Of a stretch of DNA of 64,000 bases, positions 1 to 64,000 are shown one piece after another (the first letter of the stretch is position 1; each line of letters opens with the position of its first letter). Origin of the DNA: Phlegmacium glaucopus. Its lineage: Eukaryota > Basidiomycota > Agaricomycetes > Agaricales > Cortinariaceae. The stretch covers positions 137,208 through 201,207 of the forward strand of contig MU130558.1 of NCBI GenBank assembly GCA_015039465.1, read 5' to 3'. The translations under genes were made by a program, and so were the position numbers. The notes under the pieces were generated by a model. That model did no database searches. It saw nothing but the letters and a program-made list of their open reading frames with translations, and had not been told where the DNA came from.

Positions 1-690
1 ATAGTATCATCAGAGATTTGTTCCATTTTGAGAAGAAGATGAAGTGAATAAAAGCCGCGCAGATCCAAGAGGCGCTTTTGGAAGATGGGTCCCAAGTATT
101 ACAGGCCTAACCTTCTCACCGAAGTGAGACATCAACATCTTAATCCCCTTAGTGCCGACAGCAACGCCTGCATCATTTTGATCTCATTTCCTCAGAACAG
201 TGGGCCGTCTGTCATCTACTTATTATGGGTGGGTTGGGACCATCGTATCCAAGACATACCCAACAGAACACGTAGAAAAATGATGCCAGGTCGTCAAGAT
301 GGTCGTGAGCCAGCACTGTTGTTGACACCTAAAAAGACTGATATAGATTGGAAAGCTCGTGTACCCTGCATACGCCGGAGAATAAATCAGAAATGAAAGT
401 AAAGCTTAGAACTATTAGAACTTACCGTTCTAAAATCAACACTGGCTAAAGTTTCTGTACGATCAAGTCGAATAGCCAAGTCATGGATACCTCGATTTCT
501 TGGTTCCGCATTCGGTTGCCCAATCAAGACGTTGTTTACGCTATCACGGTGAAGGATGCCATTATTCCATAGGTTTCGGTGGCCTACAAACATGAAAGGG
601 TTAAACGTTAAACCTGGAATGAAGATAAGAAATTGACCCATTGTGACCATATGAATCACGGGGTCGCGTTTGCACGTGATCGACAGGGTC
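1..690 (-). pseudogene. Decayed FunK1 fungal protein kinase, 3' part, runs off the window
   Basis: Reading the minus strand from about 690 down to 1 gives pieces of the fungal-specific FunK1 kinase family in the right order. The catalytic-loop region reads NNGILHRDSVNNVLIG (His-Arg-Asp present), followed by an HDLAIRLDRTE segment, FRTGTRAFQS after a short intron near 365-424, then HDHLDDLASFFYVFCWVCLG, and finally a FunK1-like tail ending LLLKMEQISDD at the window edge. These pieces lie in different frames with in-frame stops between them. The usual 'GILIDLDLA' stretch has lost residues. I therefore call a pseudogene. The N-lobe is not visible upstream, where the RAP1-like gene starts on the other strand. 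A sequencing frameshift in a live gene is possible but would not explain all the breaks. Confidence 0.7.
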
Positions 691-779
691 AATTAAATAA
701 CTCTGAACTCTCCTGTCCTGATTCCTGCCAGCGACGAAAAACTCGAACCTTTGAAATAGATTGTCGCGTATGCTTGGGA

Positions 780-3330
780 ATGGTTAGTAGGTACGTGTCA
801 TATGTCTTCCTTATGGATCGGCTTGATTTATCTAAATTGGCTAGGCGAACCGGAAGGAATGACTTTACCCAAAGGGATGATGAAAATCTCATGAAATACA
901 TCGCGCAAGTCAGACCAGAAGACTCTGGTCGACAGGGCAACAATATATACATTCAATTGGAACAGAGTGTAAGGCTGGGCTTTATTTGCTATATAGAAGA
1001 CAGACTGAAACATTTCGTATTTATAGGCAGACCAAAGACCATGGGCGAAACAACATCCATGGCAATCATGGCGCGAAAGGTACAGAAAGAACAAGGATTG
1101 GTTCAACCACACGATCAAGAAGTATCAAAAGAAACTCAAAGTATGTGAAATTAGCATTACGCCTCATTTCCGAATACTGAGACAGATAGCAAGGAGGATA
1201 AGAAAGCACCCAAGCTGCTGGATCGCCAGGTCCGCGGGCAACCATCAAAAGTCGTTAATAAGAATGAACAGCCTGCGATGGTGGATAAACCTTCGAAAGA
1301 GAATGACGAGTCATCACGAACTGAGGTCCAGGCAGATCCCTCATCATCATCGCCAAGCGAGAGTGACGATGAAACAGACAGCGAAGAGGAGAGTGCGAGT
1401 GAAACCGGGGACCGCGAGGAACTTTATATGGAGCTCTTTGGTATTTCTCAGGATTCGGAAGACAGCGAGACGTTAGATGGACATGAGAGGTGCGCTTTCC
1501 TGACTTCTTCAAGTTCGTATACTGAAAAGTAAACCCAGATTGCTAGCTCCGTCGTCCGACAACGTCAACCAGGATCCCAATGTTGAGAACGTTCCACGCC
1601 CCGGAACTATGGACAAGGAACCAGGATCATTTGACGGCGTGGTGAAAATCGAATCGACATCCATCCTCCCTCGTGCACAAAAACCTGCCCCTGAATCTGT
1701 TATATCTTCTGGACGAAAGTCAACTGCTACCGGCGCCACAATTGCACCTCAACCGACTCAGCCACCCCACTACAAACCCCAGAGGAAACTCTTGCCCCGG
1801 GACGACGATAGCAATTTTTTTGGTACCCCTTCACCTTCACCTCCACCACCGACTGCCAATTCTATTACGAAAGGCAAACCTCCAACTTTGCTTGAAGGGC
1901 CTTACCGGAGTTCCCTAAAGCGCCCTCGAGCTACATCTGGTAATGTCAATAATGACGAGTCATGGCCACCTAAACGCAGGAAAAAGACGGCGGAGGCTGC
2001 TCCCGATCCCCCCCGTCCTCAACTCACGCGCATCTCCCTAGCGGACGTTGATGATCCATTCATTGTCAATAGGCCACTAGACAAGGGAAAAACACGTGCT
2101 AGGTCCCCCGCCAGAAAGCTTATGATTCTTCCTAATCCCCCTCATCGACATCCTCAGCCCACGCGTATCTCCCCAGCGGTTGGTGATCCATTCATCGTCA
2201 ATAGGTCACTAGACAAGGGGAAAAAACGTGCTAGCTCCCCCATTAGAAAGCTTATTCTCGATGACAAACCTCATCGAATTGATCTTCGACAAACTCTTAA
2301 CAACTCTGCAACACGCAGCTCTATTGCCAGTTCACGTACCTCTATGAGTTCAACATCACGCCATTCCGTTACATCCTTTCTCCTCCCCGAAGACCAGGAG
2401 ATAGTTAATCAGGTCGGCTTCCCAGAGGTCATGGCTGTCATTGCCAAGCATTACGGATTTGATGTGGACGTGGCCATGAACGCATTTTTCGCGACGAAAA
2501 GCATCGAGAAGACCAAGTCAGTGTTGCAATATGCCAAGGAAGTTGCTAATTCGGCGACGAATGCTCTTTTGGGCCAGCTTGTGAATCAAGCGGAAGGTGA
2601 CGATGTCGATTCCTGCGGCGATGAAGAACCTCAAACTATGCGGCGTCGTAGTTTATCAAGTGGAAAGGATCAAGGCACAAGTTCGGGACGCCAGGAAGCA
2701 AAACGGTCTTCAGGTTCTCGTAAAGCAAAACGGCCCAGTCTTAATATTAAACCTCGACCCTTTGACGATGAAGAGATTGACCAGAACGCTCTTTCTGACT
2801 ATTCGCCACCCCATGTTTCTCGTGCAGGTCAATTCATGAGGCTAGTTAAGCAAGGGCGGAGAAAGGAGGCTGTTGATCGGGAGCGACGACGCGCCAGTGG
2901 TGCCTTCGTTGCTCAAACCCAAACCCAAAGCTATGATGAAGACCAGCGCCAACATTTCTCATCTCATGTGCCGAAAAGTTCAACACTTAATTCCGACCAA
3001 GATCACATGAGTATTGATAGTTGCGACAACGACGATTTCGAAGCCCCTGTTGTGACCCCTGATACTGTCCAACATCAACCCCCAGTCCATGTCTCGCCGC
3101 CTGTTGATCATCATCGAATATTCTTCAAGCGAGTCTCTGATGGCCAGTCTACCTTGAACGACTCGGACGATCCTGCAGTTCTTAAATTGGCGCAGGAGCA
3201 CCGGGACTTGGTGATGGATGTAACGGAAGAGAACGCGGATGCGTTGCGCACTTTTGAGCAGAAAAATAATCAGGATTTGCTGAGGCTCTGGTCTTTGGAT
3301 TGGGTGAAGCATAAGATAGCTAATATGTAG
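780..3330 (+). CDS. RAP1-like telomere-binding protein (Myb-type)
   Basis: Likely exons: start uncertain (ATG 633, 780 or 813) to 968; 1027-1140; 1182-1489; 1539-3330. All three introns have GT..AG borders and keep phase. The exon 1/2 join creates a RAP1-type Myb domain: FTQRDDENLMKYIA, then GRQGNNIYIQLEQ, then KQHPWQSWRERYRKNKDWF. This matches the RAP1/TERF2IP family, whose members bind telomeric chromatin. The middle is long, acidic/serine-rich and low in complexity. It contains two copies of a 'SPAxxDPFIVNRxLDKGK' block (about 2,040-2,230). A helical block (QEIVNQVGFPEVMAVIAKHY) lies near 2,395-2,570, and the C-terminus is helical (LLRLWSLDWVKHKI). The N-terminal BRCT domain usual for RAP1 is not evident, so the 5' end is missing, highly diverged or in an exon I could not place. 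The gene is head-to-head with, and close to, the FunK1 remnant. Confidence 0.8.
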
Positions 3331-3525
3331 TTTTATCAATCACACCGTCCCTATATCTTTATTTCTTCCTATGGATTTGTTCCGCATTACAGTCAATTCG
3401 AGAATAAAAGTGGATATTACGTCGATACCAGGTATATAAGTTGGAAAAGGTGCTAGTATAAGTGACTAAGAAAGTATTGAAGTCTATCATTGTTTGCTTA
3501 TAAATTAATTAGTGAATCTAAGAAA

Positions 3526-4523
3526 TTAAACCTTGACGGGACTGAGGTCGAGGGAATAGTAAAGTATCCACACCCTATCGAGCAAAATCCTTACTCCCAT
3601 CTTCCTTTGAAGTACCCAACCAAGTTTCTCGTACACTGCAATGGCAGCCGGCTGGAACATGGTGGTCGAAAGGACGACCGATGTTACACCATGATTTTGT
3701 GCATGTCGCAATGCTGTTTTGATTAGTGATGCTGCAATTCCACGTCTGCGATAGTCTGATGACACCATGACGCGGCAGAGGTCGGCACTGGTTTCATCAG
3801 AGTTTTTATTCGCATCTGTATCGAAATAACTTGCATTAGTTCTGGTTATTAAGGTGAACAAGTTGGATGACTGAACATACCCAATCCCACGGAACCGATG
3901 ATCTCTGTCTCGGAGTCGCCCACCTCTAAATCTTTTTCGCTGGCATATGCCTCGGCAACCCAAAACCCACTTGTCCCGCTTGGAACATATTCTCCAGTCC
4001 TCTCACCATTGTGGATGACGACTGGCTTCATCCCGAAAGTTTTGCCTATGTCTTTCAAGTTGCCGTTCAAAGCGTCGTTTATACCGCCTGTGACCTTGGA
4101 GGAAAATATATAACGCATGGTAGCGAAGAGGGCGCAGCCAGCTATACAAAGTGCAACGCCAATGCAACGAATTCGTAGGTTGGTTGTAAATGTCGCGAGT
4201 GAGAGACCCAGGAGAAGAGTACAGTAGGATACACAAGCTGTTGGTCCCCAAAATTGAGAGTCGAGAGCCACTTGCATAGCTGATTTGGCATATCGACAAT
4301 AAAAAAAGTCAGCATGAGAAAGAACTTTCATAAGTATATTTTAAAACATACGTCCGTGCAATGTCGCGGCCTCGAATAACCGACGAATTTGTTCAGAATC
4401 TGAAGGTCTGTACGGGCGAATACGAATAAGTTTCCCATGACCTTGGGGGTCTGGCTGTGCCATAGCTGACGGGGTTTCATTCGCCATTGCCAAGGAATGT
4501 CTTGATCCAAGCTTTTCTGCCAT
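3526..4523 (-). CDS. Membrane-associated GNAT N-acetyltransferase
   Basis: Three exons on the minus strand: 4523-4352, 4279-3881 and 3815-3526. Introns are 72 and 65 nt with GT..AG borders, and the joins are in frame (about 286 aa). The N-terminus carries a GNAT-type start (IRIRPYRPSDSEQIRRLF). Two hydrophobic stretches follow, near residues 70-90 and 95-118, which look like a membrane hairpin. The C-terminal third holds the acetyl-CoA motif A, with hydrophobic strand LCRVMV followed by YRRRGIAASLI, and then the AVYEKLGW segment. This layout (short N-terminal GNAT part, membrane hairpin, then catalytic core) resembles the NAT8/CML-like membrane GNATs of eukaryotes. The substrate cannot be told from sequence. 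The gene is convergent with the RAP1-like gene (stops about 195 bp apart) and appears intact. Confidence 0.78.
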
Positions 4524-4599
4524 TTGAATTAAGCGGTTGTGGTAGTAAGAAAGAATTGCCTAAGCTCAGTCGTGCAGAGAAGTTTAGGCCGGAAAACAG

Positions 4600-6200
4600 A
4601 GCGTCCTATATAGTTTTTATTTAGAAGGGTTCATGACTTGTCGGACTATATGCTTACAATTATGACAGACCTAATAGGGCGCCTTCACGACATTGACTCG
4701 TAGATTTGTCATCGTAGCCGGCGAACAGTGCCAGCTTGGACATGAGATTGAAATGGAGATATGTATACGTGGTCGCTAACGTGTGTACATGCCGAACTCC
4801 AGAAGTTAGAGAGTCATCAAAAGTTCGAGATGAAGGCCAAGCTTAGTTACACAAGGTATTTTGTCAGTGAGTCAGCTTTGTTGCCAAATTGGTCTTGGTC
4901 AGCTAACCGAGTATCAGGGCTCAGCGCTCAGGGAACGAAGTAATATATGCTACGGCGTAAGTACTGCGGGGGGCAGAGAGAGTACGGCTGCCTGTCAATA
5001 TACACCAATATTAGACTTGCCACTGGAGTGGTTATTCATAAGCATCAGCTGGATACGTACCGTTCCTGCGTCTTCACGTATTTTTTCAACTCAGAGATAT
5101 ACCTTCTGACGATATGCGTCGATTATCAAGGTTTTCATAGTCTAGAGCGCAGAATCCCTGTTAGCATCTCAGGTTCCTTCCCTGAACAAACCGTGGGCAT
5201 CGGGAAATTTTACCTTATCAATCATGCTCATTAGTAAGTCGTTTTACTTGACTGTCCCGGAACAAATAGATGGACAGTCGGAACACTTATCTCAAAACGA
5301 GACATGAAAAGGATGAAGCCTAAAGCGGTCACCGTCTGCAGGAGTCATAAGTCGTCCGACGTCGTTGTGGTTGAAAACCAACTGAAAACAGCAGGAGCGA
5401 TCACGCGCATGCGCGAACGCGCGAACGCGACCCCGTGATTTATTTACTAATTTGTCCAATTCGAATTATCCAAATGTCTTCTCGGTGGCGTCAACTTTCG
5501 CACAGTACGTCTTCACATTCCTCATTATAGTTGCTCGTTTAAAGATCCTTCTAGGCCTTTCAGTCTGTGTCAGTGCTTTAAAGCGTCCAGAAATCTGACG
5601 GCCCGGCTCTCGTACCTTGATGACCTGGAATCGTTTGTCTGCGTATTCTGATGGATATGCCTTGGTTACGATGGTCCCAACCAACCAATATTAGGACCCA
5701 CACGGTGCTCCGATTTAATTATATGGGAACATAACGCCATCCTCATTGTCGCTGCGTCTAAGAGGTCTACGATGTTAGCCTTATTTCCCAGAGGCGCCTC
5801 GTCAATCTACACTGCTTTCACTGCAACTACATACTGTTCAAAATCCAACCAGATGCCGCTAATACCACCCCCTCGGAAAATCTTCTGGACTTTATTGAAC
5901 ATCGGCCAGACGATCATAACTCTGGAGCCGGAGCATGCTGTAGATCTTATCTACGATCATGTAATATTGGTTGGAGTCACATTTTTGTAAAAGTTATGTA
6001 CGTATACGTTATAGTATTTGACTGTATATTTCTGCTGATGCACTACAAGAAGACGAGAGACAGAGAAGAATGTTTCTGTTGAATTTTTGTGACCCAAGTT
6101 GTGGGAGATTACTCCGAAGGTAAAAGAAAAGAGGACCAATGGTCTGTCTCATCAATGATATAGGTACTGTACTTTAATGCGGATTCTAAACAACCGATTA
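4600..6200. other. No gene recognised
   Basis: Only short ORFs occur here, none with a recognisable motif. A short CpG-rich stretch with repeated 'gcgcgaacgcg' lies near 5,400-5,440. I see no repeat shared with the rest of the window. It may be decayed intergenic DNA. Confidence 0.4.
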
Positions 6201-6224
6201 CGCTAGGAAAACCCTACCTAAAAA

Positions 6225-8160
6225 ACCGTAAGGTTGAGAAGAACAAGGAGGGAACAACACACAATTCTGCATCCGCATCCGTAGCTAAAGCAATCTCTTC
6301 CTGCATCATCCTTTCTCTAACAAGCCTCCCTCTTCCCCTCGCCAGGTCCACCTCCGTCCAACTCAATTTAGCAGCCTCAAACACACCCAAACTCTCATCA
6401 TACATCTCCATAAATCTATCCACCTCCTTCATCCACCCCTCAGAACTAGACGAAACCAATACCTGACGTATCCCAGCAAAAAAAAGACGAAAGTACGTGT
6501 AGGTTATGCATAACAAGGAGAGCACGTGCAGACATTTCACGGGTATGCAAGAGATGGTGGATGTATGCTCGTGTGAAGGGTGGTTTATATTGAGGTTTGG
6601 ATTTGAGTTCGTCGTTTGATGGGGTATGGACACCGTGGAATATTCGTATGGATGGTGATTTAGGCGAGCATGCTGCACATAAGCAAACAGGTAAATCTAT
6701 GTCGGCAGTACACACGCCACGAAACGTATTTGCGAGAGGGTTAAAGTCTAGACTGAATTTCGAGTCATACAGATTATGTCCGATTTCAGTTCGTCGAATC
6801 TCAGACCCACAGACTGGAAATTGAAAATCCAAAGCAATGCCGACATCAGGTGCATGTTGAGCCCATTGCAAGGGGGCACCGGGAATCAAACCCGGAACCC
6901 GGGGCTGCCAGAGGCTTAGAAAAAAATTATTTTTGGGGGTCAACCTTTGAAAACTTGCATAAAAGTACTTGCCCATGGTGTAGCACACAGTAATACAGTC
7001 CCTGGACAGATTTATGGATTAGTTGTTCCTCATTTAGGTCAGCTGGGCCAATTTTTTTGACTACTGATGGTCCAGTGAAAGGCAAGTTAAGACTTCAAAA
7101 TATTAGACCATGTACTGCTCACATATTTACTGCTTACTACATCCTCAAAGATGGTTATTTCTAGTTATCCAGAGTGTTGCGGCTTGGGCAGCTCAAGTTC
7201 TAGGTTAGAAGGGAGCGGAGCCCGGAAATGTGGGAAAAACATACCACATTTGGATGAAAACATACCCGATATGGGTTGGGGAGGGGGTTGGCGAGGCCTT
7301 GGAGAAAAAAATCTACCCCGTGTAGTTTTTCGAATCTTGGTGCCCCCTTGGCCCATTGTGCGTCAAAGAGGTCGATTCCGATTGTGGATACCAATTGAAG
7401 GATTTCATGTGGTGATTTAGTAGAATTGATTAATCGGAGCTTGGTCACAGGTAAATGGCAAAGGAGGACTCCAGGAGGGGGAGAAGGAAGTCGAGATGAG
7501 ATGATGTAGAAGCGCTGGCTTTCTGATGCTGGGCGTCTAATGATTGACGGAGTGGAACGAGGCCGAATGAGTGTCCAACTACACCATCATCGAGTTTTTC
7601 GAGAGGCTTGATGGCTTCCACCTCTGGTCCATGCAATCTTTCCAAGAGGCTTTCTGCGAATGCTCTACGAGCGGGTATACTTGTCCTTCCTGCCATCTGC
7701 ACTACAATATTCAACACAACGGAGAATTGCGTCCTGGGTTAAGATGGAGGAGGTTAGGCAGCCATACAGATGATCGTTCGATGCCCTTCGTAATCCTTTT
7801 CCTGAGAATATGGAGGATCCGTAACAGAAATATCAGAAAGAGAAAATACGATATCAGGTTGACATGTGAGGATATATGAACGCCAATCTTTGGGAGACAA
7901 CTAAATGAAACTGTGAGTTCGTAATCTGAAGTACAAATTGGCATACCCTTCTGACACCTCGTAGAGTATACACGGACGTGTGCATTTGGAGGCATTTCCC
8001 TGCCGTGCTCATGGTTCCCCGATGTCCACCCCACAGACCACTTTTCTCAGATCGCTCGATCACTCTGCATTCTGACGTCCCACTCCTGTCCGCCTGCCGC
8101 CTAGCCCACGATACATGGCTCCGAGTCTCCACCATCTCGGGTTTCCCGTCCCACTCAAAT
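6225..8160 (-). pseudogene. Decayed QTRT2 copy, split by a MITE
   Basis: The minus strand matches the intact QTRT2 gene at 15,931-17,591 over most of its length, in the same orientation. The C-terminal part (HHLLHTREMSARALLVMHNL, 6,450-6,600) and the zinc-site region (PVCLCAACSPKS) are still readable. The DFQFPVCG region is also readable. The middle is broken at 6,869-7,350 by a transposon with an 8-bp target duplication. Downstream there are frameshifts (for example the VNDLVPLR-equivalent reads GLVPLRQSLDAQ in a broken frame), and exon 2 ends early near 8,030. No continuous product is possible. Confidence 0.85.
6869..7350. mobile_element. hAT-like MITE, 482 bp, 8-bp TSD
   Basis: The element has perfect 12-bp terminal inverted repeats, CAAGGGGGCACC at the left and GGTGCCCCCTTG at the right. 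It is flanked by an exact 8-bp duplication, GCCCATTG, at 6,861-6,868 and 7,351-7,358. The intact QTRT2 paralogue at about 16,526-16,540 has a single uninterrupted copy of that 8-mer, which confirms the empty site. The interior has no transposase-like ORF. The 8-bp TSD and short TIR suggest a non-autonomous hAT element. Confidence 0.88.
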
Positions 8161-8169
8161 TGCGTTCGT

Positions 8170-9390
8170 TTCAATTTGCCTCTAGGTCAGCAAAAGGTAC
8201 CACTGTTACCTAAAAACAATGCTAAATGAATGAACTGCAGCTCATTACTATAGACGACATTGAGGCTTTAGGAGATATTGGATCCCTGAATGTTGAAGCT
8301 ATTTCCAAAGCTTTGTCAAAGAATCGAGGGCTGTTAGTACAAAACGGTGCTTATTGTATTCCTTTCTCATCCAATTTTTAGAACGCCCGAGAACGTCCAT
8401 CTTTTCTATGATTCTGGGAACTCTTCTCTTGCCTTATTTGATGCCATCAGTATGTCAATCATTTACTAGGCTTCTTCATAATTTCCCATACTTACTGTAG
8501 AACTTGGTTTAACGTCCCCTGCTCTCGAGACACTTGCATACCACAACGCAAATCCCACTTCAGTGCACCTCAATTTTTGCGGACACCTTGATGACACATC
8601 TTTCAAAGTTTTCACTACGTCTCTTCCATCCTTACAAAGGCTCGAACTTCTCGGCCCTTTCTTCGTTCGACCTGCGGCGTGGCAGGCATTTCTTAAGTTC
8701 ATCCGAAGTTTGAAGCATTCCTCATCACCCAGACCTCCGTTTCAATGAAGCCTGCATGGAGGGTCTTGGGAAAAACTGTCCTGGGATTATAGATGTCCGT
8801 TTGAAAGAAATTGGACATATGAACGACTCCTTCCTCAATCAGATTAAACTCCTTAAAGGGGGATTGAGGCACCTTGACCTTGCAGATCCAACAGAGTCAT
8901 GCACTGAAAGCGCGATGACAGCGCTGAGGCATTCCGTAGGCAAATCGTTGACCCACCTCAATATCTCGAAACATAGTATCTTAGGAGACCAGTTCCTTTC
9001 CAAAGCTTATATTAATATACTCCAATCTCCAACTCTATCCCATCTTCCCAAGTTGGCGGATGAAGGCGTGTCCAATTTTTTCGCGGCATGGGGGAATCCC
9101 CTCTACTATCTCTCGACCCTTCACCGAATGAAGTCCTAGGAAGTTTAGCACTACAGAGTTTGATGAAACACTCTGGAAAACAATTGGAGGAATTGAATAT
9201 CAATGGATGGAAGGATGTGGATGAAGATGCGTTGAAAATGATCGGACTGCTGGTGAGTTAGTTGAAGAAACTGGATGTGGGGTGGTGTAGAGGCTGTAGA
9301 TGATTTCCTGTTGAAGATGTGGTGGTTGTGGAAAGGAAGGAGAGACAAATTCAACCCATCCGATTCTTCCTTGGGTCATTGCCGTCAGCA
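8170..9390 (+). pseudogene. Decayed RAD7 copy
   Basis: This is a plus-strand match to the intact RAD7 gene at 48,429-50,661. Leucine-rich segments are readable: VFTTSLPSLQRLELLGPF, LRLKEIGHMNDSFLNQIK and LTHLNISKHS. They are broken by frameshifts near 8,700-8,755 and 9,005-9,140, and by a stop in the 'ASELKKLDVGW' region near 9,260. The first RAD7 exons (acidic region and zinc-binding part) are missing upstream of 8,170, where the QTRT2 remnant begins. Confidence 0.85.
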
Positions 9391-9399
9391 CGACAAATC

Positions 9400-9470
9400 C
9401 TACATAGTTCTGTCGGATCAAAAGTCGAACAGATACCTTACGACACTATCAGGGGAGCTGTGAAGAGCTG
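9400..9470. repeat. Short dispersed repeat (TTCTGTCGGATCAAA family)
   Basis: A short sequence around TTCTGTCGGATCAAA followed by GTCGAACAGATA recurs near 12,905-12,960. It also recurs in reverse complement near 39,330-39,400 and 47,395-47,470. At several sites it sits at or close to a break in homology between the arms. Confidence 0.55.
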
Positions 9471-9934
9471 TGTCACTGTCAGAATCAGACCCTGAGATTT
9501 GGAAGGTGCAAGTTTATTCTTGTTTGTATCTATGAATAGGGTCTAATTCTGATTTCTGACGCCTTGATTCTTATCCGATAATGAACATGCGCTCGTTCCC
9601 TCCCGTTCCTCTCGCCTGCTCAATGCGGATCCTGAGATCTGAAGCCAGATTGTCAAAAAGTCTTTGTTCCTAAAATGTCAAATTTGTTGAGTTTGCTTGT
9701 CTGCCAATGTCTACAATAACTACATAATATTAAGGTCCCGAGCAGGGACCTCTTCTCTGCAGGAGTACCTCACCTGTCGACCGTAAATATTTAATCTATC
9801 TGGCAATGCGGGATGTTTTCTATAGTCAATTGATAACCACTTACCCATCCATCCAAAACTCCCTTGCAATTTACCACGTGCACCGATTGCTATACATTCC
9901 TCACATTTGCGACTCCAACTTTTTGATTTTGACT

Positions 9935-10802
9935 ATGGCTTCCCCCCTTGCTGACCCTATTGCTGTGCAGAAAATCGTCGACGACTTGAATGGTCTTGCT
10001 ACCAATTCTGTCGATATTGAAGAGGGTGTCGACAAAGCCAACCAGCAGGCAGTTGAAGTCGCCAAGAAATACCAATCAGACTTCGACATCCTTAGCAAGA
10101 TCCCAGCATTTTTCGAGGAATTCTCAGATGTAATTGTATTCTACGCACCATCCCGCAACTAGTCATGAAACTCTTTTGCCTTAGAATCTCCGCAAAGACA
10201 ACAACGCCGCCCGCGATGTAGCTACAAAAATCTCAGCCGAATTTGGGGGTATGTGATTTTCGCATTTACGCATATATCACCTTATATGCGTTGTGGTACA
10301 TGCAGATTTTGTCCTGATACTTGAGGCAGTTGTCGAACCGATTGTAACCAAAGAACAGCTCCAGGAGGCTGTTGAAGCTCTGCAGGACATCCTAGAGGTT
10401 TGATCTTAATGCTTCTTTCACAGTTTAATTTCATCTATAACTTATAAGTAGATCGAAAATCCCTTGGATGCTACGCCGCTAGACGGCTTCCAGGGTGTAA
10501 CCAACGAGTTCAATAATATCTGGACCCTTGTGCGCCATGCATCTTTTAATTCGGACTTTCCTTTTTTTTCTGAGCCCACACTTATAGAAAGTTGACGAGA
10601 CGAATCATATCATAGATGTACTTGGGAAAGCTACCGACATCAAGAAAACCATCAAGGTGATGAGATTTCCTTGCCGAATCTGATAGTCTATGGTAACATT
10701 GATTTAATGCAGAAACTGACCACCGAGCTCAAGCCTGTCAAGGAAGGCTGCGCAAGCGTACAACAGGCATTGAACGACTACGCGGGCCACATTCACAACT
10801 GA
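9935..10802 (+). CDS. Gene C: small all-helical protein, paired with gene D
   Basis: Six exons (9935-10129, 10185-10248, 10306-10397, 10452-10529, 10588-10656, 10713-10802) with GT..AG introns and consistent phase give about 195 aa. The start is MASPLADPIAVQKIVDDLN. The protein is predicted almost wholly helical, with heptad-like stretches, no signal peptide and one moderately hydrophobic stretch (DFVLILEAVVEPIV). The C-terminus (ALNDYAGHIHN) resembles that of gene D (GLRDYAASIHL), so C and D are probably distant relatives. An intact inverted copy lies at 45,941-46,813. I know no named family. The long-helix build and pairing with D suggest a partner subunit, which is inference. Neither copy has a frameshift. 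Confidence 0.72.
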
Positions 10803-13613
10803 TGAGCATTTGAGGAGAATATCTCTACCGTGTATAATGACCAGTTCATACCAATACAAGTCTTATGTTAACTGCGGAATGGATAACACTTGATGTTCTA
10901 CGCCTACGCATTTCAAACAACCCATGGATGTTGCATGACCGTTTGAATGTTAACAAGTTTGATATCTCGTGATTGAGAGTCTTGGCAGGAAAGTAACTTC
11001 ATATTTTGGTTTCAGCGGGTCGAAATATGGCGAGTTAAGGTTCAAAACAGCATCGAGCATAGACACTTAATTGATTCGTTCCTGCAGGTCCTCGTCCTCC
11101 CAATCACCACATAACGATGTTTCTCCGACATGTGCATCGGATCCCATGCCAGCATCGTCAATAAGGAACCCTGTGCTTTCAGCATAGAAGCCTAATCTAA
11201 GGTTGAACGTTGAAAATTGAGCCATTCAAATTCCTCACCGACCCCTGATACGCCTATGGCTCTTTCTAAAAGTAAGATATTCCGAGAACGTTCAATGTCG
11301 GAAGGGAAAATATGCCGTGATTTGTGCTAATAAGTGACTGGTGGGTTGCTGGTGGGAGTACCCTAATACCTATAGTAGTTTTATCCTAAAATGATAATCT
11401 TTGTATTGTGTTCAGACAATATCTAGATACGTGAGGAATTAGAAAGAAACTGTAACTGAGCGAATAAACTATTTTGTAGTGATATGTGGGCGAAAGCCGG
11501 GGTGGCTTTTTGGCCAGGCACGCCGTTTTAACGATGCCAAGCTGGTGGGACAGGAACAGAGATGTTTCGTACCTCACTAAGTGATAGGCTATAGGCGACT
11601 CGAGTCTATTACGAACGGGGCAGATTACCTTGTGTCAATCGTCGACATCGGTTGATTCAAGGTCTTTAGTAATATTAGTATGCGTAAATAGATGAAAAAG
11701 CAGGGGTCTTGCTTCCTCATCGATTTCTTTGTGCTGCGTGGTCTTGCAATTAGTGCACATTTGAACAACGTTATGGGATGTCTTGTTTGTCCAGAATAGC
11801 GCGTCGAAGAGAACAGCTTTTTGCGGCAAGACTCAAATGGAAGCAAAGGCTGACATGCACGACTGTTTGGTCCCCGCAAGGTTGGCGTTCTGAGAGGCGG
11901 ATAGGAAACGCAAGAAGTAACTAAAAGCATCCATCTTCGCAATTACAACCCCAAAAAGTGCGTATGAAACGAAATAATGATAAAGGGATTTAATGCAGTG
12001 ATGTTTGTTTCGGGTATTCCAGCGACATTTTGGCATGCTTCTGCGCTGCCGTATATTTGGTTCGATATTCCTGAATAAAAATGAGTTCCTTTTCGCTGAA
12101 AATAGAAAAAGAAAGCCTGCTCAAACTAGTCTGTTTGTGCGGTTTTTGACTACATACCCTGAGCGTACAAAAAATGGGGTAACCAAATTGGTTGACTGTG
12201 TTTGTCCGCAAAACTGTAGATTTTGGAGAAGTACAATTGCTAGGCCCGACAATAGAAACCAGATCGCAAGGCAAGGATCTCCTAGACAGACTGCGATATA
12301 TGTGATATACCGTGACCTACGGCTCACGACACGCGTGTCAGAAAATGCTTATGTAAAGTGCAGACCTTGAAATTTGAACCTCCGCACTTTACATAAGTAC
12401 TCCCACACGAGAGGGGCGCGTTGGGGGCGCGGTATAAACAGGACTAAGGCAAGGATGATATGTGACTGCCACCTGTTCGTTCTGCTTTGGCTGTTGGAAT
12501 ATCCGGAGCTTATTCCAGGCTTTGCCAGCATGCACTCCGTGACTTGGCGTGTGCAACTTGAATGTGCCGCTGTCTTCAGGTACATTTCTTAAATGACATT
12601 CATCCCCCTTCAAGTTGCCTTCAAGTTTATTTCACTGATTCTATGACTGATTTTTCACAACCTCTATTGTATGTTCCGTGGCATACAACCATTTAGTATA
12701 TGAGTGTACTTGTATTTGTACTTGCTCACGTTTGCCTCAGGAGCTCACCGAGGTCAAACGCGAAATCATACTATCACACTGCTCTTACTTTTGGGCACTG
12801 ATTACTAAACTTATTTCAACATTGTCTAGCCTCAGCAGAGCCACATAGTTCTCCCTAATCTGTCTAACCTACCGGTTTGAGTGGGCCGTTGACTTTAGCA
12901 GGGTCCGAGTTCTGTCGGATCAAAGGTCAAACAGATATCTTACGATATCAGGGGGAACTTACCAAGGAACTTACTTCAACTTGAAGTTCCGCATATCCCT
13001 TGTAACGGCATGACTTTTATCTTAAAGCTGATACAGGCACACGCAGTTGTGGGGTTCATTCGTGCTCCTCCAATCGACTAGAATCTTTCTAACTGGTTTC
13101 CTAAGGCTTTGTAGACGACGTCTGTTAGTTTCGAGAGATTTGGTAGAATGGAAGATAATGTCGGCACCCCAGCTGACTTTGAAATAGAATTCCGAGGTCT
13201 ACGGCAGACTCCGGAGATTTACCGGACCTTCATTAACACCGTCTTGTTCATAAAAGTGACTTGGCTAAACACAGCACGATAGCAGAAACCTATCTGGATC
13301 GGATAGCTTGGATAAGAGGACCCTCGAGATCTGGAGATTCTTTAGCACCAGAAATATTCGACATTGTATTCTCACTTATCATTAGACAGGCCCATGTATT
13401 CAACATATCAGACATGGCAATGAAACCGCATTTCTGCGAGCATTTTTTATGTAACTACTCGTTCTCGGGCCTGAGATCTTCTTGACCGGACCCCCAACAC
13501 TTTTGGAACGAAGTGCAGCCTTGCTCTTTGGATAGATTTTCTGTATAAGAAGTCACATTTGAATACCTGTCTTCCCAACGTCTTCACCCGACATCCCCTT
13601 TGTCCTAACAGAA
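10803..13613. other. Intergenic arm A sequence with insertions
   Basis: 10,803-11,340 matches arm B at 45,420-45,940. About 11,950-12,290 and 12,450-13,180 match 39,080-40,350 in reverse complement. 12,290-12,450 looks inserted relative to that copy and holds a short inverted repeat (TTATGTAAAGTGC...GCACTTTACATAA) at 12,350-12,398. No gene is recognisable. Confidence 0.5.
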
Positions 13614-15195
13614 ATGGCTACAGTTGATGTACTTCCGCCCTCTGATCTCTCCTGCGATTCTGCCGCAAAAAAGCCCAAAATTTTGGCCCAAGTAGGACCA
13701 ACCGAGGATAAGATATTGGAGTTCTTGGAGAAATCCATCCAGGCCCTGGGTGAACCTGGAAACGTAGCAATTTTCAAGCAAGCCATGGAGGAGCTTGGTA
13801 TTCGCGCGGTCAACACCGACGACGCCTTTGCTCGTGTCAAGAATACAATGGACGCGTTTGTTAATGAGCGTGGGGACAAATTTCCAGGTATCATCCCATT
13901 CCAACAAGAATGGAATGGTTATAAATCGGTGCGCTGGCGTTCCCATTCCTCCCTCGTTCCTAGTGATGAAGCCATCTCTAGGACTGGAGTGGTTATATCA
14001 CTACCTCACGGGATTTTGCAACGACAACTGCTGCGGAATATGAAGGTACACTTTTGCCTGTTTCTGCTGTCTACTCAGTTTAGACTTATGTTTGTGGAAT
14101 CCAGATTATACATTGATACTCCAACAAGGCGACAACGTCAAAACCAAAGAAGACATGCAGTTGCTGGCAGCTGATCTAACGGAGTTCGCCGTATGTCTAT
14201 AACACGTGTTTCTTTCTTTCTCTTTTTTTCATGTCGTGGTATCCTTCTTCTAGAAAAACAAACCTACCGGCATACCCATTGATTTCAAAGACAAGTTTTT
14301 GGACTTGAGAAGGAAGGTGGAAGACTTCCAGAAGAGATTCAATACATATCTCGATGAACAGGAAATCGAGTTGGAACGGCAGGCCACGATACTGAACGAT
14401 GACATCACCAGTCTCAAGGCAGATCTAGCTGAGTATGTCTTTCAATGAAATTACTCTTCATGCTGGAGACTCAAGGAATTTTACCATGTAGTTTGGATGG
14501 ACGGGTATTTCGCATGCACTATTGATCTTTATGACTGCCCTAATAGTGGCTTCTAGATCAAGGATGCAACCTTGGGTCTAGAAATCGCAGCATTTTTCGG
14601 GGTGAGCGCCCTATTTACTGAACTTTGATAACAATGGAAAGTAATGGTTCCTTGCAGATTGTTGGAGCATCCCTTGCAGGCACAGCTCTTGCGGTACTTG
14701 CGATACTGCGTGGAAGTGAGTCCGAACAGCCGAATAAAGTGCCTACAAGGACTTACACGAACTAGAGAAACAACGGGAACTTGATGGCAAGACATTTGAA
14801 CTGCGGAATGTCGAAGCCCTGCAATCGTCGTTGGGTGAAATTAAGGCCCAATTCGATGGCCTAGTTCCAGATTTTCTGCTTCTCAGTGAAAACCTTGGCT
14901 TGTTCGCTGATACATGGAACTCGGTAAGATCCATCGCATTGCAGAAAATCATTTTTTTCCGTCTCGCTGATCAGTGTACCTCAGTTCCACAACGAAGCTG
15001 TGACATTTGCAGCTGAATTCGAAAAAGTAGAAACACCTGCGAATTTGCCAGCGGTAAGAGCTACTAAAATCGACCAGTTGTTTTTGGTCTAACCACGGAC
15101 TATAGATATATAAGGCTAGAGTTGCTTTGGCTCGGGCGGCCTCTGACGCGCTCACGCAGGGTTTGAGAGACTACGCAGCGAGCATTCACTTATGA
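13614..15195 (+). CDS. Gene D: helical protein with central hydrophobic segment, ClyA/Xax-like layout
   Basis: About ten exons: 13614-13928, 13982-14045, 14105-14190, 14254-14432, 14492-14504, 14557-14601, 14658-14693, 14750-14923, 14985-15053, 15106-15195. Introns are GT..AG and phases agree (about 356 aa). Order: N-terminal helical part; a WSGYITTSRDFATTTAAEYE helix; a coiled-coil segment rich in E/K (14,254-14,432); a hydrophobic stretch spanning exons 6-7 (LGLEIAAFFG, then IVGASLAGTALA); then another long helical region. No signal peptide. Long helices around one hydrophobic segment recall alpha-helical pore formers (ClyA, Cry6Aa, XaxA/B). This is a topology argument, not a detected homology. 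The exon 7 donor is uncertain: a later donor would lengthen the hydrophobic stretch but breaks the frame. Exon 5 is only 13 nt. An intact inverted copy lies at 43,089-44,674. Confidence 0.7.
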
Positions 15196-15549
15196 TAAAC
15201 GTTGTTGAGACCGGAAAGGAAATCGTGACTGGATATTTCTGATTATTATCATAGTTCGTGTCATTTATCCAGATGTGTATATGTTCGAGTTAAATTGTAT
15301 TTGGGTGTCATGTCAAGCCAGATCCATCTTGAGTCTGAAGGTCCTACAGCTAGCAACTCTGCAGCGCAGAGAACACCCAGCATTATGAATCAATAGTGCT
15401 CGAATACATGGCCAAACCAAGCGTTCGGAGATGTAGGCCCGCGAACATTGTTGCGACTCATCGTGTTCAAGCTCTGGTTTCCGTTGGCACGTCCTCCTGA
15501 TGTTGTATTTATATAAGCCTCCTCAACAGCCAACTTGTGGTTTAGCATT

Positions 15550-15850
15550 CATGTTGGACTTTCATCGGTATCAAGAGTGACATGGTTCCAGAGAATTTAA
15601 ATGACCTTCGAGTCGTAATAAACTGGTCAGGTTTGACTTCTTGACATCGGACTAACTCTGCCGCCTGAATAGATAATGGAAGGAAGAGATATCGATTGAT
15701 CTGCATCCGAGAGCATCGTTTGACTACCAATCCTAACCTTACATGAGGCCTCAATCTAAGCCTAGTCGTACCAAGATTGTCCATGTGTAGTCGGTCTGGT
15801 TAAGTGGCATAGACATTGTGGCAACACTACTAAACTTACTCGACACCATT
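15550..15850. repeat. Dispersed repeat, inverted copy at 22,720-22,985
   Basis: About 270 bp between gene D and QTRT2, including CCATGTGTAGTCGGTCTGG, is found in reverse complement at 22,720-22,985. Part of it is found again near 42,660-42,720. No coding potential is recognised. Confidence 0.65.
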
Positions 15851-15930
15851 CTACAATACAATCCATATCATCAATGATATATGTGCTACGTCGATACTGT
15901 ACTTTTATCCGGATTCTAAACAACAACACT

Positions 15931-17591
15931 CTATTCCGCATCCGCATCCATAGCTAAAGCAATCTCTTCCTGCATCATCCTTTCTCTAACAAGCCTCCCT
16001 CTTCCTCTCGCCAGATCCACCTCCGTCCAACTCAATTTAGCAGCCTCAAACACACCCAAACTCTCATCATACATCTCCATAAACCTATCCACCTCCTTCA
16101 TCCACTTCTCAGAACTAGACGAAACCAACACCTGACGTATCCCAGCAAAAAAAGATGAAAGTACTTCTAAGTTATGCATAACAAGAAGAGCGTGTGCGGA
16201 CATTTCATGGGTATGCAAGAGATGGTGGATGTATGCTGGTGTGAAGGGTGGTTTATATTGAGATTTAGATTTGAATTCGTCGTTTGATAGGGTATCGGCA
16301 CCGTGGGATATTCGTGTGGGTGGTGATTTAGGCGAGCATGCTGCACATAAGCAAACAGGTAAATCTACGTCGGCAGTACACACGCCACGAAAAGTATTTG
16401 CGAGAGGGTTAAAATCTAGACTGAATTTCGAGTCATACAGATTATGTCCGATTTCAGTTCGTCGAATCTCAGTCCCACAGACTGGGAATTGAAAATCCAA
16501 AGCAATGCCGATATCAGCTGCTTGTTGAGCCCATTGTGCGTCGAAGAGGTCGATTCCGATCGTAGATACCAATTGAAGAATTTCATGTGGTGATTTAGTA
16601 GAATTGATTAATCGGAGCTTGGTCATAGGTAAAACGGCAAGGGAGGACTCCAGAAGGGGGAGAAGAAGATCGGTATGAGATGGTGTAGAAGTATTGGGTT
16701 TCTGATACTGGGCGTCTAATGATTGACGGAGTGGAACGAGGTCGAATGAGTATCCAACTACGCCATCATCGAGTTTTTCGAGAGGCTTGACGGCTTCCGC
16801 CTCCGGTCCATGCAGTGTTTCCAAGAGGTTTTCTGCGAATGCTTTACGAGCGGGTATACTTGTCCCTCCTGCCATGTGCACTAAGATATTCAGCGGAGAA
16901 TCGCGTTCTGGGTTAGGATGGAGGAGGTTAGATAGCCATGCAGATGATCGTTCGATGGTCTTCGTAATCCTTTTTTGAGAATATGGAGGATCCGTAAAAG
17001 GAATATCAGAAAGAGAAAATACGATATCAGGTTGACATGCGAGGATATATGAACGCCAATCTTTGGGAGACAACTAAATGAAAATGTGAGTTCGTAATAT
17101 GAAGTAGAATAAATCGGCGTACCTTTCTTACACCTCGCAAAGTATATACGGACGTGTGGCCCTGTCCATTTGGAGGCATTTCCCTGCCGTCATGGGGATC
17201 CCGAGCAGACATTGACAAGAGATGGTTGTTTGGATTGAATCCTAAGAATCTATGAAGGGGATTATGACCCGTTTGAAGGGTAGGTACCGGTGGGTTATGT
17301 TCCAAGCTAGAATGAAACAGATCGATGAGACGCCGACTCTCGTAGAGACCCCAAACTGCTTACCCCCAAACATACTCACAAAGTCTCAAATGGCACGTTA
17401 ACCCAAAGAATAGGGTTCGTAATCTTATAGTGATCTCTAGATAAATGGGGTACGACTCCTCGCGACGTTGTTGTCAGAAGATTGGGAGTCGGGATCTGGA
17501 GATGACTATCTTCTGAACGCTTAAGGATGATATTCCCAGTTCTAGGTCCATAACGTGTTGGATTCGGAGACGTTAAAGAGAAATTAAGCAT
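15931..17591 (-). CDS. QTRT2: Queuine tRNA-ribosyltransferase accessory subunit 2
   Basis: Three exons on the minus strand: 17591-17380, 17306-17123 and 17073-15931, with GT..AG introns and in-frame joins (about 512 aa). QTRT2 pairs with QTRT1 to form the eukaryotic tRNA-guanine transglycosylase, which puts queuine into the wobble base of GUN-anticodon tRNAs. QTRT2 is the non-catalytic zinc-binding partner. Family features are present: SRGIVPHLSRDH-type N-terminus (SRGVVPHLSRDHYKITNPI); ALSDIPFTDPPYSQKR-like segment (SLSDIPFTDPPYSQKR); VHMAGGTSIPAR; SFDLVPLRQSL; GIDLFDAQWAQQAADIGIAL; and the zinc motif VCLCAAC (C-x-C-x2-C) with downstream LLVMHNL. An alternative upstream ATG lies at 17,624; I prefer 17,591 because homologues begin close to the LNFSLTSP motif. 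This is the only complete QTRT2 among four traces in the window. Confidence 0.9.
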
Positions 17592-17639
17592 GGGAGTTGG
17601 GGAATTTTGCTGAAGGACATCCATGTATTAGCCTCGGTG

Positions 17640-18077
17640 ACCTGACGATGAGCGATCTAGTTGAAGTTGCTTGAAGTTGTATGTCACACTTCCAGCGATC
17701 CCTTGTGACTCAAAGTAACATTCGCGTCGTCGAGAGGAAGAGAACGGTGTTGACAAATCTCCCCATGAATGTTCCATTGGTTAGGACGACAACAGTGTCT
17801 TGAAAATGTAAGCTCTTCCAGCTATCTTTTTCGTTCTTTTCTCCAAAGTACCAACGATTCTACCTGTCAGACGTCTTGAAAACAGCGCTTGGCGGTTCAA
17901 CGCGGTTGAAGGTTGACGAAGGCTTAGGCTGCAAGGCGTCAAGTCGAGTTTCTCGTCATCACCGTCGCAAGATTGAAAAGCTGCTGTACACGTTCCGGTT
18001 GTACGTTGACGATGGCTGGGAAAGGTTTGGTTGGCATCTAATGGTGTTTACAGGAGCTGAATATACCTTCAAGTGAA
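17640..18077 (+). pseudogene. Remnant of a gene divergent from QTRT2
   Basis: Plus-strand pieces (for example VVERKRTVLTNLPMNVPLV) match the minus strand of 42,117-42,490, where a 125-aa ORF is still open. Here the frame is broken by stops near 17,670 and 17,805. The gene would share a promoter region of about 50 bp with QTRT2. I do not recognise the family. Confidence 0.45.
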
Positions 18078-18079
18078 GG

Positions 18080-19469
18080 AGGAAATGGCTCAAAAAAAGC
18101 CCTGTGATGTGAGTTAGTAAGATCTTCACCTCTAGAGCATGGGACATTTACGCAGAAGCTCCAGAAGCTCACTGATCAGTGCGGGCTTGGCGTCCCTTTC
18201 GTCATCGCCAGTGCCGGTAGATCGGCCGAGTCGTAGATATGGAAGGGTACTTGCAAGATGTCAACAGTTGACGAAATCAATGACAGAGACCTTTCTTTGC
18301 TTAGTCGCTCGACGATATTTACAAAATCCGGGAACTAGCTTTTATGAGGGGTCTCTCGACAGCCAAAAAAAAAAAACAAGAATTTGAGGATGTTAGGCAA
18401 GTTGTAAGAATAGTCGACATTCCCATGTAGTCAACTGATTGACTATTATAGTTACAAGCGCTCCTGATACTGTGTAGGTCCTTATAGGCATGGGTGAAGT
18501 CGGCTGCGTCGGTGGATGAACTCAGACTCAGTAACTACAAATGCTCAAAGTGGGAGGACACGATTGACTCTTCTCAGCTCGTCTTAGATCACAAGAGGCA
18601 AATTGCTACAGATACTTAGCGACTTTGAAGACTATTTACTTTTGGAAGCTCTAGATTGCTCGACTTGACCTCGGACAATGAGCACGCCATTTAGAAAATT
18701 TCAACCTTTCAAGGGATCGATAATCATAACCCAGATACCCTCGGATTGCTTAAAGTTCACGACAAGCGCGAGGATATCGATTAAGGGCATCAAATCGTCC
18801 CCCTGCTATTAGAATCTGTAACCTTCTTTTGGCTTTGTAATCTTCTTATCCTGATGATGAAATCGACCATCATTCGCCAAGCCCATGAACTCATTACACC
18901 ACCACCATCATCATTACTACACCAGGTGCTAGCATTGGCTCTCCCTCGTGCTCGTCTGCGTTCTCCAAAACTCCAATCCGAGGAAAACATTGGCCGGATC
19001 AGCTGCCCCTGGTCTGTCACCTGAATGCTGGGCGGTGATTCTATCTATGGTTATACTATCGTGATTTCTAGGATTTCTTGGTACCTTGCTCTGCCCATGC
19101 TATATGCGTGTGCCGATGACGACATCATAAACTTTCGCCAGTCGACTTCAGGAAGTTCATAACCCTACTGATTGGGGCGAAGACTTGGCAAAGATTTAGT
19201 TAATGGAAACATCCCCTATATTTTGCACCGTTCTTGGTGCTTGGATAATTACCCTTCTCCAATGGATCAAAGGCTCTGTGACCTCCAAGGTCTTGGCATT
19301 TGGCGCTTTCGAACCTTCATCGTTCCAAGGTAGATGCTTCTCACATTGTGGATATATATAAAGAAACGCGTATCAGAGTCTACCAAACGCCACGACCCCC
19401 GAAATCTTATTCTGCCACTAGCAGAACGCGCTCTAGCGATCGAAAGCTATTACCACTGGATATTTCGAT
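18080..19469. other. No clear gene; possible decayed exons
   Basis: A frame at 18,290-18,420 reads like a fragment of a real protein (DDIYKIRELAFMRGLSTAKK) but is surrounded by stops. The rest contains only short ORFs. Promoter elements of the downstream MFS gene should lie near 19,400. Confidence 0.35.
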
Positions 19470-22403
19470 ATGACGTCGACAGTTGGCGTATATTCCGAGC
19501 GGGAACCTCTCATCAGAGGGTCTTCCTGTTCTACTCTATCTGAATCTACAATAACCTCTCTCCGAACCTTTACCAGTCCACCGACGTATGGGTCAAATAG
19601 GAACTCATCAATGCGTCCGAGTCGGCCATCGACTTCAGATCCTCTTGGTCCTTTGGAAATCTCGTCTGGATCACGTTATGGTATTCTAGCTGGAATATGG
19701 CTTGCTCAATTCCTTTCCGTCCGTGCCTCTCCCATCATAACATAACAGCCTAGACGCTGATAATATTAACGTCTAGGCGCTCAATTGTTTGTTCTTAGGA
19801 TTAGCTAATCGATAGATACAAGTTCCTAACATTTTGTTTTGTTTTTAGTGACTTTAGTTCCAACAAGTACGTCCCTTTCATACTAACCTCTTACTTCCAT
19901 TTGCTGAGCTCCCCACGCACAGTGCTCCCCGCTATCTCCTCCGATTTCAATAAATCCAATGAAGCAAGTTGGGTTGGAACATCGTGTGTGGTATTTATCT
20001 TTTATACACCTCTAGCTCACTCTCATTCCCCCCAATCTTTCAGATACTTGCTTGCAACGTGCACATTCACACCATTGTACGGACGCCTGAGTGACGTAAT
20101 GGGTAGGAGCGGTGCGAACCGGTCTGCTGTACTTTTTGCGACCATTGGCATCATTGCGTGCGGCCTATCGAACAGCATGCAAATGCTTATCATTTCTCGA
20201 TTTGTACGTTCGTTCATTGAAATTGTTGACTCGCCAAGTCGGATTTCCTCCGTTCGCTCAAAATATTCTTTCTGTTTCTAGATCTCAGGCATGGGTGGTG
20301 GAGGGATATTTACAACTTCTTCGTAAGTCTCGATCCTCCATTAAGTGATCTAAAGTGTGATATCAACAATTGATTATTTGGTTTGATATAGAATTATAAC
20401 AAGTGATATGTATAATATGAGGGTAGTTACAAACTGATTTTCTATTTCGATATCACGACTTGACCAGGATATATGGTATCGGTAGGCCCGAGGGTTCGTA
20501 CAGAGTATAGGAGGCATCTTTTATGGAGTATGTTATTATAGGTTCAGTATCAACTCTTTCGTATCTCACTACGCTTCGTGCGCAGGTTGGAATGGGTCTT
20601 GGTGCTCCTATCGGAGGCATGATCACAGACTAGTAAGCGCCTTTTATTAACGCTTATATGTGATCTCAACCCCATCTCAATCGCCAAGCTTTGGCTGGAG
20701 ATGGGCGTTTTGGATCCAGGTACCTCTATTCGTGCTTTCATTAGCATTGACGACGTGCAACCTAACGTATGTGATACCGGTATGCATCTAATTCCACTGC
20801 TTTGTCTTTGAAGGCTAACTAGGAATGGACAAAAGGGTACAGGAAGAAGTACGAAAGATATTTTGAAGCGAATAGATTATGGAGGAAGTTTAACGCTTTT
20901 TGGAGCGGTGAGTTTTTTGAAAGGTTAATTTCAATGAGCGTGAAAACTAATTATCCATCTATTCGGATATTTGGGTTGCTTCCTTGCTGCTTTTCTTGAG
21001 CATGCGTTATAGCGAGGGCCTCCCGGTGCGTCTTTTCTTAACTGAAAGATAAAGGTACTTATAACACTAAATCGTTCAGTGGTCCCATCCATCCGTGTGG
21101 ATTTCATTCGTCGCATCGATAGCCTTCACAGTGCTCTTCTTCTTAGTGGAGATCTATGTGTCTGTTGAACCCGTCCTGCCGCCCTACCTCATAAGCCAAA
21201 AAGTCCCAGTCCTCATTGGCTGTAGCAATGCGCTCGTCGCAGTATGCAATCTCTCAGTAACATACTACTACCCAACTTGGTTCCAGACAGTGATGTTAAC
21301 GTCTGCTTCAACTGCGGGTAAGTTCCTCTGTGGACTTTTATGGTGTTTTAACATCCTTCTTTCGATGACAGGACTTCATCTGTTACCGAATTCCATCTGT
21401 ATTTCAACCGGTTCTTTCTTTGCTGGGTGGGTGACGTTTGTTCAGGTCTTTTCTTTTTCCCCATTATCTGACGGAAGGTCCTTTGGTTTGAAGATGGATG
21501 ATGCACCGTACTGGGGAATATAAAATGTTGAATATGATATTTGGGATACTTCCCTTTTTCGCTGCTATCTTGATGACTCAGATGAAGGAAGACTCACATC
21601 CTGCGCATTTGTGGTTGAGCATTGTAAGTCACCTTTTGCAGTTTGATGACCTTGGTACTCAATCCTTGACGCAGATGCCACTTGGTTTTGGAAACGCAGT
21701 TGTTCTGCAAACGATGTTCAGTGAGTTACCTACGTATTGTATATGACGGATGGTAGATAGTTTTTTAGTCGCCCTGGTTTCTCACCTGCCGGAGTCGCAG
21801 ATGGCTGTTGGAACGGGTTTCGCTCAGTTGTTAAGAGGTTTAGGTTCGTTGATCTATCATGCCAAAAGATGTGTCAGTCACTGACGACTTTTCTTTAGGA
21901 CAAGTAGGAGGCCTTGCTTCAGCATCTGCAGTATTCCAATCTCGGCTCGACATGGAGCTGCACGAGCGCCTCCCCCCTGGTTCGGAAGAAGTATGTTGAA
22001 TATTCAGGCTGCGCAAGTTCAAGAATTGATTTTTTTTCTTCTTTCTCAAGCTTATCAAAAAAATCCGCCATTCAGCACGTTTAGTTGACAGTCTGCCTAT
22101 TGATGTTCAACGTCTGGCTAGAGATTCGTACGCATCCAGTCTGAAATCAGTGTTCATACTGGCGGCATCTGCTTCATTGCTAGCTTACCTCTGTCGACTT
22201 CCGGTAAGCTATACTGTTGACCCTAAAAGTTCTCACTTATATATATCAATTGGCTTCAGATACCTGATAAACGGTTGGACGATGGTTTAAACTCGGACGG
22301 GGGTGATGATAGTGCTTTGTCGGATACATCCTCTGCCATCGAAGAAATCAGAGATGATGAAGATAAGATCGTTCGTCCGTGTCGTAGACATCTTGCAGTT
22401 TGA
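19470..22403 (+). CDS. MFS transporter, DHA2/vacuolar basic amino acid permease type
   Basis: Many short exons between the ATG at 19,470 and the stop at 22,401-22,403 give a 14-TM-type major facilitator. The hydrophilic N-terminus reads EREPLIRGSS and leads into RYGILAGIWLAQFL. Exon 2-3 gives TLVPT followed by LPAISSDFNKSNEASWVGTS. The A-motif-like loop is PLYGRLSDVMGR, followed by RFISGMGGGGIFTTSS. Then come VGMGLGAPIGGMITD, FGWRWAFWIQVPLFVLSL, WISFVASIAFTVLFFLVEIY, YYYPTWFQTVMLTSASTA and QLLRGLGQVGGLASASAVFQ. The cytosolic tail is acidic and serine-rich. The order matches fungal VBA/Fnx1-like vacuolar amino acid carriers. One splice acceptor, before VASLLLFLSMRY at 20,975, reads GG instead of AG. 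The gene may be starting to decay, or that base may be a sequence error. Confidence 0.78.
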
Positions 22404-23747
22404 ATATTATTCTCATATTTTAGTGTTTACTAAGCCCACATTGCAGTGTTATTTTATGTTCATACAGACAGATATCAAGTGAATGTTTTAACTTCTATGT
22501 GGTCATGGAATAATAGCCCAGTTTAACCAATCACAAAACAATCGGGGAAGCTACTTGAAGACATCATTCCATATTTTCTTCCATCCAGCATCCCGGTGAG
22601 GATACATTCCTGTGATTATTATTGAGTTGCAATGCAATATCAGAAACCTGTAGAATGGTGTCGACGTTTAGTAGTGTTGCCACAGTATGGCTATGCTCCG
22701 CCATCATTGTGTGACTGGACTTACCCAGGTTGACCGACTACACATGGACAATCTTGTTACGACTAGGCTTAGATTGAGGCCTCATGTACATAGTCATATT
22801 TTAATATCAACTCGGAATGCAGATTATCGATATCATCTTTTCCTTCCATCATCTATTCAGGCGGCAGCGCTAGTCCGATGTCAAGAAGTCAAATTTGAGT
22901 TGTTTCCGACTCGAAGGTCATATCAGCATAGACAGAATTTAAGGAATATCGTGATTCCAACTTGTTCGACTCAGAAGTATTAGAGAGTCAAATGACTCAA
23001 ATCAGAAATATGAATTTAGTAGATTCAGAAAAGGAAGGAATACGATTATCTTGATAGCGTATTAAACCCATTCGGAAGATTTTAGTAAACAGCACCAGTT
23101 CATAACTGGTTTGAGCAGGAATGCTGCAGGATGTTGCTTTCAGCACGGCAGATCCAAGTTCTGACTGAGAGCAGGCATGAATGATAACACGTCGAAGCCA
23201 CGTGTTTTTGGTAATCCGACCGGTAATCACCGGCCTCAATACTGAGTCGTATTCCTTCCTTTTCTGAACCTACTGAACGCAGCATGAGCTGAATCCAATC
23301 ACAGGCGAAAGGTCATTTCTGAGGCAAACCATGCGAGTGAGGACTATGTTTTACTTCGTATTGCAGAAGAATATCAGAATCCCAGACTGTGCTGAGGGAG
23401 ACACTTCATTTCCGTCAAAGCATGTACACTGGCATGAGCGCTTATAATCTTTTCCATCCATATCGATGTCGATCACTCTTCATGCACATGGACACAGCTG
23501 AACAAAAAAGTAGAATTCAGCCACGCGCTTTCAGCCAGGCACTCGACTAGAATCACTTAACGATCATCTGGAATTTGACCTTCCTTTCCATGTTCGTCTC
23601 GTATCGTATCTACCATCGATTCTGAGATAAGGTTTTGTGGTGAGATCGCCCTCACGCCATGTGTATCCACGCTGGTAGCTATAAAGGAGTTACCTCTCAC
23701 CCCATTACATTAGCGGAGAGTTATTCTCTAGGCCAAACATCGTCAAT
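22404..23747. other. Intergenic; contains inverted copy of the 15,550-15,850 repeat
   Basis: 22,720-22,985 is the inverted copy of the dispersed repeat next to QTRT2. 23,030-23,290 holds several short inverted matches (for example around GAAAAGGAAGGAATACGA, also seen reversed near 23,250). No gene is recognised. The region just before 23,748 should hold the GTPase promoter. Confidence 0.5.
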
Positions 23748-25969
23748 ATGAGGAACAAAACCGACAATGCTGCCATGATCCTGTAAGCTTCTTAGCTGTA
23801 TAGTGGAGGACATCCCATCTCATAAACGATTTTAGGGTCATGGGCCCTAGTGGTACAGGGAAAACGGCGGTAATAATTCTGTTGTAACATCGAATCCTCA
23901 CCACCCACATCTGATCATACAGTTTATCAAACTCTTGACCGAGAATGAGGGTATCGACCTCGAGTATAACTTAGGAGGACCTAGGACTTGCAAACTCGCA
24001 TTGTCAAATTTTTCCATTAGAGACCTCTGCGTAGAGTTCATTGACGCTCCCAGCTTTGATGACTCGGTTCATAAAAGTCCAACCGATACCGATATTTTGA
24101 AGACGATCGCAGCGTTCTTGGATTCCGCGTGAGTTCGGCTAATGACAACGATCTATGACCGCTAACGGTGGACATCGTTAGACACAAGGCAGGGAAGAAG
24201 CTTCACGGAGTGATCTTCATGCATCGCATTTCCGACTCTGGGGTCAGCAATCTCACGAAACATAATCTCAGAATGTTACAACATATTTGCGGCTCCGACT
24301 CACTCAAGAATGTCGCCATCGTCACTACTATGTGGGACTCCGTCAACGATAATGCTGCAAAAATTAGAGAAGAAGCACTCACCTCGGACGGCAGCTTCAA
24401 GCCATTGCTTGATGCAGGAGCCCGGCTTTTACGCCACGACGACGATTTCACATCGGCTTATGTCATTACAAAGAGACTTCTCGGTAAACAGCCTATCCAG
24501 CTCCTCATCCAGACCGACCTTGATCAAGGGAAGAGTATCCCAAGTACAGCAGCTGGCCCTGAGCTCAATGTACTTATTCAGAATCTCATAGCAAGCCATC
24601 AGAAGGAGATTCGGAAGGTACGAGAGGAGCTAACTGACACGATTGAGGCAAACAATTACGCTGCGAAGAAAGCACTTGAACAAGAGCGCCAGACCCTGTC
24701 TGGATATCTCAAAGGCTTTGAAGCGAAATTGGAGGAGAGTCTAGATTCGATGAAAGCGACGGCGGAGGCCAAGAGGAAGGCCGCAGAAGTTGAACCAGGG
24801 AAGCAGCGTGCCGCACCCCCTGAAAATCCCCCCTCGGATCACAAAGGTCTGGAGGTAGTGTTGCGGAAGGATTACGAGGCAACACAGTCACTTCTCAAGG
24901 AGGAGAGAGTACTTCGCGAGTTGTTTCTTTCGACTGGTGACCATTGGAGCGTCGTCAACGTTTCTGATGGTGTCTATAAGGTTGTAGGTGCCAGCGATGG
25001 CTTCTCACCTGATACATCACCGCCTATGTTTTGGCTTGTTGATTCGAGGCAAAATGATTTTGAGTGCGTATGCGTATCCATGCGATCGCTCTTGGTCATA
25101 CTAATAACCGATTGTACATCCAGGTTGAAATCGAAAAGCACGGGACAAGTGTTCGCTTTGCAAGCCAACAATTATGCTAACAAAGGCGTAAGCGCTTTAT
25201 CGGTTTTCTCACATCCTTGTCAACTGATTCCCCGACTTGTTAATTGCCTCATACCTGCCATCAACGAACGATCTTCTTTCATTTATTTCGTATGGCGGCT
25301 ATGATCAGGAACCACAATTCAATCGATACAAGACTACCGGACCCACATTCGAGCATAGCGGACGGCTCAAGCCTGGAAAATACACCATAAGGAACAGAGA
25401 GACCCTGAATCTCCTCTGCGTATATGAGAACAATAGCTTGCCCGAGGCGAAGCTGCAAATATGGGGAAAAGGTCTACAAGGTTATCCACAAGCGCACGAT
25501 GTGAGTATCTTTTCCTCTTTGAAAGTTAAAATTGACCACTTTGTGATATGACGCATAGTTCACTGTGTCTGAAGAAAGGAACGGGCTTGTTACTATCACA
25601 AATACGTTTAACCTAGGCACTATGCGATATCTTATTGACAAAGGTGGGGCGATGATGAATACTACCAAGTCCAATCGCGTCCGACTTATCCACGCTGGAA
25701 TTGGCTTCTATTAGTATGTGTTATCTTTCGGCATCTGGTCGTCATCCAACTTACTCATTATCAATACACAATAGCATTATGTTGGACGTCGAGAAAGGAA
25801 TGGTCCTCAAGGACGCGAACAATCCTAACATGAACAATGGATATGTGCGTTTTTTTTTTTCACATCAGTTGTACGCGTTGTTGACCTTTGAATTTTTGGC
25901 CAGAGCTTGGTAGAAGAGCTCGATGAAAGTGATCGCAGGCAGTTATGGGAGTTCCTGGAGGTCGCTTAA
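23748..25969 (+). CDS. Fungal P-loop GTPase (AIG1/septin-like G domain) with coiled coil and C-terminal domain
   Basis: Nine exons: 23748-23782, 23836-23869, 23923-24128, 24182-25063, 25124-25187, 25309-25500, 25559-25713, 25775-25844, 25904-25969. All are GT..AG and in phase (about 567 aa). The Walker A/G1 motif MGPSGTGKTA is split from the start codon by one intron. A switch-like EFIDAPSFDD (D-A-P in place of D-x-x-G) follows. VIFMHRISDSGVSNLTKHN and NVAIVTTMWD follow; the latter is a G4-like T-x-W-D. This pattern is typical of the large agaricomycete family of AIG1-like G-domain proteins. After the G domain come an E/K/Q-rich coiled coil (24,590-24,900) and a beta-rich C-terminal domain of unknown role. 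The gene appears intact. Confidence 0.8.
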
Positions 25970-26751
25970 AGTCCAGTTCTCGAGTATGTTTCAATGGTAG
26001 TGCTTGGAAATCAGAAGAAGAAGGGCTATTAAATAGGTTATCATTTGAATTCTGTGGAAAATGTCAATCTTGATACCGGTAACATGAATGCTAAACCGCA
26101 AGTTGGCTGTCGAGGAGGCTTATATAAATACAACATCAGGAGGACGTGCCAAGGGAAACCAACCGAGCTTGAACACGATGTGGCAGTGCCATCCGCCAAC
26201 AGCTTAGGCCCCATTCGGGATCCCGGTTACGATCCGGTTAGGACTCGGTTTCCCAGCCAAAAATGAAACCCAGCCGAAAACTCAGTTTGGTGATGAAACC
26301 CAACCAAATTCGTGTTCGGCAACACCTTTGTAACATATAGTTAGGTTGGGTTAGTTACCTTGCTGTAAAGCAAGGTCTCCCCACCTCTAAAACACAGTTT
26401 GTTGTTTGCAAATATAAATAAATACTTTACTTTCTCGTTCTGGGCTAAACTCTCGAAAGTTGACACCCATCTTTTGTACTTATTTGGCTTCAAACAGCAA
26501 TGTTGAACCTGCCGCCTCTTCTTTAACCTAACCACACCCCGCCCCCTTCACAGTCCTCAGCTTAGCGACGATCGCAAATGTAGAACTCGTGTTAGCCCGC
26601 GTTGGCGTTTAAAAAATTTAAAAATAAAAACATCTCAATTTCGTATTCCCTTGCTATTGCAAACGGCTCATACATTGTCGTCAATCTCACCATCATAAAT
26701 TCCAAAAAAAAAAAAAACATATTTTCGTTGATCGGATCCTGTTTTCTTTCA
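25970..26751. other. Intergenic with dispersed repeats
   Basis: 26,085-26,175 matches 42,755-42,835, and also 15,485-15,545 in reverse complement (core ACCGCAAGTTGGCTGT). 26,350-26,385 (TTACCTTGCTGTAAAGCAAG) is a short palindromic sequence also found, inverted, at 53,755-53,778. It looks like the end of a transposable element. Confidence 0.45.
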
Positions 26752-27192
26752 TTCACTGCTGGCACTGGGTGGTGTTTCCCTTAGAAAAACTTATTTTTAG
26801 ACATGTTTTGTCATTTCCAAATGATTTTTCTCATGAAAACACAAAAAGTATTTCTGAAGGAAAAATTCTAAAAATACATCAGGTGTTTCTCATGTGTTTC
26901 CCAAAGATAAATATTGTGTTTTTTTAAAGGTTTTCCTTCAGAAACAGCAGGGAAACACCTGTTCCACTCAGTGATTGGTGAAATAGGTGTTTCCCTGCTG
27001 TTTCTAAAAGGAAAACCTTTAAAAAAAATAAGATTTATCTTTGGGAAACACATGAGAAACACCTGATGTATTTTTAGAAATTTTCCTTCCAAAATACTTG
27101 TTGTATTTTCATGAGAAAAATTATTTGGAAATGACAAAACATGTCTAAAAATAAGTTTTTCTAAGGGAAACACCCCTCAGTGCCAGCAGTGA
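26752..27192. mobile_element. Foldback (hairpin) element, about 441 bp
   Basis: The whole element is one long inverted repeat. It begins TCACTGCTGGCACTG and ends CAGTGCCAGCAGTGA. The arms of about 190-200 bp match closely (for example CTTATTTTTAGACATG against CATGTCTAAAAATAAG) around a short loop near 26,970-26,985. No coding potential. The target duplication is not clear. Confidence 0.8.
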
Positions 27193-27771
27193 TTTTTACA
27201 TTACACATCCAATCACTGTGCTCACCGTGAGGTTGGCTTATAGTGCTCTCTGCGATTCGTTCTGCTCAAAGTCCAACTTGGTCTGCTGATCCCAGTACTT
27301 TTCTGTCCCCCACCAGATCTGATCAGATCTGATCAGAACTGCTCAGATTCCAACCAGTTCTGATCAGAATCAGAGTCTAGAATCTGATCAAATTCTAAGG
27401 GCAACTTTCTTGGATCAAAATATTATTTATTTCATTAATACTAATAGCCTATTAAAATAATTAAAAAAATCCCCAATAAGGAGGGGTTGCTGGTCTCATT
27501 GTTGTAATCTACAAATAAATAAAAAATAAGCCCCCTGTGGGGGGGGGGTTGTCATTGTTGTTGTCTTGACCTATTAAATTGAATAAAAACCCATCATTAT
27601 CATTGTAGGGGGAATAAGGACATGTACTCATTGTACAACTTAAGCAGAAGACAAAGAGTGTGGTGGTGGTGTGGGCAAAAGTGTTGGTCGTTGCCATTGG
27701 GGGGGAGTGGTCTCCCCCTAAAAAAATAAAGTAAGGTAAAATGGAGATGAATGTCTAATATTATCCAGTAC
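27193..27771. other. Non-coding, GATC-rich patch and AT-rich DNA
   Basis: 27,310-27,400 has seven or more GATC/GATCAGA words in a short span (AGATCTGATCAGATCTGATC). 27,420-27,600 is AT-rich with short G runs. No gene is seen. Confidence 0.4.
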
Positions 27772-28524
27772 ATGCTGCAGTTGCTGCTGTTTACGTGCAC
27801 ATGGTGCTGTTTATGTGTACATACTGCTACCTATCCGTGGATGTTGCTGCTTATGTGTACATGTTGCTGCTTATGTACACATGTTGCCGTTTATCCGCGG
27901 ATGTTGTTCCTTATGCGTACAACCTGCTGCTTATCCGCGGATGTTGTTGTTTATGTGTACATGCTACTACTTATCCGCGGATACTGCTGTGGATGTGCAC
28001 ATGCTGTTGTTTATCCGCGGATGCTGCTGTTTATGTGCACATGTTACTGCTTATGTGCACATACTGCTGCTTATTCGTGGATGCTGCTGTTTATCCGCGG
28101 ATGCTGCTGTTTATGTGTACATGCTGCTGTTTATGTGCACATACTGCTGTTTATTCGTGGATGCTGCTGCTTTTGTGCATATACTGGTGCTTATCCGCGG
28201 ATGTTGTTGTTTATGTGCACATGCCGCTGCTTATGTGCACATACTGTTGCTTATTCGTGGATACTGCTGCTTTTGTGCATATGCTGTTGTTTATCCGCGG
28301 ATGCTGTTGTTTATACGTACATGCTACTACTTATGTGCACATACTGTTGCTTATCCGCGGATGTTGCTGTTTTTGTGTACATGCTGCTGTTTATGTGCAC
28401 ATGTTGTCGTTTTTGCGCACATACTGTTCCTTATCCGCGGATGCTGCTGTTAATACCCATATGCTACCACTTATGTGTACATACTGCTGCTTATCCGTGG
28501 ATACTACTGTTTATGTGTACATAC
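27772..28524. repeat. 20-bp minisatellite with two unit types, about 37 units
   Basis: Tandem 20-bp unit of consensus ATGYTGYTGYTTATNNNNNN. The last six bases are usually one of two palindromes or near-palindromes: GTGCAC/GTGTAC (type 1) or CCGCGG/CCGTGG (type 2). Types are interspersed along the array. All three forward frames stay open for over 600 bp, because 20 bp shifts the frame each unit and no unit frame has a stop. The predicted Cys/Leu/Tyr-rich peptides are therefore likely a by-product, not genes. Confidence 0.85.
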
Positions 28525-28552
28525 AAAAAAAAAAAAAAAAAAAAAAAAAAAA
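28525..28552. repeat. Poly(A) run of 28
   Basis: A homopolymer directly at the end of the minisatellite. Similar runs of 27-28 nt occur at 36,398-36,425 (A) and 53,954-53,980 (T). Confidence 0.95.
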
Positions 28553-29330
28553 GAAAAGGTAACAAGAAAAGAAGAGCGTCGACAGGAGAGAAGTAGTAAG
28601 AAGGAAACTGTCGCGCATGAAGAAAGAAAAAATAACAAGATGTATCGGAGTAGGAATCCCATATTTATGACGAGAAAACATGGTCCTATCCATCAAGTCA
28701 AGTTAAGTAAGAATGGGGGGTTGTTAGTAGTAGAGTCACCTTAAGGTCACTTAAGGAAGGAGTTCAAGCGAAAAAGACGGGAATTGACAGTTAGATAGGG
28801 ATGACAGTTAACGATATCAGAACGACTTCTGAGAAGGAGATAATAGGTAGGAGTAGGAGAAGGAATTAGGGAGATTCAAGCGAAAAGACGGGAATTGACA
28901 GTTAGATAGCTCCAGAAACGACATTCGGTGGATTAGACTAGTCTAGACTAGTCTTAACCAGTCTAGACTAGTCTAAGACCAGTCTTTAAAATAGTGGGGT
29001 TTACCGTCATTATGTCGGTTAAATAGACTGGTCTTTCTGGTCTAGTCTTAAAAATGGTGGGGTTTACCGTCATTGCTCGGTTAAATAGACTGGCCTAAGA
29101 CTGGTCTAGACTACTCTAGACTAATCTAGGTTCAGACTGGTTAAAGGTTGGTCTTAGACTGGTTAAAAGACTCGTTTAGACTGGTCTTAGGTTCGTCTTA
29201 ACTCAATCTAGTTCGAATCCTCTTAGTGGACTGAAATGATCTTTTTATTATATTAGTATACTATAAGTCTACCGTTACGGAACAACGGTAGTTTTAGCAC
29301 ATAAAACAAGTTACGCTCCCCAGACTAGTG
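28553..29330. repeat. CTAGACTAGTCT-rich cluster with a tandem duplication
   Basis: 28,930-29,220 is full of the words GACTAGTCTAGACTAGTCTT, GACTGGTCTAGAC and similar. Inside it, a block around GTGGGGTTTACCGTCATT is repeated twice (28,995-29,037 and 29,053-29,094). It looks like a decayed palindromic element. No coding potential. Confidence 0.55.
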
Positions 29331-30220
29331 TACTGGTAAAAGAAGAAGGAACAATAAAAAGATCTGTAAAATGTCAAAGTGTGAGAGAAAAGAAGAGAAG
29401 GCAGTGTACATAGTCCAATAGCAAAAATATATCGACTCCAAAGGCATGTGGTCATGTCAAAAATGTGAAAGGTCCTGAGTCAACACTTGAAAGGCGCAGC
29501 CTTGTTCCCGAGAAAATACTACTTGCCCATGATCCCACATCGCACAGCCTTGATAACACTTGACACTCTGTGAGAATAATCCTCTGCTGCTGATTCATCT
29601 GCAATTCCTGCTTAGTCGTGATCCTCCTGGACTTCCTAAATTGTCATAAAGAGGGTGGGAAGGCTTCAGGTACCGCGTGAATGATGGTTTTGGCAGTGAA
29701 TGATAAGATAAGAGGTAGATGAGTGAGGATAGGGGACTGAGTGTGATCCAGGAGTGAGGTATGGCAAGATAGATAGCTGAGGCAAAGACTTGTGGGTCCA
29801 TAGCCACAACAACAATGACAAAGCCTTTGACATAATGGGAGATGTAGCTGATGCATCCATAAATGGGCCGTTCTTGAAATGATGGGCCATAGATGCGATC
29901 AAACACGAGCTGATGACCAATGCGAATAGTAGATTGATCGCTTTGTTGTATCACTAGCCAAGGGACAAACGGATGGTAGATGTTAAGGAGCATATCAATA
30001 GTGTAAATGATAGACAACATAGTGGAGGACATTGAGGATATGATGAGTGATGAGGATGTTAACGTTGAACAAATGATTTTGTTGACCAGGAACGCGATTC
30101 AGGGCTGCTTCCAAAATAGGTAAGTGAATTCAAAGTCCGCTTATTTTCATGATGGCAACTTTTAAGCTTTGTTCTCACGCTACCAATCAGTATTGGTGCA
30201 CGATACCGACCTTTCACAAT
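29330..30220 (-). repeat. Repeat family R1, copy 1
   Basis: About 0.9 kb, also found at 61,620-62,480 (opposite strand) and 63,417-64,000 (same strand, cut by the gap). On the minus strand each copy keeps an ORF of about 145 aa that includes IDMLLNIYHPFVPWLVIQQS and ends GSPGGSRLSRNCR. Shared non-coding DNA follows it. The ORF is kept open in all three copies, which suggests an element-encoded or multicopy gene. I do not recognise the protein family. Confidence 0.7.
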
Positions 30221-30879
30221 CCTTCATGATGCTTTGAACGTATTCAGCATCAATGGATTCGTTCCCTGTGAACGGACAAATCCTATACATCTCAAACCAA
30301 TAGGTCTAAGACATATATACAACATCAGCCATGCTTCTCTCAAAATGAAGAGTAAAGTTGTGCTTAGAACTTACCCTCGCGAATGTAGATGGTCCACAAG
30401 CAACATCCAGACAGTGAAGCTCTACAACCGCAACCATGAAGGATCCTACATCTGATAAGGATAAAGAACAGTTTGCGATGTTGCTTCACCCATAAGCCTT
30501 TAAAACCAGATGTTTGTTTGACGCCCGCCATTTTACATTCTGGAAATTCGTACCATGAATATATCAAAAAAACTCAGAGATGAACATACCTGGGCTTTTA
30601 TGCTAGGATCCGTCGCATCATCTTCCTCTATCTTTTCAAGCATATCCAGCTGTGCCTGAAACAGGTCTGCCAAAGGTGACAACAATTCCATTTGACCTAT
30701 GTTGAGCAATAGACACAAACCAAACTCAACCACCAAACAAAATTAGAAATTTATGAATAACTTATAAATGACATGAAACACACACCGCGTCTTCAAGAAT
30801 TTTAAAACCCATAAGTTGTCCAATGACAAGAAGACGACATCCAGAACTTTCAAGTTCAGTGGATGATTGATAGTGTTGC

Positions 30880-32136
30880 ATTGGTGAAGAATATACATGT
30901 ATGGATTCAACTCCCAACTCACCTGGTTAGAAAATAAGAATCAAAATGACCTTATGATCGTTCCTGAAGACCAGAAAGAAAGGCTGACCATCCATGCAAC
31001 TTGTGCGGTAGTCGGGATTGTTTCTTCCCAGTGACTTTTTCTGGAGCTGCATGGAAACTATAATCCAAATTTCAAGAAATCCACATTGGAGAGTTCAAAG
31101 ACTCAATTTTCACTCATCGCACCCCCCATTGACAATGTCTTTAACTCCGACTTTCAACTAGGCATCGAACACATAAAAACCCTCCAAAACAAAGTGGTTT
31201 CGACAGGACCTCAGCCGAAGTATTTTCTAATTGAAGATGGGGAACAAACGGGTATGAGATTTTCATGCCCTTTGTTTGAAAAAAGAGTGAGTCATATTCA
31301 GCTTTATTTTAGAGGAGCTAGACGTTGAAAGAAAAAAAAATGTCATGTAATTCAGGACTTTGAATATGACTGTAAGTGCATGATAATTGTATTGACACCA
31401 CTGGGTAATGACCAAGAAAACAGCTCAAGACGATGAAGACTGGTCTAACGACTATCCGATTGATACTAAATATAAACCCACATTCAAAGCAATCATAGAA
31501 AAATGGCGTGTTACTCCCTTACCTGCGTACGACAAGAATGGAAAATTTATCAGAGTGCGAGATCAAGAAAATTATCTAAAAGGATCCTTAGTTCTCGTCT
31601 ACTTTCAATTGAAGCACTACGGAATCAGAGAAAAAGACTCAAACAGCATCACATCGAACACTTTCACGGCCGTCACAACCCAAATCAAGATCCTCCAACG
31701 TGCACCAAAACGAAATGCATCACCATACAAGAGTCAACTGCTCAAAGGTCCAGTGACACTACCGACATCGCCCAGCAGACGTTCACTTCAGGTAGAAGCT
31801 GTAAAAGCATTCCACGCCGGCTCAGGCATGGAGCCTAGTGGTTCCAAAGCATCTATGGCAGGAACTGGCCCAGAAGATACCAACGGCGTCACGACAACAA
31901 TAACCAACATACCAGACGTTTTCAATCATTCCATCGCAATGATTCCTCACGTTTCGACTCAGGACACTTTGAATCTTTCTTTGCTCTCCAAAACCAAAGG
32001 AAAGAAAAGAGCAATGGACGACAATGAAGAAGCACCGCGACCGAAGGCGAAAACACAAACACAATCACTTTATTCAAGAAAAAGAAAAAGGGAGCGAAAT
32101 AGTAAGTCCATTTGTTTCTTTGGTCCTTCGTCATGA
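30880..32136 (+). CDS. Hypothetical protein, exon structure uncertain
   Basis: Open segments at 30,900-31,030 (NDLMIVPEDQKERLTIHAT), 31,086-31,250 and 31,427-32,136 look like exons of one plus-strand gene. The last ORF has a folded-looking start (DWSNDYPIDTKYKPTFKAII, LVYFQLKHYGIRE) and a low-complexity, basic tail with KRKRER-type nuclear signals. A short exon at about 31,357-31,375 joined to 31,427 would be in frame, but the join after 31,250 is unclear. I do not recognise the family. A minus-strand ORF at 30,533-30,736 with plausible splice sites may belong to a different small gene. Confidence 0.35.
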
Positions 32137-32139
32137 TAT

Positions 32140-34117
32140 CAAACTATCAATATCATCAGAACAATATTGCAGCAGAGATGATTTATTAACCAAAAAAACA
32201 TGAGTAAAAAACACCAACTGCTAGTCAGAGATTGATACTTTATAGTTTTAAATGTTTCCCTTATTTATTTAAATATTATTTCTTTGAAAGAAATAAAAGT
32301 TAAAAGTGACCCATCAGCAAGGTAATTTGTCGACGAAGTCGACCGCTAGTGACCAATAGTCTTACATAAACACTTTCCCCGATGACAGCACATCAGTCTG
32401 TCCCAAACAATTGTGCTCAATGTCGACAATGTTGAGCTCAAGAACTGGTCTTTGCGTTGCGACTTACAGTGCTTAGATCAATGAGATATTGTGGACTGCT
32501 AATTTATTAATTATGGTCCGTGGCTATGCAATGGGTGCTATGTGTAAGCTAGTTGGGTGAGAGCACACGAAGTGTGCTTCGGACCCGAATGACTCCAATG
32601 ACGAGAAAAGGGGTTCGATATGAGACACGTGGGCGGGTGGGCCACGCTTCGGCATAAGGACCGAGGTTTCGTGTTTGTAACGTCGTAGTTGGGGTTTTCG
32701 GATCAAGAAAAGGCACTGTCACTAGTGACATGCCGAAGCTTAGGGAGAGGAGGGTGGGTAAAAAGGAAAGGAGTAATGCAGTAGGGGCTTGACCTAGAGT
32801 TATTGTCGAGCGCTTCTATGCTAGCGAGGGTGAAGAGAGAGAGTGAAAGTGCACGTGATGCACTTCTCGTCTTCTCAAAGACCTTATTCTATCTCTTTGC
32901 TTGTACCTTGCTTTGCTGTAGAAACGAACTTAACTAATTGATATTTTTCTAGCAGTCTTTTAGTATATAGTAATGAACCATTAGGAATATATATTGCAAT
33001 TTTTATAGGAACCCAGACTCATGTTTTTACCCTATCCCAGCGCTGATGAAGATATTGGTAACTGACGTTGAGGGCACATCGATGACGAGCTCGGTGGGAG
33101 CTCGTCGCCAGGGACGTTGCCAAGCCATTTGTCATTGTTCATCAGCAAACTCGGGGTCAGCTTACTGGCACCGGACAGCACCATAGAACCATAGAAAAGG
33201 TTCTTTTGTTTATAGTGCTGTCCAGTGTCATGGTAACACTATCCGGAAACGGCTCGATGCTATACAGCACTATGGAGTGCTATATAGGGCTAGGTTCATT
33301 CTTTCCGTAACTAGTTAGACTGGCCTAGATTGGGCCTAGACTAATGATATTCCAATAGCATCACAAATAACATAAGAAAATTGTTAAAAAATTTATATTC
33401 AACTAAGTCAAAACTAAGTACTAGTTGTCTAGATATCATAATATATACTACTTATAAGTTATACTACTGTCTATCGTCATTTACAACTAAGAAGATGAAA
33501 TTAGAAAATAATAAATTACGATACAGAGAGAAAGAAGGGGCCCACATGTGTCAATGCCACCACACCCCATATGCCACAGCTGTTGCCGAATGTCACAGAG
33601 CCCACTGAGACAAAAAAAAAAAGCCCCCCTGCCGTATGTCGTCGTCATTATATGTCATGGTCATCCTATGCCGTTGGTCATCGTACATGTGTATTCGCCG
33701 TTGTATGTGCATATTCATTGTTGTACAGGCATATTTATTGTTGTACAGGCCATATTTGTTGTTGTATGGGCCGTATTCATTGTTGTATAGGCCATATTCA
33801 TTGTTGTATGTGCATGTTCCTTGTTGTACATGTGTGAAACGGGTAGGCTGATATGGGTATTGGTAGCGTGACGTGGTGACGTGGAAGGGAGGAGGTGGTG
33901 GTGGGTCGTCGTGGGGTGGTGACGTGGAAGGGAGGTGGTGGTGGTGGGTCGTCATGGGGTGGTCGTCGTTTGTTGTGGTCATTTGAAGCTAATAAGTAAA
34001 TTAGTAGAGTGAAATTTAAGATTTAAAAAAAACAAACCCACCCCCCCCTAGCGAGGGGGTAGAGCCGTTGTTAGCCGTTGTTCAATGTGGCAGGGGAAGT
34101 GGTAGTGGTGGTGTCGT
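32140..34117. other. Non-coding, with short tandem repeats
   Basis: No gene is recognised. 33,180-33,300 contains several copies of 'cagcacta/tagtgctg' words in inverted orientation. 33,714-33,835 is a small minisatellite with a unit of about 20 bp around CATTGTTGTATAGGCCATATT (about six units). 33,880-33,970 contains two copies of a GTGACGTGGAAGGGAGG block. Confidence 0.45.
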
Positions 34118-35424
34118 TGATATGATTTAAATCTGCATAAGCATGGTTTTTGCAATTTTTATCTATTATTTCAGCATAAATATTAATTAATGCACCAATA
34201 ACTGGCTAATACAACTGATAATAGACAAGGGAATCAGAGTCGTTTACCCTACAACTGCTGATTAGACCTATTACTGTGTGACTTAAATGCATATAGTTAA
34301 TAAGTGTGGTCAATAGACTATCATTTGTTACACTACAAATTGCATGTCCGGATTAAAACCAATAAATCCATGAATATCCTTATAGACTTGGCACAGGAAA
34401 AGTTAAATAAACAATATTGGGTTAGCAAATGTCATGGGGTGTGATTGTGGAACAACAGAATATTATTAATAAATATTCAGGGGAAGGTTGGTGCCCTAGC
34501 AACAGTGGAAGCAGAATAACCAAGATAGTGGAACCATGTGATTGTGTGGGAATCATGATGATTAAGGATAGGGGGAGTGCTGAACAATCATAAAGATTGT
34601 TTCCAGGCACAATAGGCACAGTTACCACCAAGAGGGGTGGAAACTACCTAAAATTAGGAACATGGGGCTAAAAATAGAACAACCCCTATGTTTCCAGGAA
34701 CAATGAGTGCACATGGTGCCAGAACCAAAGTAAGGGTACCAGGAACCAGTATATCTATTTTTGGACATTATCTATTTTTAAATATCTCAAATGTATAAAA
34801 TACCTCCCAGGGTTTGTAAATAGACAGAAAATTGGATTCTTTCTTTCCCCCCCTCATTTGCAACCTAGTACAGCTCACTGTCTTAGACATTGAGCAAGAA
34901 CACTTGTCTTTGAGTAGTGGACTTGAAAATAAATCAGTTTCTCAGAGTTGTTTGACTTGTTGCAATAATTGTTGAATTGTTGTAAAAGTTGTTGTTGTGT
35001 TAAAGTCATAGCAGAAGCAAGAGGGCTTCTTGTGTATGCAATTGTGTTAAAGTCATAGCAGAAGTTTGAGTCTTCTTGTGTATGCAATTGTGTTGAAGTT
35101 GTAACAAAGTCTTGGACTTTTGTGTACACAAATTGTAAATCAATCAGTAAAGTCTTAGGAATTCTTTGACTGATTGTTGGTGCAAGCCATAAATTGCAAA
35201 ACCACTTAAAAGTTTGATCATCCTTCAATTGATCCAAATTATTGTTGTTGTTGTGTGTATTAGTTGAAGTGAATTTCAAAGTCTTGGAAAGGTTATACTT
35301 TCTAGAAAACCCAACTTGCATTATTAAGATTGTATAAAGTATTGATTGAGTTATTGTTTTGAGTAGAGATTTTTATAATCTTGAAAATACACCTTTTCTC
35401 AACAACCTCTGTGCAGTTACATCA
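34118..35424. mobile_element. LTR-like repeat, copy 1 (1,307 bp)
   Basis: Near-identical to 59,925-61,210, in direct orientation. It starts TGATATGA and ends GTTACATCA, so it has TG..CA ends and TGAT/ATCA terminal inversion. Flanks are TCGT and TCAT, a possible 4-bp target duplication with one mismatch. It has no internal transposon genes, so it is best read as a solo LTR or long non-autonomous element. Confidence 0.65.
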
Positions 35425-35823
35425 TCATCGTCAGCAGCATTCTGACGTGGCGAAGGTGCGGTGTGGGTTGTCGTTAGTGGGTTGTCATTAGTGGGTGGGT
35501 ACATTGTTGTGATATGTTGTTGTTGTTGATGTTGTTGCTGTTGTACGTCATCGTCATCCATGCCTAACTTGCCATTGTACCTGTAGATTTAAATAAGTAG
35601 AGTATATATGTATATAAATAGAAAGTATAAAGTACTTACCCCCCCCCGCAATGAGGGGGACTACGCGTCGCTGTTGTTGTTCATGTTAGGTCGTCAGGTG
35701 GCGGTGGTGGTGGCGGTATGGAATGACGAACTTGGTGGGAACAAATTTTAGTCCCTGCGCACGGACTTTGTTTAGGGTTGGTTTATTTAACTTAACAAAA
35801 AAATATGTGATGTATCTAATGTG

Positions 35824-36383
35824 TGTTACATTCCGTCACACGTTACTCCGGTCCGACTCCGTCGGAGTTGTCTCCGGTGGTCCGTACTCCGTTCCAGTAC
35901 TTTCCCTTGCCTCCGGATTTACTCCTTCTATGTCCAACTCCGAGACTTCTCCGTATCATTCTGGCTCTTCCGACGATATCCCAAACACCTTACCACATCT
36001 TCGTCACTACCACTATTTCTTTGTCATCACATTCCCACTATCAGTCAGCACACCAGCCATGGATTATTCACCCCAAGAATGCAGGACCTTTCAGGAGCAG
36101 GATGCAGCACATTATATTTATACTTTATATTTTGGTTGCAATTCCTTTTATTATTTAAGTACTTGAACTTGTATGTTTTCCAGCAGTTCAAATATCAACA
36201 TAGTTTCCTCCTCCTAGTCTTCCTCTAAGTCACTGAGGTCTTCCGTCTTATTACTTCTTCTTCCGTTCCGAAATCAGGACACCTTAGGAGCTGGGCGGCA
36301 CAGCACACACGCTGAGGCCAACGTCCTTTCCGGGTACTGTTCCGGAGTAACTCCAACGTGACTTCCTTGTTTTAAACTTAACA
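35824..36383. mobile_element. Probable solo LTR, 560 bp
   Basis: It begins TGTTACATTCC and ends AACTTAACA, giving the terminal inversion TGTTA/TAACA expected of LTRs. Near the ends, CACGTTACTCCGG and CCGGAGTAACTCC form an inner inverted repeat. No clear target duplication. Confidence 0.5.
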
Positions 36384-36397
36384 TGATGTCATTATGG

Positions 36398-36425
<28 letters not shown>
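36398..36425. repeat. Poly(A) run of 28 at the left edge of the mirror block
   Basis: The complement-only match to arm A begins right after this run, so the run marks the junction. Confidence 0.95.
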
Positions 36426-36428
<3 letters not shown>

Positions 36429-38720
36429 ACGTTTCAGGCACTAGATGCCGTCTGAGGCCTCCACACGTGGATTACTAGGGTCGCGTAGAACAAGTATTGC
36501 CACTCAACCGATTTGTGTCGTGCTATCGTCTTTGGATAGACCTAGCCTATGATGTCATCGAAGGCACCTCTTCTCCTGGTAGCTCTAGACCTCTAAGAAG
36601 TCGTGGCCTTTATAAGTTGTAACATAAGAGGTGAATAGTGGTCTGTCCGGGTATAACCCGGGTATATAAGTTGTATAAGTTGTACTGTTACTTTGGGGTA
36701 AAGACGCACATAGAAAAGATCTTGATGAGCAAGACCTTTAGAAGAACTGGCCTGGGGTTGTGAAAACCTTGCTTCACGTCGGAACGAGAAACCTGTTGGA
36801 AAGACATATTCTTCAGTGTAAACTTATGGACAGAAGGATTGCAGAAGTGGACTGTAAGGGAAGCACGATTGTCTTTACCGATGTCAACGACATGAAGGTG
36901 GGAGATTCGAAAGGAAGCTAAGACGGGGCCTTTGCCGGTTTGGAAACCTGGTTCATCCTGGTTGGCTCCTACTCTATAACCTCAAGAACCTCTTTAGGTA
37001 GTTCCGGGACCCACTTGGACCTTTACATCGTTAAAAGTTCGTTCGGTACCTCCTCGAACCATAAGCGCGCCAGTTGTGGCTGCTGCGGAAACGAGCACAG
37101 TTCTTATGTTACCTGCGCAAGCACTTACTCGTACCCCCGGTTAAAGGTCCATAGTAGGGTAAAGTTGTTCTTACCTTACCAGTATCTAGCCACCCGATCA
37201 CAAGGGTGATAAACGAGCAAGGATACATCACTACTTCGGTAAAGATCCTGACCTCACCGATATAGTGATGGAGTGCCCTAAAACGCTGCTGTTGACGATG
37301 CCTTATAGTTCCATGTGAAAACGGACAAAGACGACAGATGAGCCAGATCTGAGTACAAACACCTTAGGTCTAATATGTAACTATGAGGTTGTTCCGCTGT
37401 TGCAGTTTTGGTTTCTTCTGTACGTCAACGACCGTCGACTAGATTGCCTCAAGCGGCATACAGATATTGTGCACAAAGAAAGAAAGAGAAAAAAAGTACA
37501 GCACCATAGGAGAATATCTTTTTGTTCGGGCAGCCGTATGGGCAACTAAAGTTTCTGTTCAAAAACCTGAACTTTTCCTTCCACCTGCTGAAGGTCTGCT
37601 CTAAGTTACGCATAGAGCTACTTGTCTTTCAGGTCAACCTTGTCGTCCGGTGCCGTGACTGGCTACGGTAGTTGAGAGAGCACTGTCTCTATTTACTCAT
37701 ACAGAAAGTTACTTTAATGAGAAGTACGACCCGCAAGTTCCTTAAAATGGTACATCAAACCTACTGTTCCATAAAGCGTATGTAATAACTACAAATACTG
37801 ACGGGATTATCACCGAAGATCTAGTTTCTACGTTGGTAGCCGCATCCTCAGCGTCCTTAAAAGCCCCACTCGCGGGATAAATAACTTGAACTATTGTTAC
37901 CTTTTATTACAAGGAACGTCGGACAGCCTTATCGGTAACGTCCATGTCGAGAACGCCACGAACGGTATTACGCGCGTTCACTCAGCCTTGTCGGCTTATT
38001 CTACGGATGTTCGCGAATGTGCTTGATCTCTTTGTTGTCCTTGAACTACGGTGCTCTCGACGTGACGTCGTTCAGCTTCGGGATGTTTGCCGCAACCCAC
38101 TTTAATTCCGGGTTAAGCTACCGAATTAAGGTCTAAAATTCGAAGAGTCACTTTTGGAACCGAACAAGCGACTATGTACCTTGAGCCATTCTAGGTAGCG
38201 TAACGTCTTTTAGTAAAAAAAGGCAGAGCGACTAGTCACATGGAGTCAAGGTGTTGCTTCGACACTGTAAACGTCGACTTAAGCTTTTTCATCTTTGTGG
38301 ACGCTTAAACGGTCGCCATTCTCGATCATTTTAGCTGGTCGACAAAAACCAGATTGGTGCCTGATGTCTATATATTCCGATCTCAACGAAACCGCGCCCG
38401 CCGGAGGCTGCGCGAGTGCGTCCCAGACTCTCTGATACGTCGCTCGTAAGTGAATACTATTTGCAACAACTCTAGCCTTTCCTTTAGCACTGACCTATAA
38501 AGACTAACAATAGTATCAAGCACAGTAAACAGGTCTACACATATACAAGCTCAATTTAACATAAACCCGCAGTTCGGTCTAGGTAGAACTCAGACTTCTA
38601 GGATGTCGATCGTTGAGACGTCGGGTCTCTTGTGAGTCGTAATACTTAGTTGTCACGACCTTATGTACCGGTTTGGTTCGTAAGCCTCTACATCCGGGTG
38701 TTTGTAACAACGCTGAGTAG
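36426..38720. other. Mirror block: complement of the gene D locus without reversal
   Basis: Read left to right, this stretch is the base-by-base complement, not the reverse complement, of arm A from about 13,185 to 15,475. Bases 37,397-37,416 (CTGTTGCAGTTTTGGTTTCT) are the exact complement of 14,131-14,150 in the same direction. 38,191-38,200 (CTAGGTAGCG) complements 14,928-14,937. The offset stays near 23,260 over the block with small indels. Equivalently, it is the plus strand of 42,800-44,760 written backwards. It differs from both other copies at scattered bases, so it derives from a third copy. ORFs in it are meaningless: introns run CA..TC instead of GT..AG. Confidence 0.92.
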
Positions 38721-39080
38721 CAACCCTATCACATTAACATGAGCGCCAAACCCGGAGAAGCCAAAAGTTCCGGCATTAGATGCAGATCAACGGAACAGAT
38801 CATAGATTCCGGGGTAAGCCCTAGGACCAATGCTAGGCCAATCCCAACCAACCCAATCCAATCTTTTCAGTGTTTGGCTTCACTGCCCAACACCAGCCAA
38901 TCAGTGTTCAGTACACTCCGTCTATCTTAATAGCATGTTCAGTAGTCGTTTTGGCCCCTAAAGGGTATCAAACAGTATCAGTACAGTGTGTTTTAATATC
39001 ATCGGATATCAGTGCAGTGTGTTTCAATATCAGGAATATCATAAGATATCAGTGTAGTGATATTGATATCACTCAATATC
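38721..39080. other. Non-coding with palindromic ATATC words
   Basis: 38,960-39,080 is rich in GATATC/ATATCA words (GATATTGATATCACTCAATA), like the end of a small inverted-repeat element. It separates the mirror block from the normal inverted copy that follows. Confidence 0.4.
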
Positions 39081-40390
39081 AAAGCGAAGGCAATTTTATT
39101 TCAAAGTCAGCGGAAGCGCCGACATTGGGGTCTGTCCGCCTCTACAAAATCTCTCGAAACTAACCGACGTCGTCTACAGAGCCCTAACAATCCAGTTAGA
39201 AAGGTTCCAGTCGATTGGGGGAGCACGAACGACCCTTCCATCCACCCACAACTGCATGTGCCTGGATCAGCTTTAAAATAAAAGTCATGGCGTTACAAGG
39301 GATATGCGGAAGTGAGTTCCCCATTGGTTCCCCAGATAGTATCGTAAGATATCTGTTTGACCTTTGATCCGATAGAACTCGGATCTGTGGTGCTGAAGTC
39401 AATGGCCCACTCAAACCAGTAGATTAGAGTCATTAGACAGACTAAGGCGAACTATATAGATGGCTCTGCTGAAGTCAAGCTAGAGCCGATTCCCGAAGTG
39501 AAATAAGCGTAGTAATCAACACCCCAAAGTAAGAGCAGTGCAATAGTATGATTTCGCGTTTGACCTCGGTGAGCTCGTGAGGCAAACGTGAGCAAGTACA
39601 AATACAAGCACACTACATATATAATGGTTGTATGCTACGGAATAAACAATAGAGGTTGTGGAAAAATGAGTAACCGAATAAATGAAGATGAACTTGAAGG
39701 GGGATGAATGTAATTTAAGAAACTTGTGGGTGAGGGCCATCGCTCCGCGTGGCATATACGAGTCCCTTCAAATGAAATTATACTGGTATTCTTATAGTGT
39801 CTTCGTGAGCAGGGAAAACAGTGAGTAAATTGTTTTCGCGCGGCAAACAAGGCCATCACCATCAACACATGCAATCACGGAAGTTACCGGCAAGTCTTGC
39901 GTTACCTTTGAAGGCTCCATCCGCTTATAAGAACGAGCCCCTAAAGGGGACTCGTAATGTACCTGAAGACAGCGGTAGCTCGCACAAGCTCCGGGAATTC
40001 CAACAACCAAAGCAGAACAGACAGGTGGCAATCAAATGTCACCGTTACCTTGCGATTGTCTGGTTTCTATTGTCGGGCCTGGCAATCCTACTTCTCCAAC
40101 ATGGCAACATCTGCAGTTTTTCGGACATACACAGTCAACCAATTTGGTTATCCTATTTTTTTACATTGCCGCGAACGCTCAGGGTAAAGAAACTCATTTT
40201 TATTCAGGAATATCGAACCAAGTGTACGGCGGCGAAGAAAAATGCCAGGAGTTGGCTTGAAATGCCCCTGGAATACCATCACTGCTTTAAATCCTCTTAT
40301 CATTATTTCGGTTTATACGCACTTTGTGCGGTTGGACCTGGTGGGACGGCGTGGAGATTGCGAAGATGTTTTTAGAGGACAGTGTACATT
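39080..40390. repeat. Third partial arm copy, inverted relative to 11,950-13,180
   Basis: Ordinary reverse-complement match to arm A (for example AACTCATTTTTATTCAGGAA at 40,190 against 12,065-12,090). It has an insertion near 39,420-39,950. Its left edge corresponds to arm position about 13,180, the same point at which the mirror block begins. Confidence 0.75.
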
Positions 40391-41496
40391 AGTCAACTCG
40401 GATTAGATATATTCCCTCAGATTCACCCAGATGCGCAGATATCCTGAATAATAAATACCCCGGAACTGGTCAGTGCTTCCATTCAAATATTCAACCCCAG
40501 CGAAAATCAACTCTGCTCTCAGCCGCAAATAACGGAGATCAGCGGCGATCCTCAAAGTCGTCGGTCTTTTGTCCATCCTGCTGGTTTCTTTCCGCAAGGA
40601 TCTGTATTTTCTGGCAAGAAAATGACTGATGCAACATGAATGAGGGAAATTTCTGCATATTTCTCTGTTCTCAGCTGGATTTCTCAGTTGTTGTCTGCCA
40701 ATTGTCTGTATGTAGCAAATTTGTATTGCTTCATTGAATCCATGAATATCTGCGATTCTCCCATCCCTGAAGCCATTAATCCCACAGACCGGCAACTATA
40801 TCGACTCAGCGCTCGGACCCGTCTTTCGTGATTGATAGCTGCTAATAGAAGTGTGGTAGAGAAGCGAACGTGGCTATTCATTCGGTAATCAACCTAGAAT
40901 CGACTTACCGATGGCATCGAAGGGACGCATATGTGTGCCGTTATGAGAATATTAAGAAATTTAAACAGTCATGATGATTCTAATTTAGCACGCCTGCTAT
41001 GTTGATGATTGTTGGATGACGCCCATGGATTCCCGGTACATCCACTAGGGGCCGCAGGATGAGCAGAGCTATGTGTAGCATTCCTGGGAGACGGGATGAG
41101 GAGAAGGTGAGGGAATAAAGGAAGGGAAATGGGGACGGTTTTGTGATATCCGACATACATAATTATTAATTACTCCCAGAGTCCTGCCAAAGTTGAGTCG
41201 ATTTTGAACAGAATTGTCGAAGCAGAACGCAGATAGGGGCCGAATTTGTCCTATTTACTTCTCACTGTAAGATGAATATTACTTCTGGCGTTTTTCGACA
41301 CGCTATTCCGGACACACAAGACAACCCATAAGTGCGCTAATTGCAAGGCCACGGAGCGGAAAGAAATCGATGAGGAAGCGAGACCCCGTACATAACGTAC
41401 CAAATTATTTTGGTGCCGATTACCCTCGAGTAGATATTGTGAGTCTGACACAAGGTAACCTGCGAAAGACGCAACGCATAATTATAGCCTATCACG
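40391..41496. other. No gene recognised
   Basis: A 130-aa ORF lies on the minus strand at 40,403-40,795, but it has no recognisable motif and no clear splice context. The rest shows only short ORFs. Confidence 0.3.
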
Positions 41497-42109
41497 CTCA
41501 GTAAAAACGAGACGTCAGGTAAAGTCACAGTAAAGTCACAGTAAAGTCACGTAAAGTCATAGTTTGTGACTTTACCAAGACTTTACTAGACCAATACTAG
41601 ACTAAATTGCAAAATTTTTGACTACCACATGACTATGAAATTGATGAACACAAGGTCGACTAGTCATATGTTTTTAAAATGGCTCTAATTGGAATTTTGG
41701 GTCTCAAGACAGTCAGATTCTGGTCTCAAATTAAAACCAGTTTAGTCAGCATTGGGCACTTGCTATTGAGCTAAGTTGTAGTTACTATTACTTACTGTTA
41801 GTACCTTTGGTGACATTAGCAATGATTGATGCATCAATGACTAATGGTTTCGCACCAACTTTTGATTGATCTTGATGAACAGTGAACCCCAGTGAAAACC
41901 GGTTCTGAGCTGAGTGAGAAAAATCTGAGCTGAGTGAGAGAAATCTAAGTTGAGTAAGAGAAATGAGACTAAACGAGTATGTTCAATTTTAGTAGTCATG
42001 TAAGCGTCAAAAATTTTGTCATTTAGTCAGGTACGTGACTTTTGCTTGACTTTTGCCCATCTTTCATGTGACTATTACATGACTTACGTGACTTCTCGTT
42101 TTTACTGAG
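41497..42109. mobile_element. MITE, 613 bp, 7-bp TSD
   Basis: Terminal inverted repeats CTCAGTAAAAACGAGA and TCTCGTTTTTACTGAG (one or two differences further in). Exact 7-bp flanking duplication TATCACG at 41,490-41,496 and 42,110-42,116. The subterminal region repeats GTAAAGTCAC four times at the left and has inverted GTGACTT words at the right. No coding potential. Confidence 0.82.
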
Positions 42110-42116
42110 TATCACG

Positions 42117-42490
42117 ATTCACGTAATGAGCCTGGCATCCGTTGAACTTAAAACGTGCCTTGGCCACCTCGGCTTTCGCCCACATATTACCAGTTTCTAA
42201 TCTCTCACGTACTCTTGACGTCTTGCAGCCCAAGCCTTCGTCAACCTCTTCCTTCAACCGCCAAGCGCCGTTTTCAAGACGTCTGACAGGTAGAATCGTT
42301 GGCACTTTGGAGGAAACTGCGACAGAGATAGCTGGAAGAGTCGTCCTAACCAATGGGATATTCATAGGGAGATTTGTCAACACCGTTCTCTTCCTCTCGA
42401 CGACGCGAGTGTTACTTTCAGTCACAAGAGATTGCTGTAAGTGTGACATACCAACTTCGACTAAATCGCTCATCGTCAAGTCACCGAGGT
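42117..42490 (-). pseudogene. Remnant of the QTRT2-divergent gene, copy 2
   Basis: The minus-strand frame SDLVEVGMSHLQQSLVTESN ... VVERKRTVLTNLPMNIPLV stays open for about 120 codons, then runs into the MITE at 42,109. The matching copy at 17,640-18,077 has stops. The product is unknown, and it is truncated here. Confidence 0.45.
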
Positions 42491-42526
42491 TGCTAGGATG
42501 TCCTGTAGCAAAATCCCCCAGCTCCC

Positions 42527-42660
42527 GTGCTTAATTTCCATGTAACGTCTCCGAATCCAACACGTTATGGACCTAGAATTGGGAATATCGTCCTTAAGCG
42601 TTCAGAAGATAGTCATCTCCAGATCCCAACTCTCAATCTTCTAACAACGACATCGCAAGG
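42527..42660 (+). pseudogene. QTRT2 exon 1 fragment
   Basis: Starts with the same MLNFxxTSPNPTRYGP as the intact gene and follows it up to LTTTSQG. It then switches to the dispersed repeat at 42,660. The remainder of QTRT2 is absent from this arm at this position. Confidence 0.85.
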
Positions 42661-43088
42661 AGCGTCATATCAACATAGACAGAATTTGAAGAACATCGTG
42701 GCTCCAACTTGTTCGACCCGGAAGTAGAGAGTCCAACCAGAAATATGAGTTTAAACCGCAAGTTGGCTGTTGAGGAGGCTTATGTAAATCCAACATCAGG
42801 AGGACGTAACAACGGAAACCAGCACGATGGGTCGCAACAATGTTCGCGGGCCTACATCTCCGAACGCTTGGTTTGGCCATGTATTCCAGCACTGTTGATT
42901 CATAATGCTGAGTGTTCTCTGCGCTGCAGAGTTGCTAGCTGTAGGATCTTCAGACTCAAGATGAATCTGGCTTGACACCCGAATACAATTTGACTCGAAC
43001 ATATACACAGCTGGATAAATGACACGAACTGTGATAACAATCAGAAATATCCAGTCACGATTTCCCTTTCCGATCTCAACAACGTTTA

Positions 43089-44674
43089 TCATAAGTGAAT
43101 GCTCGCTGCATAGTCTCTCAGACCCTGCGTGAGCGCGTCGGAGGCCGCCCGCGCCAAAGCAACTCTAGCCTTATATATCTGTAGTCTGTGGTTAGACCAA
43201 AAACAGCTGGTCGATTTTACTGGCTCTTACCGCTGGCAAATTCGCAGGTGTTTCTACTTTTTCGAATTCAACTGCAAATGTCACAGCTTCGTTGTGGAAC
43301 TGAGTTACACTGATCAGCGAGACGGAAAAAAATGATTTTCTGCAATGCGATGGATCTTACCGAGTTCCATGTATCAGCGAACAAGCCAAGGTTTTCACTG
43401 AGAAGCAGGAAATCTGGAACTAGGCCAGCGAATTGGGCCTTAATTTCACCCAACGCCGTTTGCAGGGCTTCCACATTCTGCAGTTCAATTTTCTTGCCAT
43501 CCAGTTCCCGTTGTTTCTCTAGTTCGTGTAAGTCCTTGTAGGCATTTAATTCGTCTGTTCCGACTCACTTCCGCGCAGTACCGCAAGTACCGCAAGAGCT
43601 GTACCTGCAAGGGATGCTCCGATAATCTGCAAGGAACCAACCATTACTTTCCATTGTTATCAAAGTTCAATAAATAGGGCGCTCACCCCGAAAAATGATG
43701 CGATTTCTAGACCCAAGGTTGCATCCTTGATCTAGAAGCCACTATTAGGGCAGTCATAAAGATCAATAGTGCATGCGAAATACCCGTCCATCCAAACTAC
43801 ATGGTAAAATTCCTTGAATCTCCAGCATGAAGAGTAATTTCATTGAAAGACATACCCATCTAGATCTGTCTGGAGACTGGTGATGGCGTCGGTCAGTATC
43901 GTGGCCTGCTGTCCCAACTCGACGTTCTGTTCATCGAGATACGCATTGAATCTCGTCTGGAAGTCGTCCACCTTCCTTTTCAAGTCCAAAAACTTGTCTT
44001 TGAAATCAATGGGTATGCCGACGGGCTTGTTTTTCTAGAAGAGAGATATCACGACATGGAGAAAAAGAAAGAAAGAAACACGTGTTATAGACATACAGCG
44101 AACTCCGTTAGATCAGCGGCCAGCAAGTCCATGTCTGCTTTGGTTTTGACGTTGTCGCCCTGTTGGAGTATTGTTGTATAATCTGGAATTCCACAAACAT
44201 AAGTCTAGACCGAGTAGACAGCAGAAACAGGTAAAAGTGTACCTTGATATTCCGCAGCAGTTGTCGTCGCAAAATCCCGTGAGGTAGTGATATAGCCACT
44301 CCAGTCCTAGAGATGGCTTCATCACTAGGAACGAGAAAAAAATGGCAACACCAGCGCACCGATTTATAACCATTCCATTCTTGTTGAAATGGGATGATAC
44401 CTGGAAATTGGCCCCCATGCTCATTAACAAACGCGTCCATTGTATTCTTGACACGAGCAAAGGCGTCGTCGGTGTTGACCGCGCGAATACCAAGCTCCTC
44501 CATGGCTTGCTTGAAAATTGCTACATTTCCAGGTTCACCCAGGGCCTTGATGGATTTCTCCAAGAACTCCAATATCTCATCCTCGGTTGGTCCTACTTGG
44601 TCCAAAGGTTTGGCCGTTTCCGGGGCAGAATCGAAGGAAAGCTTAGAGGGTGGAAGTACAGCAACTGTAGCCAT
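43089..44674 (-). CDS. Gene D', intact inverted copy of gene D
   Basis: Starts MATVAVLPPSKLS and ends with the same AASIHL tail. Exon borders match those of gene D one for one, including the 13-nt exon and the splice uncertainty after the hydrophobic segment. Coding differences are scattered substitutions that keep the frame (for example QTDLDG in place of KADLAE before the 13-nt exon). Two open copies separated by many silent and non-silent changes suggest selection has kept both. Function is as inferred for gene D. Confidence 0.68.
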
Positions 44675-45940
44675 TTCTGTTAGCACGAAGGGAATGTCAG
44701 GTGAAGACGTTAGGAAGACAGGTATTCAAATGTGACTTATACAGAACATTTGTCCAAAGAGCAAGGCTGCACTTCGTTCCAAAAGTGTTGGGGGTCCGGT
44801 CAAAAAGATTTCAGGAACGAGTAGCTATAGAAAAAATGCTCGCAGGATGGGGTTTCATTGCCATGTTGAATATGTTGAATATATGGGCCTGTCTGATCAA
44901 TGTCTGATGATAAGTGAGAATACAATGTCGAATATTTCTGGTGCTGTAGAATCTCCAGATCTTGAGGGTCCTCCTCTCCAAGCTACCGTAGTATCCAGAT
45001 AGGTTTCTGCTATCGTGCTGCGTTTAGCCAAGTCACCGTTATGAACAAGATGTGCTGGGATATCTCCGGAGTCTGCCGTAGATCTCGGGCTTTGCACTGC
45101 GGAAAGCAATTTTATTTCAAAGTCAGCTGGGTCTGTCCGCCATCTTCCATTCTACCAAATCTCTCGAAACTAACAGACGTCGTCTACAGAGCCTAAGAAT
45201 CAAGTTAGAAAGCTTCTAGTCGATTGGGGGAGCACGAACGACTCCCCCATTCACCCACCACTGCATGTGCCTGTAGCAACTTTAAGATAAAAGTCATGGC
45301 GTTACAAGGGATTATGCGGAAGTGAGCTGCCAATAGTATCATGGGATATCTATTTGAAAGTTTATCCAACAGCTGCTTTTCATCTATTTACGCATACTAA
45401 TATTACTAAGGACCTTGAATCAACCGTTGTCGAACTATCAGCACAAATCACGGCATATTTTCCCTTCCGACATTGAGCGTTCTCGGAATATCTTACTTTT
45501 AGAAAGAGCCATAGGCGTATCAGGGGTCGGTGAGGAATTTGAATGGCTCAATGTTCAACGTTCAACCTTAGATTAGGCTTGTATGCTGATTCCTGAAAGC
45601 ACAAGGTTCCTTATTGACGATGCTGGCATATTGGGAGGACGAGGATCCAACTAAGTGTCTATGCTCGATGCTGCCTTGAACCTTAAATCGTGTACAAAAT
45701 GTTGAAACCCCATGGGAAATTTGAGAGAGACCCGCTGAAACCAAAATCTGAAGTTAGTTTCCTGCCAAAACTCTCAATCACGAGATATCAAATTTGTTAA
45801 CGTTCATGCAACATCCATGGGTTGTCCGAAAATACGTAGGCGTAGAACATTAAGTGTTATCCATTCCGCAGTCAACATAAGACTTTGTGTTGTTAAATTG
45901 GTCATTGTACATGGTAGTAGATATTCTTCTCAAATGATCA
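44675..45940. other. Arm B intergenic
   Basis: Matches arm A upstream of gene D and downstream of gene C. Arm A's 11,350-11,640 and 11,700-12,900 are missing here, which joins the two flanks near 45,340-45,420. No gene. Confidence 0.55.
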
Positions 45941-46813
45941 TCAGTTGTGAATGTGGCCCGCGTAGTCGTTCAATGCTTGTTGTACGTTTGCGCAGCCTTT
46001 TTTGACAGGCTTGAGCTCGGCGGTCAGTTCCTGCATTAAATCAATGTTACCATAGACTACTAGATCCTGTAAGGAAATTTCATCACCTTGATGGTTTTCT
46101 TGATGTCGGTAGCTTTCCCAAGTACATCTATGATATGATTCGTCTCGTCAACTTTCTATAAGTGTCGCGTCAGCAAAAGAATTAACAAGTCGAATTAAAA
46201 AATTCATGGCGCACAAGGGTCCAGACACTATTGAACTCGTTGGTTACACCCTGGAAGCCATCTAGCGACGTAGCATCCAAGGGATTCTTGTTCTACTTAT
46301 CGATGAAAATTAAACTGTGAAAGACTCAGAAAGAGGCATTAAGATCAAACCGTTAGGATGTCCTGCAGAGCTCCAACAGCCTCTTGGAGCTGTTCTTGAG
46401 TCACAATCGGTTCGACAACTGCCTCAAGTATCAGGACAAAATCTGCATATACCAGAAAACTTATAAGGTGATATATGCGAAAATGCGAAAATCACATACC
46501 CCCAAATTCGGCTGAGATTTTTGTAGCTACATCGCGGGCGGCGTTGTTGTCTTTGCGGAGATTCTAAGGCAAAAGAGTTTCATGACTAGTTGCGGGATGG
46601 CGCGTAGAATAAAATTACATCTGAGAATCCCTCGAAAAATGCTGGGATCTTGCTAAGGATGTCGAAGTCTGATTGGTATTTCTTGGCGACTTCAACTGCC
46701 TGCTGGTTGGCTTTGTCGACACCCTCTTCAATATCGACAGACTTGGTAGCAAGACTATTCAAGTCGTCGACGATTTTCTGCACAGCAATAGGGTCAGCAA
46801 GGGGGGATGCCAT
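45941..46813 (-). CDS. Gene C', intact inverted copy of gene C
   Basis: Starts at MASPLADPIAVQKIVDDLNS, six exons with the same borders as gene C, ending HIHN-stop. Substitutions are scattered and the frame is kept (for example a Lys-Gly-Cys in place of Glu-Gly-Cys in the last exon). As in arm A, C' lies next to D', here downstream of it on the plus-strand map and about 1.3 kb away. Confidence 0.7.
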
Positions 46814-48428
46814 AGTCAAAATCAAGAAGCTGAATGTCGCAAGTCTGAGGAATGTATAGCAATATATACGAGTTACGGCGCACGTGGTAAAGTGCAAGAT
46901 AGTTGGATGGTTTGGGTAGACCAGCGTTCCAATTCCATCCAAGATCCTCAAGGGAAAACGCCGTTATGGACATGATAAGATGTGATTGTAAATTTCGACG
47001 CTTCTACTACCTTTTTCCATTCTTTCTGTCACTTGGTTATCAATCTACTATAAAAATTTCCAGATGGATTCTATATTTACGGTCTACTGGTGAGGTACTC
47101 CTGTGGAAAAGAGGATCCTCGAGGTCCAGACTTCGGGGATTCTGCAAAACCGACTGCTCGGGACCTTCACATATATATTATATGTATTCTATACAGTTCT
47201 ATACAGTCGCTGACAAGCAAACTCATTTTTATCTGGCTTCAGATCTCAGGATCCGCAATGAGCATGCGCTCGTACCTCGCGCATGCTCATTATCTGATAA
47301 GAATTAAAATATTAAGGCATCACCCTATTCGGGTTTGATACATCATAGATACAAACACGAATAAACTTGAACCCATCTCAGGGTCGGATTCTGACATGGC
47401 ACCCCTGAGAGTGTCGTAAGATATCCGTTCGACCTTTGATCTGACAGAACTCGGATCTGCCGTGCTGAAGGCAATAGTTCACTCAAATCAGGTTGGAAGA
47501 ATCGGATGTGTCGACGATCTACAGGGTTCAAGTTGATTTGTCTCCTCGTCCTTTCCGCTGCCCACATCCTCTTCCACTGAGTTTTGCTCATGGCAGCCTA
47601 TATGAAACGATAGTTGTTACCTTGATTGTTGTTTTCCTGATATCGTTTGTCGGCTCTTCTGGTTCTCAATATTATATAATCTACCCGAGCTCGAGTAGAC
47701 CGGTAACCGAATAATGAGATGTCCTTGCTAAAAAAGAGCATCCGTTGATTTCCAGGGTGTCAGCTGTAACTTCCTGTATGATTATGTGTCCGACACTGAC
47801 TGGGTTGGTTTAACCGAAAATGTGCATGCTGGCCAAAGTATGGGGTAGGAAGTCAGAATCATCTCCTACCCATCAAGGTTCGCGAGATTGTGTGTGCAAG
47901 CTTCATATGAAGGAAGGGTATAGCAGCAGCTGGTCTTCTTTGATTGTTTGAACGTCCTGTAACGTAAACTATTCTCTTTGAGCCGTTTGCTATATCCCAG
48001 TCATCGAAAGATCTCGGCAACGACGCTTGGAGCGTCGCGCCAAGATGGCGGTTCCTTTAAAGTAGACTGGGATTGCCCAGGGGACATCGGGTTTAGATGG
48101 GTTCGGATTGGACTGGAAAGGTCTTTGAGAGTATGCCGACAATGATCCTGTTCCCTAACTGAGAAAAATCTTGATTTATAAACATGGGAGACGCGTCGTC
48201 TCTCAACGTCTCTGATGCCCACAAGTTCTGAGTCGGCCTCGTCTCGGCGTTCCGCGTTTTTCAGAGAGGTATCTGACATAAAGGGTGGATGTGAAAAGAT
48301 GGTATCCGAAAGAAATGTACCCGAGTCTGGGAACGCGCCGTTTATACATCACGTGACGTGACGTACAAATAATAAAATCTTCATAAATTTTTAATTAAAA
48401 TACATGTGGATTCAGCGAACAGCTAATT
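46814..48428. other. Intergenic; one short ORF of unknown status
   Basis: Contains one copy of the TTCTGTCGGATCAAA-type dispersed repeat (47,395-47,470, reverse). A 92-aa minus-strand ORF lies at 48,001-48,279 with no recognised motif. Nothing else is seen. Confidence 0.35.
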
Positions 48429-50661
48429 TCAACGAGATGTATGTGATTCAATTCCAAGAATACTGGTGCCCTTCTGCAAAACGTTTAAACAAAAAAGTGA
48501 GCAAAGAGTATCCAATCGTCTGAAACACCATCAAGAACTGACCTTCCGAGGGCATGTATGAGATATCTTGTTACATCCCCACACCTTGACCTCCTTCAAG
48601 TTCCCACAACCACCCTTGTATACCCCTTCAACCAGTACCCCTTCAAACCACACCTTCAACAGGAAATCATCTACGGCTCTACACCACCCCACATCCAGCT
48701 TCTTCAACTCACTCGCCAGCAGTCCAATCACTTTCAACGCATCCTCACCTACATCCTTCCATCCATTGATGTTCAATTCCTCCAATTGGTTTCCAGAGTG
48801 TTTCACCAAACTCTGTAGTGCTAAACTTCCCAAGACTTCATTCCGCGAGAGATCGAGAGATAGTAGAGGGGGATTCTGCCATGCCGCGAAAAAATTGGAC
48901 ACGCCTTCATCCGTCAACTTGGGCAGATGGGATAGAGTTAGAGATTGAAGTGTCTTCATATGAGGTTGAAGACCTTTGGAAAGGAACTGGTCTCCTAAGA
49001 GACTATGTTTCGAGATGTTGAGGTGGGTCAACGATTTGCCTACGGAACGCATCAGCGCTACCATCGCGCCCCCGGTGCATGACTTTGTCGGATCCGCAAG
49101 GTCGAGGTGCCTCAATCCCCCTTTAAGGAGTTTGATCTGATTGAGGAAGGAGTCGTTCATATGTCCAATTTCTTTCAAACGGAGATCTATGATCCCAGGA
49201 CAGTTTTTCACAAGACTCTCCATGCAGGCTTCATCGAAACGAGGGCTCTGGGTGATGAGGAATGCTTCAAGCTTCGGATGAGACTTAAAAAACGCCTGCC
49301 ACGCCGCGGGTCGAACGAGGAAAGGGCCAAGAAGTTCGAGCCTTTGTAAGGATGGAAGAGACGTAGTGAAAACTTTGAAAGATGCGTCATCAAGGTGTCC
49401 GCAGAAATCGAGGCGCAGTGAAGTGAGATTTGCGTTGTGGTATGCAAGTGTCTCGAGAGCAGGGGACGTTAAATCTGACAAGTTCCACAGTAAGTACGGG
49501 AGATTGTGAAGAAGCTTATATGATTGACATACTGGTGGCATCAAATAAAGCAAGAGAAGAGTTCCCAGAATCATAGAAAAGATGGACGTTCTCAGGCGTT
49601 CTGAAAATCAGGTGAGAAAGGGATACAATAAGCACCGTTTTGTACTAACAGTCCTCGATTCTTTGACAAAGCTCTGGAAATAGCTTCAACATTCAGAGAT
49701 CCAATATCTCCTAAAGCCTCGATGTCGTCTATATGTCTAGTAATGAGCTGCCGTTCATTTGTTTAGCATTGTTTTTAGGTAACAGCGGTACTTTCGCTGA
49801 CCTGGAGGCATATTGAAACGAGCGCAGGAAACTTCTTTTCCTCGAAGGTAGTGATACTCCTCTTTTCTGTCTTGCGCTTTTTCGGAGAAGCCGGTTTCTT
49901 GAAAGGATCATTGCCGCCTGCTTTCGCACATGTGTGGCAGAGAAAACCTGTACCAGAATTCGCAGCCAAGGTGTATTTAGTCTAAATTGGTTTCATGAGA
50001 AAGGGTATAGACTGCTAAGAAACGTGTAACATACGGCCGTGAATTGCTTCTCGCATACTGCACAATTCTCAAAGCTCCCCACTGGTGGCTTGGATGTCCC
50101 GTTCGACCAAAGCGATTTTGAAAGTGCAGTATAAGCATCTTCATCTTCGTCGTCACTGCCTTTCTTCTTTTTCTGTTTGGCTTTCAACTTGGCCTCCGCA
50201 GCTTTTGTCAACTTTCGTTTTTTAACTGAGACCGTCTTTTCTTCGTCTTCTTTCTCGTCTACATCCATGGCATCTCCAGCAGCATCTCCGCCCTCAGGTT
50301 CATCGACATCTAGATCATCAGAGGCATATCCAGAGACCTGAGATACATCAGCGAATTTATATGGGCGATAAGAAGGCAGTTTCTACTAACTCTTCTCGAT
50401 CTCGTTCGACGAGTACCTCTTCCACTGGCACTAGTGCTAGCTGCAGCAGTACTCGTTGTTGTTGTACTGGGACCAGCGACAGCTTGCTCATCGGTCTGTG
50501 CTTGCGTTCGCGTCCGTGCTCTTCTGGCGATAGTAGTGGGGGTAATGCCTTCTGCCTGTGGTGGTCACTGTTCAGTTAGGCGAAATCGTGGAAATGAGCG
50601 CGTTTACCTTCAAGAAATCTGTGAGTGCAGATGCAGGCCCGCGAACATTGTTGCGACTCAT
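48429..50661 (-). CDS. RAD7: DNA repair protein RAD7 (rhp7) homologue
   Basis: Eight exons: 50661-50608, 50555-50391, 50337-50035, 49981-49802, 49747-49650, 49600-49533, 49474-48543, 48473-48429. All are GT..AG, in phase, about 614 aa. The N-terminus MSRNNVRGPASALTDFLK followed by GITPTTIARRARTR is diagnostic of fungal RAD7. An acidic/lysine-rich linker follows, then a zinc-ribbon (CAVC ... CHTC) split by an intron, then leucine-rich repeats (LTSLRLDFCGHL, LQRLELLGPF, LRHLDLADP, LTHLNISKHS, LQSLTLSHLPKLTDEG, LEELNINGW, LKKLDVGWC). RAD7 works with RAD16 in global-genome nucleotide excision repair and in a cullin ubiquitin ligase. This is the only intact copy; arm A has lost it. Confidence 0.9.
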
Positions 50662-50754
50662 GGTAATTTGGAAATCAGAAGCGAGCTCGCTCCAAGCCTT
50701 CTTCTGCTGGCATTTGTTTGTTAAGCTTTGTAGAGCCTGTTTTGGACAATAACG

Positions 50755-50990
50755 ATCCCTTCTTGTATCATCCTTTCTCGCCAGATCCACCTCCGTCCAA
50801 CTCAATTTAGCAGCCTCAAACTCTCATTATACATCTCCATAAACCTATCGGCCTCCTTCATCCACCTCTCAGAACTAGATGAAACCAATTATCCCAGCAA
50901 AAAGAGATGAAAGTACTTGTAAGTTATGTATAACAAGAGTATGAGCAGACTATATAAGAGGTGTGGATGTATGCTCGTGTGGAGGATGGT
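50755..50990 (-). pseudogene. QTRT2 C-terminal fragment
   Basis: Matches the last part of QTRT2 exon 3 (SWTEVDLAR region and upstream) but with several deletions. It sits directly upstream of RAD7. Too short and broken to be functional. Confidence 0.8.
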
Positions 50991-52040
50991 TAGGCTGAGC
51001 ACGATCTGGACGATGAAGGTGGTCTTGAAGAGTATTTCCTTTTGAAGCTACCAAGATATTAGACAACTTTTTGGTATGCTCCTCTACACCTTACGATCTG
51101 GTGGATGTTTAAAAGGAGATTCAAACCTGTACTCCTCCCAAAAATTTGACTTGCATACCTGTGGATCTGCTTTCCTCCTCCAGTCCCAGATAATGTGTTT
51201 GCTGCTCTCCACCACTCTCACTGACCTGGTTGATGTGTTGCAGAGCTGACTGAGGAACTGAAAGTGGGGAAGAGGATGTGGATGTTTAACCGGTTGATAT
51301 ATGGCCTCATTTTTCTGAAGAACTGGCAAAGGTTCATGATATGTAAAGAGGAACTTCTATTATTTTAAACTTAAATTTGGATCATTGCATCAAATGTGAG
51401 CCTATGATATTACCCATAGATTCTTCAGCAAAAATGAGATGCTAAAATCATTATAAAAGCTATAAATTGAGTCACAACAAAGAGATGCACTAAAATCCTA
51501 GTTGTTTGCATTTGATCAAAATTTTTCATTTACTGCCATCCTTTATGCAAATGGCTGTAACATTTATTTTATACCTTTGACCTATCTTGGAATTTTTTAA
51601 TCAAACCTAATGGCATCCATTAACAAATTACTGCTCTTAAGGAGTTTAGAGTCATGAACATCCATTCACTTCAGGTGTAAGGGGACACTCTGTTTTACCT
51701 ACACCACCTGATTGGGATTTGCTTCTTGACCAACACCCATCTGGAACCAATCAAGTATGGGGACCCAAGTCTGCTGTATTGGCTTAAGAAAGAGTCAAGA
51801 CATCTCAACCGAATTGACAGGTGGACTGACTGGTTGGCAACCTATACATCCCACCCCACCATCAACATTAGCATCTCCTTTCCTGACCCTCATTCAGGCC
51901 CGGTCCCAACTCTCTTTACTTCCAACTTTCATTTGGGCCTGAATCCAAATGGAACTTCAACTTATTATTTTATTTATTCTCATATGACACCATTTTAATT
52001 ATTTTATTATTGTTAGAGGAGATGTAGAACCTGTGAATCA
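50991..52040. other. No gene recognised
   Basis: AT-rich DNA with short ORFs. A 90-aa plus-strand ORF at 51,726-51,998 has no family signature. Confidence 0.35.
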
Positions 52041-52695
52041 AGTTGAATTCTAAGGTGGTTATCTTTGATAACCACCTTACACCTATATACTACAAGTGTG
52101 GGAGCTAATACAACTAAATATGGCTAGTACATAATAGAAGGTAGGGTGGGGTAGATACCAAGAATAGAACTGAAATCTGTTTGATGTCATTGGTGAAGGG
52201 TCAACTACTACAACAATAAAGGGATGTCTGTAAAGGGTAGGATGGGGAACGTAGCATGTAATATGATTGTAGAGTAAAGTGAAAGTAATGACGAGTGCTA
52301 AGCGTACCTAGGGGTGGATACAATGAGTATCCCCTAATAATTATCACACCATTATTTATTTTCATATGTCCATCATGTCCATACTCATACTTAAATTGTT
52401 AGGGGACACTCATTGTGTCTGCCCCAGTTACACTTAGCTATTCATACTTTCACTTTCACTCTATGATTGTATCTCTCACCGTGTTCCCCATCCTACCCTT
52501 TATGGACTCCCTCTTATTGTTGTAGTAGTTGACACTTTGCCGATGACATCGTGAGATGTTGGTTTCTATTCTTGTACTTATCACATGCACCCTACCTTCT
52601 ATTACGTCCTAGCCATATATAGTTGTATTGGCTCACATGCTTGTAGTATATAGGTGTAAGGTGGTTATCGAAGATAACCACCTTAGAATTCAACT
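52041..52695. mobile_element. Foldback element, about 655 bp, with palindromic ends
   Basis: Nearly the whole element is one inverted repeat (arms about 300 bp). Each end also carries its own small palindrome, TAAGGTGGTTATC..GATAACCACCTTA, inside flanking AGTTGAATTC / GAATTCAACT. The arms differ at many bases, so the element is older than the one at 57,312. No coding potential. Confidence 0.78.
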
Positions 52696-53890
52696 AGGTT
52701 CCTGGGTCCTTATGTTCCCTAACATAAATACATTCCCATCCTAGCAGGGATTCCCATCCTTTCCTCTTTGGATCTCCTAGGTGAGTTAGCTGTAGTTGAT
52801 ATTTATAATTTTATTAACTTTGGATCTCCTGCTAGTGTGCCCAGCTTCAACCTGATTTTCAGTTACGTTCAGCCCTGACCAAACTCCTGAATATTTGGAC
52901 AAACTCCTGATCCTGATTGGGACCAGCCAACTTTCAGTTGAATGTATATTGATAATATTTTTCTGTATAATCTCAGTACTGGCTTGATATTGAGCCAATA
53001 ATATCTTAGAAAATATTCAAAGTACTACACCTAGGCAAGGCTAGGTAGGTTTCAACTTGCAATCCTTTATTGCTAAGCATCCTGACAAATTCAGAAATAA
53101 ATACTGACAGGAACATGGGGCCCTGGACTTGATGATTCGCCTCACAAGCCCAGTAGGGTCAACAATATGTGTTGCTTGCTATTTTTATTTCTAAAGGAAG
53201 ACTATGTTGTTCTGTCTCTGTTGAAAAGTGCAGCTTTCTTTGATTTTCTGTTAAAAACTTTATATTTAACTAGGAATTGACTGGCGTGGACATGACACCT
53301 TGCTGACTTTGTAAGCATCTTGGAATGTTATGATACCAGCACATTTAGCTATTGAAGACAGAGTAAAATGTATATAAGAGTTGACTTTGACTCATTGTAA
53401 AGCAGCATGATAATCTAATTCCATTGAAAGGATTTATTCTGAATCAGTAGCCATTCAATGCAGGGGGTAGGATTGAAGTCTAAGGTATTTACCACTTGTT
53501 TTGCTTTTTCCTCTTTTTTGCCAGACCTTCAACGAGTGGGGATTCTCCCTTGGTATCATCATCTTCATCCACTGCCCTCTTTTTTCCATCCACCTTTGAC
53601 AACACATGTGCACTGGTGTCTTCCGGGCACAAACAAGTACAACAATCATCTACATCATTTTGGTGCTTTTAAAGGATTTAGACATGAATGACACCATATC
53701 TTATTTATTTGTATTTGCCAAAAGCAAGGGATTGTTTTGTTTATACCCTGGAGAAACCTTGCTTTACAGCAAGGTAACTTTTTGTTCCAAAGTATAGTGC
53801 AATTGAAAGTAAGTAAGGTAGAGTACAAACACTTTTATACATTTATGATTGGACCACTTCAGTCTCTGCCTATTTATTTCTTTATATTGA
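52696..53890. other. Non-coding
   Basis: 53,755-53,778 carries the AAACCTTGCTTTACAGCAAG palindrome-like word shared (inverted) with 26,350-26,385. Otherwise nothing is recognised. Confidence 0.4.
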
Positions 53891-53953
53891 TGAGTTCAAG
53901 CTTCAGTTGCTCTGCCTTATTCCACCTTCCCAGATTACTATATGTACTTTCTA

Positions 53954-56552
53954 TTTTTTTTTTTTTTTTTTTTTTTTTTTGTCAATTTAGGTCTTCGGAA
54001 CGTGGTTCCATGCAGACTTTACAGGCTTTTTCTATGGACTAAACTACTGAGGCCCCTAATGCCTTTCTCCCTCCCCGCGATCTCACACTGCACTGCTGGG
54101 GTACGTCCAAAACGCACCCATCCTCAGACAGCCCAGCACAGAAACGCTGTTTGCGTGAGCATCGCTTGACATGGTGGAGTAGTGATCTGGGTTTCTTTCC
54201 GTGATTTGCACATCCAGATTGGCAGAAACACCCTCTAACTTTTAAGTACCTGACTGACATGCAGTAGGTACGATGGGTGGATCCAGGGAGACGGTGCGCC
54301 CGACGTGTTGCAGGCAGTAATAAATATTTGAGTTGGTCTTGCTGTCGATATCTTGCGCTTTCGAATTCTTGTACTGTTCTATCCTGTTCCTATTATGATT
54401 TCAAACAAGAGCGCGTTATCCATCCTGATTATTGTCTATGACTACCCAAAATTTGGACACATCACCTAGGGATGGTTGTAGCCTTCTGGTTCTACCCACA
54501 TATCTGAGCAATTCAAACATATTATCTTTGTTTGAGAAGATTGCTCGAAGGTCTCTTGATTGGCAGCCAAGCTTAGCATCCAAAGTATGTCTTTCATAGT
54601 CATAGCTAGGGCATTCAAACAGAAAATGGGTGACTGTCTCCTCAACATCTATGTGCCTGATGTCTCTGCAGCTGGCGCAAAATTTTGTGTCGGCTTTCCC
54701 AGTACGGTTTAGATATACTTTGAGCGGCAAGTGGTTAGATCGCAGCTGAAAAAGAAGACTACACTGTGCCCGGGAGAGTTCGCGTTGATGAGCATGCTGG
54801 TTCCCTGCCTTCGTTTTTCGCATTTTTGGCAGCGACGTCGCTCTACGTCGCCTCTTACACCGACTATTTGCTGTTTTATTGCATAGATAAGTCTCTGGCT
54901 ATTCGGTTGTCGCCTCTACTGTCCCAGAAGCTTCCTAAATGCCTTGGCTATATTTCGCTCGTACGATCGCCCCCTTTTCCAGAAGTACCCGGACGACATT
55001 AGGTGTTCTACCTCCCTTTCGCTCCCTTTCACCAGCGGTCACGTGTATAGTCATGCTTTTTCCATATTTGGTAATGCTCACTCGTCTAAGAGTCGTAGGC
55101 ATGTCCACTGCCCAGACCAACGTCCCCCTACGCTACACCGAATCGTTCGGTGTCAAATCGTCGCAGCTACCCTACCAGTCGCTCCTATCCAGCGACAATC
55201 ACCAGATCGAGAAGTTCCGTAACACCATTGGGCATTTTGGGTCGCTGATCATTTATATTCTTTTATCTCTCTTCGGTTACCTCAAACACTTTGTTTTCTT
55301 TATTTTTGATACATTTGCCATCGCTCCTTGATCGCTTCTCTATACCACATGTCTCCTGCCGGTCTTCGGAGCGACGACCGGTCCTCTTTCATTTATCGCC
55401 CACTATCCCTGATGTTTTGTCTCCCCATTTTGCCTAGTCCTTCTTGGACTCCTGTTTCATCATTTTGATTTGTTTTATAACTACCCATGTGCAACTTAGC
55501 CATGTGATCTCCCCTACCTACTATAAAAACACCCTGTAATTTAGTTACAAGGGACAATAAGAAAGTATTCACCTCTCTCCCCAGAGTATAGAATTAAGTC
55601 TTGTCATCGTCTCTCTCGTCGTTCGCCTTCGTTTCATTGCGTTTTACTGCGAGTCGCCCATACAGCGACTATACTTCGTCACTGCGTCGCCCCTTCTCAC
55701 TGCGTCCCCCTGTCCCATTCTGCGTCCGCACTGCGTCTCCTTCGTCACTGCGTCTCCCCTTCGTCACTGCGTCGCCCCTTTCGTCACTGCGTCTCCCCTT
55801 CGTCACTGCATCTCCCCTTCGTCACTGCGTCTCCCCTTCGTCACTGCGTCGCCACTTCGTTCCTTCGTCGCCCTTTCGTCATTACATTGCTCCTCGTTTC
55901 GCTCGTCTCATATCTCGTCGCCCTACCTTAGTTGGAACCTTTCTGCATATACTTGACTCAGTGTTTAGGCCACCGAAGCCCCGAGCCGCATCACACCTCA
56001 GTTAGTACAGCACCTAGCGTACTGACAGTGTATCAGCGTTGCATTGACCGATATTTGTCGTAAGGGAAGCCTGGATCTATCACGTCCATTCTCCCCTTCT
56101 TGGGGACGCTTCCCACTTCTCTTCCCATTCCTTCCTAAGCGTGTGCGCCATTTGCTCTTTTAAAAGCTCTGAGTTTACTGGTAGCCTTTGCCTGAGCAGC
56201 TTTGGGAGATGGGTGGTCGCTGAAGTTGCCCCGCCGGCTGCCTTGCGTGCCTCGGTGTCCGCTCACTCGTTACTGATAACATTGCTGTGGGCAGCTATCC
56301 ACCGGACCTTGACCCTGTGGATGGTGGGTACCGGTGGTGTTCTTCCTAAGATCTTCTCAGCGATTTTGAGGAATTCCTCTGTAAGGTATGAGCCGGTCTT
56401 TGCTCTACATGCCCCAATTGACTGTATAAATGATTGACTATCTGTGTATACAGAAATCGTGCGGTCACTTAGCTGGTTCTCTCCTTTGAGGAGCCAAAGC
56501 GCCAGTATACAGCCTACTGCCTCAGCGTCCTTTGTCGAGTACTCACTATCCC
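53954..56552 (-). mobile_element. 5'-truncated LINE (Tad-like) with poly(A) tail
   Basis: The minus strand carries a LINE RNase H domain (ISVYTDSQSFIQSIGA; RWIAAHSNVISNE, which then has a stop). A C-terminal zinc-finger region follows (CASCRDIRHIDVEETVTHFL, FECPSYDYERH; 54,823-54,416). The 3' end is a 27-nt poly(A) (T run at 53,954-53,980). It is flanked by an 11-bp duplication, GTACTTTCTAT, at 53,944-53,954 and 56,553-56,563. The reverse transcriptase domain is missing, so this is a dead 5'-truncated copy inserted into the TPR array. Confidence 0.82.
54825..56040. mobile_element. LTR-like insert inside the LINE, 1,216 bp, 5-bp TSD
   Basis: Flanked by GCATT at 54,820-54,824 and 56,041-56,045. 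Removing the insert and one GCATT rejoins the LINE reading frame exactly. Inside are a TATA-like CTATAAAAAC (55,522), an AATAAG signal (55,555) and a CGTCACTGCGTCTCCCCTT tandem array (55,745-55,860). These are LTR-like features. The inserted sequence begins TTTGGCAGCG and ends TATCAGCGTT, so TG/CA lie a few bases inside its ends. Confidence 0.7.
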
Positions 56553-57311
56553 GTACTTTCTATATTTGCTATACTCTTGAGGGTGTCTGGATGTTCTGCA
56601 CCAAGCAGCTTCTTCATCATGTCTGTAACTTGACCCTGCAGCTGCTCTGCCCCCATTCCATCTTTCCTGATCACCATATGTGCTTGCTAGATTTGCCACA
56701 CTCCCAAGGGTGTCTGGATGTTCTGCACCAAGCAGCTTCTGCCTCATGTCCATAACTTGAACCTTCAGCTGCTCTGCCTCATTCCACCTTCCCTGATCAC
56801 TGTATGTGCTTGCTAGATTTGCCATACTCTTGAGGTGTCTGGATGTTCTGCACCGAGCAGCTTCTTCCTCAGGGCCACAGCTTGAACCTCTAGCTGCTCT
56901 GCCTCATTCCACCTTCCCTGATCACTGTATGTACTTGCTAGATTTGCCATACTCTTCAGGGTGTGTGGATGTTCTGCACCAAGCAGCTTCTTCATTGTGC
57001 CTATAACTTCAACCTGCAGCTGCTCTGCCTCATTCCATCTTTGTTGATCACTGTATGTACTTGCCATATTTGCCATACTCTTGAGGGTGTCTGGATGTTC
57101 TGCACCAAGCAGCTTCTTCATCATGTCCATAACTTGAACCTGCAGCTGCTCTGCCTCATTCCACCTTCCCTGATCACCATATGTGTTTGCTAGATTTGCC
57201 ATACTGATGAGAGTGTCTGGATGTTCTGCACCAAGCAGCTTCTTCATCATGTCTATAACTTGAACCTGCAGCTGCTCTGCCTTATTGCACCTTCCTTGAT
57301 CACTGTATGTG

Positions 57312-57697
57312 CATCAGAAAAAAATAACCTTGGCCTGGCTGGCTCTGGCTGCCCTGGCCTGGCCTGGCCAGCCCTGAACATCTTTGGCTAGGTTTAAAAA
57401 TCTGAAAAAATGCTAACAAATCACAGAAATATTTATAGCACCCAATTCCAAAAAAAGTAAACAATTACATAAGACAGATGCTGAGATATTAAAGATATTA
57501 AATTATTTTAATATCTTTAATATCTCAGCATCTGTCTTATGTAATTGTTTACTTTTTTTGGAATTGGGTGCTATAAATATTTCTGTGATTTGTTAGAATT
57601 TTTTCAGATTTTTAAACCTAGCCAAAGATGTTCAGGGCTGGCCAGGGCTGGCCAGGGCAGCCAGAGCCAGCCAGGCCAAGGTTATTTTTTTCTGATG
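57312..57697. mobile_element. Foldback element, 386 bp, nearly perfect arms
   Basis: CATCAGAAAAAAATAACC at the left pairs with GGTTATTTTTTTCTGATG at the right. The pairing continues almost without mismatch to the centre near 57,504 (TTAAATTATTTTAA). It interrupts the TPR array. High arm identity suggests recent origin. Confidence 0.85.
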
Positions 57698-57957
57698 TGA
57701 TGCTAGATTTGCCATACTGATGAGGGTCTCTGGGTGTTCTGCACCAAAGAGCTCCTTCATCCTGTCTATAACTTGAACCTGCAGCTGCTCTGCCTTATTC
57801 CATCTTCCCAGATTACTGTATGTGTTTGCTAGATTTGCCATACTCATGAGGGTGTTTGGATGTTCTGCACCAAGCAGCTTCTTCATCATGTCTGTAACTT
57901 GACCCTGCAGCTGCTCAGCCTCATTCCATCTTCCCTGATTACTATATGTGTTTAGGG

Positions 57958-59678
57958 CTGCCAAAGTTCGGTTCAGAACCAACACAGAGAACCGGAACTG
58001 ACTGAACCGAACTTTTGGTTTGGTTCAGTCTGGTTCTGGTTCAGGCTTTGCATGACCGGTTCTGGTTCACGGTTCAGCCCTTCCAAAAAATTTGAGAACC
58101 GTTGAGAACCAGGTTCAAACCAGCTCAAACTGAACTTTCTTTCCATATTTTTCTCTAATTTTTCTGTAAATAAATGACTTATATATCAGTAAAATACTCT
58201 TCCACCAATGCTTTGGGAGTTGGGGATTGAAATGGTTTGTGTTGTTTCTTGTTTACTAATACCTACCATCCGCCAGTTCAAAATACCAACACAACAGAGG
58301 CCCAAACGACGGTCTTGTAAACTGTTGCCTCCCAGGTATGTATTTCAAGTTATGACATGATTTTTATTATTATTCAACTTTATGTCTTACAACCAGATGA
58401 CCAGGGAAGACGATGATAACACCAAATGATGATGACAACACTGGCCCAAACAACGCTGTCATTCACGTCATTTGGGCCCCAGGTATGTTTTTTGACATTG
58501 ATTTCTTCTTTTAACTCACCTTTTCATCCTATTCTAGGTTATCACTTTCTTACAATACGACAACAGTCAATGCTGGCAACAGACAACAACAACCACAAGT
58601 CCCAAACGATGCCATCATTTGCGTCGTTGGGCCTCTCCCACCCCATCTGTCTCCTTGCTCTTAGTTGGTCTCTCGATCAACCCTGCATTATAATATATCG
58701 TATTCGTGGCAATTGTGTCCAAGAACGCCATGGACTGCATGCAGACCCCAGCGTCGTTGGGGCCCTAGGTATTTTTTTTTAGTTGATTGCATATTTCACT
58801 GATTTTTAGTATTCTACAGCGACTGATGATGACAGGCACAATGATAAACTACGATGGACGAACTACGATGGACGGATAAATGGTGATGAATGATGAATGA
58901 ACGGTGATGAACGAACAACGATGAATGCCTCCAGGTATGTTTTTTTTTTTAGTTGATTACTTATTTTCACTGACTTTTTGCATTCTATGGCGACTTATGA
59001 TGACAACAGGGGATGACGATGACAAGCACAATGAAGTATTTTTTAATTAATTCAAATCCTACTGTAAACTACAACGGACGAACTATGATGGACGATTGGT
59101 GATGAACAAACAACGATGAATGACAAACAGCGATGAACAACAAGTAACGAACGATGAACAAACAGTGAGGGATGACGAACAAGCAGCGAACGAACGAGTA
59201 CCTTACCGCCAAGATAGTTGACTTCGCAACAATCATACATAGCCCTTGCAAGTGTTGGCTAGGCACCTCAATGTCCCTTGTGTCCTTTATGGTGTTGGCG
59301 GCACCGTGGTGAGTTCCCTCCTTTCTGACCTTAACTCCTCCTCTGATCCGGTATTCAGGATGTATGAGACGGTGGCTGGAACATGGACAATGAGAAACGA
59401 TGAACGATGGTGATGAACAACGAACGGTGGTGATGAATGACAAATAATGGTGATGAACAATGAGCAAATAGAACAATGAATGTCAATTAGCTTGTTTCTC
59501 AAATGTAAAAGTTTGCCAAATATATTACTTTTTACTCTGCCTTGGGACATTGAGAACATAAAATAATAATTAATGCTTGCACGGCATCCACAGCAGCATG
59601 GCATAGTTTCAAATTTTTGTTGCCATAGCTCATTTTCATGATGAAAACCTCTCAACACCATTAACAAAATTCCTAATT
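57958..59678. other. Non-coding, repeat-rich
   Basis: 57,960-58,140 is made of GGTTC/GAACC words (AACCGGTTCTGGTTC-like). 58,850-59,470 is rich in GATGAACAACGATGAA-type words, a degenerate simple repeat. Short ORFs only. Confidence 0.45.
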
Positions 59679-62227
59679 ATGTATAACCCAGATGCGCCTG
59701 CTCTAAATGCCAATGAGACCCTCAAGGATGCGTCGGAGATTGAGTTTTGCCACTCTCCAAGCACCCAAGAGCAGCCTCTGTTGCCGGACACCTCAAAGAA
59801 GTGCAAACGAACTGAAGAATTGGATCAGGAAAGTGACAGCAATGACACACTGCCTTCTGTCATTGGAAAACCACTCCCAGGCCTCAAAGGCAAAGAACCA
59901 GCATGACGTGTGGCATCAAAGCGCTGATATGGTTTAAATCTGCATAAGCATGGTTTTTGCAATTTTTATCTATTATTTCAGCATAAATATTAATTAATGC
60001 ACCAATAACTGGCTAATACAACTGATAATAGACAAGGGAATCAGAGTCGTTTACCCTACAACTGCTGATTAGACCTATTACTGTGTGACTTAAATGCATA
60101 TAGTTAATAAGTGTGGTCAATAGACTATCATTTGTTACACTACAAATTGCATGTCTGGATTAAAACCAATAAATCCATGAATATCCTTATAGACTTGGCA
60201 CAGGAAAAGTTAAATAAACAATATTGGGTTAGCAATGTCATGGGGTGTGATTTTGGAGCAACAGAATATTATTAATAAATATTCAGGGGAAGTTGGTGCC
60301 CTAGCAACAGTGGAAGCAGAATAACCAAGATAGTGGAACCATGTGATTGTGTGGGAATCATGATGATTAAGGATAGGGGGAGTGCTGAACAATCATAAAG
60401 ATTGTTTCCAGGCACAATAGGCACAGTTACCATCAAGAGGGGTGGAAACTACCTAAAATTAGTAACATGGGGCTAAAAATAGAATAACCCCTGTGTTTCA
60501 AGGAACAATGAGTGCACATGGTGCAAGGGTACCAGGAACCAGTATATCTATTTTTGGACATTATCTATTTTTAAAAATGTATAAAATACCTCCCAGGGTT
60601 TGTAAATAGTCAGAAAATTGGATTCTTTCTTTCCCCCCCTCAATTGCAACCTAGTACAGCTCACTGTCTTAGACATTGAGCAAGAACACTTGTCTTTGAG
60701 TAGTGGACTTGAAAATAAATCAGTTTCTCAGAGTTGTTTGACTTGTTGCAATAATTGTTGAATTGTTGTAAGAGTTGTTGTTGTGTTAAAGTCATAGCAG
60801 AAGCAAGAGGGCTTCTTGTGTATGCAATTGTGTTAAAGTCATAGCAGAAGTTTGAGTCTTCTTGTGTATGCAATTGTGTTGAAGTTGTAACAAAGTCTTG
60901 GACTTTTGTGTACACAAATTGTAAATCAATCAGAAAAGTCTTAGGAATTCTTCTACTGATTGTTGGTGCAAGCCATAAATTGCAAAACCACTTTAAAAGT
61001 TTGATCATCCTTCAATTGATCCAAATTATTGTTGTTGTTGTGTGTGATTAGTTGAAGTGAATTTCAAAATATTGGAAAGGTTATACTTTCTAGAAAACCC
61101 AACTTGCATTATTAAGATTGTATAAAGTATTGATTGAGTGATTGTTTTGAGTAGAGATTTATAATCTTGAAAATACACCTTTTCTCAACAACCTCTGTGC
61201 AGTTACATCAGCGCGTGAAAAAACTGTCAGCTAGGGTCAAGGGGAACAATGCCTCCCCAAAGACCTGTCTCTTTTTCAAGAGTAATTTTACTGGTAAGTC
61301 CAGTTTTCCTCACTGTGTATTTTGTTATGAACTTATCTTTCTCTTATCAGTTGGATCCAAACCAGGGGCACCAGATCCCAAAAAATCAATACCAGGTGAG
61401 CTTAAATTATTTATCATTATGCTGGGGTATCTACTGACAAAACCATTGATGTAGGTGCTGGTTCGTCAAAACTGCAACCAGAGGATGAGACCCTGGTCCG
61501 ACTGCGTCAATCCGTTGCTCCAGGTAAGCTTTTATTGTCATTCTGGGGTATCTACTGACAAAAATATCAATATAGGCGCTGGTTCATCAATGCTGCAACC
61601 AGAGGACGAGACCCGGTATCGCACACCAATACTGATTGGTAGCGTGAGAACAAAGCTTAAAATTTGCCATCATGAAAATAAGCGGACTTTGAATTCACTT
61701 ACCTATTTTGGAAGCAGCCCTGAATTGCGTTCCTGGTCAACAAAATCATTCGTTCAACGTTATCATCCTCATCGCTCATCATATTCTCAATGTCTCACAC
61801 TATGCTCTCCATCATTTTCACTATTGACATGCTCCTAAATATCTACCATCCATTTGTTCCTTGGCTAGCAATTCAACAAAGCGATCAATCTACTATTCGC
61901 ATCAGTCATCGGCTCGTGTTTGATCGTATCTTTGGTCCATCATTTCAAGAATGGCCCCTTTATGGACGCATCAACTACATCTCCCATTATGTACAAGGCT
62001 TTGTCATTGTTGTTGTGGCTATGGACCCACAAGTCTTCCCCTCAGCCTTCTATCTTGCCATCCCTTGCTCCTGGATCTCACTCAGTCCCCTATCCTCACT
62101 CATCTACCTCTTATCTTATCATTCACTGCCAAAACCATCATTCACGCGGTACATGAAGCCTTCCCACCCTCTTTATGACAATTTAGGAAGTCCAGGAGGA
62201 TCACGACTAAGCAGGAATTGCAGATGA
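59679..62227 (+). pseudogene. Unknown gene split by the LTR-like repeat
   Basis: A plus-strand ORF (59,679-59,906; MYNPDAPALNANETLKDASE) is followed by the LTR-like insert 59,925-61,210. Beyond it are plausible exons with GT..AG introns at 61,211-61,300, 61,351-61,395, 61,455-61,523 and from 61,577. Two of these encode almost the same peptide (AGSSKLQPEDETL and AGSSMLQPEDETR), so one exon-intron unit is tandemly duplicated. A stop (TGA) lies between the first ORF and the insert. The 3' part is the R1 repeat ORF. I do not recognise the family. Confidence 0.4.
59925..61210. mobile_element. LTR-like repeat, copy 2 (1,286 bp), 4-bp TSD
   Basis: Near-identical to 34,118-35,424 in the same orientation. 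Starts TGATATGG, ends GTTACATCA. Flanked by exact GCGC at 59,921-59,924 and 61,211-61,214. Different flanks from copy 1 mean the two are separate insertions, not the two LTRs of one element. Confidence 0.75.
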
Positions 62228-62480
62228 ATCAGCAGCAGAGGATTATTCTCGCAGTGTGTCAAGTGTTATCACGGCTGCGCGACATGGGACCATGGGCAAG
62301 TAGTGTTTTCTCGGGAACAAGGCTGCGCCTTTCAAGTGTTGACTCAGGACCTTTCACATTTTTGACATGACCACACGCCTATGGAGTTGATATATTTTTG
62401 CTATTGGACTATGTACACTGCCTTCTTTTCTTTTCTCTTGCACTTTGACACTTTACAGATTTTTTTATTGTTCCTTTTTC
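61620..62480 (+). repeat. Repeat family R1, copy 2
   Basis: Same ORF and downstream DNA as at 29,330-30,220, opposite strand. Here the 145-aa frame is open (61,790-62,227). Confidence 0.7.
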
Positions 62481-62888
62481 TTTTTCTTTTCCATTGTTCT
62501 TTTCTTCTCGCAGCTGTCCTCTCTTTATCTTTCTTCCTTTGACAGCGCGTTATAAATCATTGTTGTTGTTGTATATAAACACCAACCAGAGAGCAGTGGA
62601 CCAGACCTTAGGTCAAGAGACTCCCTGTTGTTCGTTTAGGGAAGGTATAACCTTGACTTTTAACACACAGAGGTAAGGGGAAAGAATAGAGATGAGAAGG
62701 ATGAGGATGAAGATCTTGGAAGGTGACTGAGGTAGAGGACAAGGACAAGGATGGGTGAGAAAGAGACAATAGGTTCAGTAAGACTATAGCGGTTGAGGGA
62801 TAGGGGATAGATTGACAGTAAGGGGCAAGAAAAGGGAACTTAAGGGAGGAATTCACTGGAATTCCACTGAGATGATGAAAGTGGGGGG
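62481..62888. other. Non-coding up to the gap
   Basis: Pyrimidine-rich, then purine-rich DNA. No gene is seen. Confidence 0.4.
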
Positions 62889-63416
62889 NNNNNNNNNNNN
62901 NNNNNNNNNNNNNNNNNNNNNNNNNNNNNNNNNNNNNNNNNNNNNNNNNNNNNNNNNNNNNNNNNNNNNNNNNNNNNNNNNNNNNNNNNNNNNNNNNNNN
63001 NNNNNNNNNNNNNNNNNNNNNNNNNNNNNNNNNNNNNNNNNNNNNNNNNNNNNNNNNNNNNNNNNNNNNNNNNNNNNNNNNNNNNNNNNNNNNNNNNNNN
63101 NNNNNNNNNNNNNNNNNNNNNNNNNNNNNNNNNNNNNNNNNNNNNNNNNNNNNNNNNNNNNNNNNNNNNNNNNNNNNNNNNNNNNNNNNNNNNNNNNNNN
63201 NNNNNNNNNNNNNNNNNNNNNNNNNNNNNNNNNNNNNNNNNNNNNNNNNNNNNNNNNNNNNNNNNNNNNNNNNNNNNNNNNNNNNNNNNNNNNNNNNNNN
63301 NNNNNNNNNNNNNNNNNNNNNNNNNNNNNNNNNNNNNNNNNNNNNNNNNNNNNNNNNNNNNNNNNNNNNNNNNNNNNNNNNNNNNNNNNNNNNNNNNNNN
63401 NNNNNNNNNNNNNNNN
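62889..63416. other. Assembly gap (528 N)
   Basis: Run of N. It lies between two inverted copies of repeat family R1, which is probably why the assembly failed here. Apparent ORFs through it are artefacts. Confidence 1.
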
Positions 63417-64000
63417 CTGCTTAGTTGTGAACCTCCTGGACTTCCTAAATTGTCATAAAGAGGGTGGGAAGGCTTCAGGTACCGCGTGAATGATGGTTTT
63501 GGCAGTGAATGATAAGATAAGAGGTAGATGAGTGAGGATAGGGGACTGAGTGAAATCCAAGAGCGAGGGATGGCAAGATAGATGGCTGAGGGGAAGACTT
63601 GTGGGTCCATAGCCACAACAACAATGACAAAGCCTTGTACATAATGGGAGATGTAGTTGATGCGTCCATAAAGGGGCTGTTCTTGAAATGATGGACCAAA
63701 GACACAATCAAACACGAGCCAATGACCAATGCGAATAGTAGATTGATTGCTTGGCTGGATCACTAGCCAAGGAATGAATGGATGGTATATGCTTAGGAGC
63801 ATGTTGATAGTGAAAACAATGGAGAGCATAGTGTGAGACATTGAGAGTATGATGAGCGATGAGGGTGATAACGTTGAACGAATGATTTGTTGACCAGGAA
63901 CACGATTCAGGGCTGCTTCCAAAATAGGTAAGTGAATTTGAAGTCTGCTTATTTTCATGATGGCGACTTTTAAGCTTTCTTCTCATGCTACCAATCAGTA
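63417..64000 (-). repeat. Repeat family R1, copy 3 (cut by gap and window edge)
   Basis: Minus-strand match to the R1 ORF (ending GSPGGSQLS at the gap) and the upstream MKISRLQIHLPILEAALN region. Runs off the window. Confidence 0.75.

Follow-up and report, generated by a model that had tools for sequence, protein, structure and literature searches.

A backwards-spelled part of the gene D locus in the Phlegmacium glaucopus assembly: a probable unreversed-complement extension of a gap edge

How can a genome assembly contain a block that is the complement of another locus read in the same direction, when we know of no route by which DNA is copied as a parallel-orientation complement? The question is raised by a 64,000-nucleotide stretch of DNA from the agaric Phlegmacium glaucopus (the window; contig MU130558.1, here C198), in which an earlier note, made from the letters alone, had described a 2.3-kb block that complements one copy of the gene D locus without being reversed. 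Two ordinary reference copies of this locus, recognised by self-BLASTN, genome search and seam test, are present in the window: arm A (12585-15464, plus strand) and the inverted arm B (42824-45334, minus strand). Both arms sit in a large imperfect inverted repeat (8161-15544 and 42752-49826, with pieces matching at 62-90%) that contains the gene D locus. The block (36426-38720) was compared by BLASTN in four forms with the window, and the whole window was compared with itself in four forms. As the note had claimed, the complement form matches arm A in the same direction, with 36426-38722 complementing 13188-15464 without reversal (89.6% over 2309 columns); the same stretch is the plain reversal of arm B at 42824-45099 (91.7% over 2308 columns). 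The offset from arm A ranges from 23,245 (36433 against 13188) to 23,258 (38722 against 15464), in agreement with the 23,260 or so given previously, and the two sample pairs cited (37,397-37,416 with 14,131-14,150, and 38,191-38,200 with 14,928-14,937) are exact complements in the same direction. The alignment of the block's forms to the arms, proposed in the note as a check, yields no ordinary match: within the 64-kb window, the only hit of the forward and reverse-complement forms is the block itself, and the block matches its relatives solely as complement or reversal. Having no reverse-complement identity to arm A, the block does not belong to a genuine inverted duplication; the ordinary reverse complement of arm A appears only from 39092 onward.

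Judged from its sequence, the block is a third, diverged copy of the gene D locus. A three-way alignment of the block with arms A and B contains 1993 identical columns, 68 gapped columns and seven in which all three differ, and columns unique to one copy number 97 for arm A, 90 for the block and 45 for arm B. Within a 428-base stretch used for codon-position comparison, five of the nine block-unique differences fall at third positions, and the third copy carries stops in the last quarter of this stretch. Genome searches recover only the block itself when the block is the query. With arm A as the query, the hits are arms A and B, a match of 75% and a match of 55 bases on contig C187, and a single match of 36 bases; no further complete ordinary copy of arm A was found in the assembly-wide search. 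The suggestion that the source was a real third copy is upheld: the copy is inverted, and its other part starts at 39086. Elsewhere in the window, 6253-6868 and 15922-16536 are duplicated pieces with 94% identity, the second of which overlaps a queuine tRNA-ribosyltransferase-like frame (15931-17073; Pfam TGT) that matches part of the Phlegmacium glaucopus protein BYT27DRAFT_7146988 at full identity from end to end.

A likeness to reversed text could in principle arise by chance, through low complexity or approximate palindromes: sequences match their own reversals over-frequently, according to the available text of PMC11099658, and six of the 78 complement or reversal matches considered below are of a repetitive or self-reversing kind. 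The block, however, shares about 90% identity with two other loci along 2.3 kb, and another reversed segment aligns with a distant one over 1307 columns at 99.2%. A 6-mer orientation score, which makes no use of homology and was trained on C198 after removal of the fold under test and those next to it, also flags the block as backwards. Given a match of more than 2 kb, an identity near 90% and a backwards 6-mer score, chance likeness was rejected for the block, and its probability is practically nil.

When 36426-39085 is reversed in place as a string of letters, the sequence forms one alignment with arm A (36789-39722 against 15464-12585; 2981 columns, 86.5%) and one with arm B (36789-39324 against 42824-45334; 2559 columns, 90.7%), so that collinearity is restored across the seam at 39085/39086. 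As spelled, no alignment crosses this seam, and the matching part starts only at 39086, where the ordinary continuation of the third copy (39086-39722, minus strand) begins; within it, 39092-39722 is the reverse complement of 12585-13191, and 39086-39324 matches 45102-45334 forward. When the end of the reversal is moved through 39060-39111, the score against arm B peaks at 39084, while that against arm A is almost flat, with its peak at 39096. The block of the earlier note is therefore real, but its right limit of 38,720 was too short, as the affected unit (36426-39085, with 36426-38722 as its homologous part) reaches 39085, which explains the earlier observation that the normal inverted copy ends near 39,080. 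The outer edge of the unit is the run of 28 A at 36398-36425 (plus strand), directly after which the block begins, as reported. A left limit at 35574, to which the 6-mer segment had initially extended, was considered and dropped, since a genome search with window 35425-36397 identified 35824-36383, to the left of the run, as a high-copy repeat in ordinary spelling. This anatomy suggests that a right-hand contig began at about 39086 and was extended leftward, and that the extension was written backwards.

The signature recurs in the genome, and the single case of the earlier note is not unique even within the window. Across C198:1-261000, the 6-mer score falls below zero in 4.0% of 1040 1-kb windows, and the five lowest-scoring places comprise two in the window, the block and 28294-29543, and three elsewhere on C198, near 82, 242 and 28 kb. 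Four of the five adjoin a run of at least 25 A. Complement and reversal matches bore out all five and added one place beside an N run; as the place at 82 kb was split by its A run, seven segments result. These are C198:13208-14420, which adjoins the N run; C198:28349-28861, at the 28-kb place; C198:81807-82782 and C198:82808-84048, to the left and right of a run of 25 A at 82783-82807; C198:165760-166544, the second unit in the window (28553-29337), which lies directly after another run of 28 A (28525-28552, plus strand) and in which string reversal likewise restores alignments across the right seam; C198:173633-176292, the unit studied here; and C198:242328-244126, at the 242-kb place. The first of these was identified by homology alone, its composition not being reversed over its length (-2 per kb). 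Together, the seven segments hold 9,187 of the 234,135 non-N bases (3.9%) in C198:1-261000.

Seam crossing was scored when an alignment covered 25 bases or more on each side of the contig-side seam. Compared with the rest of C198:1-261000, the seam is crossed in six of seven segments when these are string-reversed, in none of seven as spelled and in none of seven when complemented in place. The remaining segment crosses its seam, again only when string-reversed, in an alignment with sequence L030 (404 columns, 74%). All seven segments found thus align across the contig-side seam after reversal, and none does so as spelled, a result that confirms rather than predicts, because segment limits were set with the matches already known. 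Of the 78 complement or reversal matches at E <= 1e-4 in C198:1-261000, 72 link one of the seven segments to sequence outside them, and the other six (32-162 bp, 70-94%) comprise four that link two tandem arrays and two self-reversals. The window contains tandem arrays at 27782-28522 and 56556-57953, one of 20-bp-based units and one of 126-bp units.

Outer edges lie at runs of 25-28 A in five of the seven segments and at N runs, which may be assembly gaps, in the other two. An N run is also present at window 62889-63416, and window 53954-53980 is a run of 27 T with a reversal match on neither side, apparently an ordinary homopolymer. All four runs of at least 25 A in C198:1-261000 have a reversed flank, on a contig that was chosen because of the block. 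Both flanks are reversed at C198:82783-82807, and when both are string-reversed, one transposon-like repeat reaches both sides (172631-172471, the run, then 172188-171322), with about 280 bases of the repeat missing between the flanks.

Genome-wide, the plus strands of the contigs carry 157 runs of exactly 25 A and the minus strands a single one (binomial p 9e-46). Runs of exactly 24 A occur zero times on plus and once on minus, and control runs of exactly 16 A are divided evenly (21 plus, 24 minus; binomial p 0.77). As contig orientation is arbitrary, the strand bias and sharp length of the 25-A runs cannot come from living DNA, and runs of exactly 25 A mark a software pad. Longer runs, such as those of 28 A, would fit a pad of 25 followed by adjoining A, three in the case of the run at the edge of the unit. 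These observations bear on two further explanations. A real biological event that copied the locus as a parallel-orientation complement would agree with the letters as they stand in the assembly, but it accounts neither for the seam alignments that in-place reversal restores in all seven segments found nor for a run class confined almost wholly to one strand, and it must be regarded as exceedingly improbable. Alternatively, the letters could have been changed after deposition, in the copy that was analysed; string reversal preserves lengths, and a single copy was examined. One-sided 25-A runs spread over the whole genome look instead like assembly practice, which makes such a later change very unlikely.

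Beyond C198, pads look mostly ordinary, and the fault is found at some pads but not at all of them. As a blind sample, the first eight entries in the list of exact 25-A runs were used in their listed order. About 2 kb on each side of each run was searched for its best reversed stretch, and 200 ordinary 2-kb windows of C198 served as controls (median 22, 95% value 34.8, maximum 68.4). The right flank of one run, L029, scores 289, far above the controls, and that of L032 scores 71, just over their maximum. Five of the 16 flanks fall between 34.8 and 68.4 (L031 left, 67; L031 right, 51; L029 left, 51; L035 right, 48; L033 left, 43), and nine lie below the control 95% value, so that one of eight runs is clear. 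Ordinary matches in L028, L031 and L033 include normally spelled sequence to the right of the run. Such partial occurrence would be expected if only extensions derived from one read strand are affected.

Proximity to pads gives only a modest excess: among the matches listed, six of 37 reversed copies and one of 55 ordinary copies lie within 1.5 kb of a listed 25-A run (p = 0.016). The test used 107 A runs, namely 98 listed plus-strand runs of exactly 25 from contigs up to C183, together with nine from C1-C23 that are 26 to about 29 long, with longer listed runs omitted, as were matches on C198 and on contigs after C183. It drew on 22 of 25 and 39 of 55 rows for reversed copies, and on 40 of 41 and 39 of 48 for ordinary copies.

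Repeats and genes in reversed spelling illustrate what such stretches conceal. At L029 (C5:281900-285900), the longest frame of the right flank (the flank from position 2016) encodes ankyrin repeats (PF00023, 6.8e-48) when the flank is string-reversed, whereas the longest frame as spelled has no Pfam match. String-reversed, this flank has 24 matches on five contigs; as spelled, it is found at five places including itself, all on its own contig, and the other four, at C5:277-278 kb, may represent a further reversed stretch. An annotated ghost gene was also looked for with the as-spelled frame, but none of the 7992 candidates scored in a protein search matched it at E <= 0.001, and so no such gene was shown. 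The transposon-like repeat that borders the run at C198:82783-82807, 1.3 kb long (window 34115-35424 and 59922-61210), has at least 41 genome matches including itself, at 97-100%, in ordinary spelling, and at least 25 genome matches, three of them on C198 including the query, in reversed spelling. A second repeat has at least 55 genome matches, including itself, in reversed spelling, and when spelled in reverse both repeats have matches spread over many further contigs.

Taken together, the evidence assigns window 36426-39085, with a probability of about 97%, to an assembly artefact, an extension of a gap edge written as unreversed complement; the block is not a biological feature. The earlier note had supposed a contig that was complemented without being reversed during assembly or finishing. 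The seam tests and the one-sided 25-A runs strongly support that fault at that stage, which most probably affected sequence added to a contig edge inside a gap and not a whole contig. According to this model, reads would have extended the edge of the right-hand contig into a scaffold gap, the material coming from the opposite strand, and the extension would have been complemented without reversal, so that its letters stand in reverse order. Sequence added from the left and from the right would have failed to meet, and a 25-base pad, spelled A, would have been left between them. The true locus would be a third, inverted copy of gene D that continues unbroken from the extension into 39086 and onward.

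In gaps that it overfills, the gap filler PBJelly would leave a pad of 25 bases. Here, the runs of exactly 25 are one-stranded, yet they are spelled A, whereas other gaps read N, and the pad presumably reflects N turned into A in a later step. PBJelly is the somewhat favoured candidate for the tool responsible; in the available text of PMC3504050 it uses reads to extend the edges of gaps, defined as at least 25 N, and produces overfilled gaps in which the two extensions fail to overlap, a description that fits the anatomy of the unit. Phlegmacium glaucopus is, we assume, the Cortinarius glaucopus of the genome papers. Miyauchi et al. 2020 (PMC7550596) include Cortinarius glaucopus, and the available text of that paper names ALLPATHS-LG for the assembly of its hybrid genomes in general and PBJelly for patching them, others being PacBio genomes assembled with Falcon or Celera Assembler. 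PMC8480192 also includes the species and, in its available text, gives Velvet, AllPathsLG or Falcon, together with finisherSC and Quiver, as the software for its sequenced genomes. Neither text identifies the genome of this species as a hybrid assembly.

The block has no biological meaning and matters as a data fault. Because ordinary searches cannot recognise them, reversed stretches hide copies of genes and transposon-like elements, such as the ankyrin repeats at L029, and resemble lineage-specific sequence. Whether a gap-filling step in wide use produces the fault repeatably, and not just once, is close to an even question, with the balance slightly against it. If it does, many hybrid eukaryote assemblies made from short and long reads would contain, next to pads of 25 bases, kilobases of complement written without reversal, and these would be invisible to ordinary homology searches and pass for unique sequence. 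Two simple detectors are available, namely the strand bias of exact 25-A runs and a BLAST search of an assembly against its own reversed text. A literature search, in which one query was weakly ranked, returned titles and abstract openings with no apparent description of gap extension as unreversed complement.

The closest known systems each share part of the signature. Overfilled gaps of PBJelly, in the available text of English et al. 2012 (PMC3504050), are alike in that reads extend both gap edges without overlapping and the gap is given as at least 25 N. They differ in being described there and in the available text of PMC9635638 as excess or spuriously expanded sequence, with neither an unreversed complement nor an A pad in those descriptions. 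Missed PacBio hairpin adapters, as covered in the available text of PMC3504050, are likewise a strand-related artefact of long reads, but their opposite-strand subreads are reverse complements, whereas the block has no reverse-complement identity. The reversed decoys used in benchmarking, as presented in the available part of PMC11099658, share reversal without complement; they are made on purpose, whereas here the reversed letters stand in a genome assembly.
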